Below are positions 1 to 64,000 of a stretch of 64,000 nt of DNA, one piece after another; positions within the stretch are counted from its first letter, which is position 1; every line of letters begins with the position of its first letter. The stretch comes from Demequina salsinemoris. GTDB lineage: Bacteria; Actinomycetota; Actinomycetes; Actinomycetales; Demequinaceae. Both the position numbers and the translations under genes were made by a program. The stretch lies in contig NZ_BBQZ01000002.1 in assembly GCF_000974805.1 (NCBI RefSeq), forward strand, positions 186,001 to 250,000. Reading direction: 5' to 3'. Under the pieces are notes generated by a model. The model made no database searches. It was given only the letters and a program-made list of their open reading frames with translations, and had not been told where the DNA came from.

Positions 1-315
1 GTCCATCGTCGCCTGGGCCTCGGCGATCGCGGCGAGGGTACCGATCGCGTTGTCCGAGTCGAGGCCCTGGTCCTCACCGAGCATGGCGGCGGCGCCCATG
101 TAGGCCTGCCAGCCGTTGATCTCGGGGTTGAAGACGCGCATGTCCGACACGTTGTCGCGCGCGCCCTGAATGAGGCTGGCCAGGTGCTGCGCGTCCTGCT
201 GCTGCTGGGACGACACGATTCCCGTGACGGCGACGACGAGCATGAGCGCGCCGAGCGTGGCGAGCGCGATGGTGATGCGTGCGCCGACCTTCAGTCGCGA
301 TACGAGACCGATCAT
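1..315 (-). CDS. Methyl-accepting chemotaxis protein, N-terminal part (cut by window edge)
   Basis: Only the first 105 codons are in the window. The start at 315 has a GAGGAG ribosome site about 8 bases upstream. The product opens with a short basic stretch (LVSRLKVGARI), then a hydrophobic helix at about residues 13-33, then a hydrophilic region with a QQQQDAQ segment. This is the inner-membrane plus periplasmic-sensor start of an MCP with a four-helix-bundle type sensor. The HAMP and signalling domains would lie beyond the window. A chemoreceptor implies a motile relative. The family call rests on the N-terminus only, so a histidine kinase with the same sensor remains possible. Confidence 0.6.
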   Translation of the reverse strand, partial: MIGLVSRLKVGARITIALATLGALMLVVAVTGIVSSQQQQDAQHLASLIQGARDNVSDMRVFNPEINGWQAYMGAAAMLGEDQGLDSDNAIGTLAAIAEAQATMD

Positions 316-421
316 GGCGGAGTTCTCCTCGGAGGTTGGATGGCGCCACTGCGTCGGGGCGTAGCGCTCACCCACTCAGTCGGCCGAGGAGTGGGGGATG
401 TGAGCGATAGCGGTGCGGACG

Positions 422-703
422 CTACCAATCGTGAGACTTGTCGCGGCGGGCCACCTCGTCGGTGCCGAGCGCGCCGACGAGCGCCGCGGTCTCGATGTTG
501 CGCAGGAAATGTCGCGCTCCCTGGAGCGCCCTCAGCAGGCCGACGGCGAGCAGCCCGAGGCCGAGGACGACGCCGATCGTCACCATGTCGGGCCAGAACA
601 GCATCGAGACGATGGCGATGGCCGCGTACGTGACCGGGCCTGCGACGAAGGCGATCAGCAGGCCGGAGACGATCTCATCCGTGCCGCGTGTGAGCCTGAG
701 CAT
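422..703 (-). CDS. Small membrane protein, unknown function
   Basis: A 93-residue protein with two hydrophobic segments (about residues 12-35 and 38-60) and a charged C-terminus ending in KSHDW. A GAGGAG ribosome site sits about 7 bases before the ATG, which supports a real gene. It is on the same strand as the downstream chemoreceptor, 106 bases away, so the two could share a transcript. I do not recognise the family. Confidence 0.6.
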   Translation of the reverse strand: MLRLTRGTDEIVSGLLIAFVAGPVTYAAIAIVSMLFWPDMVTIGVVLGLGLLAVGLLRALQGARHFLRNIETAALVGALGTDEVARRDKSHDW

Positions 704-805
704 CTTCCACTCCTCTTCGAGTAGTCGACAGTCCTGGGGTGGACTACTCCGATGCTAGCGAAACTCACCGCGTTTATCACGGTTTGGTAACGGCCGCGGG
801 CGTCC

Positions 806-2476
806 TCACGCCTCGCGCGCGAACACCTCGACGCCGTCGACGAAGGTGTGGTCGACCTTGGTCAGGCCTATCTCCTCGGTCGGGGCGGCGAGCAGGTCGC
901 GGTCGAGCACCACGAGGTCGGCGGCCGCGCCGATCCGGATCGCGCCCGAGGAGCCCTCGAGCCGGTTGAGCCACGTCGAGCCCGCGGTGTACGCGCGCAG
1001 CATCGGAATGAGCGGGATCCCCTGGTCCTTGCCGAGCGGCTCGGTGTCGGACGATGCGCCCGTCTCCTTGCGGTTGACGGCCACGTGGATCGCCTCGAGC
1101 GGGTTGGGCGTCGAGACGGGCCAGTCGGAGCCTCCCGCGAACGGCGCGCCCGCGCGCAGCAGCTCGCCGAACGGGTACATGCGCTCCGCCCGCTCCTCGC
1201 CGACGTACGGCATGGTGAGGGCATCGGTCTGCGGGTCGTGCGCGGCCCACAGCGCCTGAATGTTCGCGGTGACGCCGAGCTCGCCGAAGCGCGGGATCTC
1301 GGCCTCGTCGATGAACTGCAGATGGACGATGTGGTGGCGCAGGTCGCGGTCGCCGTTCGCCTCGCGCGCGGCCTGGTAGGCGTCCAGGGAGTCGCGCACG
1401 GCGCGATCGCCGAGGGCGTGGATGTGGACCTGGAAGCCGGCGGCGTCGAGCGCGACCGTCACCCGGGTGAGCAGCTCGGGGGAGAGGAACGGGATGCCTC
1501 GGTTGCCGGTCGGGTTCCCCTCGCCGTCGAGGTACGGCTCGAGCATCGAGGCCGTGTACGTCTCCGCGACGCCGTCGACCATGACCTTGACCGAGTGGAT
1601 CCCGTACCGGGTGCCCGCAGCGTTGGCCTCGTCCCGGATCGCGACCAGGCGCGCGACCTCGTCCGCGACGCCCTCGGCCTGGACGTTGGGGTCCCACCAC
1701 AGCGACGCCCTCACCTTGGCGGTGAGGGAGCCCGACGCGTCGGCGCGCACGTACGCGAGGTGGGGCTCGGGCTCGACGTCGTAGGGCTTGAGGAAGACGT
1801 CCTGCCACCCGACGAGGCCGAGCGACGCGAGGTACTCGGCGGCGGTCGCGAGTCCGGCGTCGTACTGCGCGGGCGTGTACGCGGGCATGACCGCCTCGAC
1901 CAGCTTCATCGCGTGCTCGTGCAGCATCCCGGTGGGCTCGCCGTCGGGGTCGCGCTCGATGCGGCCGCCGGTCGGGTCAGGGGTGCTGGCGTCGACCCCG
2001 GCGAGGCGCAGCGCGTCGGTGCTCACCCATGCGGAGTGGTGGTCCCTGTTGGGCAGGAACGCGGGGCGCGCGCCGACGATCTCGTCGAGGGACTCGCGCC
2101 GCGCGAGCCCGTTCGGGAAGGACTCCATCGACCAGCCGCCACCGACGAGCCAGCCGTCGGGGTGAGCGGCGTGGTAGTCGGCGATGACCGTGTAGCACTC
2201 CTCCGCGGTGTCCTCGCCGGTGAGGTCGCACGCGTTGCGCTCGCGGCCGCCCTGGAAGGCGTGGATGTGCGCGTCCACGAAGCCAGGCATGAGGGTGCGA
2301 CCTGCGAGGTCGATCACCCGGTCCGCATCGTCCAGGAAGGCGGCGACCTCATCGTCCCCGATCGCGACGATCACGCCGTCCTTGACGGCGACCGAGGCCG
2401 CGTAGGGCGCCTCGACGTCGCCGTCGAGAACGTCCTCGGTGAGGATCGAGCCGTTGCGGAAGATCGTTGTGGTCAC
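806..2476 (-). CDS. Amidohydrolase family protein (YtcJ-like)
   Basis: A 556-residue metal-dependent hydrolase of the amidohydrolase superfamily, amidohydrolase_3/YtcJ branch. The first metal-binding HxH is H70/H72 in FVDAHIH. Later conserved pieces are HIHALGDRAVRDSLDAY and GGSDWPVSTPNPLEAI, which hold the barrel histidines and the catalytic aspartate region. The length of 540-560 is normal for this branch. No signal peptide is seen, so it should be cytoplasmic. The family cleaves C-N bonds in varied amides or cyclic imides; the substrate cannot be read from the sequence. It stands alone, with 146 bases to the next gene, upstream of a catabolic district. Confidence 0.85.
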   Translation of the reverse strand: MTTTIFRNGSILTEDVLDGDVEAPYAASVAVKDGVIVAIGDDEVAAFLDDADRVIDLAGRTLMPGFVDAHIHAFQGGRERNACDLTGEDTAEECYTVIADYHAAHPDGWLVGGGWSMESFPNGLARRESLDEIVGARPAFLPNRDHHSAWVSTDALRLAGVDASTPDPTGGRIERDPDGEPTGMLHEHAMKLVEAVMPAYTPAQYDAGLATAAEYLASLGLVGWQDVFLKPYDVEPEPHLAYVRADASGSLTAKVRASLWWDPNVQAEGVADEVARLVAIRDEANAAGTRYGIHSVKVMVDGVAETYTASMLEPYLDGEGNPTGNRGIPFLSPELLTRVTVALDAAGFQVHIHALGDRAVRDSLDAYQAAREANGDRDLRHHIVHLQFIDEAEIPRFGELGVTANIQALWAAHDPQTDALTMPYVGEERAERMYPFGELLRAGAPFAGGSDWPVSTPNPLEAIHVAVNRKETGASSDTEPLGKDQGIPLIPMLRAYTAGSTWLNRLEGSSGAIRIGAAADLVVLDRDLLAAPTEEIGLTKVDHTFVDGVEVFAREA

Positions 2477-2622
2477 AGGCGCTCCCTGTCGTGTCGTGGG
2501 GGGACACGATCAACGTAGGGGATCGCGTGTTTCCGTCGCGTGTCGGCGAGTTCGCCCTGGAATCAGCGGCGATCAGTCTCGATCGACGAGGATGTCGGCA
2601 GCGCGTGGCCCTCAAGGCCGCG

Positions 2623-3807
2623 TCAGTCGGCGCGCAGGGACTCCAGCCAGCGGCCCAGGCGCTCGATCCCCTCGACGATGTCCTCGCGCGATGCCGCATA
2701 CGACAGCCGCACGTGCGTGTCGCCGTGGGTCGGTCCGAAGTCGAGCCCGGGGGTCAGAGACACGTGCGCCTCGGCGAGCGCCCGCGCGCAGAAGGTCGCG
2801 GAGTCGAGACCGGTCGAGGAGATGTCAGGGAATGCGTAGAACGCGCCGTTGGGCTCGGAGTCCACGGGAATGCCGATGCGCTCGAGGCCCTCGAGCATGA
2901 GCGCGCGGCGCTCGAGCAGGTCGAGACGGCGCTTCTCGGCCTCGGCGAGCACCTCGGGCTCGAAGCACGCGAGCGCGGCGTGCTGCGCGGGCACCTGCGG
3001 GCCCAGGAAGAAGTCGACGGCGAGCGCCTCCATGGACTCGAGCAGGGCCTCGGGGACGATGCACCAGCCCAGCCGCCAGCCGGTCATCCCGAAGTACTTG
3101 GAGAAGCTGCTCACGACGATCGCGTCGGGGTCGTGCACGAGCGCGGTCTCGGGGGCCGTGCCGTCGGGGCGCGGATCGGCGCCGTCGAGGTAGATCTCGT
3201 CGACGATGCGCCACGCGCCGCGCTCCTTCGCGATGTCGCAGATCGCGGCGAGCTCACCGGAGGGCAGCGAGGTGCCGGTCGGATTCGACGGCGACGCGAT
3301 CATGACCGCCCGGGTGCCGTCCGTCCAGTGCTCGCGCACCATGTCGGCGGTCAGCTGGTAGCGCGACTCGGGCGTGGTGGGCACGGCGATGAGGTTGCCG
3401 CCGAAGGCGAGCACGAGCTCGCGGTTCGGCAGGTACGTGGGGTCGGCGAGCATGACGTCGGAGCCGGGGTCCACCGTGGCCGCGGCGATGAGCAGCAGCG
3501 CGGAGGATGCTCCCGACGTGATGATGATGCGGCGGGGGTCCACGTCGACGCCGTGGCGGTCCCGGTAGAACTGCGCGATCCTGGCGCGCAGCGCGCGCGA
3601 GCCGGTCGGCACGCCGTAGGGCAGGGGGCGGCCGTCCATCGTGTCGATCATCGCCTTGAGGACGGGCTCGGACGCGCCGAAGTCGGGCTCGCCGATGTTG
3701 AAGCGGACGACGTGGTGGCCCGCCTGCTCGAGCTCGTCCGCCGCGGCGATGAGCTCCATCGCGTGGAACGGCTCGACGTTCTGGGCGCGCTGGGAGATGC
3801 GCATCAT
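2623..3807 (-). CDS. PLP-dependent aminotransferase, class I/II
   Basis: A 394-residue fold-type I aminotransferase. The Schiff-base lysine is K237 in SSFSKYFGMTGWRLGW. The SPSNPTG motif (about 172-178) and VDEIY (202-206) contact the cofactor. The start at 3807 is an ATGATG whose first ATGA overlaps the stop of the PanE-like gene, so the two are translationally coupled. The motif spacing resembles aspartate or aromatic aminotransferases, but the substrate is not evident. Pairing with a ketopantoate-reductase-like enzyme and a divergent Lrp-type regulator suggests amino acid or 2-oxo acid metabolism. Confidence 0.88.
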   Translation of the reverse strand: MMRISQRAQNVEPFHAMELIAAADELEQAGHHVVRFNIGEPDFGASEPVLKAMIDTMDGRPLPYGVPTGSRALRARIAQFYRDRHGVDVDPRRIIITSGASSALLLIAAATVDPGSDVMLADPTYLPNRELVLAFGGNLIAVPTTPESRYQLTADMVREHWTDGTRAVMIASPSNPTGTSLPSGELAAICDIAKERGAWRIVDEIYLDGADPRPDGTAPETALVHDPDAIVVSSFSKYFGMTGWRLGWCIVPEALLESMEALAVDFFLGPQVPAQHAALACFEPEVLAEAEKRRLDLLERRALMLEGLERIGIPVDSEPNGAFYAFPDISSTGLDSATFCARALAEAHVSLTPGLDFGPTHGDTHVRLSYAASREDIVEGIERLGRWLESLRAD

Positions 3808-4703
3808 GCCTCCTCGGGGCGGAGCGCTCCGAGGAGCGCCAGGATGACGGTGTTCACGGGAACGTCGACGCCGTGCTTGGCGGCGACGCGGACGACGGCG
3901 CCGGTGAGCGCGTCGTGCTCGATCGGGCGGCCCGCCATCACGTCCTCGCGCATCGACGACGTGTTGTTGGCGGGCGCTGCGGCCTGAAGCCACGCGACCA
4001 CCGCGTCGGCCTGCTCGGGCGAGACGTCGGCGCCCTCGGCGCGCGCGACCGCGGCGACCTCGCGCGTGATCTGCCTCGCGACGTCGGCGATCGCGGGATC
4101 GAGCAGCACGGGCGCGCGGCGGCGGGTGAGCGCAGTCAGGCTGTTGCCTGCGCAGTTGATCATCATCTTGGTCCACAGGACCTCGAGGAAGTCCTCGGCG
4201 GCGTTCGTGCGCATGCCGCCCGCGGTGAGGATCTCGGCGAGTGCCGCGCCCGAGCCCGCTGCGGGAAGGGCGATGTCGTGCTCGCCCACGCGCCGCATCG
4301 TCGCTGTGCCTGGGGCGGTCCTCTCGACGTTGAGATACACGATCGCTGGAATCGCCTCGGCATCGCCGATGTGCGGCGCGACGCGGGCGACCTGCTCCAC
4401 TCCGTTCTGGGCCACGAGGATGGTCGCGCCGGCATCGGCGCCCGCGCGGAGCCAGTCGGCTACCGCATCGGTCGCGTAGGCCTTGACTGCGATCACCATG
4501 ACGTCGATGTCGCCCAGCTCCGCGGGCGCGTCGACGTGGGTCGCTGACCAGGTCTGCGCGGCACCGTCCTCGACGATCGTGATGCTCTCGACCGGGGTGC
4601 GGCCGCCGCACAGGAGGATCGCGCTGCCCGCCCGCGCGAAGGCCGAGCCGATCGCGAGGCCGATAGCCCCGGCTCCCACGATGGCGACTGACGGTGCGGG
4701 CAC
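3804..4703 (-). CDS. Ketopantoate reductase family protein (PanE/ApbA-like)
   Basis: A 299-residue NAD(P)-dependent reductase. The Rossmann motif GAGAIGLAIGSAFARAG is at residues 9-25. The central part has the NGVEQ segment typical of PanE, and a helical C-terminal domain follows. True PanE makes pantoate in coenzyme A synthesis, and panB lies elsewhere in this window (about 52 kb). The direct coupling to an aminotransferase suggests instead that this copy reduces another 2-oxo acid. The gene is divergent from the Lrp/AsnC regulator, with about 110 bases between their starts. Confidence 0.8.
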   Translation of the reverse strand: MPAPSVAIVGAGAIGLAIGSAFARAGSAILLCGGRTPVESITIVEDGAAQTWSATHVDAPAELGDIDVMVIAVKAYATDAVADWLRAGADAGATILVAQNGVEQVARVAPHIGDAEAIPAIVYLNVERTAPGTATMRRVGEHDIALPAAGSGAALAEILTAGGMRTNAAEDFLEVLWTKMMINCAGNSLTALTRRRAPVLLDPAIADVARQITREVAAVARAEGADVSPEQADAVVAWLQAAAPANNTSSMREDVMAGRPIEHDALTGAVVRVAAKHGVDVPVNTVILALLGALRPEEA

Positions 4704-4814
4704 TGCGGACCTCCGAACTCGGCTGGGGACTCACCAGAGAACCTACTCGCGATCCGCTGAAATGTGCTTCCAAGTTCTGTGCGGTGATCGGCGTCAGATG
4801 AGAGAATTTGCCCT

Positions 4815-5267
4815 ATGGATGCCATCGACAGGGAAATTCTTGCCACGCTGCAGAACGAGGGGCGTATCAGCGCCACAGAGCTCGCTCAGCGTGTCGGTCT
4901 GAGCCTCTCGCCGTGCCATCGCCGGCTCAAGGCGCTCGAGGACGCGGGCGTGATCCGTCGCTACCGTGCCGAGCTGGACCCTCAGCGCGTCGACCTGACC
5001 TTCTCGACGCTGGTCTCCGTGACGCTGCAGAGCGTGGTGCCCGGCGACTTCCTCGAGTTCGAGCAGCGGCTGACGGACTTGCCCGAGGTGGTGCAGGCGC
5101 AGCGGCTGTTCGGCAACCCGGACTACATGCTCCACGTCGTGTGCAGGGACCTGCAGGCGTTCCAGGAGCTCACCGACACCAGGCTGTCGGCGCTGCCCGG
5201 TGTGCAGCGGCTCGACTCGACCCTCGTGATGAAGGACGTGGTCCCGTATCGGGGCCTGCCGGTGTAG
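4815..5267 (+). CDS. Lrp/AsnC family transcriptional regulator
   Basis: A 150-residue protein with an N-terminal winged helix-turn-helix (about residues 1-60: DREILATLQNEGRIS, then LAQRVGLSLSPCHRRLKALE) and a C-terminal RAM/AsnC ligand-binding domain. Length is normal. It is divergent from the PanE-aminotransferase pair, the usual arrangement for a local regulator sensing an amino acid or 2-oxo acid. That target assignment is inference. No clear palindromic site was picked out in the shared promoter. Confidence 0.92.
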   Translation: MDAIDREILATLQNEGRISATELAQRVGLSLSPCHRRLKALEDAGVIRRYRAELDPQRVDLTFSTLVSVTLQSVVPGDFLEFEQRLTDLPEVVQAQRLFGNPDYMLHVVCRDLQAFQELTDTRLSALPGVQRLDSTLVMKDVVPYRGLPV

Positions 5268-5432
5268 CGGCGCAGGGCGGGTGAGTCCAGTCGCGCTGGG
5301 CGTCGAGTCTCGAGGCGAGGTCGCCGCCCGCTGACCGGGCGGACGGCGACCTCGGCGCGCCGGCAGGAGTGGCCGGCGCGGAACCCGGCGGCCATGGGGA
5401 GGAGAGGATCTCGGCCGTCGGGACGGGTGCGG

Positions 5433-6290
5433 TCAGCGGAAGCGCGTCGTGATCGTCCCGACCGACTCGATCGCGCTCGTGAGCGTCTCTCCGGGCCGAA
5501 GGAAGCGCGGCGGCGTCCTCCTGTTGCCGATGCCGGCAGGCGTGCCCGAGAAGATGAGGTCGCCGGGCATGAGCGTGACGACGGCGGACAGCCGCGCCAT
5601 CAGCTCGGGGATGTCGTAGATCATCCGCGCCGTCCTGCTGTCCTGCATCGTCTCCCCGTCGATCGCGCACGAGATCGCGAGATCCGTCGGGTCGGGCACC
5701 TCGTCGAGCGTGACGATCCACGGCCCGGTGGGGGAGAAGCCCGGATGCGACTTCGCGAGGGAGAACTGCGGCTTGCTGCCCTCGAGCTGGGCGACCCGCT
5801 CGGACAGGTCCTGGCCGACCATGAGGCCCGCGACGTGGTCCCACGCCTCGTCGCGGTCGATCGCGTGGCCGCCCAGGCCGATCACGACGACGAGCTCGAC
5901 CTCCCAGTCGACGTGGCCCTCGGGCAGATCGACCGTCGCGTCGGGGCCCGTGAGGCTCGACGCGAACTTCGTGAACGTCACGGGCATGCTGTCGGGCGGG
6001 TAGCCGGCCTCGTCCGCGTGCTCGCGATAGTTCACGCCGATCGCGAAGATCTGCGCGGGTCGGGGGACCGGCGGGCCCAGGCGTGCGGGATCCACCGGTG
6101 CTGCCGCATCGTCCCCAGCCGCCGCATCGTCCTGGCCGAGCGTCTCCGCCCAGGCGACGAAGGCCTCCCAGTCGGCGAAGGCCGACATCGGGTCGGGGCC
6201 GAAGCGTCCGTCGGACGCGGCGGCGACGTCGACCGCCGCCCCGTCCCCCGTGATGAGGGCGAGGCGACCGTCGAGGTTGGCGACTCTCAC
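5433..6290 (-). CDS. Fumarylacetoacetate hydrolase family protein (second copy)
   Basis: A 285-residue protein with the FAH fold in its C-terminal two thirds. The metal-binding E-x-E lies in WEVELVVVIG, and the late motif MPGDLIFSGTPAGIGNRRTPPRFL is diagnostic. The start is taken as GTG at 6290, which overlaps the stop of the upstream FAH gene (GTGA). The reading frame extends further but has no start as well placed. Family members cleave or isomerise beta-diketo or oxo acids in aromatic and sugar-acid breakdown. It is the third gene of an SDR-FAH-FAH operon. Confidence 0.85.
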   Translation of the reverse strand: MRVANLDGRLALITGDGAAVDVAAASDGRFGPDPMSAFADWEAFVAWAETLGQDDAAAGDDAAAPVDPARLGPPVPRPAQIFAIGVNYREHADEAGYPPDSMPVTFTKFASSLTGPDATVDLPEGHVDWEVELVVVIGLGGHAIDRDEAWDHVAGLMVGQDLSERVAQLEGSKPQFSLAKSHPGFSPTGPWIVTLDEVPDPTDLAISCAIDGETMQDSRTARMIYDIPELMARLSAVVTLMPGDLIFSGTPAGIGNRRTPPRFLRPGETLTSAIESVGTITTRFR

Positions 6291-7162
6291 CAGTCGACCC
6301 TCTGCGGCGCCGGCTCGCCGTGCGCCTCCTCCCAGGAGACGACCTTGTTGCGCAGCGTGCCGATGCCCTCGATCTGAGCCTCGACGACGTCGCCGGGCTG
6401 GAGATAGAAGTCGAAGGGGTTGGGCTGCACCGCCGCGACGCCCGAGATGGTGCCCGTGGTGATGAGGTCGCCCGCGGAGTAGATCTGGGGAGAGTGGTAC
6501 GCGACCAGGTGCGGCCACAAGATGCGGGTCTTGTTGGTGTTGCCCTGCTGGCGGACCTCGCCGTTGACGCGCAGCTCCATGGCGAGGTTGTGCATGTCGG
6601 GGATCTCGTCCTTCGTGACGATCCACGGGCCGATGGGGCAGAACGTATCGATGCCCTTCGAGAAGGAGAACACTCCCGACTCCATCTCCTTGCGCTGGAT
6701 GTCGCGCGCCGTGATGTCGTTGAACACCGTGAAGCCCGCGATGTAGTCCTCGGCCTCCTCGGGGCCGAAGAACTTTCCCGACTTGCCGATGACGATCGCG
6801 AGCTCGAGCTCGTAGTCGAGCTCCTTGGTCAGCCCCTCGGGGTAGACGATGTCGTCGTCGGGGCCGATGATCGCGTCGAGGTTCTGGAAGAAGACGATGC
6901 CCTTGTGGACCGGGTGCGACCAGTCGACTGCGGTGAGCTCGTTGTGGTGATCGATGAAGTTGCCCGCGGTGTGGAAGAACTTCTTGGGGTGGATCGGTGC
7001 GCGCAGGCGCACGTCCTCGTAACGCAGGCGCTCGCCGGTCTCGCCGACCTTGCCCTCGCGTTCGAAGTACTCGCGCGTGGACGGGACGTCGAGCTCGATG
7101 ACGACGCCCTCCTCGAGCTCGAGGCGGCCGACGCGGCCCTCGTCGAAGGTGATGAGCTTCAT
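6287..7162 (-). CDS. Fumarylacetoacetate hydrolase family protein (first copy)
   Basis: A 291-residue FAH-fold protein. Metal ligands are in LDYELELAIVIG, and the catalytic-lid region is FFHTAGNFIDHHNE. The C-terminal motif is AGDLITTGTISGVAAVQPNPFDFYLQPGD, where an S-x-V replaces the usual GTPxG, so it belongs to a different subfamily from its neighbour. Two dissimilar FAH enzymes in one operon suggest two successive ring-opening or diketo-acid steps. It lies 31 bases after the SDR gene. The exact reaction is not determinable here. Confidence 0.85.
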   Translation of the reverse strand: MKLITFDEGRVGRLELEEGVVIELDVPSTREYFEREGKVGETGERLRYEDVRLRAPIHPKKFFHTAGNFIDHHNELTAVDWSHPVHKGIVFFQNLDAIIGPDDDIVYPEGLTKELDYELELAIVIGKSGKFFGPEEAEDYIAGFTVFNDITARDIQRKEMESGVFSFSKGIDTFCPIGPWIVTKDEIPDMHNLAMELRVNGEVRQQGNTNKTRILWPHLVAYHSPQIYSAGDLITTGTISGVAAVQPNPFDFYLQPGDVVEAQIEGIGTLRNKVVSWEEAHGEPAPQRVDW

Positions 7163-7193
7163 GGATGTCTCCTGTTCGATCCGGGGCGTGCGC

Positions 7194-7973
7194 CTACGCG
7201 CCGACCATGTTGAATCCGCCGTCGGCGAGCATGTAGCCGCCCGTGAGGTGCGCCGACTCGTCGGTCGCGAGCCACAGGCACGCGCCCGCGACGAACTCGG
7301 GCGGAGGGATGTGTCCCATCGGGGTCTGCGAGATGAGCACCTCGCGGCGGCCGCTCTTCCAGTCCTCGCGCTGCAGAAGACGCTCGGTCTCCATGAAGCC
7401 GGGGGCGAAGGTGTTCACGCGCACGGCGGGGGCGAACGCCTTCGCGTAGGACTTGGTGATGCCGAGGATCGCGTACTTGGCCGCGGCGTACTGGGGTGCG
7501 CGGGGCGAGCCCTTGACGACGACCGTCGAACCGACGTTGACGATCGCGCCGTGGCCCTGCTCGAGCATGCGGGCGCCGAACTCGTGGGTCATGAGCAGGG
7601 TGCCCTTGACGTCGACGTCGATCACCGCGTCGAGGGCCTCCTGGGTGAGCTCCTTCCACGACATCTGCTCGCTCGAGACGTCGCCCACGTTGTTGACGAG
7701 CACGTCGAGCGTCCCGAAGGCCTCCCACACCTCGTCGGCCATGCGCTTGATCTGGTCCCAACTGATGATGTCGGCCTGGACCAGGATGCCGTCGCTGCCG
7801 GCCTCGCGGACCCTGGCGAGCGTGTGCTCCGCGCCGGCCTTGGAGCTGCGGTAGTGGATGGCGACCTTGGCGCCCTCCTGGGCGGCGCGGACGGCGATCT
7901 CGGCGCCGAAGCCCGTGCCTGCGCCCGTCACGAGCACGGTCTTGCCCGCGAACCGGGGGAAGATGTCGGTCAT
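7194..7973 (-). CDS. SDR family NAD(P)-dependent oxidoreductase
   Basis: A 259-residue classical short-chain dehydrogenase. The cofactor motif TGAGTGFG is at about residues 17-24, NNVG at about 89-92, the catalytic serine in VNVGST and the YAAAK active site at about 159-163. It ends with a standard GGYMLADGG C-terminus. It is the first gene of the operon with two FAH-family proteins. Its promoter contains a perfect inverted repeat TTACAC-N6-GTGTAA. SDR plus FAH resembles non-phosphorylated sugar-acid or cyclic-acid catabolism. Confidence 0.9.
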   Translation of the reverse strand: MTDIFPRFAGKTVLVTGAGTGFGAEIAVRAAQEGAKVAIHYRSSKAGAEHTLARVREAGSDGILVQADIISWDQIKRMADEVWEAFGTLDVLVNNVGDVSSEQMSWKELTQEALDAVIDVDVKGTLLMTHEFGARMLEQGHGAIVNVGSTVVVKGSPRAPQYAAAKYAILGITKSYAKAFAPAVRVNTFAPGFMETERLLQREDWKSGRREVLISQTPMGHIPPPEFVAGACLWLATDESAHLTGGYMLADGGFNMVGA

Positions 7974-7985
7974 TGCTTCGTCTCC

Positions 7986-8003
7986 TTACACTTCATTGTG
8001 TAA
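7986..8003. promoter_or_regulatory. Operator-like inverted repeat TTACAC-N6-GTGTAA
   Basis: A perfect 6-bp inverted repeat with a 6-base spacer, 13 bases before the SDR start and about 84 bases before the divergent CMD-type gene. It is unusually AT-rich for this DNA. It is a likely repressor site; the nearby IclR gene is the nearest candidate regulator, but GntR or TetR proteins use similar sites. Confidence 0.55.
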
Positions 8004-8086
8004 AAGCAGGTTTCGGTGATTAAATCTATGGCGGTAGTCGGGGTGCGTCAACCGCAACCCGCCGCACGACCCGAACGGAGCAGTTC

Positions 8087-8641
8087 ATGGCGAGGATTCC
8101 CGCCCTGGCGCCCGGCGCGCTCGACGAGGCGCAGGCGTCGCTTTACGAGGCGATCGCCGGCGGGCCGCGCGCCGCGGGGCCCCAGCACTTCGCGCTCACG
8201 CGCTCCGACGGGTCCCTGCGCGGGCCCTTCAACGCGATGCTGCTCGCGCCGGATCTCGGGGCCGCGCTGCAAGCGGTCGGTTCCGCGCTGCGCTACCGCG
8301 GCGCGCTCCCGGATCGTGCGCGCGAGATCGCGATCCTGCTGGTCGCGGCTCGGTGGGGCAGCGGGTTCGAGCGCGAGGCGCACGAGGCGGTCGGCGCGGC
8401 GTGCGGGCTCGCGCCCGACGAGCTCGTGGCGCTGCGCGCCCAGGACGCGACCGTGTTCGAGGGGGTCGACGGCGTCGTCGCTCGCGTGGCGCTCGCGCTC
8501 CTCGACGGCGACCTGGACGATGCGGTCTGGGCGGAGGCCGACGCCTCGCTGGGGGCGGCGGTCGTCTTCGAGCTCACGACGCTCGTCGGGTACTACGCGA
8601 CGCTCGCGCTCCAGCTCCGCGTGTTCCGGGTCGAGGGCTGA
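8087..8641 (+). CDS. Carboxymuconolactone decarboxylase family protein
   Basis: A 184-residue all-helical AhpD/CMD-fold protein. The region GALPDRAREIAILLVAARWGSGFEREAHEAVG (about residues 66-98) is the signature, with EREAHE in place of a CxxC pair. The CxxC redox pair of AhpD is absent, so a decarboxylase, lactonase or structural role is more likely than peroxidase support. It is divergent from the SDR-FAH operon and just upstream of the IclR regulator, which fits a ring-cleavage pathway. The substrate is unknown. Confidence 0.8.
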   Translation: MARIPALAPGALDEAQASLYEAIAGGPRAAGPQHFALTRSDGSLRGPFNAMLLAPDLGAALQAVGSALRYRGALPDRAREIAILLVAARWGSGFEREAHEAVGAACGLAPDELVALRAQDATVFEGVDGVVARVALALLDGDLDDAVWAEADASLGAAVVFELTTLVGYYATLALQLRVFRVEG

Positions 8642-8710
8642 CGGCGTGCGCCCCATTGCTGGACCTCGGCAAGCGAGATAGCGTTTCGTTCTATGAAAGC
8701 AGGGGGTTCC

Positions 8711-9502
8711 GTGAAAGCGACTGAGGACGAGAAGGCGGGCAACCGCTACCGGATCGAGGCGCTCGCCAAGGGTCTCGACGTGCTGAGGCTCTTCGACGAG
8801 ACCGTCACGGGCCTCAAGCTGCGCGAGATCAGCGAGCTCACCGGCATCCCGATGCCGACGGCCTTCCGCGTCGTCGCGACGCTCGAGGAGGAGGGGTTCG
8901 TCGAGCGCCTCGAGGACGGCACGGTGCGGCCCGGCGTCGCGGTCCTCACGCTCGGCTCGGCCGCGCTGCGAGGCTCGAGCCTCGTGCAGGCCGCCGAGCG
9001 GCCGCTGCGCCGCCTCGCTGAGGGCACGGGGGAGACCGTCAACCTCGGCGTGCTGCTCGGCGACCACGTGCTGTACCTGGTGCGGCTGCGCAACTCGGAC
9101 CTCGTGACCGCCAACGTCCAGGTCGGCTCCACGCTGCCGGCCGCCTACACGAGCATGGGCAAGCTGCTGCTCGCCTACCTGCCCGAGTCCGAACGGCACG
9201 AGGTCCTGCGCGACCACGACTTCGCGGCCGCTGCCGGCCCCAACGCCGTGGACTCGCTCGACGCGCTCGACGCCGATTGCCTCGCGATCCGCACCGAGGG
9301 CTACGCCGTGCAGGACCAGGAGGTCGCGATCGGGCTGCGGTCCGTGTCGGTTCCCGTCTTCGGCGTCGGCGGGACGCCGGTCGCGGCCATCAACATCGCG
9401 GTCGCGGCCAACCGTCACAGCGCCGACGAGCTCCGAGGGCCGCTCCTCGAGTCGCTGCGCGCGACCGCCCAGGAGATCTCGCTCAGGCTCTCGGCCGGCT
9501 GA
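8711..9502 (+). CDS. IclR family transcriptional regulator
   Basis: An IclR regulator with an N-terminal winged HTH (LREISELTGIPMPTAFRVVATLEEEGFVE) and a C-terminal IclR effector domain (GETVNLGVLLGDHVLYLVRL ... YTSMGKLLLAYLPE). I chose the GTG at 8711 because AGGGGG lies just before it. An in-frame ATG at 8693 gives 269 residues but lacks a ribosome site. The imperfect palindrome TTTCGTTCTATGAAA lies across that upstream ATG and could be an autoregulatory site. It probably controls the adjacent CMD gene and the divergent SDR-FAH operon. Confidence 0.9.
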   Translation: MKATEDEKAGNRYRIEALAKGLDVLRLFDETVTGLKLREISELTGIPMPTAFRVVATLEEEGFVERLEDGTVRPGVAVLTLGSAALRGSSLVQAAERPLRRLAEGTGETVNLGVLLGDHVLYLVRLRNSDLVTANVQVGSTLPAAYTSMGKLLLAYLPESERHEVLRDHDFAAAAGPNAVDSLDALDADCLAIRTEGYAVQDQEVAIGLRSVSVPVFGVGGTPVAAINIAVAANRHSADELRGPLLESLRATAQEISLRLSAG

Positions 9503-9528
9503 CGCGTTCGGTGTGACGGCGTTGCCGG

Positions 9529-10338
9529 TCACGGCTCTGTGACGCGGAGGCAGAACTCGATCGCCGTCTCCAGCAGGGCGTCACGGTCGACCTCGCCCTG
9601 CCAGAGATGTCCTGCGCCTGGCACCAGTGTCAGCCGCGCGTCGCAGCCCGCGGCGAGCAGCGCCTCGGCGAGCGCCACGCTCTGCGCGGGCGGCACCGCG
9701 CCGTCGTCCGTGCCGTGAGTGATGTGGAACGGGGGCGCGCCCGCTCGCACGTGCGTGACCGGGCTCGCGTCCCTCGCGCGCGCGATGTTCGCGCCGACGG
9801 CGTGGCCGAGCCACCCGGCCTCGCGGTTGGCGGGGTCATCGAGCGCGCCCTCGGACTCGGCGAGGGCCACCAGATCGGAGGGTCCGTACCAGTCCACGAC
9901 CCCGACCACGCCTTCGCGTGCCGCCGGATCGTCGTGCAGGGCGACGAGCGCTGCGAGCGTCGCTCCCGCGGACTCGCCCCACAGCACGATGCGCGAGACA
10001 TCGATGTCGAGCTCCTCCGCGTGGTCCCGCACCCACGACAGGGCGGCGGCCACGTCGTCCACCTGGGCGGGGAAGCACGCCTCGCCGCTCAGCCGATAGT
10101 CGACCGACGCGACCGCGAGCCCCGCCGCCGCGATGCGCGCGAACGGGTCGGGTCCCGGCATCGTCGGCGTGAGCGTGGCTCGGCTTCCCACCCTCCACCC
10201 GCCACCGTGCACGAACACCACGACGGGCGCGCCTGGGACGGGGGCAGGGTAGAGGTCGAGGGACAGGGGTCGGTAGCCGACCGGCTCCGCGAACACCACA
10301 TCGCGGAGCGCGGTCGACTCCCGTGGCTCGGTCTTCAC
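9529..10338 (-). CDS. Alpha/beta hydrolase, HSL-like esterase
   Basis: A 269-residue esterase of the hormone-sensitive-lipase type. It shows the oxyanion motif HGGGW and the nucleophile elbow GESAG. The late GTDDGAVPP segment carries the catalytic aspartate and GAGHLW the histidine. The start is a GTG at 10338, 5 bases past the stop of the upstream cupin gene, with GAGGA upstream. The frame extends into the cupin gene only as a shadow. It forms a two-gene unit with the cupin and may hydrolyse an ester or depside produced by it (inference). Confidence 0.85.
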   Translation of the reverse strand: MKTEPRESTALRDVVFAEPVGYRPLSLDLYPAPVPGAPVVVFVHGGGWRVGSRATLTPTMPGPDPFARIAAAGLAVASVDYRLSGEACFPAQVDDVAAALSWVRDHAEELDIDVSRIVLWGESAGATLAALVALHDDPAAREGVVGVVDWYGPSDLVALAESEGALDDPANREAGWLGHAVGANIARARDASPVTHVRAGAPPFHITHGTDDGAVPPAQSVALAEALLAAGCDARLTLVPGAGHLWQGEVDRDALLETAIEFCLRVTEP

Positions 10339-10343
10339 CGAGC

Positions 10344-10898
10344 TCAGTCCTCGAGGAAGTTGTAATCGGGGCGGAACACCGTCCCGTAGAGCTCTCCCGC
10401 GGTCCTCATCTGATCGACGGTCGGGATGAAGAACTCGTTCGGCGTCGGGATGCCGGGCTTGTCGGTGGGGCGGCCCATCGCGTGGAAGAAGCGCGCGAAG
10501 CCCGCGGAGCTGACGCCCATGATCTTGGAGGTCGCCTCCATGCGGAACGCGTGGATCGTGCCCTTCGGGACATAGCCGAAGCCGCCTGCCGTGAGCACGC
10601 GGTCGTCCTTGAAGCCCTGCTCGTCGTCCATCCACAGGTGGACCGCGCCGTCGATGATGAAGAAGATCTCGTGAGTGAACGGGTGGATGTGCGCGGGGAT
10701 GATGTCGCCCGCGTTGCCCTCGCAGCTGAAGACGTCGTACTGGTCGTCCGTCTCGTCGCCGGTCAGCAGGATCGTGAACAGCGTGTCGAAGACGACCGAC
10801 TTCTCGCCCTCGCCGTTGTCGAGGTAGAAGGGCTTGGGGCTGCCGGGGAGGATCCCGGTGTGCTGAGGTGCAAGCGTGCTGGAGTCGTTCGGGGACAT
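10344..10898 (-). CDS. Cupin domain protein, quercetin 2,3-dioxygenase-like
   Basis: A 184-residue cupin. Motif 1 is seen as AHIHPFTHEIFFIIDG, giving metal ligands H-x-H and E, and motif 2 as GYVPKGTIHAFR, giving the last histidine. Tails on both sides match bacterial quercetinase-like dioxygenases, which open the flavonol ring and release CO. The substrate cannot be proved from motifs. It is followed by an esterase and preceded on the same strand by a LysR regulator, with a doubled TAACGATC element in its promoter. Confidence 0.75.
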   Translation of the reverse strand: MSPNDSSTLAPQHTGILPGSPKPFYLDNGEGEKSVVFDTLFTILLTGDETDDQYDVFSCEGNAGDIIPAHIHPFTHEIFFIIDGAVHLWMDDEQGFKDDRVLTAGGFGYVPKGTIHAFRMEATSKIMGVSSAGFARFFHAMGRPTDKPGIPTPNEFFIPTVDQMRTAGELYGTVFRPDYNFLED

Positions 10899-10995
10899 CG
10901 ACCCAACCTCCTTGTGGGGTTCAGGGGCGACGCCGTTGTCGCCCCGGTGGCACCAGCATGGCCGGGTGCACAGGCGAACGGAAGTACGTCCTCCT

Positions 10996-11024
10996 TAACG
11001 ATCGTGAGGTGTTCCCTAACGATC
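10996..11024. promoter_or_regulatory. Direct repeat TAACGATC upstream of the cupin gene
   Basis: TAACGATC occurs at 10996-11003 and 11017-11024, 21 bases apart, which is two helical turns. The first copy extends into the palindrome ACGATCGT. The pair lies about 100 bases before the cupin start, overlapping the end of the LysR gene. It is a plausible LysR or other activator site; the regulator is not proved. Confidence 0.4.
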
Positions 11025-11972
11025 CGCCGTGGACGTCCCGGGCGCGCCGCCCGCGGCCCAGGCGCGACGCGCCTCGGTCTGCGCGATCCTGGCGAAGCTC
11101 TCCGCGATCTCCGTGCGCTGAGCACGCGTGCACAGGAGCACCGTCGCGGGCTCGATGTCCCGGATCGGCACGAACGCGAGCGTCGGCCTGGGGAAGTGCG
11201 ACGCCGCAGACGCTGCGGCGATGTTCACGCCCACGCCCGCCTCGACGAGATCGAGGATGCCCTCGATGTCGTTCGCGTGCGCACCGATGCGTGGGTGGCT
11301 CCCATCCGGCCGAGGGTCGACGAGCCACCACGCGAGCGCGGCGCGGTCGGCGCCGGAGGCCGCGATGAAGGTCTCGTCCGGGATCTCGTCGATCGAGATG
11401 GAGTCCCGGTCGGCGAGCGGGTGGCCGGACGGGACGACGAGCACGCGCGGCTCGGTCCAGAGCGGGCTCGTGCTCACGAGGGCGGGGTCGTGCTCGAGTG
11501 GGGCCGCGGCGAGGACCACGTCGACGCGATCCGCCAGGAGCTCCGACACGACCTCGAAGAATCCGACGCGCCGCATCTCGAGCCGCAGGTCGGGGATCGA
11601 CCTGACCGCGTTCATGATGGTCGCGGTGAGCGGCGCGGCGCCGGCCGCGACCACGCCGATGCGGAGCGTCGGCCCCGTGGCCGCGCGCTGCCGCTCCGCC
11701 CACCCGCACAGCTCGTCGTGAGCATCGATGACCTTCGCCGCGTACGGCACGAGGGAGGCGCCGAGGCCCGTGAGCGCGACCGAGCGCGACGTGCGCTCGA
11801 ACAGCTGGCCGCCGACCGACCGCTCGAGCCCCGCGATCTGCTGGCTCAGCGAGGGCGAGGAGATGGAGAGCCTCTCCGCGGCGCGCCCGAAGTGGAGCTC
11901 CTCGGCGAGCACGCTGAAGTACCTCAGGGTGTGGATCGCGACGTCCACGGTGATCCTCCGCACTCGAGGCAT
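11016..11972 (-). CDS. LysR family transcriptional regulator
   Basis: A 318-residue LysR-type regulator. The N-terminal winged HTH is LRYFSVLAEELHFGRAAERLSISSPSLSQQIAGLERSVG (split here only for reading; about residues 14-52). A periplasmic-binding-protein-like effector domain follows. Length is typical. It lies directly upstream of and codirectional with the cupin-esterase pair, 117 bases away, and is the likely activator of that pair, responding to an aromatic ligand (inference). Confidence 0.9.
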   Translation of the reverse strand: MPRVRRITVDVAIHTLRYFSVLAEELHFGRAAERLSISSPSLSQQIAGLERSVGGQLFERTSRSVALTGLGASLVPYAAKVIDAHDELCGWAERQRAATGPTLRIGVVAAGAAPLTATIMNAVRSIPDLRLEMRRVGFFEVVSELLADRVDVVLAAAPLEHDPALVSTSPLWTEPRVLVVPSGHPLADRDSISIDEIPDETFIAASGADRAALAWWLVDPRPDGSHPRIGAHANDIEGILDLVEAGVGVNIAAASAASHFPRPTLAFVPIRDIEPATVLLCTRAQRTEIAESFARIAQTEARRAWAAGGAPGTSTADR

Positions 11973-12033
11973 CGTCGCCTCGATCGTGAGGAACAGCCTA
12001 TCCGCGCGGGCGCATTCCCACGAGCGAGACCGT

Positions 12034-12816
12034 TCAGCCCGCCGGACGTCCGACGCCGCGGTCGGCGATCAGCCTGCCCACGGCGTGCGCCTGCTCGAGC
12101 AGGATCCGCCCGATCTCCGGCCTCCGATCGGGTCCGAAGCGCGACTCGACGCCCGTGGCGGACAGCGCCCACGCGGGTCGGCCGGACGCGTCGAAGATCG
12201 CTGCGGCCATCCCCCAGCTGCCCTCGACGATGAGCCCAGGGTTGACGACATAGCCGGTGCGGCGAGCGCTCTCGAGGCGCTCGCGCAGGGCGTCGGCCGA
12301 GTGCGCAGGGCCCCACGCGGCCGCAAGGTCGGCCCGCGCGAGATAGGCCTCGCGCTCGGCGGCGGGGGACATCGCAAGGATGGCCAGGCCGGCCGAGGCG
12401 ACGCCCAGCGGGAAGCGGATGCCCTCGTAGAGCACGTGCGAGCGCAACGGGAAGGATCCCTCCTCGCGCAGCAGGCACACGGTCTCGTCGCCTCGACGGG
12501 CCGAGAGGAAGGCGCTCTCGCCCGTGTGCCGGGCGACCTCGCGCACCGCGCCGGACGCGAGCGCCGTGATGTCGTAGCGCTCCGCCGCCACGGAGCCCAG
12601 GATGTACGCCTCCGGTCCGAGCAGCCATCCGCGGTCAGGGTCGCGGTCCACGAGCCCCTCGGCGGCGAGCGCCGCGAGCAGACGATGCGTGGTCGGCCGG
12701 GTCAGGTGCGTGGCCTCGGCGACGCGTGAGGTCGGCAGCGGCGCTCCCGCGCTCGCGCTGAGCGTGCGCAGCACGGCGCCGATCCGCGCGACGACCTGCG
12801 CTCCCTGCTCGGCCAT
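12034..12816 (-). CDS. IclR family transcriptional regulator
   Basis: A 260-residue IclR regulator with winged HTH (TSRVAEATHLTRPTTHRLLAAL) and IclR effector domain (VCLLREEGSFPLRSHVL ... PLGVASAGLAILA). The reading frame continues far upstream, but the ATG at 12816 is the natural start because the DNA beyond belongs to its promoter and the divergent operon. It faces the CoA-transferase-thiolase operon, as PcaR or PobR-type regulators do in beta-ketoadipate pathways. Three copies of a 13-base operator lie in the shared promoter. Confidence 0.9.
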   Translation of the reverse strand: MAEQGAQVVARIGAVLRTLSASAGAPLPTSRVAEATHLTRPTTHRLLAALAAEGLVDRDPDRGWLLGPEAYILGSVAAERYDITALASGAVREVARHTGESAFLSARRGDETVCLLREEGSFPLRSHVLYEGIRFPLGVASAGLAILAMSPAAEREAYLARADLAAAWGPAHSADALRERLESARRTGYVVNPGLIVEGSWGMAAAIFDASGRPAWALSATGVESRFGPDRRPEIGRILLEQAHAVGRLIADRGVGRPAG

Positions 12817-12835
12817 GCGCGCCCTCCCCGTTCGT

Positions 12836-12934
12836 CCACAATGTGGTCTCGTGCCGCGTCTCTGACCACATCGTGTCATGTCATTGACGTGTCCTCTACT
12901 GCGAACTAGCGTCCGAGGAATCCACGATGTGGTC
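12836..12934. promoter_or_regulatory. Three operator copies, consensus MCACRATGTGGTC
   Basis: CCACAATGTGGTC is at 12836-12848, the reverse complement ACACGATGTGGTC at 12864-12876, and CCACGATGTGGTC at 12922-12934. The first contains a perfect palindrome CCACA-A-TGTGG. All lie between the IclR gene and the divergent scoA operon. The last copy ends 21 bases before the scoA start, so it can block that promoter; the first lies 20 bases from the IclR start, which suggests autoregulation. Confidence 0.65.
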
Positions 12935-12954
12935 AGACAAAGGAGTCGGGCGTC

Positions 12955-13650
12955 ATGGGAAAGCTGTACGGGAGCGCGGCCGAGGCCGTCGCGGACGTGG
13001 TGCAGGACGGTCAGATCATCGCCGTCGGAGGGTTCGGGCTCAGCGGGAACCCCACCGACCTGATCGAGGCGCTGCGGGACACGGGCGCGCGTGACCTCAC
13101 CATCGTGAGCAACAACATGGGGGTCGACGGCAAGGGCCTGGGCGTGCTCCTCGAGGCGGGGCAGGTCCGCAAGGTCGTCGCCTCGTACGTCGGCGAGAAC
13201 AAGCTCTTCGCCGAGCAGTATCTCGCCGGCCGGCTCGACGTGGAGTTCGCGCCCCAGGGGACGCTCGCGGAACGGATGCGAGCCGGAGGCTCCGGGATCG
13301 CGGGCTTCTACACGCGCACCGGCGTCGGCACTCCGGTCGCCGAGGGCAAGCCGACCTCCGTGTTCGACGGCGTCGAGTACGTGCTCGAGCGCGGCATCGT
13401 CGCCGACGTGGCCTTGGTCAAGGCTCACCGCGCCGACACCGCGGGCAACCTCAGGTACCGCTTCACGGCGCGGAACTTCAACCCGCTCGCGGCGATGTCC
13501 GGTCGCGTGACGATCGCGGAGGCCGAGGAGGTCGACCCGCATCCGCTCGACCCCGACACGGTCGAGACCCCTGGCATCTTCGTGCAGCGCCTCGTGCGCT
13601 GCGCGCCGCGCGTCAAGGACATCGAGCAGCGCACGACGAGGGAGGCCTGA
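12955..13650 (+). CDS. scoA: 3-oxoacid CoA-transferase subunit A
   Basis: A 231-residue CoA-transferase family I alpha subunit. The [16 protein letters not shown] motif near the start binds CoA, and the mid region has [16 protein letters not shown], as in SCOT and PcaI. It acts with the next gene to move CoA from succinyl-CoA to a 3-oxo acid such as acetoacetate or 3-oxoadipate. The gene begins after AAAGGAG. It is the first gene of an operon with subunit B and a thiolase, controlled by the divergent IclR regulator. Confidence 0.92.
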
Positions 13651-13651
13651 C

Positions 13652-14296
13652 ATGCCGTGGACGCGTGACGAGATGGCGGCCGTCGCCGCCGAGGAGCTCG
13701 AGGACGGCCAGTACGTGAACCTCGGGATCGGCATCCCGACGCTCGTGGCGAACCACCTGCCACCCGGCGTGAGCGTGACGCTGCAGAGCGAGAACGGGAT
13801 GCTCGGCATGGGACCGTTCCCTCTTGCCGGGGACGAGGACGCCGACCTCATCAACGCGGGCAAGCAGACCGTGACGGTGCTTCCCGGGGGAAGCTTCTTC
13901 GACTCGGCGACCTCGTTCGCGATGATCCGTGGCGGTCACGTCGACGCCGCGATCCTCGGCGCGCTGCAGGTCTCCCAGGCGGGCGACCTCGCGAACTGGA
14001 CCATCCCGGGCAAGCTCGTCAAGGGCATGGGCGGAGCGATGGACCTGGTCGCGGGCACCAAGCGGGTCGTCGTCATCACCGACCATGTCGCGAGGGACGG
14101 ATCGCCGAAGATCGTCGAGCAGTGCACCCTCCCGCTCACCGGCGTCGGGGTCGTCGACCGCATCGTCACCGACCTGTGCGTCCTCGACGTGGTCGACGGC
14201 TCCCTGGTGCTGCGCAGGCTCGCCCCCGACGTCACCGAGCAGCAGGTCGTCGAGTCGACGGGGGCTCCGGTGCGCATCGAGCTGGAGGTCGCGTGA
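13652..14296 (+). CDS. scoB: 3-oxoacid CoA-transferase subunit B
   Basis: A 214-residue beta subunit of family I CoA-transferase. The catalytic glutamate is E47 in [12 protein letters not shown], the residue that carries the CoA thioester. The [15 protein letters not shown] segment precedes it. The start is 1 base after the scoA stop, and the stop overlaps the thiolase GTG (GTGA), so all three are coupled. 3-oxoadipate and acetoacetate enzymes cannot be told apart by motif alone. Confidence 0.92.
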
Positions 14297-15447
14297 GCGT
14301 CGTCATCGCGGGCTACGCCCGCACGCCGTTCGTGAAGTACTGCGGGCAGTTCGCGCGTATCCCAGCGACGGCGCTGGGTGCTCACGCGGCCGCGGCGGCG
14401 CTCGAACGCGCTGGACTGGCGCCCGCTTCCGTGGACCGGGTGGTCGCGGGCCAGGTGCTCCAGGGAGGCGTCGGTCAGAACCCCGCTCGCCAGGCCGCGG
14501 TCGGCGCGGGCGTGCCGATGACCACGCCCGCATCGACGCTCAACGTCGTGTGCCTGTCCGGCACCGAGGCCGTCGCTCAGGGCGCGCGGCTCATCGAGAC
14601 AGGCGAGGCCGACGTCGTCCTCACGATCGGCATGGAGTCCATGACGCTCGCGCCCCACGCGTACGCGGGGTCGCGCATGGGCGCGAGGTACGGAGCGATC
14701 GAGCTGCTCGACACCATGGCTCACGACGGCCTCACCGACGCGTTCGAGCATCGGGCGATGGGTGTCTCGACCGAGGAGCACTCGGAGCGCTACGACCTCA
14801 CCCGCGAGGAGCAGGACGCGTGGGCCGCCGAGTCCCATCGACGGCTCGCAGACTCGTCCGCATTCCAGGCCCAGGAGATCGCCCCGCTCGAGCCCAAGCC
14901 TGGGGCGGAGGCGGTGACGGCCGACGATGGGGTGCGGCCGGGGACGACGGTCGAGTCGCTCGCCCGCCTCCGACCCGCGTTCGGAGGGCGCGGCACGATC
15001 ACGGCCGGCAACGCGTCCCAGATCTCCGATGGCGCCGCCGCGCTCGTGCTCGCCCGGGAAGGCGTGGCCCCGAATCCGCTCGCGCGCGTCGTGTCCTGGG
15101 CGCTCGTCGCGGGGCCCGACGTCTCGCTCCACGTCCAGCCGGCCAACGCTGCACGCGCGGCGCTCGAGCGCGCCGGAAGGACAGTGGACGATGTGGCGGC
15201 CTGGGAGATCTCGGAGGCGTTCGCCGCGGTGTCGCTCGCGTCGACCAGGAGCCTCGGCGTCGATCCCGCGCTCGTCAACGCGCACGGGGGAGCGATCGCG
15301 CTCGGTCACCCGATCGGAGCGTCGGGAGCACGCATCGTCGGCACGGTCGCGCGGACCGCTGCGGCGGCGGGAGCGGGCGCGCTCGGCGTCGCGGCGATCT
15401 GCGGCGGCGGGGGCCAGGGCTCCGCGGTCGTCGTGGAGGCGCTCTGA
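14293..15447 (+). CDS. Acetyl-CoA C-acetyltransferase (thiolase)
   Basis: A 384-residue thiolase. The nucleophilic cysteine is in [12 protein letters not shown]. The catalytic histidine is in [17 protein letters not shown], and the second cysteine in AICGGGGQG. The start is GTG at 14293, overlapping scoB. With ScoAB it converts a 3-oxo acid to its CoA ester and then cleaves it to acetyl-CoA plus a shorter acyl-CoA. It could be AtoB-like or PcaF-like. The longer frame upstream is only a shadow of scoB. Confidence 0.92.
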
Positions 15448-15466
15448 CCGGTCAGGACGCAGGGCG

Positions 15467-16369
15467 TCACGAGACGGTTCGTGCCGTGGTCGGCTGCTCG
15501 GGGATGCGCGCGGGAGCGCCGGGCGACTCCGTGGCCCACCACGCAGCGAGCAGGCCGAGCTTCTCCGCCGACGCAGATCCGGGCGCGGCGGCGTAGACCG
15601 TGAGGGACAGATCCTCGTCCGCGGGGAGCGCGAGCGTGTTGTACTCGAGCTCGAGCATGCCTACCTCAGGGTGGTTCACCCGTTTGATCCCCTCGATGTG
15701 GAGGCGCACGTCGTGCCGGGCCCACCGCACGCGGAACTCCTCGGAGCGAGTCGACAGTTCGCCGACCAGGTCCGTGATCTCCTTGTCGAAGGGATTGCGG
15801 CCGGCCACCGTGCGCAGGCTCGCGACCGACGAGTCGGCGATGTCCTCCCAGTCCGGGTAGAACTGGCGCGCGCTCGGATCGAAGAAGATGTAGCGGGCGT
15901 AGCTCACCCGTTCGCCCATCGCCCGGTACAGGGGGTCGTACAGGGCACGTGCGAGGGCGTTCGTCGCGACGATGCCGGAGGTGCGGTCGCCGAGCACGGC
16001 CGCTCCGGTGGACACCGAGTCGAGCAGGTGAAGCAGGCTCGGGCGGATCGACGTCCGCGGGGCAGCGCGCTTGCGCGCCCTGGCGCCCGCGTTCGCGGTG
16101 CGCGCGAGGTCGAACAGATGGCGGTGTTCGGCCTCGGAGAAGCGCAGCGCGGACGCGATCGCCTCGAGCACCTCGTCCGAGACGCCTCGCAGGTCCCCGC
16201 GCTCGAGCTTCGTGTAGTACTCGACGCTGACCCCGGCGAGCACCGCGACCTCGCCGCGCCGCAGCCCCGGCACCCGGCGATTGCCCGCGGAGGGCAGTCC
16301 GACCATCTCCGGGGTCACCTTCGCACGGCGGCTCACCAGGAACTCGCGCACCTCGTCTCGGGAAGTCAT
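15467..16369 (-). CDS. HTH transcriptional regulator, MmyB-like ligand-binding type
   Basis: A 300-residue regulator with an N-terminal XRE-type HTH (RRVPGLRRGEVAVLAGVSVEYYTKLERG) and a C-terminal MmyB-like ligand-binding domain containing ARHDVRLHIEGIKRVNHPEVG. I start at the ATG at 16369, matching its paralogue at 24867. TACCGT sits 7 bases before that ATG, so the mRNA is probably leaderless. A GTG at 16378 adds three residues. It is divergent from the CMD-cupin-alcohol dehydrogenase operon, as is usual for this family, which often controls such redox genes. Confidence 0.88.
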   Translation of the reverse strand: MTSRDEVREFLVSRRAKVTPEMVGLPSAGNRRVPGLRRGEVAVLAGVSVEYYTKLERGDLRGVSDEVLEAIASALRFSEAEHRHLFDLARTANAGARARKRAAPRTSIRPSLLHLLDSVSTGAAVLGDRTSGIVATNALARALYDPLYRAMGERVSYARYIFFDPSARQFYPDWEDIADSSVASLRTVAGRNPFDKEITDLVGELSTRSEEFRVRWARHDVRLHIEGIKRVNHPEVGMLELEYNTLALPADEDLSLTVYAAAPGSASAEKLGLLAAWWATESPGAPARIPEQPTTARTVS

Positions 16370-16470
16370 GAGACCCACGGTACGTGCCGCATCGTCCCGG
16401 AAGGGGGTACTGGTGGTGCCACCCCTGACAGCACCTGGTTCATGTGCGCGAGCCGACGTGAACTTGAGTC

Positions 16471-16800
16471 ATGACCAGTTCAGATCAGACCCCGATGCAG
16501 AAGATGATGGGCGGATTCGCCCCGACGTTCGTAGGGCTGACGGATGACGTCCTCTTCGGAAAGGTGTGGTCGCGCACCGACGAGCTGTCCCCACGTGACC
16601 GCAGCCTCGTGACCATCACGAGCCTCGTGACCGCGGGCAGCATCGAGCAGCTCAAGGCGCACATCCCGATGGGGATCGCCAACGGCCTCACCGAGGACGA
16701 GGTCGTCGAGGCCATCACGCACGTCGCGTTCTACACGGGGTGGCCGCGCACCGTGTCCGCGCTCACCCTCGCCAAGCAGCTGTTCGCACAGCACCAGTAG
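16471..16800 (+). CDS. Carboxymuconolactone decarboxylase family protein (small)
   Basis: A 109-residue CMD-fold protein with the signature LSPRDRSLVTITSLVTAG and IPMGIANGLTEDEVVEAITHVAFYTGWPR. This is the short type commonly found beside a cupin and an alcohol dehydrogenase. No CxxC pair is present. It is first in a three-gene operon facing an MmyB-type regulator. The biochemical role of this small type is not settled; a detoxifying or lactone-related role is inference. Confidence 0.85.
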   Translation: MTSSDQTPMQKMMGGFAPTFVGLTDDVLFGKVWSRTDELSPRDRSLVTITSLVTAGSIEQLKAHIPMGIANGLTEDEVVEAITHVAFYTGWPRTVSALTLAKQLFAQHQ

Positions 16801-16811
16801 AGGAGCACCTC

Positions 16812-17213
16812 ATGCAGATCCTTCCCACGATTCCGACCATCAAGAATCCGTCCGAGCAGTTCGCGGGCGACGTGTGGCTCGACGTCATCGCGCCGCCGCA
16901 GAGCGACGCGCAGCGCGCGTTCGTCGGCACCGTCCGCTTCGGGCCGCACGCGCGCACCGCGTGGCACTCGCACGCGCGAGGTCAGTTCCTCCACGTGACC
17001 GAGGGCACCGCGTACTTCGGCGACCGCGACGGCAACCTCATCGAGGTCCGCGCTGGCCAGACGCTGTACACGCCTCCGAACGAGGACCACTTCCACGCTG
17101 CGGGTGACTGCTTCATGCAGCACATCGCGGTGGTCGAGAACGCGGACAACCCCGCGGAGTCGACCATCTGGAAGGAGCACGTCGCCGACGAAGACCTGCC
17201 CGGCGCTCGCTGA
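16812..17213 (+). CDS. Cupin domain protein
   Basis: A 133-residue single-domain cupin. Motif 1 is WHSHARGQFLHVTEGTAYFGDR, giving metal ligands His, His and an amide or acid; motif 2 is LYTPPNEDHFHAAGD. The start at 16812 has AGGAG 6 bases upstream, 11 bases after the CMD stop. It is coexpressed with the small CMD protein and a zinc alcohol dehydrogenase. This trio recurs in many bacteria with an MmyB-like regulator; its substrate is unknown. Confidence 0.88.
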   Translation: MQILPTIPTIKNPSEQFAGDVWLDVIAPPQSDAQRAFVGTVRFGPHARTAWHSHARGQFLHVTEGTAYFGDRDGNLIEVRAGQTLYTPPNEDHFHAAGDCFMQHIAVVENADNPAESTIWKEHVADEDLPGAR

Positions 17214-17265
17214 TCCCCTCCCGCATCGTCCCTGATACACCCCACCCCTAGGAGAACCACGCCTC

Positions 17266-18321
17266 ATGAAGGCCACCTACATGTACGGCGCCGGCGATGT
17301 CCGCATCGTCGACGTCCCCAAGCCCGTCATACAGCAGCCGACCGACGCGATCGTGCGCACCGTGCGCGCGTGCGTCTGCGGCTCCGACCTGCACCCCTAC
17401 CACTCGCTGCCCGCCATGGAGCAGGGGCTGTCGATGGGCCACGAGCTCATCGCGGTCGTCGAGGAGGTCGGTGCTGATGTGAAGACCTTGAAGAAGGGCG
17501 ACTTCGTCGTCGTCCCGTTCGCGTTCCAGGACAATACGTGCGTGTTCTGCCAGGAGGGCATGCAGACCGCGTGCGTCCACGGCGGCTGGTACGGAACTCC
17601 GCAGGCGGACGGCCTCCAGGCCGAGTACGCCCGCATCCCGCAGGCCGACGGCTCGGCCGTGGCCGTGCCGGGCGTCGACCCCGAGACCGCATCCGAGGAT
17701 CTGCTCAAGTCGCTGCTCGCGCTGTCCGACGTCTACCTGACCGGCTTCCACGCCGCATACATGGCGAAGATCGAGGCGGGTCAGACCGTCGCGGTCGTCG
17801 GCGACGGCGCCGTGGGCCTGTCCGCCGTGCTCGCCGCCAAGCAGCTCGGCGCCGGCAAGGTCATCCTCATGGGCCGCCACGAGGACCGCACCGACCTCGG
17901 CCGCGAGTGGGGCGCCACCGACGTGGTCGCCGAGCGCGGCGCCGAGGGCGTCACCAAGGTGATGGAGCTGACGAACGGCGAGGGCGCCCACGTGGTGCTC
18001 GAGGCCGTCGGCCACATGCCTGCTTACGAGCAGTCGTACGGGATCGTCCGACCCGGAGGCGTCATCTCCCGCGTGGGCGTGCCGCAGTACGAGGAGGCTC
18101 CCATCGGGTTCGGCTCGCTGTTCGGCAAGAACGCCCGCCTCGCCGGCGGCCCCGCACCCGTGCGCGCCTACCTCGAGGACGCGATCCAGCAGGTGCTCGA
18201 TGGCACGATCGACCCCGGCAAGGTGTTCGACCGCGTCGTGGGTCTGTCCGAGGTGCCGGCTGCGTACGCCGCCATGGATGCGCGCGAGTCCCTCAAGGTG
18301 ATGGTCGACCCGGCGCTGTGA
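17266..18321 (+). CDS. Zinc-dependent alcohol dehydrogenase
   Basis: A 351-residue medium-chain dehydrogenase. Catalytic zinc ligands are in CVCGSDLHPY and MGHELI (Cys, His-Glu). The cysteine cluster that normally holds the structural zinc is reduced to NTCVFCQEGMQTAC. The NAD(P) fold starts at VAVVGDGAVGLSAVLAAKQLG. It is the last gene of the CMD-cupin operon and is closed by a strong hairpin. It is closely similar over its whole length to the enzyme at 25773-26822, pointing to an old duplication of the regulator-dehydrogenase unit. Confidence 0.9.
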   Translation: MKATYMYGAGDVRIVDVPKPVIQQPTDAIVRTVRACVCGSDLHPYHSLPAMEQGLSMGHELIAVVEEVGADVKTLKKGDFVVVPFAFQDNTCVFCQEGMQTACVHGGWYGTPQADGLQAEYARIPQADGSAVAVPGVDPETASEDLLKSLLALSDVYLTGFHAAYMAKIEAGQTVAVVGDGAVGLSAVLAAKQLGAGKVILMGRHEDRTDLGREWGATDVVAERGAEGVTKVMELTNGEGAHVVLEAVGHMPAYEQSYGIVRPGGVISRVGVPQYEEAPIGFGSLFGKNARLAGGPAPVRAYLEDAIQQVLDGTIDPGKVFDRVVGLSEVPAAYAAMDARESLKVMVDPAL

Positions 18322-18328
18322 CCTGGAC

Positions 18329-18361
18329 GCGGGCGCGGCACACCCCCCATGCCGCGCCCGC
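18329..18361 (+). terminator. Strong GC hairpin after the alcohol dehydrogenase
   Basis: A perfect 12-bp stem (18329-18340 with 18350-18361) and a 9-base C-rich loop, 8 bases after the stop codon. No T-run follows. It probably ends the CMD-cupin-ADH transcript or stabilises its 3' end. Confidence 0.7.
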
Positions 18362-18441
18362 GTTCCGGAAGCCCGGTGCCCCGCCGAGAGGCGCGGCGCC
18401 GGGCGTTCCCGCATCCTGAAACTCGAAGAAGGGACACCGAC

Positions 18442-18822
18442 ATGACTGCCTGGTCCGCCGACGAGCTCGCGCGCATCGGCGGCGCGAGCGAGCTCCTCAT
18501 CACCTCCCGCCGTGCCGACGGCACGCTGCGGGGCTTCGTCACCATCTGGGTCGCCCGCGAGGGCGACGACATCTACGTCCGTTCCGCGCACGGCTTCGAC
18601 AATCCGTGGTTCCGACGCGCTCGGCGTTCGGGCGCCGGCCGCATCGTCGCCGGGGGAGTCGAGCGCGACGTGACGCTCTCTCTGGTGCCTGAGGACGACG
18701 CGGTGCAGACCCGCATCGACGATGCGCTCCACGCCAAGTACGACAGGTACGGGCCGGTGTATGTCGGGGCGATCACGGGTGAGTCGACCTACCTGGGAAC
18801 GTTCCGCGTCGTCCCCGCCTAG
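18442..18822 (+). CDS. DUF2255 family protein
   Basis: A 126-residue protein beginning WSADELARIGGASELLI and containing FVTIWVAREGDDIYVRSAHG and WFRRA, which match the DUF2255 family, related in fold to FMN-binding split-barrel proteins. A GAAGAAGGG ribosome site precedes the start at 18442. It follows the alcohol dehydrogenase operon beyond a hairpin, so it probably has its own promoter or low read-through. The function is unknown; flavin or F420-linked deazaflavin binding is a fold-based guess. Confidence 0.8.
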   Translation: MTAWSADELARIGGASELLITSRRADGTLRGFVTIWVAREGDDIYVRSAHGFDNPWFRRARRSGAGRIVAGGVERDVTLSLVPEDDAVQTRIDDALHAKYDRYGPVYVGAITGESTYLGTFRVVPA

Positions 18823-18888
18823 CAGGGGTCCCTCCGCTACGGTGAAGGCTCAGGGGCCGATGCGTCCCGATGCCACGAGGGGAAGAGC

Positions 18889-19563
18889 ATGGACGTCACG
18901 ATCACCTCCGGACCCGCATTCGCGATCGGGTACATCGCGGTGCCGCCGGGAGGCAGCGTCCGGGTCGAGGCCGGCGCGATGGCGATGACCCGCGGTGACA
19001 TCGCCATCGAGACCTCCACGCGAGGCGGCTTCATGGCGGGCCTCAAGCGCACGCTCGGCGGCGAGAGCTTCTTCGTCAACGACTTCCACTCCGGGTCGGG
19101 CGGACAGGTCGGCGTCGCCGCTGCGCTCCCGGGCGACATGGTCGAGGTCTCGCTCGACGGGACGGGGTCGCTGCTCGTTCAGTCCGGGTCCTGGATCGCG
19201 TCCGACCCGGCGATCCAGGTCGACTCGTCATGGGGAGGCGGGCGTTCGTTCTTCTCGGGAGAAGGGCTGATCCTGCTGCGCTGCTCGGGCGTGGGAGAGG
19301 TGCTGCTCGCCTCCTACGGAGCGATCCAGAGCGCCACTCTCGCTGCGGGAGAGCGGATGACGCTCGACACCGGGCATGTGGTCGCGTTCGACGACACCGT
19401 CCAGTACGGCGTCCGCAAGGCAGGCAGCTGGAAGTCCACCATCCTCGGAGGCGAGGGCCTCGTCACGGACTTCATCGGTCCCGGACGGGTGTGGTTGCAG
19501 ACGCGCTCGAGCGGCGACCTCATCGACTGGATCCGCCGGGTCAACCCTCAGAGCAACAACTAG
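18889..19563 (+). CDS. AIM24 family protein
   Basis: A 224-residue beta-rich protein of the AIM24/TIGR00266 family. Typical features are the GGSVRVEAGAMAMTRGDI start, the GGESFFVNDF block and GPGRVWLQTRS near the C-terminus. Members form a TRAP-like beta fold. The yeast relative is a mitochondrial biogenesis factor, and the bacterial role is unclear. It is a single gene with no obvious operon partner. Confidence 0.85.
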   Translation: MDVTITSGPAFAIGYIAVPPGGSVRVEAGAMAMTRGDIAIETSTRGGFMAGLKRTLGGESFFVNDFHSGSGGQVGVAAALPGDMVEVSLDGTGSLLVQSGSWIASDPAIQVDSSWGGGRSFFSGEGLILLRCSGVGEVLLASYGAIQSATLAAGERMTLDTGHVVAFDDTVQYGVRKAGSWKSTILGGEGLVTDFIGPGRVWLQTRSSGDLIDWIRRVNPQSNN

Positions 19564-19735
19564 CGCGACGGCCGGCGGCCGCGACGCGACCGTGTCGGCG
19601 GCTCGGACGGGGCGTCCGCCTCGGTCGCTGTGCGCCTGAGATCCCCGTCACATCCGCTGTCGCCGTGCGCCCGCGATCCTCCACGCTGTCACCATGCCGC
19701 CGATAGGCAGGGCAGACGACGAAAGGAGCAAGCCC

Positions 19736-19873
19736 ATGAGCGACGAGTCCACCGACCGGCCCACGATCTCCGTGTGGCGAGTGCTCGCGTCCGCGCACGA
19801 GCTCACCGCGGAGCAGCAGGCGCTGCTGATCGCGACGCACACCGTGCACGTGCCCGCAGACCAGGCCGCCTGA
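19736..19873 (+). CDS. Small hypothetical protein, 45 residues
   Basis: A short frame with a good AAAGGAG ribosome site 9 bases before the ATG. The product is a soluble, mostly helical peptide (SVWRVLASAHELTAEQQALLIATHTVHV) with no membrane segment. It ends 20 bases from the convergent FNT transporter gene. The ribosome site and lack of any overlapping gene support it, but it could be a chance frame. Confidence 0.45.
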   Translation: MSDESTDRPTISVWRVLASAHELTAEQQALLIATHTVHVPADQAA

Positions 19874-19892
19874 AGCGGGAGCGGCCCGCGTC

Positions 19893-20786
19893 TCAGTCCT
19901 CGTCCAGCGAGGAGGCATCCACGGCGTCGCCCAGCTGCGGGCCGCGAAGGCTCTGGCTGCGCAGGTACTTGCGGTCGTCGTTCGCGTACGCGTAGTAGTA
20001 GCCGATCAGCAGGCCACCGCCGATGAAGTTGCCGACGAGCACGATCGCGAGGTTGCCGAGCGCGAGGCCGACATCGATGCCGTCCTTCATGCCGACCACC
20101 GTGAACAGGACCGTGTTCGCGACCGAGTGCTCGAAGCCCACGAACGCGAAGATGAACACGCTCATGATCATCGCGAGCGACTTCATGAAGTCGTCCTTGA
20201 TGAGGCCGTTGTAGACCAGCAGCATCGCCAGGTTGATCATGAAGTTGCACAGCACCGCGCGGACGAACAGGTCGCCCCAGCCGGCGGCGCCCTCCGACAG
20301 GTAGCCGAGCTTGACGTCGACGCTGTGCTGCATCTGCTCGCCGACAGCGCCATCGCCCAGGCTCGAGAAGTAGACCATGAGCGCCACGACGATCCCGCCC
20401 ACGATGTTCCCGCCGTAGCACAGCAGCAGGATGCGGGTCGCCCTCCAGGGTGTGGTGCGACGGTAGTACGCGCCGATCGAGACGATCATCATGTTCGACG
20501 TCAGCAGCTCGGACTTCGAGTAGTAGATGAAGACCAGCGCGAAGCCGAAGATGAGCGCGCCGACGATCTTGCCGATGTCGACGAGCGAGCCGTCGCCGAC
20601 GCCCGCGAACGCTGCCAGCACCGTGTAGTTGGTGACGTACATGATCCCGATGAGGAGGCCCGCCATGGCCGCCCTCATGAGATAGATGCGTGCCAGACCG
20701 CCGCTCATGGTGGTCTTGGTCTCCAGCGCGTCGAGCACCGTCGAGATGAAGTGCTTTCCCGGGAACAGCTGACTGGTATCGGCCAT
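19893..20786 (-). CDS. Formate/nitrite transporter family channel
   Basis: A 297-residue membrane protein of the FNT family (FocA/NirC type) with about six hydrophobic helices. Family signs are AAMAGLLIGIMYVTNYTVLAAF in helix 1, SKSELLTSNM, and the NFMINLAMLL and GFEHSVANTVLF segments; the last carries the conserved pore histidine. I use the ATG at 20786; the frame can start 16 codons earlier. It moves formate, nitrite or a similar small anion across the membrane. No nir or formate genes are adjacent, so the ion is not assigned. Confidence 0.88.
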   Translation of the reverse strand: MADTSQLFPGKHFISTVLDALETKTTMSGGLARIYLMRAAMAGLLIGIMYVTNYTVLAAFAGVGDGSLVDIGKIVGALIFGFALVFIYYSKSELLTSNMMIVSIGAYYRRTTPWRATRILLLCYGGNIVGGIVVALMVYFSSLGDGAVGEQMQHSVDVKLGYLSEGAAGWGDLFVRAVLCNFMINLAMLLVYNGLIKDDFMKSLAMIMSVFIFAFVGFEHSVANTVLFTVVGMKDGIDVGLALGNLAIVLVGNFIGGGLLIGYYYAYANDDRKYLRSQSLRGPQLGDAVDASSLDED

Positions 20787-20846
20787 GGCACCCACGCTAC
20801 CGACAGTGCGTGCCGCGTGCCGGGATGGACGCACTATCGGGCCTGG

Positions 20847-22742
20847 CTAACGCTCCTCGTCGTCGCCCTCCTGGGTGACAGGGGACCAGTCCGGGCCCGG
20901 CGCGGAAGCGTCGTCCTGCTCCGAGCCCGCCTCGGCGCCGGGGGCATCCTCGGGCTCCTGCGCGTTCTCGGCCGCGGGCTCGTCGTCCTCGGCCGCCGGC
21001 CCGGCGAGCACCTCGTCGAAGTCGGGGGCGGTGGACTCGTCTGCGGGCGCCTCGTCTGTGGCCAGCTCATCGGCGGACGCCTCGTCCGGGGCGTCGGCGG
21101 ACGACTCGTCTGCGGCGGAGTCCGCGTCATCTCCCTCGTCGAGTCGTGTCGCGTCAGGCGCTTCCTCTGCCGCGACGGGCTCCGGCTCCTCCGGCGCGTC
21201 CTCCGCCTCGGGGGGCTCCGCGCCGACGGCAGTCTCGTCCTCGTCGTCGGGGACCGCGGAGAATCCCGCCGCGACCGTCGCGAGCAGCCGCGCGCCGTAG
21301 CCCGTCGCGCCCGAGGGGCGCCACGCGTCGTCCTCCTCGGTCTGCATCGTGCCGGCGATGTCGATGTGCGCCCACGGCGTGTGGTCGACGAACTCCTGCA
21401 GGAACAGCGCCGCCGTCGTCGCGCCGGCGTAGGGCCCGCCGATGTTCGCGATGTCCGCGATCTTCGAGTCGATGAGCTTGCGGTACCTCTTCTCGAGCGG
21501 CATGCGCCAGACCTGCTCGTCGACCGCGGCGGCGGCGGCCTCGACCTGCGCGGCCATGTCGTCGTCGTTGGCGAAGAACGCGGCACGCGACTTGCCGAGC
21601 GCCATGAGCGCCGCGCCGGTGAGGGTCGCGATGTCGATCACGGCGTCGACTTCGGCCTCGACCGCGAGCGACAGGCCGTCCATGAGGACCAGGCGGCCCT
21701 CGGCGTCGGTGTTCTTGACCTCGACCGTCTTGCCGTTGCGCGCGACGAGCACGTCCCCGAGCTTGGTCGCGGACCCCGAAGGCATGTTGTCGGTGCACAT
21801 GAGCCACGCCGACACCTTGGCCTTCACGCCCAGGTCGGCGAGCGCGGTGAAGGCTCCGAGCACCGCGGCGGCGCCGCCCATGTCGATCTTCATGAGCAGG
21901 TGCATCGGGTCGGAGGGCTTGAGGCTGATGCCGCCCGAGTCGTACATGATGCCCTTGCCCACCATGCCGAGGTGGCCGATGACCTCGCCCTCGGGGTTGT
22001 AGGTGAGCACGATGAGGCGCGGCTCCTCGGCGCTGCCGGCGTTGACGCCCAGCAGGCCCCCGCACCCCATCTCCGCGAGCTCCTCCGGGCCGAGAGCGTC
22101 GACCTCGAAGCCGTAGCGGTCGCCGAGCTGCTCCGCGACCTCTCCCATGCGGGTGGCCGTGAGGATCCCGGCGGGCGTGTTGGCGAGGTCGCGCGCGACG
22201 ACCGCGGCGCGGATCGTCGGCGCGGCCGCGGCGACGCCAGCCTCGATCGCCTCGCGAGACCCGCCGTCGACGAAGACGCCCAGGGCCTCGAGCGGAAGGC
22301 ACTTCGCCTCGTTCTTGAGCGCGGTGTAGCGGTAGCGCCCCAGGATGGCGCCCTCCACCAGGGACGATGCGGCGGCCGCGGGGTCCAGGTCGGTGGCCGC
22401 GACGGCGACGGTCAGGTGCCCCGACTCCTTCGCGAGCACGCGAGCGGCGACCGCCGCCGAGTCGCGGATCGTGTCGAGGCTCACCTCGTCGGCGGACCCG
22501 ATCCCGGCCAGGATGATCGGCCGGTCGCCGTGGGGGACGACCGCGGTGCTGCCGGCCTCTCCCGTGAAGCCGATGGCTGAGAGGGCGGAGGCATCGACGC
22601 CAGGCGCCTTGGCGGGATCGTCGGACGTCACGAGGAAGGCGATCGGCCCCTCCGGGAGGGCGCCGGGCTGAGGCTCCGGCACCGCATCGAGCGAGGAGAG
22701 CGGCGCGCTCTCCGGGTCAAGGACATCTTCCGAGGGAGCCAT
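20847..22742 (-). CDS. pepA: Leucyl aminopeptidase (M17) with long acidic C-terminal tail
   Basis: A 631-residue two-metal aminopeptidase. The core has the catalytic block MVGKGIMYDSGGISLKP (260-276), with K263 and D268 as ligands, and NTDAEGRL (344-351). It removes N-terminal residues from peptides in the cytoplasm as a hexamer. The usual enzyme ends near residue 500. Here about 134 extra residues follow, almost all Ala, Asp, Glu, Ser and Pro, and certainly disordered. The start ATG is preceded by GGAAAGGA. The tail is unusual for the family. Confidence 0.92.
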   Translation of the reverse strand: MAPSEDVLDPESAPLSSLDAVPEPQPGALPEGPIAFLVTSDDPAKAPGVDASALSAIGFTGEAGSTAVVPHGDRPIILAGIGSADEVSLDTIRDSAAVAARVLAKESGHLTVAVAATDLDPAAAASSLVEGAILGRYRYTALKNEAKCLPLEALGVFVDGGSREAIEAGVAAAAPTIRAAVVARDLANTPAGILTATRMGEVAEQLGDRYGFEVDALGPEELAEMGCGGLLGVNAGSAEEPRLIVLTYNPEGEVIGHLGMVGKGIMYDSGGISLKPSDPMHLLMKIDMGGAAAVLGAFTALADLGVKAKVSAWLMCTDNMPSGSATKLGDVLVARNGKTVEVKNTDAEGRLVLMDGLSLAVEAEVDAVIDIATLTGAALMALGKSRAAFFANDDDMAAQVEAAAAAVDEQVWRMPLEKRYRKLIDSKIADIANIGGPYAGATTAALFLQEFVDHTPWAHIDIAGTMQTEEDDAWRPSGATGYGARLLATVAAGFSAVPDDEDETAVGAEPPEAEDAPEEPEPVAAEEAPDATRLDEGDDADSAADESSADAPDEASADELATDEAPADESTAPDFDEVLAGPAAEDDEPAAENAQEPEDAPGAEAGSEQDDASAPGPDWSPVTQEGDDEER

Positions 22743-22849
22743 GGACGATCCTTTCCTTCCCCTGCATGCCGACCGGTCTCGTCGTCTTCGACTCTAGCCC
22801 CGCGCGGGCCTTTCGCGCCCGGATTTCCCGGGCGTTCGCGGACGCGCCG

Positions 22850-23821
22850 TCAGTACCCGGCAGGGCTGCGAGCGGTGTAGTGCTCCTCGAGCGAGGCGAC
22901 CTCCGCGTCGGTGAGCTCCACGTCCACGGCCGCGGCCGCATCGTCCAGGTGATGCGGCTGGGTGGCGCCGACGATGGGTGCGGAGACGACGGGGTTGCGC
23001 AGCACCCATGCGAGCGCCACCTGAGCCATCGGGACGCCCCGGTCCGAGGCGATCCTCTCCACCGCTCGCACCACGGGCTCGTCCGCGTCGATGAACGTCG
23101 CGTCCGCGACGGCGTCGTTGGTGTTGCGCGAGGTCGTGGTGCCCCAGGGCTTGGTGACCTTGCCCTTCGCGAGCGGCGAGTAGGGGATCGCTCCCACGCC
23201 CTGATGAGCGAGCAGGCCCATCATCTCCCGCTCCTCCTCGCGGTACAGCAGCGAGTACTGGTCCTGCATCGACACGAAGCGCGTCCACCCGTTCAGGTCC
23301 GCCGCGTGCTGCATCGTCGCGAACTGCCACGCGTGCATCGCCGAGGCGCCGAGATAGCGCGCCTTGCCGGCCTTCACGACGTCATGGAGCGCCTCCATCG
23401 TCTCCTCGATCGGGGTCTCGGGGTCGAAGCGGTGGATCTGATAAAGGTCCACGTAGTCGGTGCCGAGCCGCTTCAGGGACGCGTCGATCTGCTCCATGAT
23501 CGCCTTGCGGGACAGGCCCTGCCCGCCGGGGCCGTCGTGCATCCTGAAGTGGACCTTGGTGGCCAGCACGACCTCGTCGCGAGTGCTGAACTCGCGGATC
23601 GCGCGCCCGGTGAGCTCCTCGCTCGCCCCCGCGCTGTAGACGTTCGCGGTGTCCCAGAACGTGATGCCGAGCTCGGCGGCCTGGCGATAGAACGGCGCTG
23701 CGTCGTCCCACGCGAGCGCGCCCCACTGGGGGACCGTGGACTCGGGGCTGCCGTAGGTCATGGTGCCGAGCGCGACGCGGCTGATGCGGAGCCCTGAGGA
23801 TCCGAGTCGGGTGTACTGCAT
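22850..23821 (-). CDS. Aldo/keto reductase (YajO/Tas-like)
   Basis: A 323-residue aldo/keto reductase. The catalytic tetrad is visible: Asp in FWDTANVYSAGASEE (with Tyr), Lys in LATKVHF and His in YQIHRFD. A C-terminal NADPH-binding helix region follows (APIVGATQPHHLDDA). The start follows AAGGAGA. It is 10 bases after the second aldo/keto reductase on the same strand, so both are probably cotranscribed. The substrate is unknown; such enzymes reduce sugar or ketone carbonyls. Confidence 0.9.
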   Translation of the reverse strand: MQYTRLGSSGLRISRVALGTMTYGSPESTVPQWGALAWDDAAPFYRQAAELGITFWDTANVYSAGASEELTGRAIREFSTRDEVVLATKVHFRMHDGPGGQGLSRKAIMEQIDASLKRLGTDYVDLYQIHRFDPETPIEETMEALHDVVKAGKARYLGASAMHAWQFATMQHAADLNGWTRFVSMQDQYSLLYREEEREMMGLLAHQGVGAIPYSPLAKGKVTKPWGTTTSRNTNDAVADATFIDADEPVVRAVERIASDRGVPMAQVALAWVLRNPVVSAPIVGATQPHHLDDAAAAVDVELTDAEVASLEEHYTARSPAGY

Positions 23822-23831
23822 GGCGTTCTCC

Positions 23832-24716
23832 TTAAGCCTCGGGGATCACGTGATCGAACCACTCGTCGCGCGCGGCCTCGGGGTCCGGGCCGCCGCGCAC
23901 TCCCGTGTCGAGGGAGTCGATCGCCGCGACCTCCTCCTCGGACAGTGTGAACGAGAGGACGTCGAAGTTCTCGGCGATGCGCGAGGGCGTCACCGACTTG
24001 GGGATGGCCGAGCGGCCCTCCTGGAGGTGCCAGCGCAGCATCACCTGGGCGGGCGTCCTGCCGTGCGTCGTCGCGATCGCGGCGATCGTCGCATCGTTCA
24101 GCGTGGAGGACCTGCCGTCCGTGAAGCCCGGGTAGAACGTGATGCCTCCGATGGGGGACCAGGCCTGCGTGAGGATCCCATGCGCGGCGTTCGCCTCCTG
24201 CGCCTCGCGCTGCTGGAAGTGCGGGTGCACCTCGATCTGGTTCACGGCAGGGACGATGCTGGTCTCGCCGAGCAGTCGCGCCAGGTGGTCGGGCATGAAG
24301 TTGCTGACGCCGATCGCGCGCACCTTGCCGTCCGCGTAGAGGGTCTCGAGCGCCTTGTAGGCGGCGACCACCCGCTCCCACCGGGACGGGGCGGGCTGAT
24401 GCAGGATCAGCAGGTCGAGCTGCTCGACGCCGAGCTTCGCGCTGGCCTTGTCGAACGCGTGGAGCGTCTCGTCGTAGCCGTAGTCGCTGACCCACACCTT
24501 GGTCTCGAGGAAGAGGCCCTCGCGGGGCAGGCCCGATGCGGCGATCGCCGCGCCGACGCCCGCCTCGTTGAAGTAGGCCGCGGCGGTGTCGATGTGGCGG
24601 TAGCCGACGCGAAAGGCCTCGGCGACCGCGGTCGCGGTCTCGGCGGGCGGTGTCTGGAAGACGCCGTAGCCCAGGGCGGGCATCTCGACGCCGTTGTTCA
24701 GGGTGAGAGTGATCAT
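23832..24716 (-). CDS. Aldo/keto reductase (2,5-diketo-D-gluconate reductase-like)
   Basis: A 294-residue aldo/keto reductase of the AKR5 type. Signatures are GYRHIDTAAAYFNEAGVG (catalytic Asp and Tyr), LETKVW (Lys), LILHQP (His) and IPKSVTPSRIAENFDVLSF near the C-terminus for NADPH. The ATG at 24716 is the natural start; the open frame upstream lies inside the divergent regulator and is a shadow. It is the first gene of a pair with another aldo/keto reductase and is divergent from an MmyB-type regulator that probably controls it. Confidence 0.9.
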   Translation of the reverse strand: MITLTLNNGVEMPALGYGVFQTPPAETATAVAEAFRVGYRHIDTAAAYFNEAGVGAAIAASGLPREGLFLETKVWVSDYGYDETLHAFDKASAKLGVEQLDLLILHQPAPSRWERVVAAYKALETLYADGKVRAIGVSNFMPDHLARLLGETSIVPAVNQIEVHPHFQQREAQEANAAHGILTQAWSPIGGITFYPGFTDGRSSTLNDATIAAIATTHGRTPAQVMLRWHLQEGRSAIPKSVTPSRIAENFDVLSFTLSEEEVAAIDSLDTGVRGGPDPEAARDEWFDHVIPEA

Positions 24717-24748
24717 GCGGTCACGGTACGCATGGACGATGCGGGCCA

Positions 24749-24860
24749 GGGAGGGACTGCCGTTACCCCGAACGGGCGTGCCCCGGTGGAGCCGGTGGGC
24801 TTGCCGTCGCGAGGCAGGCACTCGCCGTCCCTCCCTCATCCAGGGCGGTCGCCGTACGGT
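24749..24860. promoter_or_regulatory. Divergent promoter with inverted repeat and leaderless -10 box
   Basis: GGGAGGGAC at 24749-24757 is perfectly inverted as GTCCCTCCC at 24827-24835, about 70 bases apart, between the aldo/keto reductase and the MmyB-type regulator. TACGGT at 24855-24860 lies 6 bases before the regulator ATG, which suggests a leaderless mRNA. The inverted sites could bind the regulator; this is untested. Confidence 0.4.
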
Positions 24861-24866
24861 GATGGC

Positions 24867-25751
24867 ATGACGGACCGGAACGAGATCACCGACTTCCTGC
24901 GCAGCCGGCGCGCGCGCATCACGCCGCAGCAGGCGGGGCTGCCCGCCTTCGGCGGCAACCGCCGCGTCCCCGGGCTGCGCCGTGAAGAGGTCGCGATGCT
25001 CGCGGGCGTCTCGGTCGACTACTACGTGCGGCTCGAGCGCGGGAACCTTGCAGGCGCCTCCGAGTCGGTCTTGGACGCGCTCGGACAAGCCCTCCAGCTG
25101 GACGATGCCGAGCGTGACCACCTGTACGACCTCGCCCGGGCGGCGGGGCCCGCATCGTCCCGTTCCAAGGCGCGACCCGCGTCGACCGTGCGGCCGACGA
25201 TCCAGGCGATCCTCGACTCGATCTCGGCGCCCGCATGGGTGCGCAACGGGCGGCTGGACCACCTCGCGCACAACCGTGCGTCGCGTGCCCTGTACTCGCC
25301 GCTGCTCGACAGCCCCGAGCGTCCGACCAACACCGCGCGGTACGTGTTCCTCGACGAAGGCTCGCGCGAGTTCTTCGTCGATTGGGATCAGGCCGCGGCC
25401 GACGTGACCGCGCTGCTGCGCATGGAGGCGGGCAAGCGTCCGCGAGACAAGGCGCTCACGCAGCTGATCGGCGAATTGTCGACCCGTTCCGAGGCGTTCC
25501 GCACCCTGTGGGCGCGCCACGACGTCACGTTCCATCGCTCGGGCCGCAAGCGGCTGAAGCACCCCGCCGTGGGCGTGCTCGACCTCGAGTTCGAGGGCAT
25601 GGAGCTTCCCTCCGATCCCGACCTCACCCTGCTCGTGTACGCGGTCACGCCCGGCACCCCGACCGCCGATCAGCTCACGCTGCTCCAGCACTGGGCCGAC
25701 GAGCGCGAGGCGCAGGGGCTGCTCGCGGACGTCAGCGGCACCTCGCGCTGA
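24867..25751 (+). CDS. HTH transcriptional regulator, MmyB-like (second copy)
   Basis: A 294-residue regulator with the same layout as the one at 15467-16369: HTH (RRVPGLRREEVAMLAGVSVDYYVRLERG), linker, and MmyB-like ligand-binding domain with LWARHDVTFHRSGRKRLKHPAVGVLDLEFEG. The start at 24867 has no Shine-Dalgarno site but has a TACGGT box 6 bases upstream. It lies between aldo/keto reductases (divergent) and a zinc alcohol dehydrogenase (convergent), and likely controls one or both in response to a small molecule. Confidence 0.88.
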   Translation: MTDRNEITDFLRSRRARITPQQAGLPAFGGNRRVPGLRREEVAMLAGVSVDYYVRLERGNLAGASESVLDALGQALQLDDAERDHLYDLARAAGPASSRSKARPASTVRPTIQAILDSISAPAWVRNGRLDHLAHNRASRALYSPLLDSPERPTNTARYVFLDEGSREFFVDWDQAAADVTALLRMEAGKRPRDKALTQLIGELSTRSEAFRTLWARHDVTFHRSGRKRLKHPAVGVLDLEFEGMELPSDPDLTLLVYAVTPGTPTADQLTLLQHWADEREAQGLLADVSGTSR

Positions 25752-25772
25752 GCTGCGGTGCGCCGCCGGGCG

Positions 25773-26822
25773 TCAGAACTCGATCATCACCTTGAGCGAC
25801 TCGCGCTGGTCCATCGCCGCGTAGCCCGCGGGCACGTCCTCGATGCCGATCGTGCGGTCGAAGACCTTGCCGGGGTCGATCACGCCGTTCAGCACGTCCT
25901 GGATCGCGTCCTCGAGGTAGGCGCGCACCGGCGCCACGCCGCCCGTGAGCGTGAGGTTGCGGCCGAACAGCGAGCCCCAGCCGACGCCCGCGTCCTCGTA
26001 CTGCGGCACGCCGACGCGCGAGATCACTCCGCCCGTGCGGGCGATCGAGTGGGACTGGACGTAGGCGGGCATGAGGCCCACGGCCTCGAGCACCACGTGC
26101 GCTCCGAGCCCGTCGGTGAGGTCCAGGACCTTCGCGATGCCCTCCTCGCCGCGCTCGGCGACGACGTCCGTCGCGCCCCACGCGAGGCCCAGGTCGGTGC
26201 GGTCGGTGTGTCGGCCCATGAGGATGATCCGCTCGGCGCCCATGCGCTTCGCCGCGAGCACTCCCGACAGGCCCACAGCGCCGTCGCCCACCACGGCGAC
26301 GGTCTTGCCGGGCGCGACCCGGCCCATGAAGGCCGCGTGATAGCCGGTGAGGTAGACGTCGGAGAGCGTGAGGAGCGACTTGAGGAGCGCATCGTCCGCG
26401 CTCGCGGCGTCGACGCCGGGAACCTTGACCAGCGTGCCGGACGCCTGGGGGATGCGCGAGTACTCGGCCTGCAGACCGGGAACGCCGTTCGAGCCGTAGT
26501 AGCCACCGTGCGGGCACGCGGTGTGGAAGCCGTCGACGCACGTCGGGCACGTGTTGTCGGCGTAGGCGAACGGGACGACGACGAGGTCGCCCTTCGCGAC
26601 ACCCGTCACCTCGGAGCCCAGCTCCTCGACCACGCCGATCTGCTCGTGACCCATGGCCTTCGCGGGAGTGCCCGCGGGCTTCGAGTGGAACGGGTGCAGG
26701 TCCGAGCCGCAGATGCAGGAGCGCACCGCGCGCACGATCGCGTCGGTGGGCTCGACGAGCACGGGATCCGGCACGGTCTCCACGCGGACGTCCCCTGCCT
26801 CGTACATCACTGCTGCGCGCAC
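25773..26822 (-). CDS. Zinc-dependent alcohol dehydrogenase (second copy)
   Basis: A 349-residue medium-chain dehydrogenase. Zinc ligands lie in CICGSDLHPF and MGHEQI; the second cysteine set is NTCPTCVDGFHTAC. The coenzyme motif is VAVVGDGAVGLSGVLAAKRMG. The start is GTG at 26822 with GAGAGGAA 8 bases upstream; the longer frame to 26900 has no such site. It is very similar to the enzyme at 17266-18321. The shared MGRHTDRTDLG-type segment after the dinucleotide fold suggests the same cofactor preference. Confidence 0.9.
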   Translation of the reverse strand: MRAAVMYEAGDVRVETVPDPVLVEPTDAIVRAVRSCICGSDLHPFHSKPAGTPAKAMGHEQIGVVEELGSEVTGVAKGDLVVVPFAYADNTCPTCVDGFHTACPHGGYYGSNGVPGLQAEYSRIPQASGTLVKVPGVDAASADDALLKSLLTLSDVYLTGYHAAFMGRVAPGKTVAVVGDGAVGLSGVLAAKRMGAERIILMGRHTDRTDLGLAWGATDVVAERGEEGIAKVLDLTDGLGAHVVLEAVGLMPAYVQSHSIARTGGVISRVGVPQYEDAGVGWGSLFGRNLTLTGGVAPVRAYLEDAIQDVLNGVIDPGKVFDRTIGIEDVPAGYAAMDQRESLKVMIEF

Positions 26823-26998
26823 TCGTGTTCCTCTCGTCGGGGCGGCCGACGCCGCCAGTGGCACGCTACCCCGGGCGGTGGGGCGCTCATGACCATGCAC
26901 GGCGGCTCGTCTGCGCCCGTTCCAGTCCGGATGCGCGGCGCACGACCGCCTGCGAACCGCCCGCGGGTGCGAGGATGCTCAGAGGAGAGGAGGCCGAG

Positions 26999-27379
26999 AT
27001 GGCCGGCGACGAGGCTCCGGAGCGCCAGCGGTTCCCGCGGGCGGTCTACGACGTGGGCGACGACCCCGACCCGCGTCTCTCGCTCGCCAACGAGCGCACG
27101 TTCCTCGCCTGGATCCGCACCGCGCTCGCGCTGCTCGCTGGCGGCCTCGCGCTTGACGCGTTCGAGGTGCCCATCGACGCGACGCTGCGGAGCGTCGCCG
27201 CGTTCGCGCTGCTGGCGGTCGGCATCCTCGCCGCGCTGCAGGCCTGGTTCGGCTGGGTCCGCACCGAGCGCGCGATGCGCGAGGGGCGTCCTCTCGGGCC
27301 GCCGCGCGTGGCGCTGGTGCTCGTGATCGGGTTCGTCGGCGCGGCGGTCGCCGTCGTGCTGGGCGTCGCGCTGCGATGA
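26999..27379 (+). CDS. DUF202 (YidH-type) membrane protein
   Basis: A 126-residue protein with the DUF202 signature NERTFLAWIRTALALLAGGLAL at about residues 27-48, and three transmembrane helices (about 35-52, 62-82 and 101-122). The start at 26999 is chosen for the AGAGGAGAGGAGG ribosome site; an earlier in-frame ATG at 26974 is weaker. The stop overlaps the next DUF202 gene by ATGA, so both are made together, probably as a heteromer. Function is unknown. Confidence 0.85.
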   Translation: MAGDEAPERQRFPRAVYDVGDDPDPRLSLANERTFLAWIRTALALLAGGLALDAFEVPIDATLRSVAAFALLAVGILAALQAWFGWVRTERAMREGRPLGPPRVALVLVIGFVGAAVAVVLGVALR

Positions 27380-27693
27380 CGGTCTACGACGAAGGCCTCC
27401 AGCTCGAGCGCACGCTGCTCGCGTGGCGGCGCACGTGCCTCGCGATCGCGGTGGGGGCGCTCGGGCTCGCGAAGTACGGCGGCGACACCGCCGGGCCAGC
27501 GGTCGTCGCGCTGTCCGCGGTGGGCCTGGTGCTCGCAGTGGTCGCCTACGCGCTCGCGTCTCGCCGCTACCACCGCCGGCACGGCACCCTCACGGGAGGC
27601 GAGAGGCTCGGGTCCGGCGGGCGCTCGCACGCGGCGCTCGCGGGCGCCGTCGTCGCGATGGCATCGGCCTGCCTCGTCATGGCGGTGCGCTGA
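27376..27693 (+). CDS. DUF202 membrane protein, second subunit
   Basis: A 105-residue three-helix membrane protein with the family motif LQLERTLLAWRRTCLAIAVG near the N-terminus. It is coupled to the previous gene by an ATGA overlap. The pair of DUF202 genes is common in actinomycetes. The role is unknown; no enzyme motif is visible. Confidence 0.85.
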   Translation: MTVYDEGLQLERTLLAWRRTCLAIAVGALGLAKYGGDTAGPAVVALSAVGLVLAVVAYALASRRYHRRHGTLTGGERLGSGGRSHAALAGAVVAMASACLVMAVR

Positions 27694-27779
27694 GGCCTGA
27701 GATGCCGTGGCCTGAGCGGCGAGGCTCACCGCGTTTCACTTGACCCGATCGCGGCGATGCGCGCGCAGGCTGGGCACGC

Positions 27780-27853
27780 TCTGACACAGGACGGCCCTGT
27801 GCCCCGGCGTGTCGCCCGCGACACGCCGATGAGCGATCCCGCGCTGTGTCAGA
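27780..27853. terminator. Nested inverted repeats between convergent genes
   Basis: TCTGACACAG at 27780-27789 pairs with CTGTGTCAGA at 27844-27853. Inside it, CGGCGTGTCG at 27805-27814 pairs with CGACACGCCG at 27819-27828 over a 4-base loop. This forms a large branched hairpin between the DUF202 pair and the 3' end of the split alarmone synthetase gene. No T-run is seen. It may act as a bidirectional terminator. Confidence 0.5.
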
Positions 27854-27938
27854 AAGTGTCCGCGCGCGGGCCGAAGGGGCCGGCAAGCGGGCTGCCGCGG
27901 CGCTCGTGGGCTGCCGCGGCGCTCGCGGACGTCCGCCG

Positions 27939-28071
27939 CTACTGCGTGCGAGGGCCCCTGATCTGGGAGTGCAGGCGCGTCATCCTCGAGTCGAGCTCGG
28001 ACGCCGCGACCGCGGCCTCCCTGAGCTCGTCGGTCAGCTCGTCGGGCACGTCCTTGTCGTACTTGTAGTAG
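27939..28071 (-). pseudogene. Detached C-terminal end of the alarmone synthetase gene
   Basis: On the minus strand this encodes YYKYDKDVPDELTDEL, then REAAVAASELDSRMTRLHSQ, then a stop at 27939. That is the normal tail of RelA/SpoT-domain small alarmone synthetases after FWASLEHKI. The reading frame joins exactly, within the 7-base repeat GTAGTAG, to the gene body at 35993-36556. The fragment has lost its start and is probably not expressed. It shows where the mobile element entered. Confidence 0.85.
28065..28071. other. Left attachment junction (attL core GTAGTAG)
   Basis: The core is preceded by the detached 3' end of the alarmone synthetase gene and followed by element DNA. The same seven bases are at the right junction, and removing the element restores the gene's frame. 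The core could extend with mismatches. Only seven bases are identical. Confidence 0.75.
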
Positions 28072-28120
28072 GTATTTCATGAAAGTCGATCTACCAGGCG
28101 CGATGCACGTCGATTTGCTG

Positions 28121-28146
28121 TCTGGTCAGCACCAGGTCAGCACCAG
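28121..28146. repeat. Left copy of a 26-bp end repeat (probable integrase arm site)
   Basis: A tandem of the 11-base unit GGTCAGCACCA within a 26-base block starting TCTGGTCAGCACC. The block recurs at 35852-35877 in the same orientation with two mismatches. It lies about 50 bases inside the left junction. Tandem arm-type sites near both ends are typical of tyrosine integrase attachment regions. Confidence 0.6.
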
Positions 28147-28269
28147 CGCGGACAAGGGCCGTTTTCTGGTCCGTTTCGACCCCCTCGACGGTGGTCGCGA
28201 CGCCCCCTCAGCGCAGCGCGCGAGGTCGGGGTCGATCTACCTGAACCGTACAGTGCGCGGCGGGCACCG

Positions 28270-28441
28270 TCACCCGCGCCGGTCCAGTTCGCCGCGCAGC
28301 GCGTCCAGCCCCGCGACCCACGCCCACGGCTCCGGGGCAGGATCGCTACCCGTGACACACCACGCCGTCAGCCCGTCCAGCATGGGGCGATCCTCCCGAC
28401 GCTGGCGATAGCCGACGAACTCCAACAGGGACCGCTCTAGC
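28270..28441 (-). pseudogene. C-terminal fragment of the cargo gene split by the IS
   Basis: Encodes ERSLLEFVGYRQRREDRP, then MLDGLTAWCVTG and onward to a stop at 28270 on the minus strand. When the IS and one TCTAGC copy are removed, it reads straight on from the frame at 29502-30278 (GPSAL-ERSLL). As it stands it could only be translated from a frame beginning inside the IS at 28515. The intact product would have had about 316 residues. Beyond it, 28072-28269 holds only the left arm site and no gene. Confidence 0.75.
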
Positions 28442-29496
28442 TGTTCTTCCCCGGAGGGTTGTGAACGTGTGAGGTAGGCGAAGGCCTCCGGGACGATGTG
28501 GGTTACCACACTCACTTCGTTCCACGGAGGCCTTCGTGACCCACGCTAACGCTCCCTTGACGCCCGAGGGGCGTCGCCGGCTTGCTTCTCTCATCGTTGA
28601 TGAGCATTGGACGGTGCGCCGTGCCGCCGAACGGTTCCAGGTCTCGCCCGCGACCGCGTCGCGGTGGGCTCGGCGGTATCGCGACGGCGTAGCGCTCACT
28701 GACAGATCCTCACGGCCTCGCCACTGCCCTGGACGTCTCAGCGTGCGCAGGGAACGCAGGATCATCGCCTTGCGGTTCACTCGCCGGTGGGGTCCGCACC
28801 GCATCGGCTACCACCTGGGAATCCCTCGCTCCACGGTCGGCCGAGTGCTTGAGCGTTACCGGATGCCGCTGCTGCACCATCTTGATCAAGCCACCGGACT
28901 CACGGTGCGCAAGCCCAAGCCCGTGCGCTACGCCAAGGACGCTCCGGGCGAGCTGATCCACGTCGACATCAAGAAGCTCGGACGCATCCCCGACGGCGGT
29001 GGCTGGCGCAAGCTCGGACGCCAAGCCGGGCGACGCAACAGCCGCACCCGTGGCCGGGGATACGCCTACCTGCATCACGCCGTCGACGACTGCACCCGCC
29101 TGGCCTACTCCGAGCACCTCGACGACGAACGCAAGGAGACCGCAGCCGCGTTCTGGATCCGTGCCCGAGCGTTCTTCGCCGACAATGGCATCACCGTGAC
29201 CGCCGTGATGACCGACAACGGCTCGTGCTACCGCTCACGGCTGTTCGCCAAGACGCTCGGCGAGGACATCAAGCACGTCCGCATCCGCCCCTACCGACCG
29301 CAAACCAACGGCAAGGTCGAACGCTTCAACCGCACCCTGGCCACCGAATGGGCCTACGCCGAGACCTACCGCTCAGACGCGGCCCGCGCCGCGACCTACG
29401 CGGACTGGCTCCATCACTACAATCACCATCGACCCCACACCGCGCTCGACGGCTCAACACCAGCCGACCGCGTTCACAACCTCACGGGGAAGAACA
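28442..29496 (+). mobile_element. IS481-family insertion sequence, 1055 bp
   Basis: Terminal inverted repeats start TGTTCTTCCCCG at both ends and match at 24 of 28 positions (28442-28469 and 29469-29496). A 6-bp target duplication TCTAGC flanks it at 28436-28441 and 29497-29502. It holds one DDE transposase. It is inserted in a cargo gene of the larger element. The intact ends and duplication indicate a recent, probably functional copy. Confidence 0.9.
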
Positions 29497-29501
29497 TCTA
29501 G
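28536..29501 (+). CDS. IS481-family transposase
   Basis: A 321-residue transposase with N-terminal HTH regions (RRAAERFQVSPATASRWARRYRDG and a second at about 90-108) and an rve catalytic core. The triad is D144 (IHVDIKKLG), D227 (MTDNGS) and E262 (NGKVERFNR), with the canonical 35-residue gap between the last two. The start is GTG at 28536 after CACGGAGG. The last sense codon straddles the IS end and the stop TAG lies in the target duplication, so the stop codon is supplied by the host site. Confidence 0.95.
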   Translation: MTHANAPLTPEGRRRLASLIVDEHWTVRRAAERFQVSPATASRWARRYRDGVALTDRSSRPRHCPGRLSVRRERRIIALRFTRRWGPHRIGYHLGIPRSTVGRVLERYRMPLLHHLDQATGLTVRKPKPVRYAKDAPGELIHVDIKKLGRIPDGGGWRKLGRQAGRRNSRTRGRGYAYLHHAVDDCTRLAYSEHLDDERKETAAAFWIRARAFFADNGITVTAVMTDNGSCYRSRLFAKTLGEDIKHVRIRPYRPQTNGKVERFNRTLATEWAYAETYRSDAARAATYADWLHHYNHHRPHTALDGSTPADRVHNLTGKNI

Positions 29502-30278
29502 CGCGCTGGGGCCGTTGGCCCCCTCGGTGACGTAGGCGCGCTCACACGTCGGGCACAGGAACCCCGCCCGCGCCGCATTGTCCCGGCCCCCAATGGACTT
29601 GACGCGGAACGTGTGCGGCGTCCACGGCTTCGAGCGGGTCAGCGCCGTCACCGCGTCCACACCGCAATACAGGCACCCCCCGGACGGGCACGGCTGGCGC
29701 GTGGGCCGGTCCACCTTGGCCGCGAGCATGTCCACGTAGGCGGCGCGCGCGTCGTCGCGGTCGTCGTCGCTCACGTGCCCCCACGGGGTCAGCGTCCCCT
29801 GCTGCGCGTTCGCGCCCTTGACCGTCACTGGTGACAGGCGTGCGGCGAACTGGGCGGCGGCTCCCGCGTCCATCATCGCGGCGACCACGCGCAGCATGTC
29901 CGGGGCCGTCGTCGGCGGTGCCTGGCCCGCCAGTTCGCACCCGTCCAACGCACACCACACGCGCGCCGCCACGATGTCCGGGGAACCGTAGCGGCGTCGT
30001 AGCGCGTCGTCGTGCGCCCAACGCTGCGCGAGGTCGCGACGGGCCGCACACGCCTGACACAACGGCAGGACCACCTGCCCGCCACCCTGGGGCGTCAGCC
30101 CCATGCTCAGCGTCGTCTCAGTCCCCATCGTGGTGACGGTGACCGTGGGCGGCTCGGTTTCCATCCTGACCGCCAGCCCGCACCGCGCGCACCCGCGCAC
30201 CCCCTCGGGTAGATCCTTGACCGGCTGTGTCCGGTCCACGGCCTCGAACTCGGCTTGGAACCTGTTGCGCTTGCTCAT
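29502..30278 (-). pseudogene. Cysteine-rich cargo protein, N-terminal part (split by IS)
   Basis: Starts at 30278, overlapping the stop of the upstream gene by ATGA. The product has several paired cysteines that look like zinc ribbons: CARCG, PLCQACAARRD, CPSGGCLYCGVD and FLCPTCERAYV. In the present DNA the frame runs 16 codons into the IS (to 29454), replacing the native C-terminus found at 28270-28441. I recognise no family. A nucleic-acid-binding or structural zinc protein is possible. It is the last gene of the element's leftward operon. Confidence 0.7.
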
Positions 30279-30655
30279 GCCTGCCCCCTGTTGCGGTGTC
30301 GGTTGCTGTGTCGTCTGGGTGCGTTCGTGTCCTGTCGTGGGCGCGCGCCGGGGGCGTCCGTGACGGGTCGCGTGCCGTCCGGCGTTGGGGCGCGCAGCGC
30401 GGGGGTGTGGAACTTGGGCGGCGGCGCGCCCGGCTCGGGCTTGGGGTAGCCCGCTGCGGCCATACGATCACCACACATCGCGGTGTGACCCCCGGACGGC
30501 CAGCACTCCATGCCAGCGGGCACGTCGTGCGTGGGGCAGCGGGTCGCGAGGATGCGCGCCCACGCGCGGGCGGACTGTTCGGCGGTGCGGGCGCGGGCGG
30601 CTTCGTCTCGGGCTGCGCGCTCGGCGTCGGTGGGTTTGTCGCTGTGTCGGGGCAT
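30275..30655 (-). CDS. Small element protein with Cys/His motif, unknown function
   Basis: A 126-residue basic protein. An Arg/Ala-rich helix (residues 10-37) is followed by TRCPTHDVPAGMECWPSG and GGHTAMCGDRM, which together supply three Cys and two His and look like a zinc-binding module. The C-terminal half is proline-rich and disordered. It is coupled to the next gene by ATGA. Similar Cys/His modules are frequent in actinobacterial phages and islands. The role is unknown. Confidence 0.55.
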   Translation of the reverse strand: MPRHSDKPTDAERAARDEAARARTAEQSARAWARILATRCPTHDVPAGMECWPSGGHTAMCGDRMAAAGYPKPEPGAPPPKFHTPALRAPTPDGTRPVTDAPGARPRQDTNAPRRHSNRHRNRGQA

Positions 30656-30753
30656 GACGGAATCCAGTGATCCTCAGGCCCGGCCCTTCTGCCAGCGGCG
30701 TGCATCGCACCTTCGGGTGGGCGACGCTTGCCCCCCACCGTACGCGCGTGGTG

Positions 30754-31152
30754 TCAGTCGCGCACGCCAGCCTCGATGCGCTGCCGGGTCAGACGCCGGA
30801 TCGTGTAGCGCGTGAACCATGCCGTGAAGAAACCCCAGGCGATGAACCACGCCGCTACCGCCCACACTCCAAGTGCCTCGTAAAGCGACCGTTCTGGGAA
30901 GAAGGCCGCGATCCAAGCGCCTCGGCTGTACACATTGGAGTCTTTCCAGGAAGCGTTGGCGAACGCGGTGCCAGCGGCCGTGAGCATGCCGATGATCGGC
31001 AGCACGGCTGTGGTCGCGGCCACGACTCGGCGTTGCGAATAGCGTTGCGGATTCCGGAAAACGTCGGTGCCGTGGCATAGCCAAACCAGGAAGCCCAACA
31101 GACCCCAGAAAGCAAGCATGCCAACCCAGAAAACCACGTGTCCCCAGTTCAC
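30754..31152 (-). CDS. Small multi-helix membrane protein (element cargo)
   Basis: A 132-residue membrane protein with hydrophobic helices at about 4-26, 43-64 and 92-113 and an Arg-rich C-terminus (RYTIRRLTRQR). No signal-peptide cleavage site is obvious. Its codon use is less GC-extreme than the flanking genes. It sits between the probable small terminase and the cysteine-rich genes, in the zone where phage satellites carry accessory or anti-phage genes. The function is unknown. Confidence 0.65.
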   Translation of the reverse strand: MNWGHVVFWVGMLAFWGLLGFLVWLCHGTDVFRNPQRYSQRRVVAATTAVLPIIGMLTAAGTAFANASWKDSNVYSRGAWIAAFFPERSLYEALGVWAVAAWFIAWGFFTAWFTRYTIRRLTRQRIEAGVRD

Positions 31153-31215
31153 GTACGCCCCCAGTCGCGTCCGAGTCGATGCCCGATTCTTTCACGCGGA
31201 CTCGGCACCTCCGCG

Positions 31216-31809
31216 CTAACTCGCGTCGGACTCCGCGATGCGGCGCACCACGCCCTCGGCCTCGGCCACGGGTCCACCCAGCCGTGCCTCGGCAGCGTCA
31301 GCGGCCTCAGTCGCCTGCCGTGCCGCCAGACGTAGGCGGGCGACGGCCTCGGCGCTCGTGGGCGGGCCTGGCGGCATCTGCACCACGGGAACGTCCTCAC
31401 TGGTCCCCAGGCCGTAGGCGTCAGCCGTGAGCCGGTCTGCGAGGGCCTGCCAGTGGCGTACCTCGCTCGGGGGCAGGTCCGCGAGGTTCATCGCTTCACG
31501 CGCCGTTCTCGCGATGCCTGAGGCGGCTTCGGCGCGGGCCTGCCGCTCGGTCTGCGCGTCGATCACGGCGGCACGGTAGGCACGCTGGCGGGCACGGTCG
31601 CACTCGGCGTCCCACCACGCGGCCCGCGACACCCACTCATGCGCGCTCGACCAGCGGAACACGGTGCGATGGGACACGCCCACGGCCTCGGCTGTCGATC
31701 TGAGCGAGCGCGTCGGCCCGGCGTCCCGATAGTGGGCGAACGCGCCGAACGCCCTCGGCGTCTCCCCGTCCTGACGCTCCCACCGCTCCGGGTGCTGCAT
31801 CGTCGTCAT
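31216..31809 (-). CDS. Probable phage terminase small subunit
   Basis: A 197-residue protein. The N-terminus carries a helix-turn-helix typical of small terminases: ETPRAFGAFAHYRDAG, RSLRSTAEAVGVSHRTVFRWSS, HEWVSRAAWWDAE. It is followed by a long charged helix (RARQRAYRAAVIDAQTERQARAEA) that would mediate oligomerisation. The start overlaps the previous gene by ATGA. In phages this subunit recognises the packaging site; in satellites it redirects a helper phage's packaging motor. No large subunit is nearby. It might instead be a generic HTH element protein. Confidence 0.6.
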   Translation of the reverse strand: MTTMQHPERWERQDGETPRAFGAFAHYRDAGPTRSLRSTAEAVGVSHRTVFRWSSAHEWVSRAAWWDAECDRARQRAYRAAVIDAQTERQARAEAASGIARTAREAMNLADLPPSEVRHWQALADRLTADAYGLGTSEDVPVVQMPPGPPTSAEAVARLRLAARQATEAADAAEARLGGPVAEAEGVVRRIAESDAS

Positions 31810-32072
31810 GGTCCTTCCCCTTCCCCTCGGGTCAGGCTCTCTAGAGCCTCGGTGTAGCCCGCGAGCATGTCGGGCGTCATGTCGGCGGCGTCGGGCACCG
31901 TCTCGGAGAACCAGGCCAGGAACCAGCCGTGGACGTGATCGCGCAGCGCGGGCCGTGCGTCCATCCAGTCCCAGAACCAGTGTCCGGGGTCGTCGCGGGC
32001 GGCGAGCAGCGCGGCCACGAACTCGTCCCACGTCAGCACGTCGTGGACGTGATCGCGCTCCCGTCGCCTCAC
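31806..32072 (-). CDS. Small element protein, unknown (88 residues)
   Basis: An acidic, tryptophan-rich protein (PGHWFWDWMDARPALRD, GWFLAWFSE). It starts at GTG 32072, overlapping the upstream stop, and its stop overlaps the terminase start (ATGA). The chain of overlaps supports expression. No recognised domain. Confidence 0.55.
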   Translation of the reverse strand: MRRRERDHVHDVLTWDEFVAALLAARDDPGHWFWDWMDARPALRDHVHGWFLAWFSETVPDAADMTPDMLAGYTEALESLTRGEGEGP

Positions 32073-32281
32073 AGCGGCCCCCTGGTGCTCCTCAGCCGCT
32101 CTAGCAGCGCCGCCTGGACACCGCGCCTGCTGAGCGTCTCCTCGGGGGCGTCTGTGACGATCAGCGCGGCCCTGTCGAGTAGAGACGCCAAAGGCTCGGC
32201 GTCCGGGTCGTCCTGTGCGACGTGGACGGCGAGGAACTCGCGGAACGCCGCCGCGAGGTTGTCGGCGTCGGGGTCGATCAC
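32069..32281 (-). CDS. Small element protein, unknown (70 residues)
   Basis: Starts at GTG 32281, which overlaps the previous gene's stop (GTGA), and ends within the next start. The product is a soluble helical protein (NLAAAFREFLAVHVAQDD, LLDRAALIVTDAPEE). The open frame upstream of 32281 is a shadow. No recognised domain. Confidence 0.5.
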   Translation of the reverse strand: MIDPDADNLAAAFREFLAVHVAQDDPDAEPLASLLDRAALIVTDAPEETLSRRGVQAALLERLRSTRGPL

Positions 32282-32475
32282 TCGCGCCTCCGTCGTGTGA
32301 TGTCGGCGCGCTGTACCTCGGCGTCGGTGAACGTGTCGAGCACCTGCCGGACCTCGTGCGTCGTAAGCCGCTGTCCAGCGTCGTGAGCGCGGGTCCGCAC
32401 CTCCTGGTCGTCGGGATCGGCGGCGAGTGCGCGGATCGCGTGGGCGAGCCGTTGCTGGTCGCGGGTCATGTTCAT
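32278..32475 (-). CDS. Small element protein, unknown (65 residues)
   Basis: Begins MNMTRDQQRLAHAIRALA with GAGAGGAA 7 bases before the ATG. The C-terminus is basic (ADITRRRRE). It is the first gene after the iteron array and the start of a chain of overlapping genes leading to the small terminase. It is predicted to be all helical with no known family. Confidence 0.5.
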   Translation of the reverse strand: MNMTRDQQRLAHAIRALAADPDDQEVRTRAHDAGQRLTTHEVRQVLDTFTDAEVQRADITRRRRE

Positions 32476-32711
32476 GCTCGGGTTCCTCTCGTGGTCGTGG
32501 TCGTCTCGGTCTGCAAGGTCGCCTTGGGGCGTCCATCCGGCGCGTGAGCATCCGGCCTGCGTCGGGGCGAGTCAAGGGCGGCTTCGCCGTCGCTCCGCGA
32601 TGGGCCTGCGGCCCACCCTGGACACACCCCGTCTCCGGCCTCTGGTGCTCCGCTATCGGATGGATGCCCCCGGTGTGCTGGTCGGTGTCCCGGTCTCGGC
32701 AGGGCATGGCC

Positions 32712-32877
32712 CGTGTCCGCGTGTCCCCCCTTAAGGGGTGGGACACACGGGACACGGGGCCTTTTGCCGTGTCCCGGACACGGTGGGACACGGTGGGACA
32801 CGGTATGTACCAGGAAAAATGCGGGACACGCTAACCGTGTCCCGGACACGGGACACGATGGGACACGTCGGGACACG
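32712..32877. other. Iteron array GGGACACG: putative replication origin
   Basis: By eye, ten exact copies of GGGACACG lie in about 160 bp: forward at 32749, 32785, 32795, 32823, 32850, 32860 and 32870, reverse at 32720, 32768 and 32836, plus near copies. Runs are spaced exactly 10 bases apart. The 17-base palindrome CCGTGTCCCGGACACGG occurs twice (32767-32783 and 32835-32851), and CCCCTTAAGGGG is at 32727-32738. The array abuts the 3' end of the RepA-like gene. The 236 bases from 32476 to 32711 hold no gene I can support. Confidence 0.7.
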
Positions 32878-32878
32878 C

Positions 32879-33973
32879 TCAACGGACCCATTCGGGCACC
32901 TCCCCGGACACCTCGAAGCCGTCCCCATCGGGCACGACGTGGCCGTGATCGACAAGCCACCTGCGGGCATCATCGACTGCCGTCCCGCGTCCGCTGACGG
33001 CCTTGCGGATCGCGGTCACGTTGGCCCCTGGATGGGCCTCGATGAACCTCCACACGGCGGCAGCTCGAACAGGGCGAGCGGGCGTCGAGGGAGCGGTGCT
33101 ACCCGAGGTGCTGGGGGCCACGAGACGCGCGTCGAGGCCGTCGTCGTCGGGGGCGAGCCGCAAGTCAGCGACGGCTCGGCCCTCGTCGTGCCAGCCGTCG
33201 TTGTCCTTGACGGGCCAGTACCGGAAGGTTCCGGCGTTAGTGCGGGTCGGTGGCTCGATCACGTCGGCGCGGAGGATGGTGCCCTGGATCGCGGCATCCT
33301 TCCTAAGCGATCCAGCGGAGTCGCGGGCCTTGGCGTCGCCCTTGGGCGTGTGGTCCACCAGGACGACGGTCGCTCCCACATCGAGCAGGGGAGCGACGTA
33401 GCGGGTGTGCCACAGGTCGGCGTCGGGCGCGCTCTCGGTCAGTCGGCCCCCGGCGTACGTGCGGGCCATGCTCGCCCCTCGTGAGTCGATCAGCACGAGC
33501 GCGCCGCTGTAGACCTCGACGGACCGCTCGACCTCAGCCTCGACCCATAGCTCGATGCTGTCCGGCATGTGCCTCATCTGCCGGTAGTCGAACCGGCTGA
33601 GGATCGTGTCGATGTCGAGTCCCAGGAGCGTCAGCCGCTCGTACGCGCGGCGCGGACGATGCTCCACGTCGAGCATGAACACGGGCCAGCCCTCACGGGC
33701 CATGACGGACGCCGCAGAGAACAAGCCCAACCATGACTTGCCCGATCCTCGCGGGCCGATGATCGCGTTGTCCGTGCCCGGCGTCCACAGTGCGGCCCCG
33801 GTCGGTGTGCCCGTCTCCCGGTCCTCGACGGGCACGAGCGACGGACCCGGATCACGCTCACCAGCTGCGATCCGGGCGAGCAGGTCGGTCGGGTCGAACC
33901 TGGGCGGCATCCCGTACGTCGAGCGCGGGGGACCTCCGTCGCTGTCGGGTGCGTAGGTGCGCGGCTCAGTCAT
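32879..33973 (-). CDS. RepA-like AAA ATPase (replication protein)
   Basis: A 364-residue RecA-fold ATPase of the AAA_25/RepA type. Walker A is GPRGSGKS (73-80), Walker B ALVLIDS (158-164), and VVLVDHTPKG (203-212) follows. A winged-helix-like C-terminal domain spans about 310-350. I start at ATG 33973, which has GAGGGGG upstream; the frame can extend to GTG 34012 without a ribosome site. Such proteins are hexameric helicases or origin-loading factors of plasmids and satellites. The adjacent iteron array fits that role. Confidence 0.75.
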   Translation of the reverse strand: MTEPRTYAPDSDGGPPRSTYGMPPRFDPTDLLARIAAGERDPGPSLVPVEDRETGTPTGAALWTPGTDNAIIGPRGSGKSWLGLFSAASVMAREGWPVFMLDVEHRPRRAYERLTLLGLDIDTILSRFDYRQMRHMPDSIELWVEAEVERSVEVYSGALVLIDSRGASMARTYAGGRLTESAPDADLWHTRYVAPLLDVGATVVLVDHTPKGDAKARDSAGSLRKDAAIQGTILRADVIEPPTRTNAGTFRYWPVKDNDGWHDEGRAVADLRLAPDDDGLDARLVAPSTSGSTAPSTPARPVRAAAVWRFIEAHPGANVTAIRKAVSGRGTAVDDARRWLVDHGHVVPDGDGFEVSGEVPEWVR

Positions 33974-34108
33974 CCTCGACCCCCTCGGCGTCGAGGGCCT
34001 GGTCGTTGTCACAGGGATGGGTTACCGTGGTCGCGTCCCACACACCCCGCGTAGTCGTGGACATCTGACGGCGGCCCTTGCACCGGGCCGCCGTCGCCAT
34101 GTTCGGAG

Positions 34109-34342
34109 TCATGCGCCGGGCGTCGTCAGGTTCTCCTCGATGTACGTGAGTATGTCCTCGGAGCGGTACCAGATGCGGCGGTCATCGCGAACGAACCTCG
34201 GGCCTTGCCCTCGGCGGCGCATGACTCGCAGACCTCCCGGTGTACGCCGCAGATAGCTCGCGGCCTCGGCGTCAGTGAGAAGGATTCCGGGGACCAGCGG
34301 ACTTGCGGGTGCCTGGTCCGTGCGGGTCGGGATGGCGGTCAA
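34109..34342 (-). CDS. Excisionase-like helix-turn-helix protein
   Basis: A 77-residue protein with a MerR/Xis-type winged HTH: LLTDAEAASYLRRTPGGLRVMRRRG, then RFVRDDRRIWYRSEDILTYIEEN. Proteins of this size and type next to a tyrosine integrase commonly act as excision directionality factors. It is the first leftward gene and is divergent from the integrase. As no CI-type repressor is visible in the element, it may also control the int/rep promoters (inference). Confidence 0.75.
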   Translation of the reverse strand: MTAIPTRTDQAPASPLVPGILLTDAEAASYLRRTPGGLRVMRRRGQGPRFVRDDRRIWYRSEDILTYIEENLTTPGA

Positions 34343-34471
34343 AGCGGGTGCTCCTCGTGCTAGGTGCGCTCATGTCCGTCTCCTTGGTTCGCATGTTGCC
34401 TTTTCAGTTGGGGCGCGATGGGTTGGTGGTCGGCGGGGCCTCTCGGCGGTCGCTTTGCTGACCATAATCCC

Positions 34472-34573
34472 GTTACTGACTGTTTCGCGAACCGACACGC
34501 CAGCAAAGTAGCTGGTACACATACATTTTGTATGACCTGTAAGGGGAACTATGAAACTTACTACAAAATGTAT
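34472..34573. promoter_or_regulatory. Int/xis divergent control region with two kinds of inverted site
   Basis: GTTACTGACTGTT at 34472-34484 is the exact reverse complement of a 13-mer at 35892-35904 near attR. ATACATTTTGTA at 34521-34532 is repeated in inverted form as TACAAAATGTAT at 34562-34573, which ends 2 bases before the integrase ATG. The first of this pair is also part of the palindrome CATACA-TTT-TGTATG. The whole region (34343-34575) is AT-rich and holds no gene. Confidence 0.55.
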
Positions 34574-34575
34574 TC

Positions 34576-35721
34576 ATGGCATGGATTCGAGACAAGGGCC
34601 GCGCAACCAAGGGACGCCGCTGGCTCGTCGTATGGCGCGAGGACAAGCGCGAACGCTCCCGCGCGTTCACCTACAAGGCAGAGGCCGAACGGTTCGCCCG
34701 CGAGGTCGATAGCGCCCTCGACCGGGGCGAGACTCCCAGCGCGATCAAACGCACCCCCGACACGATGCCCACCGTCGAGGAGTACGCGACCAGGTGGCAA
34801 GCCGCACAGCCCTACGGCCCCAGCGCCACGGCCCAGCGCGCCACCGTCGTACGCCGCCACATCGTCCCCACCTTCGGACCGCTACCCCTGGACGCCCTCA
34901 CACCCACCCATATCCGCGAATGGCTGGCCGTCATGCCCGGCGCGGAGTCGTCCCGACTGCACCGCTTCCGGGTGCTGTCCGCGATGCTCGGAGCCGCCGT
35001 CGATGACGGACTGATCGCGACCAACCCCTGCGCCGCGCGCTCGGTCAAGCCCCCTCGCCCCGTCTCCCGTCCCGTCGAAGTATGGGACGCCGACACCCTC
35101 GCCGCCGTCCGCACGGCCCTGCCTGAGCGATACCGGCTCCTGGTGGACCTCGGCGCGGGCCTAGGGCTTCGCCAGGGCGAGACGTACGGCCTCGGCCTAC
35201 ACGACGTAGACCTCGTGAACGGAATGGTCCAGGTCCGTCGCCAAGTACGCCTCGACGCACACCAGCCCGTCTACGCGCTCCCCAAGGGCGAAAAGACCCG
35301 CGAGGTCCCGCTCCCCGGCAACGTGGCCGACGCAATCCGAGAGCACCTAGAGAAGTTCCCAGCCCAGCCCGTCACGCTCCCGTGGGCCTCACGCGACCAG
35401 ACGCTCGACGGCGAGCCGACGACCGTCGCGCTCCTGCTGACCACGCGGCGTCAGCGTCCCCTCGGACATCGCTACATGGTCACGAGCGCGTGGAAACCCG
35501 CGCTCAAGGCCGCAGGAGTGCCGCAGACGCGCGCGAACGGCTCCCACGTCCTACGCCACACGTTCGCGTCCCAGCTCCTCGGGGGAGGGGTCGGCGTCGC
35601 CGCCGTGTCCAAGTACCTCGGCCACGCCACGAGCGCGATCACGCTGTCCACCTACGCTCACATGCTCCCCAGCGCGGAAGCCGATGCTCGCCAGGTGCTC
35701 GACGCGCTCCTCAAACGCTGA
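34576..35721 (+). CDS. int: Tyrosine site-specific integrase
   Basis: A 381-residue phage-type integrase. An N-terminal arm-binding region (about 1-60) and SAM-like core-binding domain (65-155) precede the catalytic domain. Active-site residues are R199 (LGLRQGE), K240 (PKGEKTREV), H324 and R327 (HVLRHTF), H350 (YLGHAT) and Y360 (STYAHM). No ribosome site precedes the ATG; instead TACAAAATGTAT covers that position, so expression may be tightly held. It catalyses insertion at the alarmone synthetase gene and, with the HTH protein, excision. Confidence 0.93.
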   Translation: MAWIRDKGRATKGRRWLVVWREDKRERSRAFTYKAEAERFAREVDSALDRGETPSAIKRTPDTMPTVEEYATRWQAAQPYGPSATAQRATVVRRHIVPTFGPLPLDALTPTHIREWLAVMPGAESSRLHRFRVLSAMLGAAVDDGLIATNPCAARSVKPPRPVSRPVEVWDADTLAAVRTALPERYRLLVDLGAGLGLRQGETYGLGLHDVDLVNGMVQVRRQVRLDAHQPVYALPKGEKTREVPLPGNVADAIREHLEKFPAQPVTLPWASRDQTLDGEPTTVALLLTTRRQRPLGHRYMVTSAWKPALKAAGVPQTRANGSHVLRHTFASQLLGGGVGVAAVSKYLGHATSAITLSTYAHMLPSAEADARQVLDALLKR

Positions 35722-35851
35722 CGCGCACCTGACGGTCCTCACCGGGGGTCGTGCCGCTCGACAGGGGTGGCGCGGCCCCCTTCGCCGTCTCTGTCGGCTC
35801 CTCGCGGGCGTCCGGTCAGCGCGTCGTCAGCGCCTCGGCCCTGAGTCCTGG

Positions 35852-35877
35852 TCTGGTCAGCACCTAGTCAGCACCAG
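35852..35877. repeat. Right copy of the 26-bp end repeat (probable arm site)
   Basis: Same orientation as the block at 28121-28146, with two mismatches in the middle (CACCTAGTC instead of CACCAGGTC). It lies about 115 bases inside the right junction, between the integrase gene and attR. Likely an integrase arm-binding site. Confidence 0.6.
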
Positions 35878-35888
35878 ATGTCCCAGGG

Positions 35889-35905
35889 AGTAACAGTCAG
35901 TAACA
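35889..35905. promoter_or_regulatory. AGTAACA tandem near attR (possible Xis/Int site)
   Basis: AGTAACA occurs at 35889-35895 and 35899-35905, 10 bases apart. Inside it, AACAGTCAGTAAC (35892-35904) matches, in reverse, a site in the int/xis control region. Same-helix-face spacing suggests cooperative protein binding. Confidence 0.45.
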
Positions 35906-36556
35906 ACATTCACCGAAATTAGCCCTGGTAATCGCCAGTCTGGTCGGGTGAAAGCGCGGCAACCAGGAGCGATGGGGACACCGCGAATATTCGTAGTAGA
36001 TCTTGTGCTCGAGGCTCGCCCAGAAGTCCATCGCGATCGTGCGGAACTGGACCTCGACGGGAACGTGCACCGTGGTCGAGGACAGGAAGACCGGCACCTC
36101 GACGATCGCGTGCAGGCTCTGGTAGCCGTTCGGCTTCGGCTCCGCGATGTAGTCCTTGACCGCGCGGACCGTCACGTCGTCCTGCTGGGTGAGCAGATCG
36201 AACAGACGGTAGACGTCGGACACGAAGGCGCAGGTCACCCGGATCCCCGCGATGTCGGTGATGTTGTCGCGGATCGCCTCGAGGTCGTGCGCGACGCCCT
36301 TGCGGTCGATCTTCTCCACGAGGCTCTCAGGCGACTTCACGCGGCTCGTCACATGCTCGATCGGGTTGTAGTCGTGCAGCTCCAGGAACTCATCGCGCAG
36401 GATCGACAGCTTCGTCTCGATCTCCCGCATGCCGAACTCGTACTGAAGGAGGAACCGCTGCATCTCGCGTCGCCAGGCCTTCACCTGCTCCGGCCCGCCG
36501 ATCGGTCCGGCCGAGTACTCCACGAGCGCGAGAGCGTCGGGCGTGTTCAGCGTCAT
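35897..36556 (-). pseudogene. Small alarmone synthetase (RelA/SpoT domain), C-terminus replaced by element DNA
   Basis: Starts at ATG 36556 with GAAGGA upstream. The first 188 residues are native and keep the synthetase motifs: SRVKSPESLVEKI (71-83), DIAGIRV (101-107), NGYQSLHA (143-150) and VEVQFRTIAMDFWASLEH (167-184). After IYY the frame enters the element and adds 31 foreign residues before stopping at 35897. The original tail is at 27939-28071. Such enzymes make (p)ppGpp from GTP/GDP and ATP. No hydrolase domain is present. The chimera may still be active, so it is not necessarily dead. Confidence 0.85.
35993..35999. other. Right attachment junction (attR core GTAGTAG)
   Basis: Second copy of the 7-base core. 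To its right the alarmone synthetase coding sequence begins (minus strand HKIYY); to its left is element DNA ending in ACCGCGAATATTC. It pairs with 28065-28071. Confidence 0.75.
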
Positions 36557-36771
36557 GGTGTCCTTCGTTGGGCGGCGTGGGCCGGTGGGCCCTCTGCATG
36601 GATGACGTGCGGCGTCGTCCGGGGGTTCCAGACACGCCGACGACGCGGCGGCCGGGTCGCGCCTGCCCTCCTCCCATCGTCCATGGCTAGGGTGGAGTGA
36701 GAGGAAGGGCGCTCCAGCGTACCCGCGCGAGACGCCCGCCCGGAAAGCAGCATCGTCCGCGAGGAGCACCC

Positions 36772-37569
36772 ATGACCGCCGCACGTCCCATCCGCATCGC
36801 CGTCCAGATCAAGCCCCAGCACGTGCCCTACGAGCGCATCCGAGACATCGCGACGCAGCTCGAGGACATGGGCGTCGACATCCTGTTCAACTGGGATCAC
36901 TTCTTCCCCCTCAGCGGGGACAGGGGCGGGCTGCACTTCGAGTCATGGACGATGCTCGCGGCGCTGGCAGAGCAGACCACGCGGGTCGAGATCGGCGCGC
37001 TCGTGAACTGCAACAGCTATCGCAACCCCGACCTCCAGGCCGACATGGCCCGCACCATCGACCACATCAGCGCCAAGGGTGGCGTGGGGCGCTTCATCTT
37101 CGGCACGGGCTCGGGCTGGTTCCAGCACGACTACGACGAGTACGGCTACGAGTTCGGCACGGTCGGCTCGCGCCTCGACGACCTGGGGGAGGCGCTGCCG
37201 CGCATCGAGGCGCGGTGGGAGAGGCTCAACCCCGCGCCCACCCGCAAGATCCCCGTCCTCATCGGCGGCGCGGGGGAGAAGAAGACTCTCAGGCTGGTCG
37301 CGAAGCACGCCGACATCTGGCACAGCTTCGCCGACGCGCCCACGCTCGAGCGCAAGCTCGGCATCCTCGCGCAGCACGGCGAGGCCGTCGGACGCGACGT
37401 GTCCGAGATCGAGATCTCGACCGAGATCCACAACCGGACGCTCGCGGAGGTCGAGGAGCAGGTGGACCTCGGGGCGTCCCTGTTCACGATCGGGCTCGAT
37501 GCGCCCGACCCCGACCTCGCGGCCGTCGCCGAGTGGCTGTCGTGGAGGGACGGCCAGAACGCCGGCTGA
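36772..37569 (+). CDS. LLM class F420-dependent oxidoreductase
   Basis: A 265-residue luciferase-like TIM-barrel flavin/F420 oxidoreductase. Typical segments are the IRIAVQIKPQHVPYERI start, LFNWDHFFPLSG, RVEIGALVNCNSYRNPDLQADMARTIDHIS (split by reading) and FGTGSGWFQHDYDEYG. Length is at the short end of the family. GAGGAG precedes the ATG at 36772. It is divergent from the split alarmone synthetase gene with a 215-base shared promoter. The substrate is unknown. Confidence 0.88.
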   Translation: MTAARPIRIAVQIKPQHVPYERIRDIATQLEDMGVDILFNWDHFFPLSGDRGGLHFESWTMLAALAEQTTRVEIGALVNCNSYRNPDLQADMARTIDHISAKGGVGRFIFGTGSGWFQHDYDEYGYEFGTVGSRLDDLGEALPRIEARWERLNPAPTRKIPVLIGGAGEKKTLRLVAKHADIWHSFADAPTLERKLGILAQHGEAVGRDVSEIEISTEIHNRTLAEVEEQVDLGASLFTIGLDAPDPDLAAVAEWLSWRDGQNAG

Positions 37570-37574
37570 CCCCG

Positions 37575-38051
37575 TCACACCGTCCGGGGAACCTTCCCGG
37601 TGAGCTTCATGAAGGTGCACATCATGCGGTGCCCGCCGTCGGCGGTCCTGCCGAACATGAGCGGGCAGCCACCCGCGATCGCGGTCATGCCGTGCTCACG
37701 GCAGTACGTCGCGGCCTCATCGTCCACGCTCCCCGGTCCGAACGAGCGGTGCATCCACACGTCCTTGATGCCGAGCGTCTCGGCCTCCTTGACGGTCGCC
37801 AGCGCACGGTCGGCGCGGGTGCCGATGACGACGGCCTCCACGCCACCCGGCACCGCCGCGAGCGACGGATACGCGGGATCGCCCTCGACCTGGTCGGCGC
37901 TCGGATTGATGGCGAAGGTCTCGTAGCCGCGCTCCTTGAGGCGCCGGTAGACCAGGTTCGCGCCGTGATCCTCGCCGTGTCGCGACACCCCTGTGACCGC
38001 GATGCGCTGGTGGGACAGGAACTCCTCGGCGGCCTCGGCGATGCTAGTCAT
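37575..38051 (-). CDS. CoA-binding domain protein
   Basis: A 158-residue Rossmann-fold protein of the CoA_binding_2 family (YccU-like). The N-terminal motif IAVTGVSRHGEDHGANLVYRRLKERG and the C-terminal MHRSFGPGSVDDEAATYCREHG with GGCPLMF are characteristic. The role is unknown; relatives bind CoA without catalysis. It is convergent with the LLM oxidoreductase, 5 bases between stops. Confidence 0.85.
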   Translation of the reverse strand: MTSIAEAAEEFLSHQRIAVTGVSRHGEDHGANLVYRRLKERGYETFAINPSADQVEGDPAYPSLAAVPGGVEAVVIGTRADRALATVKEAETLGIKDVWMHRSFGPGSVDDEAATYCREHGMTAIAGGCPLMFGRTADGGHRMMCTFMKLTGKVPRTV

Positions 38052-38214
38052 CTCATGCTCCTTCGCTCAGGCGGCAGGCCCGAGATCCATGGTGCGCCCG
38101 CCCAGCGGGCGTCGCAACGGGACCGCGCTGCGGGGCGACGACGCGGGCGGCGCACCTTCTGGCACCGAACGTCGCCTCCCCGACATCCGGGGCGCCCGGC
38201 GGTACTCTCGCCCC

Positions 38215-39549
38215 GTGAGCAACACTGGCGGAGACGACCGGCGCGACGGGTCGAACGGTGCGCCCGGCGCGCGTCGACCACCGTCGATCCAGCCCAAGGG
38301 AGGCGTGCCACGGGCCTCCTCGCGGTCCGGCGCGGGGCAGTCCTCGTCCCAGCCCAAGCCGGTGCGACGCTCCACCAGGCCCGCACCGCAGCAGCCCGCC
38401 GCGCCCGTCGACCCGCCGACCAAGGTGATGAAGCCGACCCCGGCATCGTCCTCGTCGAGGGTCGCGCCTCCGTCCATCCAGCCAGGCAGCCGGAAGCCCG
38501 CGACGCCCGGCACGGCCGAGCAGCGGGCACGGGCCGCCGAGGCCTACCGAGGCTCGGAGCCGGGTTCGACGCCGCCTGGCACGCTCCAGAGCCCTGCCCG
38601 GACCTCGAGCAAGAGGCGCAAGAAGCGCCGCCCCGTGCGCACGATTCTCACGGCCGCGCTGCTCGTCCTCGTGATCGGGCTGGGTGTGACCTGGGTATGG
38701 GTCGAGTCGAGGCTCAACCATGTGGACGCCCTGAGCGGCGCGGCCGACACCCCGGGCGAGACGTACCTCATCGTCGGCTCCGACTCGCGCGACGGCTGGA
38801 AGGATGACGGCACCGAGGGGGCGCGGACCGACACGATCATGGTGCTCCACAAGCCCGAGGACGGCCCTGTGGCGCTCATCAGCATCCCGCGCGACTCCTA
38901 CGTGGAGATCCCCGGCAACGGCTCGGGCAAGATCAACGCGGCCTACGCGTGGGGCGGGGCACCGCTGCTCGTGGAGACCGTCGAGCAGCTCACCGGACTC
39001 ACGATCGACCATTACATCGAGGTCGGGTTCTCCGGCGTCGTCGGCATCGTCAACGCGATCGGCGGCGTCGAGCTGTGCCTCGACTACGACGTCGACGACG
39101 TGAAGAGCCACCTCGAGTGGAAGGCCGGCTGCCACAAGGTGCATGGCAAGAAGGCGCTCGCCTTCGCCCGCATGCGCTACAGCGACCCGCTCGGAGACAT
39201 CGGCCGCACCCAGCGTCAGCAGCAGGTGATCGCGGCCGTCGCCGACGGCATCCTGTCGCCCGCCACGTTCCTCAACCCCTTCCGGGCGTACAAGATCGCG
39301 GACGCAGGGCTTGACGCGTTCGCCGTGGACGAGGACACCCACACGCTCGACCTCGTGCAGGCCGCCCTCGTGTTCAACAGCGCGCGCGGCAGCGGAGCGG
39401 TCACCGGCACCCCGCCGATCGCGAGCATGAACTACCGCGTTGGCGGCCAGTCGACCGTCCTGCTCGACCCCGACACGATCGACTCCTTCTGGGACAAGAT
39501 CGCGAACGGCGAGTTCGAGGCCGGCAGCGAGGTCGGCGGCGTCGAGTAG
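38215..39549 (+). CDS. LCP family protein (LytR-CpsA-Psr cell wall ligase)
   Basis: A 444-residue protein. Residues 1-135 are a Pro/Ser/Arg-rich cytoplasmic tail with PPSIQP twice. A membrane helix follows at about 142-163. The extracellular LCP domain then contains SDSRDGWKDDGTEGARTDTIMVLH, ISIPRDSYVEIPGNG with the polyprenyl-phosphate-binding Arg/Asp set, and RMRYSDPLGDIGRTQRQQ. It transfers polymers such as arabinogalactan-like or teichoic glycans from lipid carriers to peptidoglycan. The GTG start has a TACTCT box 7 bases upstream and no ribosome site, so it is probably leaderless. Confidence 0.9.
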   Translation: MSNTGGDDRRDGSNGAPGARRPPSIQPKGGVPRASSRSGAGQSSSQPKPVRRSTRPAPQQPAAPVDPPTKVMKPTPASSSSRVAPPSIQPGSRKPATPGTAEQRARAAEAYRGSEPGSTPPGTLQSPARTSSKRRKKRRPVRTILTAALLVLVIGLGVTWVWVESRLNHVDALSGAADTPGETYLIVGSDSRDGWKDDGTEGARTDTIMVLHKPEDGPVALISIPRDSYVEIPGNGSGKINAAYAWGGAPLLVETVEQLTGLTIDHYIEVGFSGVVGIVNAIGGVELCLDYDVDDVKSHLEWKAGCHKVHGKKALAFARMRYSDPLGDIGRTQRQQQVIAAVADGILSPATFLNPFRAYKIADAGLDAFAVDEDTHTLDLVQAALVFNSARGSGAVTGTPPIASMNYRVGGQSTVLLDPDTIDSFWDKIANGEFEAGSEVGGVE

Positions 39550-39639
39550 GTCCTCGTGGGTGGCCGCCGGTCGGTACGATCGTCGGGTCCACTTCGACAC
39601 GTGGCCAGCGAGCCTGATCCGAGAGGACCCTCCACGACG

Positions 39640-40887
39640 ATGACAGCCGACGCTTCGCGCGGATGGCGCGCGAGCCCCGTCTACCTCGTGGTCTCCGTCC
39701 TGCTGATCGCGTCCACGCTCAGGGCCCCCATCACCTCGGTGGGCCCCGTGATCGATCGGATCGGCGAGTCCACGGGGCTCGGCACGTCCGCGCTCGGCCT
39801 GCTCGGGACTCTGCCGCTCATCGCGTTCGCGGTCGTCTCCCCGTTCGTGAGCCGCATGGCGCGCAGGTGGGGCGCGGCGCGGGTCGTGCTCGTGGCCCTC
39901 GTGACGCTCGTCGCGGCGACGCTGCTGCGCTCGTCTCCTCTCGGCGTGGGCGCGCTGTGGGTCGGCACGCTCGCGATCGGCGCCGCGATCGCGGTGGGCA
40001 ATGTGCTCGTGCCCGCGCTCGTCAAGCGGGACTTCCCTCGCGAGATCCCGCTCATGACGGGCGCGTACACGACCGTCCTGGGTGGCTTCGCCGCGATCGC
40101 GTCGGGGCTCGCCGTGCCGATCACGGTCGCCTATGGATGGCGCGTCGGGATCGGCTGCTGGGCGCTGTTCGGTCTGCTTGCGATCGCCGCGTGGGCGCCG
40201 CGTGTCGGACGCGAGGACGCGGGGCGACAGGACGTCACGGCTGCTGAGCCGAACGAACCGCGCTCGGGAGCGTCAGCCGTGCCGTCACGGCTGTGGACGT
40301 CACGCGACGCGTGGTGGGTCACCGCGTTCATGGGGTGCCAGTCGCTGACGTTCTACGTGCTGGTCACGTGGCTGCCGTCTATCGACGTCTCGTACGGCGC
40401 GAGCTCCGTCACGGCGGGATGGCACCAGTTCGGCTTCCAGCTCGTCGGCGTCGTCGCAGGCTTCGGCATCACCGCGTTCATGCGAGGCCGCGCGGACCAG
40501 CGGCTCGTCGCCGCCACGGCGAGCCTCGGTCTCGCGGTGGGCATGCTGGGCCTGGTGCTCGCGCCGTCCTTCGCGCTCGCGTGGATCCTGCTCGCGGGCG
40601 CGAGCGGCGGTGCCGCCTTCGTGATCTCGCTGACGCTCGTCGCGCAACGTGCGCGCACGGCCTACACCGCGGCGCGGCTGTCCGGGATGGCGCAGGGCGT
40701 CGGCTACACGGTCGCGGCCGTGGGCCCGCTGCTCGCGGGCATCGTGTTCGATCGCGCGGGCACCTGGATGCCGGTCGTGGTCGGCGTCGCCGCGGTCGCC
40801 GGCGTGCAGCTGGTCGTCGGGCTGTTCGCGGGGCGCGATCGGTACGTCGACGAGCCCACCGCTGAGGCGCCCGCAGTCGTCGCCTAG
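39640..40887 (+). CDS. MFS transporter, CynX/NimT type
   Basis: A 415-residue transporter with about 12 hydrophobic helices and the short motif RMARRWGAARVV after helix 2. TLRAPITSVGPVIDRI in helix 1 is characteristic of the CynX/NimT (cyanate, 2-nitroimidazole) branch. The start at 39640 follows GAGAGGA. Its last codon overlaps the convergent beta-galactosidase gene: the four bases CTAG give a TAG stop on both strands. The substrate is unknown. Confidence 0.88.
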   Translation: MTADASRGWRASPVYLVVSVLLIASTLRAPITSVGPVIDRIGESTGLGTSALGLLGTLPLIAFAVVSPFVSRMARRWGAARVVLVALVTLVAATLLRSSPLGVGALWVGTLAIGAAIAVGNVLVPALVKRDFPREIPLMTGAYTTVLGGFAAIASGLAVPITVAYGWRVGIGCWALFGLLAIAAWAPRVGREDAGRQDVTAAEPNEPRSGASAVPSRLWTSRDAWWVTAFMGCQSLTFYVLVTWLPSIDVSYGASSVTAGWHQFGFQLVGVVAGFGITAFMRGRADQRLVAATASLGLAVGMLGLVLAPSFALAWILLAGASGGAAFVISLTLVAQRARTAYTAARLSGMAQGVGYTVAAVGPLLAGIVFDRAGTWMPVVVGVAAVAGVQLVVGLFAGRDRYVDEPTAEAPAVVA

Positions 40888-42863
40888 GGCCGAGCCTGCT
40901 CGACGAAGGCGAACTCGTACGGCGCGAGCGTCATCCGCTCCACCTCGACCCCCGTGATCAGGTTCGTGCCGCTCACTGCGACCACCGCATCGTCCTCGCC
41001 GAAGTTGACGAGCGTCACCACGTCCCCCCGACGCGACGCGTCGACGGTGGACGGCGCATCGGGGAGGACGGGCTCGACGCCCGTGGTCTCCGCCAGGTGA
41101 CGGACGAGGGAGTCGCAGCCGTCATCGTCGAGCACGGTCGCCATGTACCAGGCACTTCCCTTGCCCGCCTGAGCCCGCGTGACCGCGGGGTTGCCGAGTC
41201 GCCTACCTGAGGAGAAGGTCGCGACCGCCTCGGCGCCGTCGAGCCAGATCTCCTCCGCGAAGAGCTCGCCGACGGCGTCGCCGAACGCGCCCTCGACGCG
41301 GGCCTCGCGCTCGCCGGGCTCGTCGGCGTCGCGGGGAACGAGGGCGCCGAAGTCCTCGAGGGTGATGCCGAGCATCGTCCCGAGGCGCTGGAGGAAGCCG
41401 CCGTCCAGGAAGTGGTCGCGCGAGTCGACGATGTCGCTGAACGGGCCCGTCAGCAGGGTGCCGCCGGCCTCGACGAAGCCCTCGAGCGCCGCGGCGCCCT
41501 CGTCGCGCATGAGGTAGAGCAGCGGAGCGATCGCGAGGCGGTGCTCACCGCCGACCTTCTCCGGCGGGACGATGTCCACCTGGATGTGCGCCCGCTGCAG
41601 CGCCGCGTGCCACCGCATGATGACCGCGAGGTAGTCGAGCCGGTTCTGCGGGTGGTCGGGGTTGTCGAGCGCCCACCAGTTCTCCCAGTCGAAGACCAGG
41701 GCGACCTGCGCGGGGGAGCCGGGCTCGAGCGTCGGCAGGGAGTCCAGCATGCCTCCGAGCCGCACGATCTCGCGCCACGTGCGCGTGCCGGTGCCCGCGT
41801 GAGGAAGCATCGCGGAGTGGAACTTCTCCGAGCCAGCCTTCGACTGGCGCCACTGGAAGAACAGGATGCCGTCGGCCCCGCGTCCGACGCACTGGGCGGA
41901 GAGCGCCTCCATCTGCCCGGGAGCCTTGGGAGCGTTGGACGGTCGCCAGTTGAGCGCGTTCGAGGACTGCTCCATGAGCAGCCACGGCGTGCGGGGCTTG
42001 AGCGAGCGCATGAGATCCCGCTGGAACGCCGCGGCGCGGAACGACTGCGGGTCGTTGGGGTCCGGGTAGGCGTCGTCGGAGACGACGTCCAGGTGCGGGG
42101 CCCACGCGGAGTAGTCGACGGCGGGCCACGCGCCCATGAAGTTCGTGGTGATCGGCTGGGTCGCGCCGGCGGAGCGGATGATCTCCTTCTCCATGAGCGC
42201 GCACTGGAGCAGGGCGTCGTTCGTGAAGCGTCGGAAGTCGAGCATCTGGCAGGGGTTCGAGGACGCGGGCGCGATCCGCGGGGGGAGCACCTGGTCGAAC
42301 GACGAGTAGCGCTGGGACCAGAAGCTCGTGCCCCACGCGGCGTTGAGCGCCTCGACGGTGCCGTAGCGGTCCTCGAGCCACGCGCGGAAGGCGTCGCGCG
42401 CGTTGTCCGAGTAGTCCGCGTGCACATGGCACGCGTACTCGTTGTTGAGGTGCCACATCTGCACGGCTGGGTGGTCCTTGTAGCGCTCGACCATCGCGGT
42501 CACGAGCTCCGCGGCGAGGCGCCGATAGACCGGGGAGGACGGCGCGTAGTGCTGGCGGCCGCCCGGGCTCAGCGTGACGCCGTCGCGTGTGACCGGCAGG
42601 ATCTCGGGGTACCTCTCGTGCATCCACGGCGGGGGCGAGGCGGTCGCGGTCGCGAGATCCACGCCGATGCCGCCCTCGTGCAGCAGGTCGATGATCCGGT
42701 CGAGCCAGTCGAAGTCGAACACGCCCTCGGCCGGCTGGATCCGGCTCCACGAGAACACCGCGAGGGTCACGATGTTGACACCGGCCTCGCGCATGCGCGC
42801 GACGTCGTCGTGCCAGACCTCCTCGGGCCATTGCTCAGGGTTGTAGTCGCCGCCGTAGTACAT
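40884..42863 (-). CDS. Beta-galactosidase, glycoside hydrolase family 42
   Basis: A 659-residue GH42 enzyme. The acid/base is E142 in WHLNNEYACH and the nucleophile E298 in PWLLMEQSSNALNW. The opening MYYGGDYNPEQWPEEVW is standard for the family. The trimerisation and C-terminal beta domains follow. No signal peptide is seen, so it is intracellular and acts on imported galactosides. The start ATG follows AGGAGG. It stands alone with no sugar transporter nearby. Confidence 0.95.
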   Translation of the reverse strand: MYYGGDYNPEQWPEEVWHDDVARMREAGVNIVTLAVFSWSRIQPAEGVFDFDWLDRIIDLLHEGGIGVDLATATASPPPWMHERYPEILPVTRDGVTLSPGGRQHYAPSSPVYRRLAAELVTAMVERYKDHPAVQMWHLNNEYACHVHADYSDNARDAFRAWLEDRYGTVEALNAAWGTSFWSQRYSSFDQVLPPRIAPASSNPCQMLDFRRFTNDALLQCALMEKEIIRSAGATQPITTNFMGAWPAVDYSAWAPHLDVVSDDAYPDPNDPQSFRAAAFQRDLMRSLKPRTPWLLMEQSSNALNWRPSNAPKAPGQMEALSAQCVGRGADGILFFQWRQSKAGSEKFHSAMLPHAGTGTRTWREIVRLGGMLDSLPTLEPGSPAQVALVFDWENWWALDNPDHPQNRLDYLAVIMRWHAALQRAHIQVDIVPPEKVGGEHRLAIAPLLYLMRDEGAAALEGFVEAGGTLLTGPFSDIVDSRDHFLDGGFLQRLGTMLGITLEDFGALVPRDADEPGEREARVEGAFGDAVGELFAEEIWLDGAEAVATFSSGRRLGNPAVTRAQAGKGSAWYMATVLDDDGCDSLVRHLAETTGVEPVLPDAPSTVDASRRGDVVTLVNFGEDDAVVAVSGTNLITGVEVERMTLAPYEFAFVEQARP

Positions 42864-43016
42864 CGTTGTGCCTCCTGCTCCCGAGCGTAGTGCCGAGAGG
42901 GGGGTGCCCCTTGCGGGACCTTCGGCGGGGGTCGCCACGACCGGGAGCGTTCGCGTGCCCAGGCGTGACCCAGGCCTGGCGCAGGCGAGCCTAAGCCGGG
43001 CGAGCGCGCCGATGCT

Positions 43017-43925
43017 TCATCCGCGTCGTGCGTGGGAGGGATGAGGGTCGTCGACGTTGCTCGCGCGCCTCTCCGCAGAGCCCATCATCCAGCGGATCCC
43101 GTGGGTGGCCACGGCGCCCGCGGTCGGGCCGAGGACGCGCGTGGTCCAGCGATCGAGGCCGAGCTCGGCGCGCGCCCAGTCGGGCAGCAGCGCCACCGAT
43201 CCCGCGGCGAGCAGCGCGTACGGCGGCCGTGTGAACCAGGGCAGGGGCGGCTCCCTGAGAAGGAAGGCGGCGGTGTCGAGGGCTGCGGGAGTTGCGCGCA
43301 GCTCGGGCCGGTACCTCGTGAAGGCCTCGGCGAGCTCCGCCGTCGTCCGGGGGACGTCGACCGCGCCGAGCCTCCTGGCGACCTCGCCGGACTGGGCGAC
43401 GTACTCGTCGGCGCGCTCAGGGGTGAGCGGACGCTCGCCGTAGCGCTGATGCGCGGCGAGGAACGAGTCGGCCTCGGCGATGTGGACCCACGTGAGCAGG
43501 TGGGGGTCGGATGCCGCATACGGGCGGCCGTCGGGCGCGGTGCCGCGCACCTTCTCGTGCGCGTCGCGGACCATCTGGACCATGCGCTCGGCGTCGGCCT
43601 CCGCACCGAAGGTCGTGAACGCGAGGAACGTCGAGGTTCGCGCGAGGCGACCCCACGGGTCCCCGCGGTAGCCCGAGTGGCCCGCGACGCCGGCCATGGC
43701 GAGCGGGTGCAGCGACTGGAGCAGGAGCGCCCTGAGGCCGCCGACGAACGTGGTGACGTCGGCGTGCACGCGGCGGATCGGGGTGCCTGGAGGGAACCAG
43801 CGCGGGCCCGGTGTCTCGTGCACGCGGACCCGGGCCGCGTCGCCGTCGGGGCCCGCGATCTTGAGGAACACGGCGTGACCGGCGTTCCTGCGAAGCCGAG
43901 CGACAGGACTGGGTGACGGGGGCAT
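43017..43925 (-). CDS. Oxygenase MpaB family protein (DUF2236)
   Basis: A 302-residue helical protein of the MpaB/rubber-oxygenase-like family. The conserved block is LRALLLQSLHPLAMAGVAGHSGYRGDPWGRLARTSTFLAF, with the axial histidine in LHPLAM, followed by the WVHIAEADSFL segment. Relatives bind b-type haem and oxidise varied substrates or have unknown roles. No signal peptide is visible. It is 42 bases upstream of a codirectional GNAT gene's end, an unlikely operon partner. Confidence 0.82.
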   Translation of the reverse strand: MPPSPSPVARLRRNAGHAVFLKIAGPDGDAARVRVHETPGPRWFPPGTPIRRVHADVTTFVGGLRALLLQSLHPLAMAGVAGHSGYRGDPWGRLARTSTFLAFTTFGAEADAERMVQMVRDAHEKVRGTAPDGRPYAASDPHLLTWVHIAEADSFLAAHQRYGERPLTPERADEYVAQSGEVARRLGAVDVPRTTAELAEAFTRYRPELRATPAALDTAAFLLREPPLPWFTRPPYALLAAGSVALLPDWARAELGLDRWTTRVLGPTAGAVATHGIRWMMGSAERRASNVDDPHPSHARRG

Positions 43926-43967
43926 GGTGATCGGTGAACGCTGGAGGGAGGGCGGGGGATTCCCCCG

Positions 43968-44561
43968 TCAGCCCCGCCCGGCGAGCCGTCCGAGCAGCCC
44001 GTTGCGCGCCGCCGGCCACTCGTAGTCGAGGATCGAGAAGACGACGGTGTCCCTGCGGGAACCGTTGGGAAGCAGCATGTGGCTGCGCAGCACGCCGTCC
44101 TGCTTGGCGCCGAGCCGGGCGATCGCTGCCCGCGACTGGTGGTTGTGCCAGTGCGTGCGGAACTCGACGGCGACGCAGCCGAGCTCGTCGAATGCCCGCG
44201 TGAGCAGGAGCAGCTTCGCGGCGGGGTTGATGCCGGTGCCGTGTGCCTCCTTCCCGAGCCAGGTGGAGCCGATCTCCAGCCGACGGTTGGGCTCGTCGAG
44301 GTTCATGTACGTCGTCATCCCGAGCGCCTTGCCCGACTCGGTGGAGACCACCGCCCACGGTGCCATGAGGCCCTCGAACTGGAGGGACAGCCGACGCTCG
44401 ATCTCCTGCTCCATCGCGTGGGGGGCGGGGATCGAGGTGTACCAGGTGCGCCACAGGTCGCCGGCCGAGACGGCCTCGCACAGGTCGTCGTGGTGGCTCA
44501 AGGCGAGAGGCTCGAGCCGCACCAGTTCGTGGGTGAGCCGGGGGGTGTCGGCGAAGGTCAT
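43968..44561 (-). CDS. GNAT family N-acetyltransferase
   Basis: A 197-residue acetyltransferase of the RimJ/RimL-like GNAT subtype. The core is RLEIGSTWLGKEAHGTGINPAAKLLLLTRAFDELGC, covering the acetyl-CoA loop, followed by VEFRTHWHNHQSRAAIARLGAKQDGVLR. I start at ATG 44561; the longer frame upstream lies in the divergent PadR promoter. The target may be a protein N-terminus or a small amine. Confidence 0.87.
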   Translation of the reverse strand: MTFADTPRLTHELVRLEPLALSHHDDLCEAVSAGDLWRTWYTSIPAPHAMEQEIERRLSLQFEGLMAPWAVVSTESGKALGMTTYMNLDEPNRRLEIGSTWLGKEAHGTGINPAAKLLLLTRAFDELGCVAVEFRTHWHNHQSRAAIARLGAKQDGVLRSHMLLPNGSRRDTVVFSILDYEWPAARNGLLGRLAGRG

Positions 44562-44604
44562 GACTTGAGCGTATCGCCGGAGTCGGGATTGACGAATGCA
44601 ATAA

Positions 44605-44632
44605 CGCGATATATCGTCACTGTGTCGCGATA
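44605..44632. promoter_or_regulatory. Probable PadR operator
   Basis: The perfect palindrome CGATATATCG is at 44607-44616, and CGCGATA occurs at 44605-44611 and 44626-44632, 21 bases apart. The site is 42-69 bases before the PadR-type gene. PadR regulators commonly bind such AT-centred repeats in their own promoters. Confidence 0.5.
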
Positions 44633-44673
44633 CGCCGCACGGTGCGGCGTCAGGTGCGACGTGAGAGGAGTTC

Positions 44674-45312
44674 ATGATGAGAGATCACGACGACATGGCA
44701 GACGAGGGTTCACCCCGGCGCGGACGAGGCCCTGGACGAGGCGGGAGCCGCCAGCGTCACGGAGGCTTCGGCGATCACGGTGGCCCTGGACCCGGTGGCG
44801 AGTGGCCCGGACGACGCGGGTACGGGGGCCGACACGGCGGGGGCGGTCGCGGCGGTCGCCGCGGGCCCGGCGGCCGACCGCGCGGCGACGTGCGTGCCGC
44901 GATCCTGGTGCTGCTCGCCGAGCAGCCTCGTCACGGCTATGACCTGATCCACGAGATCGAGGAGCGCAGCGGTGGCGCGTGGACCCCGAGCCCCGGCTCG
45001 ATCTACCCGACGCTCCAGGCGCTCGAGGACGAGGGCCTCGTCGCCATCGCCACCGTTGACGGACGCAAGACGGCCTCGCTCACGGACCTGGGAGAGGCCT
45101 GGGTCGGCGAGCACGGCGAGGAGCACGCGCGCCTGTTCGAGGTCAGCGCGGCGGAGGAGAGCGCGGGCGCCCTGCGGGGCGAGCTGCGCGCCCTGCACGA
45201 GGCCGCGATCCACGTCGCCCGCGTGCCCGGCGCGGATCTCACGCCTCAGGTGGTCGAGGTCCTGGCCGACGCGCGCAAGCGCCTGTATCGGCTGCTCGCC
45301 GACCAGGACTGA
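44674..45312 (+). CDS. PadR family regulator with Gly/Arg-rich N-terminus
   Basis: A 212-residue protein. Residues 70-145 form the PadR winged helix: DVRAAILVLLAEQPRHGYDLIHEIEERSGG, then PSPGSIYPTLQALEDEGLV. The first 68 residues are a disordered tract full of RG, GG, RGG and HGG, absent from ordinary PadR proteins but present in some actinobacterial ones. A C-terminal helical part follows. It probably represses its own gene and a nearby exporter or the divergent GNAT gene. A strong terminator follows. Confidence 0.9.
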   Translation: MMRDHDDMADEGSPRRGRGPGRGGSRQRHGGFGDHGGPGPGGEWPGRRGYGGRHGGGGRGGRRGPGGRPRGDVRAAILVLLAEQPRHGYDLIHEIEERSGGAWTPSPGSIYPTLQALEDEGLVAIATVDGRKTASLTDLGEAWVGEHGEEHARLFEVSAAEESAGALRGELRALHEAAIHVARVPGADLTPQVVEVLADARKRLYRLLADQD

Positions 45313-45350
45313 CGCGACCCGGCACGCTGAGAAGCGTCCCGCGAAGACGG

Positions 45351-45388
45351 ACGAAGGCCGTGACCCCGCACGGGGTCACGGCCTTCGT
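45351..45388. terminator. Bidirectional terminator
   Basis: A perfect 17-bp stem (45351-45367 with 45372-45388) around a GCAC loop, between the convergent PadR and MFS genes. It is the strongest hairpin noticed in the window and would stop both transcripts. Confidence 0.85.
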
Positions 45389-45402
45389 GTCGTCCGGAGT
45401 CC

Positions 45403-46815
45403 TTACGGAAGCGGCACCTCGGCGAGGTCGGACTCGGGCTCCGAGGTCTCGTCGTCCGCCGATGCGCGGTCGTAGTCGATGTCCTTGGTCTCGCGCGTGA
45501 GCACGAGCGCGATGAACGTCAGCGCGCCGGCGGCCGCCAGGTACAGGCCGACGGGCCACGTGCTGTCGGCAGCGGACCAGAGCGCGACCGCGATGATCGG
45601 CGCGAGCGCCGCACCGAGGATCGAGGACAGGTTGTAGGCGACCGCGGACCCGGTGTAGCGGACGTTGGTCGGGAACAGCTCGGGCAGCAGGGCCCCCATG
45701 GGGCCGAAGGTGAGGCCCATGAGGGTGAAGCCGATGATGAGGCCCGACTGCACCATCGCGCCGGTGAACGACGAATCGGTCTGCGCGCTGAAGAAGAACG
45801 GCAGCGCGAGCCCGAACACCACGATGGCGCCCGTGGTCCACAGCAGGGTGAGCCTGCGGCCGATCGCATCGGCGAGTGGGCCCGCGATCGCGGTGAAGAT
45901 GCCGAAGAAGACGACGGCGATGATCTGCATGAGGACGAAGCTCTTGTAGGTCATGCCGAGGCCCGCAGGGGCGCCGTCGGCGGCGTGGGTGCCGTAGCTG
46001 AGCGTGAAGCTCGTCATCAGGTAGAAGAGCACGTAGGTCGCGAGCATGATGAACGTGCCGAGGATGACCTCGCGCCAGTGGTGCTTGAAGGTGTCGCCGA
46101 TCGGGAGCTTGCGGATCTTCCCGCGCTTCTCGGCCTCGGTGAACGCCGACGACTCGACGAGCCTGAGACGGACCCACAGGCCGATGATGACCATGACGGC
46201 CGAGAACAGGAACGGGATCCGCCATCCCCAGCTGAGGAACGCGTCGGACGCGAGGAGCGAGTCCTCGGGGTGGGGCAGCAGCGCGTTGATCGTGAGGAAC
46301 AGGCCGTTGGCGATGATGAAGCCGATCGGGGCGCCGAGCTGAGGGAACGTGCCGTAGAGGGCGCGCTTGCCCGCGGGGGCGTTCTCGGTCGCGACCAGGG
46401 CCGCGCCCGACCACTCGCCGCCGAGCGCGAAGCCCTGCGTCAGGCGCAGCACGAGCAGCAGGAACGGGGCCATGAGCCCGATGTGCTCGTAGGTGGGCAG
46501 CAGGCCGATCGCGAACGTCGCGATGCCCATCGTGAGCAGGGAGACGACGAGCGTGGCCTTGCGACCGCGGCGGTCGCCCATGTGACCGAAGACGAGCGCG
46601 CCGACGGGGCGCGCGACCATGGCGGCCCCGAACACGGCGAATGACGCGAGCAGCGCCGTGGTGTCGTTGTCGGAGGGGAAGAACAGCTTCGGGAACACGA
46701 GCACGGCCGCGGTCGCGTAGACGTAGAAGTCGTAGAACTCGATGGTCGTGCCGACGAGGCTCGCGGTGATGACGCGGCCTGGGCTGTTCAGATTGGTCTG
46801 GTTCGTGGATGACAT
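45403..46815 (-). CDS. MFS transporter, metabolite:H+ symporter type (ShiA/ProP-like)
   Basis: A 470-residue transporter with 12 predicted helices. FYDFYVYATAAVLVFPKLFFPS in helix 1, GHMGDRRGRKATL after helix 2 and RLTQGFALGGEWSGA in helix 4 are typical of the symporter branch importing organic acids such as shikimate, citrate or alpha-ketoglutarate. The start at 46815 follows GGAGGT. TGTTGAG-type repeats upstream may be operator sites. The acidic C-terminal tail is cytoplasmic. The substrate is not assigned. Confidence 0.9.
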   Translation of the reverse strand: MSSTNQTNLNSPGRVITASLVGTTIEFYDFYVYATAAVLVFPKLFFPSDNDTTALLASFAVFGAAMVARPVGALVFGHMGDRRGRKATLVVSLLTMGIATFAIGLLPTYEHIGLMAPFLLLVLRLTQGFALGGEWSGAALVATENAPAGKRALYGTFPQLGAPIGFIIANGLFLTINALLPHPEDSLLASDAFLSWGWRIPFLFSAVMVIIGLWVRLRLVESSAFTEAEKRGKIRKLPIGDTFKHHWREVILGTFIMLATYVLFYLMTSFTLSYGTHAADGAPAGLGMTYKSFVLMQIIAVVFFGIFTAIAGPLADAIGRRLTLLWTTGAIVVFGLALPFFFSAQTDSSFTGAMVQSGLIIGFTLMGLTFGPMGALLPELFPTNVRYTGSAVAYNLSSILGAALAPIIAVALWSAADSTWPVGLYLAAAGALTFIALVLTRETKDIDYDRASADDETSEPESDLAEVPLP

Positions 46816-46928
46816 GCGACCTCCATGCATGTGGTCTGGCGTTCGGCGATGGCAATGTGCTGAACGACTGCTCAACACCCTAGCGAGAATCCCACGGATT
46901 GAAATCGACGTCTCAACATGCGAGATGC

Positions 46929-47034
46929 GGCGGGGGTGGGGACGATGCGGTGGCAGGGACGCCATGGGGATGGAGACGATGCTGGGGCAGGGACGACGCG
47001 GGGGCAGGGACGATGCGGGGTGGGGACCGCGTGT
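46929..47034. repeat. Degenerate tandem repeat of a GGGACGATGC-containing unit
   Basis: Between the transporter promoter and the acyl-CoA ligase stop lie about six imperfect copies of a 16-18-base unit resembling GGGGCAGGGACGATGC. The unit includes the word GGACGATGC that recurs across the window. No gene is seen from 46816 to 47049. Confidence 0.6.
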
Positions 47035-47049
47035 GCGCGGTCCCAGCGG

Positions 47050-48861
47050 TCAGCGCACCCCGCCGTAGATGCTCGCGATCACGTCGGCGAAATGGGCTTC
47101 GACCTGCGCCCTGCGTACCTTGAGCGAGGCCGAGAGCTCATCGCGCTTCTCGCTCAGCTCGCGCGGGAGAACGCGCCACTCGCGGATGGCCTCGGCGCGC
47201 GAGACGAGCAGGTTCGCCTGGTCGACGATGTGCTGGAGGTGCTCCTTCACGAACGGGTGCTCCGCGGCCTCCGCGACCGACATCGACGGCAGGCCCTTCG
47301 TCTTGAGCCAGGCGGGAAGCATCGTCTCGTCGAGCGACAGCAGTGCCCCGATGAACGGCTTGCCGTCGCCGACCACGACCACCTCCTGGACGAGCGGGTA
47401 GGGCCGGATCGCGTCCTCGAGCGCGGCGGGCTGGACGTTCTTCCCTCCGGCCGTCACGAGGATCTCCTTCTTGCGTCCCGTGATGGTCAGGTGGCCGTCC
47501 TCGTCGATCGACCCGAGATCGCCGGTGCGGAACCAGCCGTCCTCCATGGCCTCGGCCGTCGCCTGAGGGTTGCGGTAGTAGCCCACGAACATGTTGGAGC
47601 CCTGCGCGAGGATCTCGCCGTCCTCTGCGATCCTCACCGCACCGCCGGGGTAGGGCCGGCCGACGGTGCCGACCTTGACGTGCGACGGCGGATTGCAGGT
47701 CATCGGGCCCGCGAGCTCCGTGGCGCCGTAGCCCTCCATCACGTGGATCGCGAGCCCGCCGTAGAAGTGCGCGATCTTCTCCGACAGCTTCGCGCCGCCG
47801 CACACGATGTACTTGAGCCTGCCGCCGAGCGCGGCCTGGACCTTGTTCAGCACGAGCCGCTTCGCGATCCAGGCCTTCACGTGCAGGCCGAGGGTGCGAT
47901 GGCCGGTCTGTCGCGTGCGGTCGATGTCCCGCGAGACCTCGGCCGCCCACCGGAACAGTCGCTGGCGGATCGGCCCGCCGGCGCGTGAGTCGACCACGTT
48001 GTAGAACGTCTCGAGCACGCGCGGCACGGCCATGATCCAGGTCGGCTTGAAGGTCGTGAGGTCCTGCGCGAGCGTCTTGGGGCTCGGCGCGAGGCCGAGC
48101 ACGGCTCCGCAGTGCAGCGCGAGCGTCTCGACGTGTCGCGCGAGCACGTGCGCGAGCGGCAGGAACAGCAGCAGGCGAGCCCCGTCATGCGCGAGCGTCC
48201 CGAAGTCGTCATCGGCGGCGCCGTTGATGGTCCACTCGACGAAGGCCCGATGCGGGAGCGCGACGCCCTTGGGCCGCCCTGTCGTGCCCGACGTGTAGAC
48301 GATCGTGGCGATGTCATCCTTGGTGATGCCGTCGGCGCGGGCGGCGAGCTCGTCGTCCGACACGTGATCGCCCGCGGCCTTGAGGAGGTCGACCGCGGGG
48401 GAGTCGGCGTCGTCGATCACGAGGACCCGAGGGCCGCCCTCGATCGCGCGCGCGATCGAGCCGTGACCGTCGTTCTCGACCACGATCAGCGACAGCTCGG
48501 CGTCGTCGTTGATGCCCTGGACCTGGTGCTGCGACGACGTGGGGTAGATCGGCACCGTGATGGCGCCTGCGGCCTGGATCGCGAAGTCGACGAGCACCCA
48601 CTCGTAGCGGGTGTTGCACTGCAGGGCGACGGTGGACCCCTTCTCGACGCCCAGCATCATGAGGCCCTTCGCGACCTGCTCGACCTCCGCGAGGAAGTCG
48701 GCGATCGTGACGCCGGTCCATGCCCCCGCATCGTCCTTGTACTCGCAGTACACGTGCGCGGGCGCCTCGGCGGCGCGCGTGCGCAGGAGCGCGATGAAGG
48801 TGTGGTCGCGAGGGGTGTCGACTGCGAGCGGGATCGTCGTCGAAGGTGCAGTCAGTGCCAT
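47050..48861 (-). CDS. Long-chain fatty acid-CoA ligase (AMP-forming)
   Basis: A 603-residue adenylate-forming enzyme of the FadD15/FAA type. The AMP-binding motif is [11 protein letters not shown], the A5 region YGATELAGP, and the hinge and lysine region is in [32 protein letters not shown]. It activates fatty acids to acyl-CoA for lipid synthesis or beta-oxidation at the inner face of the membrane. An inverted repeat CCTACG-CGGA-CGTAGG lies just upstream of the start, a likely repressor site. Confidence 0.93.
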
Positions 48862-48881
48862 GAAGCGAGTCTAGACCCGTA

Positions 48882-48912
48882 CCTACGGGACCGTAACCTA
48901 CGCGGACGTAGG
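48882..48912. promoter_or_regulatory. CCTACG repeats, probable operator of the acyl-CoA ligase
   Basis: CCTACG at 48882-48887 and 48897-48902 are 15 bases apart, and the second forms a perfect palindrome with CGTAGG at 48907-48912. The site is 21-51 bases before the start of the ligase gene. TetR-type fatty-acid regulators use such sites; the protein is not in the window. Confidence 0.45.
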
Positions 48913-48938
48913 CGTGGCGCGCGTCGTCGGGAGGGCGA

Positions 48939-49787
48939 TCAGCCCCGGTCCGAGGCCTTCTCGCCTCGCTTGGCGGCCTTCTTCGCGTTCCTCTCGGCCA
49001 GCTTCGCGTTCTCCTTGGCGCGGGCCTTCTCCTTCACGCACTCGGCGTGCGCGGCGGCCGCGGCGCCCACGATGCCGGCGCCGTTGAGCAGCTCTGCCGG
49101 CACGATCGGGGCGCGGAGCGTCAGGTGCGGCAGGAACATGTGGCTCTTCTTGGACACGCCGCCGCCGACGATGATCATGTCCGGCCAGAACAGCCGCTCG
49201 ATCTCCGAGTAGTACTTCTGCAGCTCCGCGATCCAGCCGTCCCAGTCGAGGCCCAGGCGCGTTCGCGCGGACTCGGCGGCGTACTCCTCGGCGTCGTGGC
49301 CATCGATGATGATGTGCCCGAGCTCGAGATTCGGGACCAGGGTGCCGTCGACGATCATCGCCGTGCCGATGCCCGTGCCGAGCGTCGACATGAAGATCGA
49401 CCCGTCGCGGCCGTGCGCGGCGCCGTAGCGGTACTCGCCGAATCCCGCGGCGTCCGCGTCGTTGAGGACGTGCACGTCGTGACCCGCGTAGTCACGGATG
49501 AGCTCGCGCAGATTCACGCCGATCCACGAGTCCTCGACGTTCGCCGCGGTCTTGACGACACCGTGCTGGATCACGCCGGGGAAGGCGACCCCGATGGGTG
49601 TCTTGCGAGACGGCTCGAACTTGGCGATGCACTTGGCGACGGTCTTGCCCACGGCCTCGGGCGTCGACGGCTGCGGCGTCGGGATCCGATAGCGCTCGTC
49701 GGCGAACTCGCCGGTCTTGAGGTTCACGGGCGCGGCCTTGATGCCCGAGCCGCCGATGTCGACGCCGATCGCGATGTGCTTGCTCAT
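48939..49787 (-). CDS. ppgK: Polyphosphate glucokinase
   Basis: A 282-residue ROK-fold kinase. The phosphate-binding start is [18 protein letters not shown]. Glucose-binding and catalytic segments are [14 protein letters not shown] and [17 protein letters not shown], and GHIIIDG follows. It phosphorylates glucose using polyphosphate (or ATP), as in actinomycetes. The last 35 residues are a Lys/Ala-rich charged tail ([19 protein letters not shown]), beyond the usual end. The start overlaps the methionine aminopeptidase stop by ATGA. Confidence 0.93.
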
Positions 49788-50665
49788 GGTGCTGTCAGTA
49801 CCTCCGGGCCGTCCTCGGTGATGAGGATCGTGTTCTCGAACTGGGCCACCCAGCCGCCGTCGTCCGTGACGACCGTCCAGCCGTCGTTCCACTCGTGGTT
49901 CTCCTCCGAACCGTCCACGAGCATGGGCTCGACCGTGAAGACCATGCCGACCTCGATGACGTCGTCGTGGTACGGCGCCGCGTCGTAATGGGGGATCACG
50001 AGCCCCGTGTGGAAGGCGGGTCCCACACCATGCCCGGTGTAGCTGCGGACGGACTCGTAGCCGAAGCGTGCGGCGTACTTCTCGATCACCCGCCCGATGA
50101 CGTTGACCTGACGCCCGGGCACCGCCGCCTTGATCCCACGCATCATCGCCTCGTGCGTCACCTCCACGAGCTGCTTCGCGCGGTCCGAGCCCTCGCCTGC
50201 GATGAACGACGCGCAGTTGTCGCCGTGCACGCCGTTCTTGTACGCGGTGAGGTCGACCTTCACGATGTCCCCCTCCTCGATCACGGTCGAGTCAGGGATC
50301 CCGTGGCAGATGACCTCGTTGATCGAGGTGCACAGCGACTTGGGGAACGGCGGCCGGCCCGCGGCGCCCGGATAGCCGAGCGTCGAGGGGTACGCGCCAT
50401 GGTCGAGACAGAACTCGTGCCCGATGCGGTCGAGCTCGTCGGTCGTCACGCCAGGGCGCACCGCCTTGCCGATCTCCACGAGGGCCTGCGCTGCGATCCG
50501 GCCGCTCTCGCGGATGTGCTCGACGGTCTCGGCGTCGTAGACGTCACCACCGCTCCACCGAGGGGCGCGCTTGCGGCCCACGTACGGAGGGCGGCCGATG
50601 TCCTTGGGCACGTCGCGCAACGGCGACACGACCCCCTTGACGATGCTCTCGCGGGCATGGCTCAT
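49784..50665 (-). CDS. map: Methionine aminopeptidase, type I
   Basis: A 293-residue pita-bread metalloprotease that removes initiator methionine. Metal ligands are in GVHGDNCASF (two Asp), GHGVGPAFHTG (His), VFTVEPML (Glu) and QFENTILITEDG (Glu). The N-terminal extension with PPYVGRK resembles mycobacterial MapB-type SH3-motif enzymes. I choose ATG 50665, with TAGACT 7 bases upstream (leaderless); a second ATG at 50683 is possible. It is coupled to ppgK. Confidence 0.93.
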   Translation of the reverse strand: MSHARESIVKGVVSPLRDVPKDIGRPPYVGRKRAPRWSGGDVYDAETVEHIRESGRIAAQALVEIGKAVRPGVTTDELDRIGHEFCLDHGAYPSTLGYPGAAGRPPFPKSLCTSINEVICHGIPDSTVIEEGDIVKVDLTAYKNGVHGDNCASFIAGEGSDRAKQLVEVTHEAMMRGIKAAVPGRQVNVIGRVIEKYAARFGYESVRSYTGHGVGPAFHTGLVIPHYDAAPYHDDVIEVGMVFTVEPMLVDGSEENHEWNDGWTVVTDDGGWVAQFENTILITEDGPEVLTAP

Positions 50666-50696
50666 ACCTGGCAGTCTATTCATGGAGGCGAGGCCG

Positions 50697-50900
50697 ATGC
50701 CGTACGAGGGTCCCGAACGCGTGGAGTACTACTTCAACGCCCGCACGGGTGAGGTCGAGGAGGGGCGCCAGAGCTCCTGGGACGACCTGATGGGTCCCTA
50801 CGCGACGCGCGAGGACGCCGCCCAGGCCTTCGAGATCGCCCGCAAGCGCAGCGCCGCGTGGGACGACGACGACGCCGACTGGGGCGGCAGCAAGGACTGA
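50697..50900 (+). CDS. Small conserved acidic protein next to map
   Basis: A 67-residue protein: YYFNARTGEVEEGRQSSWDDLMGPYATREDAAQAF, then an acidic DDDDADWGG tail. The GPYATREDAAQA segment is reminiscent of SPOR-like repeats. GGAGGC precedes the ATG at 50697; an in-frame ATG at 50682 is also available. It is divergent from the methionine aminopeptidase gene, a neighbourhood I believe is kept in related actinomycetes. Function unknown. Confidence 0.7.
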   Translation: MPYEGPERVEYYFNARTGEVEEGRQSSWDDLMGPYATREDAAQAFEIARKRSAAWDDDDADWGGSKD

Positions 50901-50994
50901 TCCGCCGGCGCGCTCGTGCGCCGATCCCTCCCGCTGGCGAGTCGCCCGTTCCGGGCGGACGATGGAATGACAGGGCCAGCAAGGAGGCCGCGTC

Positions 50995-51951
50995 ATGAGC
51001 GTCCACGTCAACATCGACAACTTCGTGAGGGCCGAGAGCGACCGCATGCTCGTCGCGCTCCAACGGCAGGCGGGCGGCGTCAACCGACTCCATCACAACC
51101 GGGTGCCGACGCCGGTCGAGTCGCAGCCGGTGATCCGCATGAACCGCGACACCCTGTACAGCTCCGCGGTCGTGGATCTCGCCAAGCCCGTCGAGCTGGT
51201 GCTGCCGCAGGCGGGCGACCGCTACCTGTCCGCGATGGTGGTCAACAACGATCACTACATCCCGCTCGTCCTGCACTCCGCAGGCAAGTACTGGCTGAGC
51301 GTCACCGAGGCGGGCACCCGTTACGCGATGATCGGCATCCGCATCCTCGTGGATCCCTCCGACCCGAAGGACGTCGAGGCCGTGCAGGCGCTGCAGGACG
51401 CGATCGAGGTCGTCGCCGACGGGGGAGAGGACCTCGTCGCGCCGAACTACGACCTCGCCGATCTCGACGCGACCCGCAAGGCTCTCGAGGTGCTCGGCGC
51501 AGGGCTCGACAGCTTCGACGGCGCGTTCGGGGCCAAGGGCAAGGTCGACCCGATGCGTCATCTGATCGGCACGGCGACCGGGTGGGGAGGGCTGCCGACG
51601 TCGGAGGCGGTCTACGTGAGCGCCCGCCCTGACGATCCCTCCGTGGACTGCCAGCTGACCATGGTCGATGTGCCCGTCGACGCGTTCTGGTCCGTCTCCG
51701 TGTACAACGAGGACGGCTTCTTCGAGCCGCATCCGTCGGGTCGCTACTCCGTCAACAGCGTCACCGCGGTGCCCGACGCGGATGGCGCCGTCGTGGTGCG
51801 CTTCGTTCACGGAGCGCCCGAGGGTCCGAACGACATCCCGGTCCCGGAGCGATGGAACATGGTCGCCCGGCTCTACCAGCCGCACGACCCGGTGCTCACC
51901 GGTGCATGGCGGGTTCCCCCGCTCGCGAGGACCCACCCCGCGCACGCGTGA
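50995..51951 (+). CDS. DUF1254/DUF1214 domain protein
   Basis: A 318-residue protein with an N-terminal DUF1254 part (PVIRMNRDTLYSSAVVDLAKPVELVLPQAGDRYLSAMVVNNDHY) and a C-terminal DUF1214 part (FWSVSVYNEDGFFEPHPSGRYSVNS). Family members are beta-rich and widespread in bacteria; biochemical activity is unknown. GGAGG lies before the ATG. There is no signal peptide. It is convergent with panB and probably monocistronic. Confidence 0.85.
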   Translation: MSVHVNIDNFVRAESDRMLVALQRQAGGVNRLHHNRVPTPVESQPVIRMNRDTLYSSAVVDLAKPVELVLPQAGDRYLSAMVVNNDHYIPLVLHSAGKYWLSVTEAGTRYAMIGIRILVDPSDPKDVEAVQALQDAIEVVADGGEDLVAPNYDLADLDATRKALEVLGAGLDSFDGAFGAKGKVDPMRHLIGTATGWGGLPTSEAVYVSARPDDPSVDCQLTMVDVPVDAFWSVSVYNEDGFFEPHPSGRYSVNSVTAVPDADGAVVVRFVHGAPEGPNDIPVPERWNMVARLYQPHDPVLTGAWRVPPLARTHPAHA

Positions 51952-51973
51952 GGAGGCGCGGTCCGGAGCAGGC

Positions 51974-52780
51974 TCAGCTCTCGAACGTGTGCTCCGCCGC
52001 GGGGAACTCGACGCCCTTGACGGCCTGCACATAACCCGCGGCGGCGTTCGTCATCTCCGCGCCCACCGCGCCGAACTGGCGCGAGAACCGCGGGTGCCAA
52101 TCGCCCACGCCTGCCATGTCGAGCCACACGAGGACCTGACCGTCGGTCGACGATCCGGCGCCGATGCCGATGGTCGGGATGTCGAGCGCCTTCGTGACGG
52201 CCTCGGCAGCGGGCGCCGCGACCATCTCGAGCACGACGGCGAAGGCCCCGGCCTCCTGCAGCGCGAGCGCATCGTCCAGGAGATCCTGGAGGCCCTGCTC
52301 GCCGCGCCCCTGGACGCGGTGACCGCCGAGCGCGTTCTCACTCTGCGGCGTGAAGCCCAGATGGCCGCAGAAGGGGATCCCCGCGTCCGTGACGGCCTTC
52401 ACCTGCCGTGCGACGCGTCGGCCGCCCTCGAACTTGATCGCCTGCGCGCCGGAGAGCTTCATCATCCTGATCGACGACTCGACGGCCTGCTCGGGCGAGA
52501 CCTCGTACGTCCCGAAGGGCAGGTCCGCGACCACGAATGCCCGCTCGGCGGCGCGCGACACGGCGCGCGCGAACGGGATCATCTCGTCGAGCGTGACCGG
52601 GACGGTCGAGTCGTAGCCGAGCACGTTGTCGCCCAGGGAGTCGCCGACGAGCAGCATGTCGACGCCCGCTGCGTCGAAGGCCTTGGCCGTCGGGAAGTCG
52701 TAGGCCGTCAGCATGGTGATCTTCTCACCGCGCTGCTTCATCTCCTTGAAGTGGTGGATCCGCACCTTCTTGAGGCTCAT
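51974..52780 (-). CDS. panB: 3-methyl-2-oxobutanoate hydroxymethyltransferase
   Basis: A 268-residue TIM-barrel enzyme. Characteristic parts are KITMLTAYDFPTAKAFDAAGVDMLLVGDSLGDNVLGYDST, RMMKLSGAQAIKFEGG, GHLGFTPQSENALGGHRVQGR and PTIGIGAGSSTDGQVLVW. It adds a hydroxymethyl group from methylene-tetrahydrofolate to 2-oxoisovalerate, the first step to pantothenate and CoA. No panC or panD is adjacent. The start is 26 bases before an nadE-facing gap; both genes are on the minus strand. Confidence 0.96.
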   Translation of the reverse strand: MSLKKVRIHHFKEMKQRGEKITMLTAYDFPTAKAFDAAGVDMLLVGDSLGDNVLGYDSTVPVTLDEMIPFARAVSRAAERAFVVADLPFGTYEVSPEQAVESSIRMMKLSGAQAIKFEGGRRVARQVKAVTDAGIPFCGHLGFTPQSENALGGHRVQGRGEQGLQDLLDDALALQEAGAFAVVLEMVAAPAAEAVTKALDIPTIGIGAGSSTDGQVLVWLDMAGVGDWHPRFSRQFGAVGAEMTNAAAGYVQAVKGVEFPAAEHTFES

Positions 52781-52806
52781 GGATTCACTTTCTCACGTGG
52801 AGCGCG

Positions 52807-54447
52807 CTACTTCTCACGCCAGCGAGACGTCACGGGAAGCCTGCGGTCCCGCCCGAAGGCGAGAGCAGTCACCTTGGGTCCGAGCGGGTACTGCCTGCGC
52901 TTCCATTCGGCGCGGTCCACGAGCGAGAGGACCTTGTCCACGACGGCCTCGTCGAAGCCGCGCGCGAGCAGCTCCTCTCGGCCCTCGGCGTGCTCCACGT
53001 ACGCGTCGAGCACCTCGTCCAGGAGCGCGTAGTCGGGCAGCGAGTCCTGGTCGGTCTGGCCAGGGCGCAGCTCGGCCGACGGCGGCTTCTCGATCGAGCT
53101 CACCGGGATCGGCTCGACCTCGCCCCTCGACCGCGCGAGGGCGTTTCGCCACCGCGCGAGCGCCCACACGCGCGTCTTGTCGAGGTCCTTGAGCGGCGCG
53201 AAGCCGCCGATCGAGCCCGCGTCGTAGATGGTCGCGTAGCCCGTCGCGAGCTCCGACTTGTTGCCAGGGGCGATCACCAGGTGGTTCTCGCGGTTGGAGA
53301 TCGCCATGAGGATCACGCCGCGCACGCGCGCCTGCAGGTTCTCCTCGGCGACGCCGGTGAGCGCGAGCTGCGCCTGGAACGCGTCGACGAGCGGCGCGAT
53401 GGGCTGGACCCGGTAGTCGGCGCCGATGCGCTTGCACAGGTCGGCCGCGTCGTCCTTGGAGTGCTCGGAGGAGAACTCCGACGGCATCGAGACGCCGACC
53501 ACGTTCGAGCCGCCGATCGCGTCGGCGGCGATCGCGGCGGTGAGCGCCGAGTCGATGCCGCCCGAGACGCCGAGCACGATCGAGGAGAAGCCGTTCTTGT
53601 TCACGTAGTCGCGCAGCCCTGTGACGACGGCCCGATACGCCTGCTCGTCCTCGGAGGCGAAGTCCACTACCTCGCCCTGGACCGGGACGGTGCCGCGCGC
53701 GGGCACGTCCCAGGTGACGAGGGAGTCCTCGAAGCCGGGGGAGTTCGCCATCCACGAGCCGTCGGCCGCGACGATGAACGAGTGGCCGTCGAACACGAGG
53801 TCGTCCTGTCCGCCCCACATGTTCACGTACGCGAGCGGCGCGCCGACCTCGGCCGCGCGACGGCGCGCGAGCTCGGTGCGGACGATGCCCTTGCCCTCCT
53901 CGAACGGGGAGCCGTTGAGCACGAGCAGCAGGTCGAGGTCCTCGGAAGCGAGTGCGGCCACCGGCCCGCCGTCCTGCCAGATGTCCTCGCACACGACGAT
54001 GCCGATGCGCGCGCCGTCCACGGTGATCAGGCAGGGCTCATGGCCGGGGGCGAAGATGCGACGCTCGTCGAACACGCCGTAGTTGGGGAGGTGGTGCTTG
54101 GAGTAGCGCGCGGTAATCTCGCCTCCGTGCAGGACGACGGCGTCGTTGGTCGGGCGTCCGTCGCCGTTGGTGCCCAGCGTTCCCAGGACGACGGTGAGGT
54201 CGCCGAGGCCCGCATCGTTCAGGTCCGCGGCGATCTGGTGGACGGCGCGCTCGGCGGCGCGTTGGAAGCTCGCGCGCAGCGCGAGGTCCTCGATCGGGTA
54301 GCCCGTCGTCGTCATCTCCGGGAAGGCGACGAGGCGCGCGCCCTTGTCGGCCGCCGCGCGGCAGCCCTCCACGATCAGGGCGGCGTTACCTGCGATGTCG
54401 CCCACGCAGGTGTTGATCTGTGCCATCGCGATGCGCAGGTCCGTCAT
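52807..54447 (-). CDS. nadE: NAD+ synthase, glutamine-hydrolysing
   Basis: A 546-residue two-domain enzyme. The N-terminal nitrilase-type glutaminase has the triad E44 (FPEMTTTGY), K117 (RYSKHHL) and C153 (VVCEDIW). The C-terminal synthetase has the PP-loop SGGIDS (295-300) and the APGNKSELATGYATIYD block. It converts nicotinate adenine dinucleotide to NAD+ with ammonia from glutamine. The frame ends just upstream of panB, and it is divergent from glnA. Confidence 0.96.
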   Translation of the reverse strand: MTDLRIAMAQINTCVGDIAGNAALIVEGCRAAADKGARLVAFPEMTTTGYPIEDLALRASFQRAAERAVHQIAADLNDAGLGDLTVVLGTLGTNGDGRPTNDAVVLHGGEITARYSKHHLPNYGVFDERRIFAPGHEPCLITVDGARIGIVVCEDIWQDGGPVAALASEDLDLLLVLNGSPFEEGKGIVRTELARRRAAEVGAPLAYVNMWGGQDDLVFDGHSFIVAADGSWMANSPGFEDSLVTWDVPARGTVPVQGEVVDFASEDEQAYRAVVTGLRDYVNKNGFSSIVLGVSGGIDSALTAAIAADAIGGSNVVGVSMPSEFSSEHSKDDAADLCKRIGADYRVQPIAPLVDAFQAQLALTGVAEENLQARVRGVILMAISNRENHLVIAPGNKSELATGYATIYDAGSIGGFAPLKDLDKTRVWALARWRNALARSRGEVEPIPVSSIEKPPSAELRPGQTDQDSLPDYALLDEVLDAYVEHAEGREELLARGFDEAVVDKVLSLVDRAEWKRRQYPLGPKVTALAFGRDRRLPVTSRWREK

Positions 54448-54555
54448 GCCGTCAGCCTACGACGGAACCGGAAGGTGCCAGCGCGCGTTCGCTGGCCGTA
54501 GGAACGGTTCAACCAGGTAACACGAACGTCATGCGGATGAGGCAGGATGAGGTCT

Positions 54556-55890
54556 ATGGACAAGCAGCAGGAATTCGTGCTCCGCACCGTCGAGGAGCGT
54601 GACATCCGGTTCGTCCGACTGTGGTTCACCGACGTCCTCGGTGTGCTGAAGTCGGTCGCGATCGCCCCCGCCGAGCTGGAGAACGCGTTCTCCGAAGGCA
54701 TCGGCTTCGACGGCTCGGCCGTCGAGGGACTCGCCAGGGTCTACGAGGCGGACATGATCGCCCGCCCCGACCCGAGCACTTTCCAGGTGCTGCCGTGGCG
54801 AGGCGAGCGCCAGGGCGCCGCGCGCATGTTCTGCGACATCGAGACGCCCGACGGCGCCTCAGCGCTGTCCGATCCGCGCAACGTGCTCAAGCGCACGCTC
54901 GACAAGGCCAGCGAGAAGGGCTTCACCTTCTACACGCACCCCGAGATCGAGTTCTACCTGTTCGAGTCGCTCGTTCCCGGTCAGCCGCCGGTGCCCGTGG
55001 ACCAGGCGGGCTACTTCGACAACGTGCCTCGGGGCGCCGCGCACAGCTTCCGTCGCGACGCGATCACGATGCTCGAGTCCATGGGCATCTCCGTCGAGTT
55101 CTCGCACCACGAGATCGGCCCTGGCCAGAACGAGATCGACCTGCGCTACGCGGACGCTCTGACGATGGCGGACAACATCATGACGTTCCGCTCGGTGATC
55201 AAGGAGGTCGCGCTTCAGCAGGGCGTGTACGCCTCCTTCATGCCGAAGCCGCTCGCGCAGGCTCCGGGGTCGGGCATGCACACCCACCTGAGCCTGTTCG
55301 AGGGCGACCGCAACGCCTTCTACGAGGCTGGCAGCGAGTACGACCTGTCTCCCGTGGCGCGTCAGTTCGTCGCGGGCCTCCTGAAGCACGCTCCCGAGAT
55401 CACGCTGATCACGAACCAGCACGTCAACTCGTACAAGCGCCTGTGGGGCGGATCCGAGGCCCCGAGCTATGTGTGCTGGGGCTCGAACAACCGCTCGGCG
55501 CTCGTGCGCATCCCTGTGCACAAGCCCGGCAAGAGCCAGTCGACGCGCATCGAGTACCGCGGCCTGGACTCCGCGACCAACCCGTACCTCGCGTTCTCGG
55601 TCATGCTGGCCGCAGGGCTCAAGGGCATCGAGGAGGGCTACGAGCTCCCCGCCGGCGTCGAGGACGACGTGTGGGAGCTGTCGGACAAGGAGCGCAAGGC
55701 GATGGGCTACGAGCCGCTGCCGCAGTCGCTCAACGATGCGATCGGCGTGATGGAGAGGTCGGAGCTCGTCGCCGAGACCCTCGGCGAGCGCGTCTTCGAC
55801 TTCGTCCTGCGCAACAAGCGCGCGGAGTGGCAGGCGTACCGCGAGCAGGTCACCCCGTTCGAGCTCGAGACGAACCTGCCGGTCCTCTGA
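54556..55890 (+). CDS. glnA: Glutamine synthetase type I (GlnA2-like)
   Basis: A 444-residue GSI. Active-site segments are GFDGSAVEG, HPEIEFYLF, HHEIGPGQNEIDLRYADAL, GSGMHTHLSLF and NRSALVRIP. The tyrosine loop that is adenylylated in GSI-beta (NLYDLPPE) is replaced by a W-containing DDVWELSDKE, so this is an alpha-type enzyme not controlled by adenylylation. The start at 54556 follows GGATGAGG; an ATG 9 bases earlier is possible. It is 19 bases before glnE, as GlnA2 neighbours GlnE in actinomycetes. Confidence 0.94.
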   Translation: MDKQQEFVLRTVEERDIRFVRLWFTDVLGVLKSVAIAPAELENAFSEGIGFDGSAVEGLARVYEADMIARPDPSTFQVLPWRGERQGAARMFCDIETPDGASALSDPRNVLKRTLDKASEKGFTFYTHPEIEFYLFESLVPGQPPVPVDQAGYFDNVPRGAAHSFRRDAITMLESMGISVEFSHHEIGPGQNEIDLRYADALTMADNIMTFRSVIKEVALQQGVYASFMPKPLAQAPGSGMHTHLSLFEGDRNAFYEAGSEYDLSPVARQFVAGLLKHAPEITLITNQHVNSYKRLWGGSEAPSYVCWGSNNRSALVRIPVHKPGKSQSTRIEYRGLDSATNPYLAFSVMLAAGLKGIEEGYELPAGVEDDVWELSDKERKAMGYEPLPQSLNDAIGVMERSELVAETLGERVFDFVLRNKRAEWQAYREQVTPFELETNLPVL

Positions 55891-55909
55891 CCGGTCTCGG
55901 GGTGACCCG

Positions 55910-58900
55910 ATGAGCTCACGCGAGGTCTCGCTCTCGACCCGCCTCAGGCGCGCGGGGGTGCTGGACGCCGGCCGTGCGGAGGCGTTGCTCGAGCAGATCG
56001 CCGAGGTCTCCGGCATCCGCTTCGACGACCCGGTCGTCGCGCTCTCCTACTACGCGGATCCCGACAAGGGGCTGCTGCAGCTGCTTCGCGTATGCGAGGC
56101 GGCGCGCGACGCGGGCGAGCTGGACACGCTCCTGACATTGGTCAGCATCCCGCAGGGCGAGCTGCTCGCGGCGGTCCTGGGCGGCTCGGAGGCGCTTGGC
56201 GACTTCCTGGTGCGTCACCCCGAGCTGCTCCAGGACTTCACGACGATGGACGCGGAGCAGCCCGTCGACGGGGTCGATGTGCGAGCGCGCCTGGTCGAGG
56301 CCGTCGGCGGCGATCCTGGCTCGCCCGCGCCGGTCGCGACCGTAACCGGCACGGAAGGCGTCGTCGCGATGCGCGTCGCGTATCGACGCGAGCTGCTGCG
56401 GGTCGCGGCGATCGACCTTCATCAGCGCGACCCGCTCGTGATCATGCCTTCCGTCGGGATCGCGCTCGCCGACCTGGCGGGGGCGGCGCTCGAGGCGGGC
56501 CTCGCGATCGCCCGCGCGGACGAGCCCGACCACGCGATCACCAGGCTTGCCATCCTCGGCATGGGCAAGTGCGGCGCACGTGAGCTCAACTACGTGTCCG
56601 ACGTCGACGTGATCTACGCGGCCGAGCCGGTCGACGGGGCCGATGAGCACGCCTCCCTGAAGGTGGCGACGCGGCTCGCGGCGGCCGCGGCGCGAGCGTG
56701 CGATCGGTTCGCGGCGGAGCCGCCGCTGTGGCAGGTGGACGCCAACCTGAGGCCTGAGGGCAAGGACGGCGCGCTGGTCCGGGGCCTCGCGTCGCATCGT
56801 GCGTATTACGAGCGCTGGGCGCAGGGGTGGGAGTTCCAGGCGCTGCTCAAGGCGCGGCCTATTGCGGGCGACAAGGAGATCGGCGACCGCTACGTCGAGA
56901 TGCTCGCGCCCTTCGTGTGGTCGGCTGCCGAGCGCGAGGGATTCGTCGAGGCGGCGCAGGCGATGCGTCGCCGCGTCGAGCAGCACGTCCCTGCGCGCGA
57001 GGCCGACCGACAGATCAAGCTCGGGCCCGGCGGCCTGCGCGATGTCGAGTTCACGATCCAGCTGCTCCAGCTCGTGCACGGTCGGGCCGACGAGTCGCTT
57101 CGCACCCGCTCGACGCTCACCGCTCTCGCCGCGCTGCGCAACGGGGGATACGTGGGCCGTCCCGAGGCGGCCGCGATGGACAGGGCCTACCGGCAGCTGC
57201 GCGTCTGGGAGCACCGGCTCCAGCTGCGCAAGCTCTCGCGCACCCACCTGATGCCGGAGCGCGAGGAGGATCGTCGGATCCTGGCCCGCGCGTCGGGCTT
57301 CGCGACGGTCGACTACATGGATGAGGTGTGGCACGACGTCAGGCGCCGCGTGCGCGCGATGCACCTCGAGATGTTCTACCGGCCGATCCTGCCCGTGGTC
57401 GCGCGCCTCAGCACGGGCGAGGCCCGCCTGGACAACGCGGCCGCGCGCGATCGCCTCAAGGCGGTCGGCTTCAAGGACCCGGATGCGGCCCTGCGCCACA
57501 TCGTCGCGCTCACCGGGGGAGTGTCGCGGTCCGCCGCGATCAGGCAGCAGCTCCTGCCGGCGATGATCGGCTGGTTCGCGGAGGGGCCCGAGCCCGACGC
57601 GGGCCTTCTTGCCTTCCGCACGCTGTCCGAGCAGATCGGCTCGGCGCAATGGTTCCTCAAGCTCCTGCGCGACTCAGGAACCGCGGCGGAGCGTCTCGCG
57701 CGCCTCCTGTCGACGTCGGGCTACGTCACGAAGGCGCTGCTGTCGAGCGCGGAGCAGGTGCGGTGGCTCGACTCGGATGAGGCGCTCGAACCTCGCACGT
57801 ACGAGCGGCTGTGGACAGAGGCCGACGCGATCCTGCGCCGAAGCGACGACGCCGAGCAGGCCATCACCGCGATGCGTGGCCTGCGCCGGCGCGAGAACGC
57901 CCGCGTGGCCGCAGCCGACACGCTCGGGATGATCAACGCGTCGTGGGCTGCCGGCGCGGTGTCGGACGCCGCCGACATGCTCATCGAGGGCGCGATGCGC
58001 GTGGCGGTTCATCTGGTCCGCGAGGAGATCGGGGAGGAGCCGCCCCGGCTGCTGGTGGTCGCGATGGGCCGTTACGGCGGTCGCGAGATGAGCTACGCCT
58101 CCGATGCCGACGTGCAGTTCGTCTTCGACGGAGGCGGGGAGAATGCGGCGGCCCACGCGCAGCGCTTCGCGGCGGTGATCAGGAACCTCCTGCAGAAGGT
58201 GGGCCCGCAGCCGTCGCTCGAGATCGATGCCGACCTGCGGCCCGAGGGCAGGAACGGGCCGCTGGCGCGCTCGTTCGACTCGACTGTCGGCTACTACGCG
58301 CGCTGGTCGGACCCGTGGGAGGCGCAGGCCTTGCTGCGGGCCAGGCCCTGCGCGGGAGACCCCGATCTGCGCACCCGGTTCATCGAGGCGGTCGCCCCGG
58401 TGAGGTACCCCGAGACGCTGAAGCCGGATGCGCTCGCCCAGATGCGCCGCCTCAAGGCGCGGATGGAGTCCGAGCGGCTGCCGCGTGGCGTCGACCCGCA
58501 CCGCCATCTCAAGCTCGGTCCGGGCGGGCTGTCCGACGTGGAGTGGACGATCCAGCTCGTCCAGCTCCAGCACGCGCACCGAGTCGAGGGTCTGCGGACC
58601 ACGGAGACGCTGCGCGCCCTGCGGGCGGCGGAGGATGCGGCCCTCATCTCGTTCGACGACGGCGCGACGCTGCGCGAGGCCTGGGTGCTCGCGACGGATC
58701 TGCGCGGCGCGATCGCGCTGCGGGGGCGCCAGGGCGATTCGAACATCCTTCCGCCCGACGCGCGCGAGCTCAAGGTGCTCGCCGAGATCATGGGCACGGA
58801 TGACACCGGCCCCGAGCTGGAGGACCGCTACATCCGCGCTGCTCGCCGGGCGCGCGCGGTGTTCGAGCGCCTGTTCTTCGGCTGGGACGAGGGGGTCTGA
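55910..58900 (+). CDS. glnE: Glutamine synthetase adenylyltransferase/deadenylase
   Basis: A 996-residue bifunctional enzyme with two nucleotidyltransferase domains. The first motif is GMGKCGARELNYVSDVDVIY near residue 216 and the second AMGRYGGREMSYASDADVQF near 717. Each is followed by an R-x-x-N/DADLRPEG segment and a GGLRDVEFTIQLLQL or GGLSDVEWTIQLVQL helix block. It adds or removes AMP on the main GlnA under nitrogen control. The start ATG is preceded by GGGGTGA. Its stop overlaps the next start (TGATG). Confidence 0.95.
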   Translation: MSSREVSLSTRLRRAGVLDAGRAEALLEQIAEVSGIRFDDPVVALSYYADPDKGLLQLLRVCEAARDAGELDTLLTLVSIPQGELLAAVLGGSEALGDFLVRHPELLQDFTTMDAEQPVDGVDVRARLVEAVGGDPGSPAPVATVTGTEGVVAMRVAYRRELLRVAAIDLHQRDPLVIMPSVGIALADLAGAALEAGLAIARADEPDHAITRLAILGMGKCGARELNYVSDVDVIYAAEPVDGADEHASLKVATRLAAAAARACDRFAAEPPLWQVDANLRPEGKDGALVRGLASHRAYYERWAQGWEFQALLKARPIAGDKEIGDRYVEMLAPFVWSAAEREGFVEAAQAMRRRVEQHVPAREADRQIKLGPGGLRDVEFTIQLLQLVHGRADESLRTRSTLTALAALRNGGYVGRPEAAAMDRAYRQLRVWEHRLQLRKLSRTHLMPEREEDRRILARASGFATVDYMDEVWHDVRRRVRAMHLEMFYRPILPVVARLSTGEARLDNAAARDRLKAVGFKDPDAALRHIVALTGGVSRSAAIRQQLLPAMIGWFAEGPEPDAGLLAFRTLSEQIGSAQWFLKLLRDSGTAAERLARLLSTSGYVTKALLSSAEQVRWLDSDEALEPRTYERLWTEADAILRRSDDAEQAITAMRGLRRRENARVAAADTLGMINASWAAGAVSDAADMLIEGAMRVAVHLVREEIGEEPPRLLVVAMGRYGGREMSYASDADVQFVFDGGGENAAAHAQRFAAVIRNLLQKVGPQPSLEIDADLRPEGRNGPLARSFDSTVGYYARWSDPWEAQALLRARPCAGDPDLRTRFIEAVAPVRYPETLKPDALAQMRRLKARMESERLPRGVDPHRHLKLGPGGLSDVEWTIQLVQLQHAHRVEGLRTTETLRALRAAEDAALISFDDGATLREAWVLATDLRGAIALRGRQGDSNILPPDARELKVLAEIMGTDDTGPELEDRYIRAARRARAVFERLFFGWDEGV

Positions 58901-59766
58901 TGAGGCTGCTGCGCACGGTCCTGTCGGCGTTGTGCATCCTCGCGGGGGCCGTGTCGATCCTCGGGTGGGCCGTCGGTGGGATCGCGGTCGACGCGGTCGA
59001 GGACGGCACCGCGGTGGTGGGTTTCACCGAGCGGGCCGTGAGCGCGGAGCCCGTTCAGGAGGCGCTTGCCGGAACGGTCACCGACGAGGTGCTCGGGTGG
59101 CTCGAGGAGCAGGGCGTCTCGTTCGCATCGTCCGATCTCGAGGACACGCTCGACTCGCTGTTCGAGTCGCTCGTCGGCTCCGACCTGTTCCAGGATCTCG
59201 TGGTCGCGCAGGCGGAGGACTCCCGTCGGCAGATCGCCGAGGCGCTGACGGACGAGTCGCGCGAGGCCGCGCCGCTCGTGCTGGAGGTCGAGGTGGACAG
59301 CCTCCTTGCCGACCAGCTGACGCCCGTCGTCGGCTCGCTGGCGAGCCGCATCGACATCGCTCCCGTCGAGATCGTCGTGATGGATGCCGACACGTTCGAG
59401 CACGCGCGCACCGCGTACAAGATCCTGGCGTTCCTCGCGCAGTACGGACTGTGGCTCGGGATCGGCCTCGTGGTCGCGGGCCTGCTGGTCTCGCCGCGAC
59501 GCGCGTGGTTCCTGCCCAAGCTGCTGCTCGCGGTCGGCGTGATGTCGCTGCTCGCGTGGGGCGCGCTCACGTTCATGGGCGTGGACGCGGTCGTCGCGCT
59601 CGTGCCCGGGGGAGACGACGGCGCGCTCACGGCGCTGGTGTCGGGGGTGCTGTCGGAGGACTCGCTGCCGACGCTCGAGCAGCGGACGCTGTGGGTCGGG
59701 CTCGGCGCGCTCGCCGGCGCGGTGGTCCTGGGGCTCCTCGCGCGTGCGCTGAGCGGTCGTCGCTGA
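58900..59766 (+). CDS. Membrane protein, unknown function
   Basis: A 288-residue protein with an N-terminal helix (about 5-27) acting as signal anchor, a large acidic outer domain (30-170), then three helices at about 181-203, 208-228 and 264-284. It is coupled to glnE by TGATG overlap. The layout resembles actinobacterial integral membrane proteins of unknown role. No catalytic motif is visible. Confidence 0.75.
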   Translation: MRLLRTVLSALCILAGAVSILGWAVGGIAVDAVEDGTAVVGFTERAVSAEPVQEALAGTVTDEVLGWLEEQGVSFASSDLEDTLDSLFESLVGSDLFQDLVVAQAEDSRRQIAEALTDESREAAPLVLEVEVDSLLADQLTPVVGSLASRIDIAPVEIVVMDADTFEHARTAYKILAFLAQYGLWLGIGLVVAGLLVSPRRAWFLPKLLLAVGVMSLLAWGALTFMGVDAVVALVPGGDDGALTALVSGVLSEDSLPTLEQRTLWVGLGALAGAVVLGLLARALSGRR

Positions 59767-59803
59767 CCGGGACGATGCGGTGGTCCCGCGGAGGGACGAT
59801 GCG

Positions 59804-60727
59804 TCACTCGCCCCAGGCCGGGAGCCCGGGAGTGAGCCCGGGGCTTGAGATCGCGCGCGCCGCTTGAGCGGCCCCCGCTGCCATGCATCGACGCAGCTCG
59901 TCCGCGGTCATGGGCCGGTCCGCGCACCCCTCCTCGAGCGCGCGCAGCAGCATGCCGACGGCGAAGGCGTCGCCGGCACCGTTCGTGTCGATCACCCGGG
60001 TGGGCACTGCATCGACCCTCACGGGCGTGCCGTCGCCCGCGATCCCGAGCGCGCCCTCAGGCCCGAGCGTGCAGACCGCGGCATGACGGCCGTCGCGCAC
60101 GGCAGCGTCGAGGAAGGCCTCGGCGTCGCCGATCCGGTCGCCGTTCATGAGGATCACGTCCGCCGCCGCGAGGAACGGCGCGTGGAACGGGTCGGCGCCG
60201 TCGTAGTCATGCACGTCGACCCAGACGGGTCTGTCGGTTCGCGTCACCACGGGCTCGAGGGCCAGCGCGAGGGGGGCGAGGTCGAGGAACACGGCGTCGA
60301 CGCCGGGGAGCTCCGCGTCGAGCACGGCCCGAGCCTGTGCGACGCCGCCGGGGTCCGGCTCGCCCGCGGGCTGGAGGTAGATCGAGAGGCGCCGGCCGGG
60401 TGGTGCCACGAGGTTGAGGTGACGCTCGGCGGGACCGTCGGTGAGCACCGCCTGGACGCGCACGCCCCTGTCCGTGAGCATCCGGGTGGCGTGCCTGCCC
60501 TGCTCGTCGTCCCCCTGGGTCGTGACGAGCAGGACGTCGGTTCCCGCCTCGGCGAGGTGGAGCGCCTTGCCGGCGGACGTGCCGCCGAGCTGGGTCGACC
60601 ACCGGCGTGCCATCACGGTGTGGGGTGCGGGCTCGGGCAGCTCGTCGAGATCGACGATCGTGTCGATCGACGTGGGCCCGATCACGACGACGTGAGGCGC
60701 GCCAGGCCTCGGCGCGCCGGCGACCAC
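59804..60727 (-). CDS. PfkB family carbohydrate kinase
   Basis: A 307-residue ribokinase-like kinase. The sugar-binding N-terminus is HVVVIGPTSIDTIVDLDELP with RWSTQLGGTSAGKALHLAEAG. The C-terminal signature VIDTNGAGDAFAVGML carries the catalytic Asp and anion hole. The start is GTG at 60727, directly after the LacI gene. It probably phosphorylates a sugar or nucleoside released by the GH13 enzyme's pathway; the exact sugar is unknown. Confidence 0.88.
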   Translation of the reverse strand: MVAGAPRPGAPHVVVIGPTSIDTIVDLDELPEPAPHTVMARRWSTQLGGTSAGKALHLAEAGTDVLLVTTQGDDEQGRHATRMLTDRGVRVQAVLTDGPAERHLNLVAPPGRRLSIYLQPAGEPDPGGVAQARAVLDAELPGVDAVFLDLAPLALALEPVVTRTDRPVWVDVHDYDGADPFHAPFLAAADVILMNGDRIGDAEAFLDAAVRDGRHAAVCTLGPEGALGIAGDGTPVRVDAVPTRVIDTNGAGDAFAVGMLLRALEEGCADRPMTADELRRCMAAGAAQAARAISSPGLTPGLPAWGE

Positions 60728-60729
60728 GC

Positions 60730-61782
60730 TCAGGCTCCCACGCGGGGCGCCGCGGTGGACTGCCGTGCGATCAGCTCGAAGGGGAGCCTGGCGGGAACCG
60801 GCGCGTGCTCGACCTCCGGTTCGAGCGCGTGAAGGAGGGCCCGCGCTCCGACCGCGCCCTGCTGCGCGGGGTGCTGATCGATCGTGGTGAGTCCCAGCAC
60901 GGATCCCGTGGGGTGGCCGTCGATGCCGATGATCGAGAGATCCTCGGGGACGCGCAGGTCGAGCTCGCGCGCCGCCATGAGGACTCCGTAGGCGATCTCG
61001 TCGGAGGCCGCGAACACCGCGGTGGGTCGATGCTCGCGGTCGGAGAGGATGCTGCGCGCCGCCGCGTAGCCGCCTTCGCTCGTGTACTCGGACTCCTCGA
61101 TCCAGTGCGGGCGGACCGGGATCCCCGCCTCCGCCATCGCCGTGTCGTAGCCGGCGCGGCGGAGCACGGGCACCTGGAAGTCGAGGTCGTAGGGGATCAC
61201 CCCGCCCACGTACGCGATGTCGCGATGGCCGAGCTCGAGCAGGTGGCTCACGGCCGCCTTCGCGACGGCCAGGTTGTCGACCGCGAACGTGGGGACGTCG
61301 GGCTGGGGACGATCGATCGCGACGACGGGCTTGTCGAGGCTGCTGAGGCGCGCCCGCTCGGCGGGCGCGAGGGAGAGCGTCACGAGCAGAAGCCCATCGA
61401 CGCGTCGCCGCAGGAGCGACTCCTCGAAGAGCCTCGCGCGCCTGGGATTCGCCGTGCCGTCGGGGTCGTTGAGCCGGTGCGGCTCGCAGTGGTAGAGGGT
61501 GACGTCGTAGCCCGCATCGGTGAGCTCCCGGTGAGCGCCGGCCATCACCGTGGTGAAGAACCAGCGATCCAGGTACGGGAGCATGATCCCGACCGCACGC
61601 GTGCGACCGCTCGCGAGGCCCGATGCGGTGGCGGACACGACGTAGCCGAGCTCCTTCGCCGCGGCCTCGACCTTCTCGCGCGTCTGAGCGGAGACGCTCT
61701 GCTTGCCCGCGAGCGCCCTCGATACCGTCGCCGTCGACACCCCGGCGAGCTCGGCGACCTTCTGAATGCTCACGTCACCCAT
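60730..61782 (-). CDS. LacI family transcriptional regulator
   Basis: A 350-residue LacI regulator. The HTH is SIQKVAELAGVSTATVSRALAGKQSVS, with hinge helix ETAAAKELGY-like (VEAAAKELGYVVSATASGLASG). The periplasmic-binding-like core with RRRVDGLLLV and FAASDEIAYGVLMAARELDLRVPEDLSIIGIDG follows. The start is ATG 61782. It lies between the alpha-glucosidase and the PfkB kinase in one leftward operon, and the LacI-type operator at 63516-63529 before the first gene is its probable target. Confidence 0.93.
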   Translation of the reverse strand: MGDVSIQKVAELAGVSTATVSRALAGKQSVSAQTREKVEAAAKELGYVVSATASGLASGRTRAVGIMLPYLDRWFFTTVMAGAHRELTDAGYDVTLYHCEPHRLNDPDGTANPRRARLFEESLLRRRVDGLLLVTLSLAPAERARLSSLDKPVVAIDRPQPDVPTFAVDNLAVAKAAVSHLLELGHRDIAYVGGVIPYDLDFQVPVLRRAGYDTAMAEAGIPVRPHWIEESEYTSEGGYAAARSILSDREHRPTAVFAASDEIAYGVLMAARELDLRVPEDLSIIGIDGHPTGSVLGLTTIDQHPAQQGAVGARALLHALEPEVEHAPVPARLPFELIARQSTAAPRVGA

Positions 61783-61847
61783 TGTCGTGGTCCGGACCGG
61801 TCGCCGCGAGGCAGGAATGCCGCAGGGTGCCGTCACACATCATGCGC

Positions 61848-63506
61848 TCACGCATGGCTCAGCCAGACGGTGGCGTCGGCGGGTAGGACGTCCCCGAGGG
61901 GGCGCGAGGCGAGCAGCACCTCGCCCCCCAGGTCGGCGAGCGGGAGGTCCGCCCCTGAGATGTTCGCGACGACGCGCACGCCGTCGTTGTCCAGCATGAG
62001 CACCCCGTCGGGGGCCTCGATCCACGTGAGGGTGCCCGTGCCGAGGCCGTGCCGCTTGCGCAGCGCGAGGGCGGACCGGTACATGTCGAGCGAGGAGCCG
62101 GCGATGCCGCGCTGCGCGTCGCGCGCGTAGGGTGCCCAGTCGGCCGGCTGGGGCAGCCAGGTCGACGCGCTCGGGCCGAAGCCGTAGGCGGGGGCGTCCG
62201 CCTCCCAGGGGATCGGCACGCGGCATCCGTCGCGACCGAGCCGCTCGCCGTTCGTGCGCGCCCAGGTCGGGTCCTGCCTCGCGTCGCCGGGGATGTCGAG
62301 CGCCTCGGGCAGTCCGAGCTCCTCGCCCTGGTACAGGTAGGCCCCGCCGGGCAGTGCGAGCATGAGCAAGGTCGCCGCACGCGCCCGCAGGATGCCGTGC
62401 TCGACGTCGGGCAGCCCGGCCGAGTCGGTGGCGAGCCCGTGCCCCTGGGGGTTGGGCTCCGTGAGGGCGAGGCGAGTCGCATGGCGGACGACGTCGTGGT
62501 TGGAGAGCACCCAGGTGCTCGGCGCGCCGACCGCGCCGAACGTCGCGAGCGAGTCGTCGATGATCCGGCGGAGCTCCGCGACGTCCCATGCGGCCATGAG
62601 GTAGCCGAAGTTGAAGGCCTGGTGCATCTCGTCGGGTCGGACCCAGTCCGCCATCCGCTCGAGCGGATGCACCCAGGCCTCGGCGACCAGGATGCGGTCG
62701 GGTCCGTAGGCGGCGACCACGTCATGCCAGCGACGCCAGATCTCGTGCACGCCCTCCTGGGCGAAGTGCGGGCTCGACGTCTCGGAGTCGAGGCTGGACG
62801 CGTCGAGCTGCTCCGGCGTGTAGTCGGGCAGTCCGTCCTCCTTGACGAGTCCGTGCGCGACGTCGACGCGGAAGCCGTCGACGCCACGGTCGAGCCAGAA
62901 GCGCAGGGTGTCGTCGAAGTCGGCGCGGACTCCCTCGTTCGTCCACTCGAGGTCAGGCTGGGACGAGTCGAACAGGTGCAGGTACCACTGGCCGGGCGTG
63001 CCGTCGGGCTCGGTGACGCGGGTCCACGCGTCGCCGCCGAAGACCGACTCCCAGTTGTTCGGGGGCAGCTCGCCGGACTCGCCGGTGCCCTCGCGGAAGA
63101 TGTAGCGCGCGCGCTCGGGAGAGCCCGGCCCGGCGGCCAGCGCGGCCTGGAACCACGCGTGGTCGCTGCTCGTGTGGTTCGGGACGATGTCGACGACGAC
63201 ACGCATCCCCAGGTCGTGCGCGCGTGCGGTGAGCGCGTCGAAGTCCTCGAGCGTGCCGAACAGGGGATCGACGTCGCAGAAGTCGGCGACGTCGTAGCCG
63301 GCGTCGCGCTGAGGGGAGCGGTAGAAGGGCGAGAGCCAGATCGCGTCGACCCCGAGGTCCGCGAGCGCGTCGAGCCGATGCGTGATGCCGGGCAGGTCGC
63401 CCACGCCGTCGCCGTTCGAGTCCGCGAACGAGCGGGGATAGATCTGGTAGATGACGGCGGAGCGCCACCAGTCGGTGGGGGCCGCGACGCCCAAAGAATC
63501 AGTCAT
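61848..63506 (-). CDS. Alpha-glucosidase, glycoside hydrolase family 13
   Basis: A 552-residue GH13 enzyme of the oligosaccharide-exohydrolase type (GH13_23/30-like). Nucleophile D215 is in [10 protein letters not shown], acid/base E276 in ILVAEAW and the third carboxylate D338 in VLSNHDVV. The barrel opening [24 protein letters not shown] is typical. No signal peptide, so it acts on imported maltose or sucrose-type sugars. The start is at 63506; the frame continuing upstream passes through the operator. It leads the operon with LacI and PfkB genes. Confidence 0.94.
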
Positions 63507-63515
63507 AGCGACATT

Positions 63516-63529
63516 TGTAAGCGCTTGCA
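63516..63529. promoter_or_regulatory. LacI-family operator TGTAAGCGCTTGCA
   Basis: A near-perfect 14-base palindrome with the LacI-family CG centre, differing at one symmetric position (T/G). It ends 10 bases before the alpha-glucosidase start, so a bound repressor would block transcription of the GH13-LacI-PfkB operon. Confidence 0.8.
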
Positions 63530-63704
63530 CGTGGGTTGGCAAATCGGACACGGCGGGGCGCGAGGCACGGTGCTCTCGTCGTGCTCGGGGAATGACCCGG
63601 AGGCGCCGGGGCGATGGGCTGGCCCCCCGAGCCTGGGGAATGGCCCGCATCGTCCTGGCGTTCTGTCCCCAGTCGCACCGCAGGTGCCCGGAAGGAGACG
63701 CCTC

Positions 63705-64000
63705 ATGGCCGCATCGATCCGTTCTCGTGTCACGGTCCCCCTGACGTTCGCCGACGGCTACTCGACCGTCGCCGAGGTGATGACCTTCCGGGGGCTGGAC
63801 GACGACTCCGAGCATCTGCTGCTCGCGCTCGGGGACTGGGAGGACGCCGTCGTGTGCGCCGAGATGGGTGGCGAGGCGCCTCTCGTGAGGCCCCACAGCG
63901 AGTGCCTCACCGGGGACGTGCTCGGGTCCGAGCGATGCGACTGCGGCCCTCAGCTGCGTGAGGCGGTCGAGAGGATCGCCGACGCGGGAGGATTCCTGCT
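63705..64000 (+). CDS. ribA: GTP cyclohydrolase II, N-terminal part (cut by window edge)
   Basis: 98 codons are in the window, starting at ATG 63705 after GAAGGAG. The segment [31 protein letters not shown] is diagnostic of GTP cyclohydrolase II, with the three zinc cysteines in SECLTGD and RCDC. The enzyme opens GTP for riboflavin synthesis. Whether the protein continues as a stand-alone RibA or as a fused or paralogous form cannot be seen. It is divergent from the GH13 operon, about 200 bases away. Confidence 0.9.

What the first reader, a model, noticed from the sequence alone, without database searches (positions are those of the whole stretch)
28065..35999. PICI-like phage satellite in an actinomycete, inserted in an alarmone synthetase gene
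The gene order (integrase divergent from an excisionase-like HTH, RepA-like ATPase, iteron array, tiny genes, probable small terminase, cargo) and the absence of structural, conjugation and large-terminase genes match phage-inducible chromosomal islands. The element is defined at both ends by a split gene and a short core repeat. Satellites with this target gene are not known to me.
Basis: partly seen in the sequence, partly recalled or inferred. Interest (0 to 1): 0.9.

Follow-up and report, generated by a model that had tools for sequence, protein, structure and literature searches.

The report
Small phage-satellite island in alarmone gene
A bacterium, probably an actinomycete, carries a small, precisely inserted DNA island that has the parts to cut itself out, copy itself and probably borrow a phage's packaging motor; it looks like a phage parasite of a known general kind, but with an unusual home, because it interrupts a gene for making a bacterial stress signal.

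Summary
A 7.9-kb island (28065-35999) splits a YjbM/YwaC-type small alarmone synthetase gene at a 7-bp core. Joining the flanks gives an in-frame gene, and 30 of 43 genus relatives carry that gene uninterrupted. A 9-bp repeat occurs twice at each end and, as exact matches, nowhere else in the window. The island encodes a tyrosine integrase, a divergent Xis/AlpA-like protein, a RepA-like ATPase, an iteron array, three small overlapping genes and a probable terminase small subunit (phrog_6299, 2.9e-19). In viral contigs, the ORF after relatives of that subunit is a large terminase in at least 36 of 55. No convincing structural, large-terminase or transfer gene was found. Two islands with mapped ends share the gene order but carry an unrelated small terminase, one in the same genus; a third shares integrase, Xis and TerS in another order. 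A phage satellite that redirects helper packaging is the best reading; induction and packaging are untested. It falls short of the typical PICI size, so it is PICI-like, not a filed PICI.

The parts
28065..28071 (.). core repeat GTAGTAG, left junction (C-terminal part of the synthetase gene on its left)
35993..35999 (.). core repeat GTAGTAG, right junction (N-terminal part of the synthetase gene on its right)
35897..36556 (-). small alarmone synthetase gene, N-terminal part: 188 native residues followed by 31 island-encoded residues
   Evidence: (GTPPhKinYjbM 5.3e-44, below its curated cut-off, as expected of a truncated protein)
27939..28064 (-). C-terminal part (41 residues and stop) of the same synthetase gene, separated from its start
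28120..28146 (+). left arm-type repeats (GTCAGCACC at 28125 and 28136)
35851..35877 (+). right arm-type repeats (GTCAGCACC at 35856 and 35867)
34576..35721 (+). tyrosine integrase, 381 aa
34109..34342 (-). AlpA/Xis-like HTH_17 protein, 77 aa, divergent from the integrase
   Evidence: relative in sister island L099 1.3e-12
33966..34112 (-). possible 48-aa ORF between Xis and RepA (weak)
   Evidence: own simple gene caller only
32879..34012 (-). RepA-like AAA_25 ATPase, 377 aa (or 364 aa from the ATG at 33973)
32685..32876 (.). iteron array of GGGACAC/GTGTCCC, putative replication origin
32278..32475 (-). 65-aa small gene, first of four genes that overlap by 4 bp
32069..32281 (-). 70-aa small gene
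31806..32072 (-). 88-aa small gene
31216..31809 (-). probable terminase small subunit, 197 aa (phrog_6299)
30754..31152 (-). 132-aa protein with about three hydrophobic segments, function unknown (possible cargo)
30275..30655 (-). 126-aa protein, no family
29503..30278 (-). N-terminal piece of a zinc-ribbon-like gene (cysteine pairs seen by eye) broken by the IS; in L075 and L080 its relatives are followed by a 214-215-aa gene and then a large terminase
28270..28440 (-). C-terminal piece of the same gene (weak match, 1e-4 and 7e-4, to the relatives' C-termini)
28441..29497 (+). IS481-family element, 1057 bp, between CTAG copies at 28437-28440 and 29498-29501; transposase ORF 28536-29501
   Evidence: (transpos_IS481 1.7e-99)

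Best explanation
The island is a small phage satellite. It sits silent in a small alarmone synthetase gene. When a helper phage infects, the Xis/AlpA-like protein and the integrase cut it out at the GTAGTAG core, using the arm repeats at each end; the RepA-like ATPase acts at the iteron origin and the circle replicates; the island's own TerS binds a site in island DNA and directs the helper's large terminase to fill helper capsids with it. Shown: the ends, the intact core and arm repeats, the genes, the TerS homology and its phage gene order, and no convincing structural or transfer gene. Inferred: excision, replication, pac recognition and helper dependence. The host genome shows no large terminase by the two profiles tried, so the helper is more likely an infecting phage than a resident prophage.
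For: Precise ends and empty sites. Integrase, Xis/AlpA-like HTH, RepA-like ATPase and iterons. TerS: phrog_6299 2.9e-19 over residues 4-139; in a prophage-like region of G345, another family of the order, the homologue (1.9e-12) lies directly before a large terminase and a portal gene; among 56 viral-contig relatives 55 have an ORF of at least 330 codons just downstream, at least 36 of these 55 match a large-terminase PHROG and 25 of 55 Pfam Terminase_6N. The TerS gene is the last of four that overlap by 4 bp, right behind the iterons. Islands with ends mapped by direct repeats: G004, same genus, 9.7 kb, same gene order, integrase 1.2e-43 and RepA 1.5e-16, TerS of another family (phrog_1496 7.8e-21); G128, 10.6 kb at tRNA-Phe, same gene order, RepA-like domain inside an 820-aa primase fusion (4.6e-11; blastp 8.4e-13), TerS phrog_1496 1.5e-16, and a capsid gene; G450, 12.3 kb at tRNA-Lys, integrase 1.4e-23, Xis 1.3e-12 and TerS 4.1e-17, plus a tape-measure-like gene. 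Of their 51 called proteins, 44 were scanned together and none matched a large terminase.
Against: No helper, induction or packaging data. No recognisable repressor. Size below the PICI range. The AAA_25 match barely passes the Pfam cut-off and no primase domain was found. The predicted TerS fold gave no significant PDB match and mostly common HTH domains in the second look. TerS similarity is strong only in about the first 70-130 residues. G450 has a different gene order: its integrase and Xis lie at opposite ends and on one strand, and its replication gene was guessed by eye (no PHROG match). Integrase similarity to G128 and G450 is family-level only. The RepA-like protein is not specific to TerS islands: of 15 other RepA-positive genomes in the order TerS was confirmed by PHROGs in two, G004 and G128, and most others were not tested. 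The closest integrase relative (G077, 42%, 2.0e-80) lies beside an HTH gene and a Prim-Pol gene with no small terminase noticed. Searches with TerS (47 genomes of the family, 396 of the order), RepA (same) and integrase (396 of the order, E 1e-40 or better) found no close copy of the island.
Confidence: 0.72

Rival explanations
1. A decayed prophage: the integration and replication end of a temperate phage plus a stray TerS, with the structural genes deleted.
For: The recognised genes have phage relatives; relatives of the zinc-ribbon-like gene stand near a large terminase in L075 and L080; an IS has broken one gene; G128's island has a capsid gene and G450's a tail gene, so islands of this kind grade into phage remnants.
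Against: No convincing structural or lysis remnant; the core genes are open and tightly packed; core and arm repeats are present at both ends; the order integrase, Xis, replication gene, TerS recurs in two other islands with mapped ends, with an unrelated TerS, which decay would not be expected to produce repeatedly.
Confidence: 0.15
2. An integrated cryptic or mobilisable plasmid (IME or small AICE-like element) in which the TerS-like protein is a DNA-binding regulator.
For: Iterons with a RepA-like ATPase resemble a plasmid replicon; the N-terminal HTH of the TerS model is a general DNA-binding fold.
Against: No relaxase, Tra or FtsK-like family among the proteins scanned; the RepA-like protein has no match in 72,556 plasmid records; TerS relatives mostly precede large terminases. 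oriT was not searched for.
Confidence: 0.08
3. A defence or regulatory island that merely uses phage-like integration and is not mobilised by phages.
For: The 132-aa membrane and 126-aa proteins of unknown function could be cargo; the same-genus sister island carries a candidate defence protein (PDC-M63A, 2.3e-15).
Against: Eight of the island's proteins gave no PADLOC match at 0.01 except a weak HTH-only one of TerS (mad1, 0.003); it does not explain TerS and an origin.
Confidence: 0.05

Closest known systems
PICI (phage-inducible chromosomal islands; criteria from passages of PMC6092414)
   Same: Integrase divergent from a Xis/AlpA-like regulator, replication gene followed by an origin, TerS downstream (present in some PICIs), no structural or lytic genes found, specific att site.
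   Different: 7.9 kb instead of about 12-15 kb; no separate repressor found; RepA-like ATPase without a primase domain; helper and packaging unknown.
Candidate PICIs of Mycobacterium (passages of PMC10654092)
   Same: Integrated actinobacterial elements proposed as satellites from gene content.
   Different: Those were defined by an integrase plus a major capsid gene; this island has a TerS and no capsid found. Its sister in G128 does have a capsid gene.
Streptomyces satellites MulchRoom and MiniFlayer (passages of PMC10690885)
   Same: Actinomycete satellites; MulchRoom has a tyrosine integrase and an HTH protein; both have a small terminase and a predicted membrane protein.
   Different: They carry large terminase, portal and capsid genes and no obvious replicase; this island has a replication gene and none of those three.
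PICMI of Vibrionaceae (passages of PMC10803314)
   Same: Very small; integrase, an AlpA-type protein (its model includes HTH_17), a replication gene, no capsid remodelling gene.
   Different: The PICMI model needs a DUF3987/DUF5906 primase and a place beside fis; neither is met. The word terminase does not occur in that paper's main text.

Membership tests
PICI | integrase, replication module and master regulator in conserved order | tested here: inconclusive
   Integrase, Xis/AlpA-like HTH, RepA-like ATPase and iterons in order; no separate repressor and no primase domain found
PICI | att site never occupied by prophages | tested here: inconclusive
   None of the 30 relatives (of 43) that carry the synthetase gene whole has an insertion in it; G040 shows only a C-terminal fragment at a contig end; prophages elsewhere were not surveyed
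PICI | no phage structural or lytic genes | tested here: met
   on ten island proteins, nothing at E 0.01 or better; IS transposase and the C-terminal piece
PICI | size typically 12-15 kb | tested here: not met
   7.9 kb, of which 1.06 kb is an IS
PICI | terminase small subunit (present in some members) | tested here: met
   phrog_6299 2.9e-19; gene order of relatives; fold search inconclusive
PICI | induction by helper phage and packaging into phage particles | not testable with these tools
   needs experiments
PICI | PICI-exclusive gene families and interference genes | not tested
   no reference set of PICI genes was compared
PICMI | DUF3987/DUF5906 primase | tested here: not met
   no such family in the ten proteins
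PICMI | integration beside fis | tested here: not met
   integration in a small alarmone synthetase gene
capsid-forming PICI | capsid, portal and large terminase genes | tested here: not met
integrative mobilisable or conjugative element | relaxase or DNA-translocase transfer gene | tested here: not met
   oriT not searched
tyrosine-integrase element with core and arm-type sites | short identical core plus arm repeats at both ends | tested here: met
   binding itself untested

The most novel reading that the evidence does not exclude
The island works as a reversible switch on the host's stress signal: while integrated it replaces the last 41 residues of the small alarmone synthetase by 31 others, and when a helper phage triggers excision the gene is restored in frame, so that alarmone output returns exactly during infection and helps or harms the helper.
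Probability: 0.08. Interest if true: 0.75.

Novelty: new variant of a known kind. Interest (0 to 1): 0.5.

Why it matters
In the actinobacterial papers I saw, satellites were proposed by capsid gene content or carry their own capsid genes, and experimental validation was said to lag. A minimal island with a clear putative origin and its own TerS, plus a same-genus sister with the same gene order and an unrelated TerS, gives two small test objects for TerS-based packaging capture in such bacteria. The target gene makes an effect of carriage on the stringent response directly measurable.

Tried and rejected
A 7-bp core as sole proof of the ends: rejected, 75 of 500 shuffles reach it. The tRNA-Cys called by ARAGORN inside the island (34045-34121): rejected as att site or cargo, no Rfam match at gathering score, and it overlaps the possible 48-aa ORF and touches the end of the Xis gene. 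Fold search as proof of TerS: inconclusive. The single-sequence model was poor (pLDDT 61); with 42 sequences pLDDT was 84 and pTM 0.57. PDB gave nothing at E 0.001 or better; the second look gave Z up to 6.5, mostly HTH domains and a few long-helix proteins; BFVD gave four matches at E 0.001 or better to phage proteins, one named TetR-family regulator and three uncharacterised, with terminase-named entries at ranks 7 and 10.

Scans for close relatives that gave little: integrase in genome contigs, 2 distant hits; TerS and the zinc-ribbon-like protein alone in viral contigs, none; the zinc-ribbon alignment, none; integrase in viral contigs, 2 distant hits, not examined. TerS in phages by tblastn: 3 of 50,697 records, one annotated terminase small subunit. 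RepA in phages: 5 records, all below 60% identity. phrog_6299 in 394 genomes of the class: 3 positive, namely the window's genome, G450, and G746 with six weak identical short matches (4.8e-4) not examined.

Rows dropped or not tested. RepA hits in G370 and G046 read by eye like RecA itself and are not counted as relatives; G099 was not fetched. Of the 15 RepA-positive genomes of the order other than the window's, 14 were fetched; PHROGs was run on TerS candidates only in L049, L076 and L075, and L075's gave no match. L075 and L080 carry a large terminase and are not counted as sister islands. G313 and G146, weak TerS hits (about 1e-3), were not followed beyond a gene listing for G313. phmmer's bias filter dropped the RepA match to G128 that one search had shown; blastp confirmed it. 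For the structure alignment 41 of 56 viral TerS relatives were used; 15 long or near-duplicate rows were left out. A TerL profile grown from one prophage found only 14 of 56 and was replaced by family scans; 3 of 55 downstream ORFs hit an ABC-transporter family and 3 an acetyltransferase family, so a few of the 56 may not be TerS. Genes in fetched loci come from a simple caller of my own, so gene lists may be incomplete.

Literature: searches are search listings (one found nothing); passages were seen in PMC10654092, PMC10023795, PMC6092414, PMC6196244, PMC10803314 and PMC10690885; no paper was read whole. PMC10085698 is not held. That no satellite in an alarmone synthetase gene is in print rests only on listings (15 of 87 shown; 12 of 52 shown) and is weak.

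Full report
What was checked. The window lies in a 3.2-Mb genome in 20 contigs, of an unnamed genus for which 44 genomes, the own one included, were searched. The island sits between two copies of GTAGTAG at 28065-28071 and 35993-35999. To its right is the N-terminal part of a gene that NCBIfam places with YjbM-type GTP diphosphokinases (5.3e-44); to its left, on the same strand, is the missing C-terminal part. Joining the flanks at the core restores one open frame that reads through the conserved EHKIYYKYDKD region: 188 residues come from the right flank and 41 from the left; in the split gene the 41 are replaced by 31 island-encoded residues. The joined protein matches solved small alarmone synthetases (YwaC 5.7e-62 over residues 27-221; YjbM about 5e-41 to 1e-40). 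In the genus, 30 of the 43 other genomes have a single match that spans the junction, one (G040) shows only a C-terminal fragment at a contig end, and 12 have only matches of the long Rel type. The host keeps its own long Rel-type gene (a 760-codon frame), so loss of the small enzyme is probably tolerated; that is inference.

Ends. A 7-bp match is within chance (75 of 500 shuffles). The restored frame and the empty sites carry the argument. The 9-mer GTCAGCACC occurs four times in 64 kb as an exact match on either strand, as a pair 11 bp apart near each end (28125/28136 and 35856/35867). This is what arm-type integrase sites look like; binding is inferred.

Gene content. Rightmost is a tyrosine integrase. 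Divergent from it are an HTH_17 protein of the AlpA/excisionase kind and a RepA-like AAA_25 ATPase (27.9 bits against a cut-off of 27), 26-30% identical to its relatives in the five other loci aligned. A 403-bp gap behind RepA holds 12 of the window's 21 GGGACAC/GTGTCCC words; 1000 shuffles of the stretch give at most 2. Behind it lie four genes, each overlapping the next by 4 bp: 65, 70 and 88 aa and the TerS-like gene. Then follow a 132-aa protein with about three hydrophobic segments, a 126-aa protein and a zinc-ribbon-like gene. The last is cut by an IS481-family element of 1057 bp (transposase 1.7e-99) between CTAG copies. Its two pieces were compared apart: the larger is 28-30% identical to relatives in L075 and L080, the smaller matches their C-termini only weakly (1e-4 and 7e-4). 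The IS has no other full copy in this assembly. No structural, large-terminase or transfer family matched the ten proteins scanned at E 0.01 or better; chance-level matches were Lambda_tail_I 0.098, internal head protein 0.19 and tape measure 0.52.

Is it a small terminase? The profile match to phrog_6299 is 2.9e-19; Pfam's Phage_terminase match is just under its cut-off (21.1 of 22 bits). In a prophage-like region of another family (G345) the homologue is followed directly by a large terminase and a portal gene. An alignment-based scan of viral contigs found 56 relatives. For 55 of them an ORF of at least 330 codons lies just downstream; at least 36 of those match a large-terminase PHROG and 25 Pfam Terminase_6N. 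The predicted structure (pLDDT 84) is an N-terminal HTH domain followed by long helices; fold searches neither prove nor exclude TerS.

Sister islands. Ends were mapped by direct repeats in three. G004, same genus: 9.7 kb, 32-bp repeats, integrase 1.2e-43 and RepA 1.5e-16 to the window's proteins, TerS of another family (phrog_1496, 7.8e-21), two AlpA/Xis-type HTH proteins and a repressor-like protein, a candidate defence protein (2.3e-15). G128: 10.6 kb at tRNA-Phe, a primase fusion of 820 aa with the RepA-like domain, TerS phrog_1496 1.5e-16 and a major capsid gene (1.7e-25); its integrase match is only family-level (5.8e-8). Both have the window's order: integrase, divergent Xis, replication gene, TerS. 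G450: 12.3 kb at tRNA-Lys, integrase 1.4e-23, Xis 1.3e-12 and TerS 4.1e-17 to the window's proteins, plus a tape-measure-like gene (phrog_305, 7.7e-12). Its order differs: integrase and Xis lie on one strand at opposite ends with TerS between them, and its replication gene is a guess by eye. A scan of 44 of the 51 called proteins of the three islands, leaving out the three integrases, the three TerS and the tape-measure gene, showed no large terminase at 0.001; one member, that of G128, matched capsid families. So two islands share the window's order while using an unrelated TerS. That favours selection for a TerS over random prophage decay, but two cases are few.

Against the reading. The RepA-like protein also occurs in islands of other make-up: of 15 other positive genomes in the order (16 of 396 with the own one) TerS was confirmed in G004 and G128 only, and most of the rest were not tested. 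The closest integrase relative (G077, 42%, 2.0e-80) lies beside an HTH gene and a Prim-Pol gene, and I noticed no small terminase there. No repressor was recognised in the window's island.

Against a plasmid or transfer element: no relaxase or translocase family in the proteins scanned, and no match of the RepA-like protein in 72,556 plasmid records. Against a resident helper: no large terminase in the own genome with phrog_9 or phrog_2, whose controls rang in 4 and 11 of 14 genomes; other terminase families remain possible.

Mechanism. Most likely the island leaves the chromosome when a helper phage enters, replicates from the iteron origin and uses its own TerS to draw the helper's large terminase to island DNA. 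The anatomy is shown; excision, replication, pac binding and helper dependence are inferred from what is established for PICIs (PMC6092414, passages).

What is known. PICIs share the plan but are typically 12-15 kb with a regulator (PMC6092414). Actinobacterial candidates in the passages I saw were defined by integrase plus capsid in Mycobacterium (PMC10654092) or carry capsid, portal and both terminases (Streptomyces MulchRoom and MiniFlayer; PMC10690885, which also mentions predicted Actinomycetota PICIs). PICMIs are as small but use a different primase and site (PMC10803314). Experimental validation in actinobacteria was described as lagging in 2023 (PMC10023795). The island is therefore a new variant of a known kind, with an integration site for which I found no report in the limited listings searched.

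Verdict. The satellite label is well supported; formal PICI membership is not shown.

Noticed in passing
L049 (G004:C1:1119000-1138900), 6906-16584: Second satellite-like island in the same genus, with an unrelated small terminase and, two genes on, a candidate defence protein (PDC-M63A/DUF6932).
   Followed up: partly
L099 (G450:C11:187500-207400), 3101-15430: Island at tRNA-Lys with a small terminase and a 915-aa tape-measure-like protein; no capsid, portal or large terminase family matched its other scanned proteins. A tail gene in such an island is odd.
   Followed up: partly
L075 12605-15911 and L080 11534-14768: Islands in which the zinc-ribbon relative, a 214-215-aa protein and a large terminase follow one another; no capsid or portal gene was noticed nearby, but neighbours were not scanned.
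   Followed up: partly
L070 (G118), 6732-7862: A gene that reads like a major capsid protein in an island with a serine-recombinase-like gene beside Tad-pilus-like genes; read by eye only.
   Followed up: no
L085 (G040:C50, 5284 bases): The contig ends inside the C-terminal fragment of the same synthetase gene; another insertion or only an assembly break.
   Followed up: no
L081/L100 (G077): Closest integrase relative (42%), beside an HTH gene and a Prim-Pol gene; ends not mapped, no small terminase noticed.
   Followed up: partly
window 34045-34121: ARAGORN calls a tRNA-Cys inside the island; no Rfam support, probably false.
   Followed up: yes
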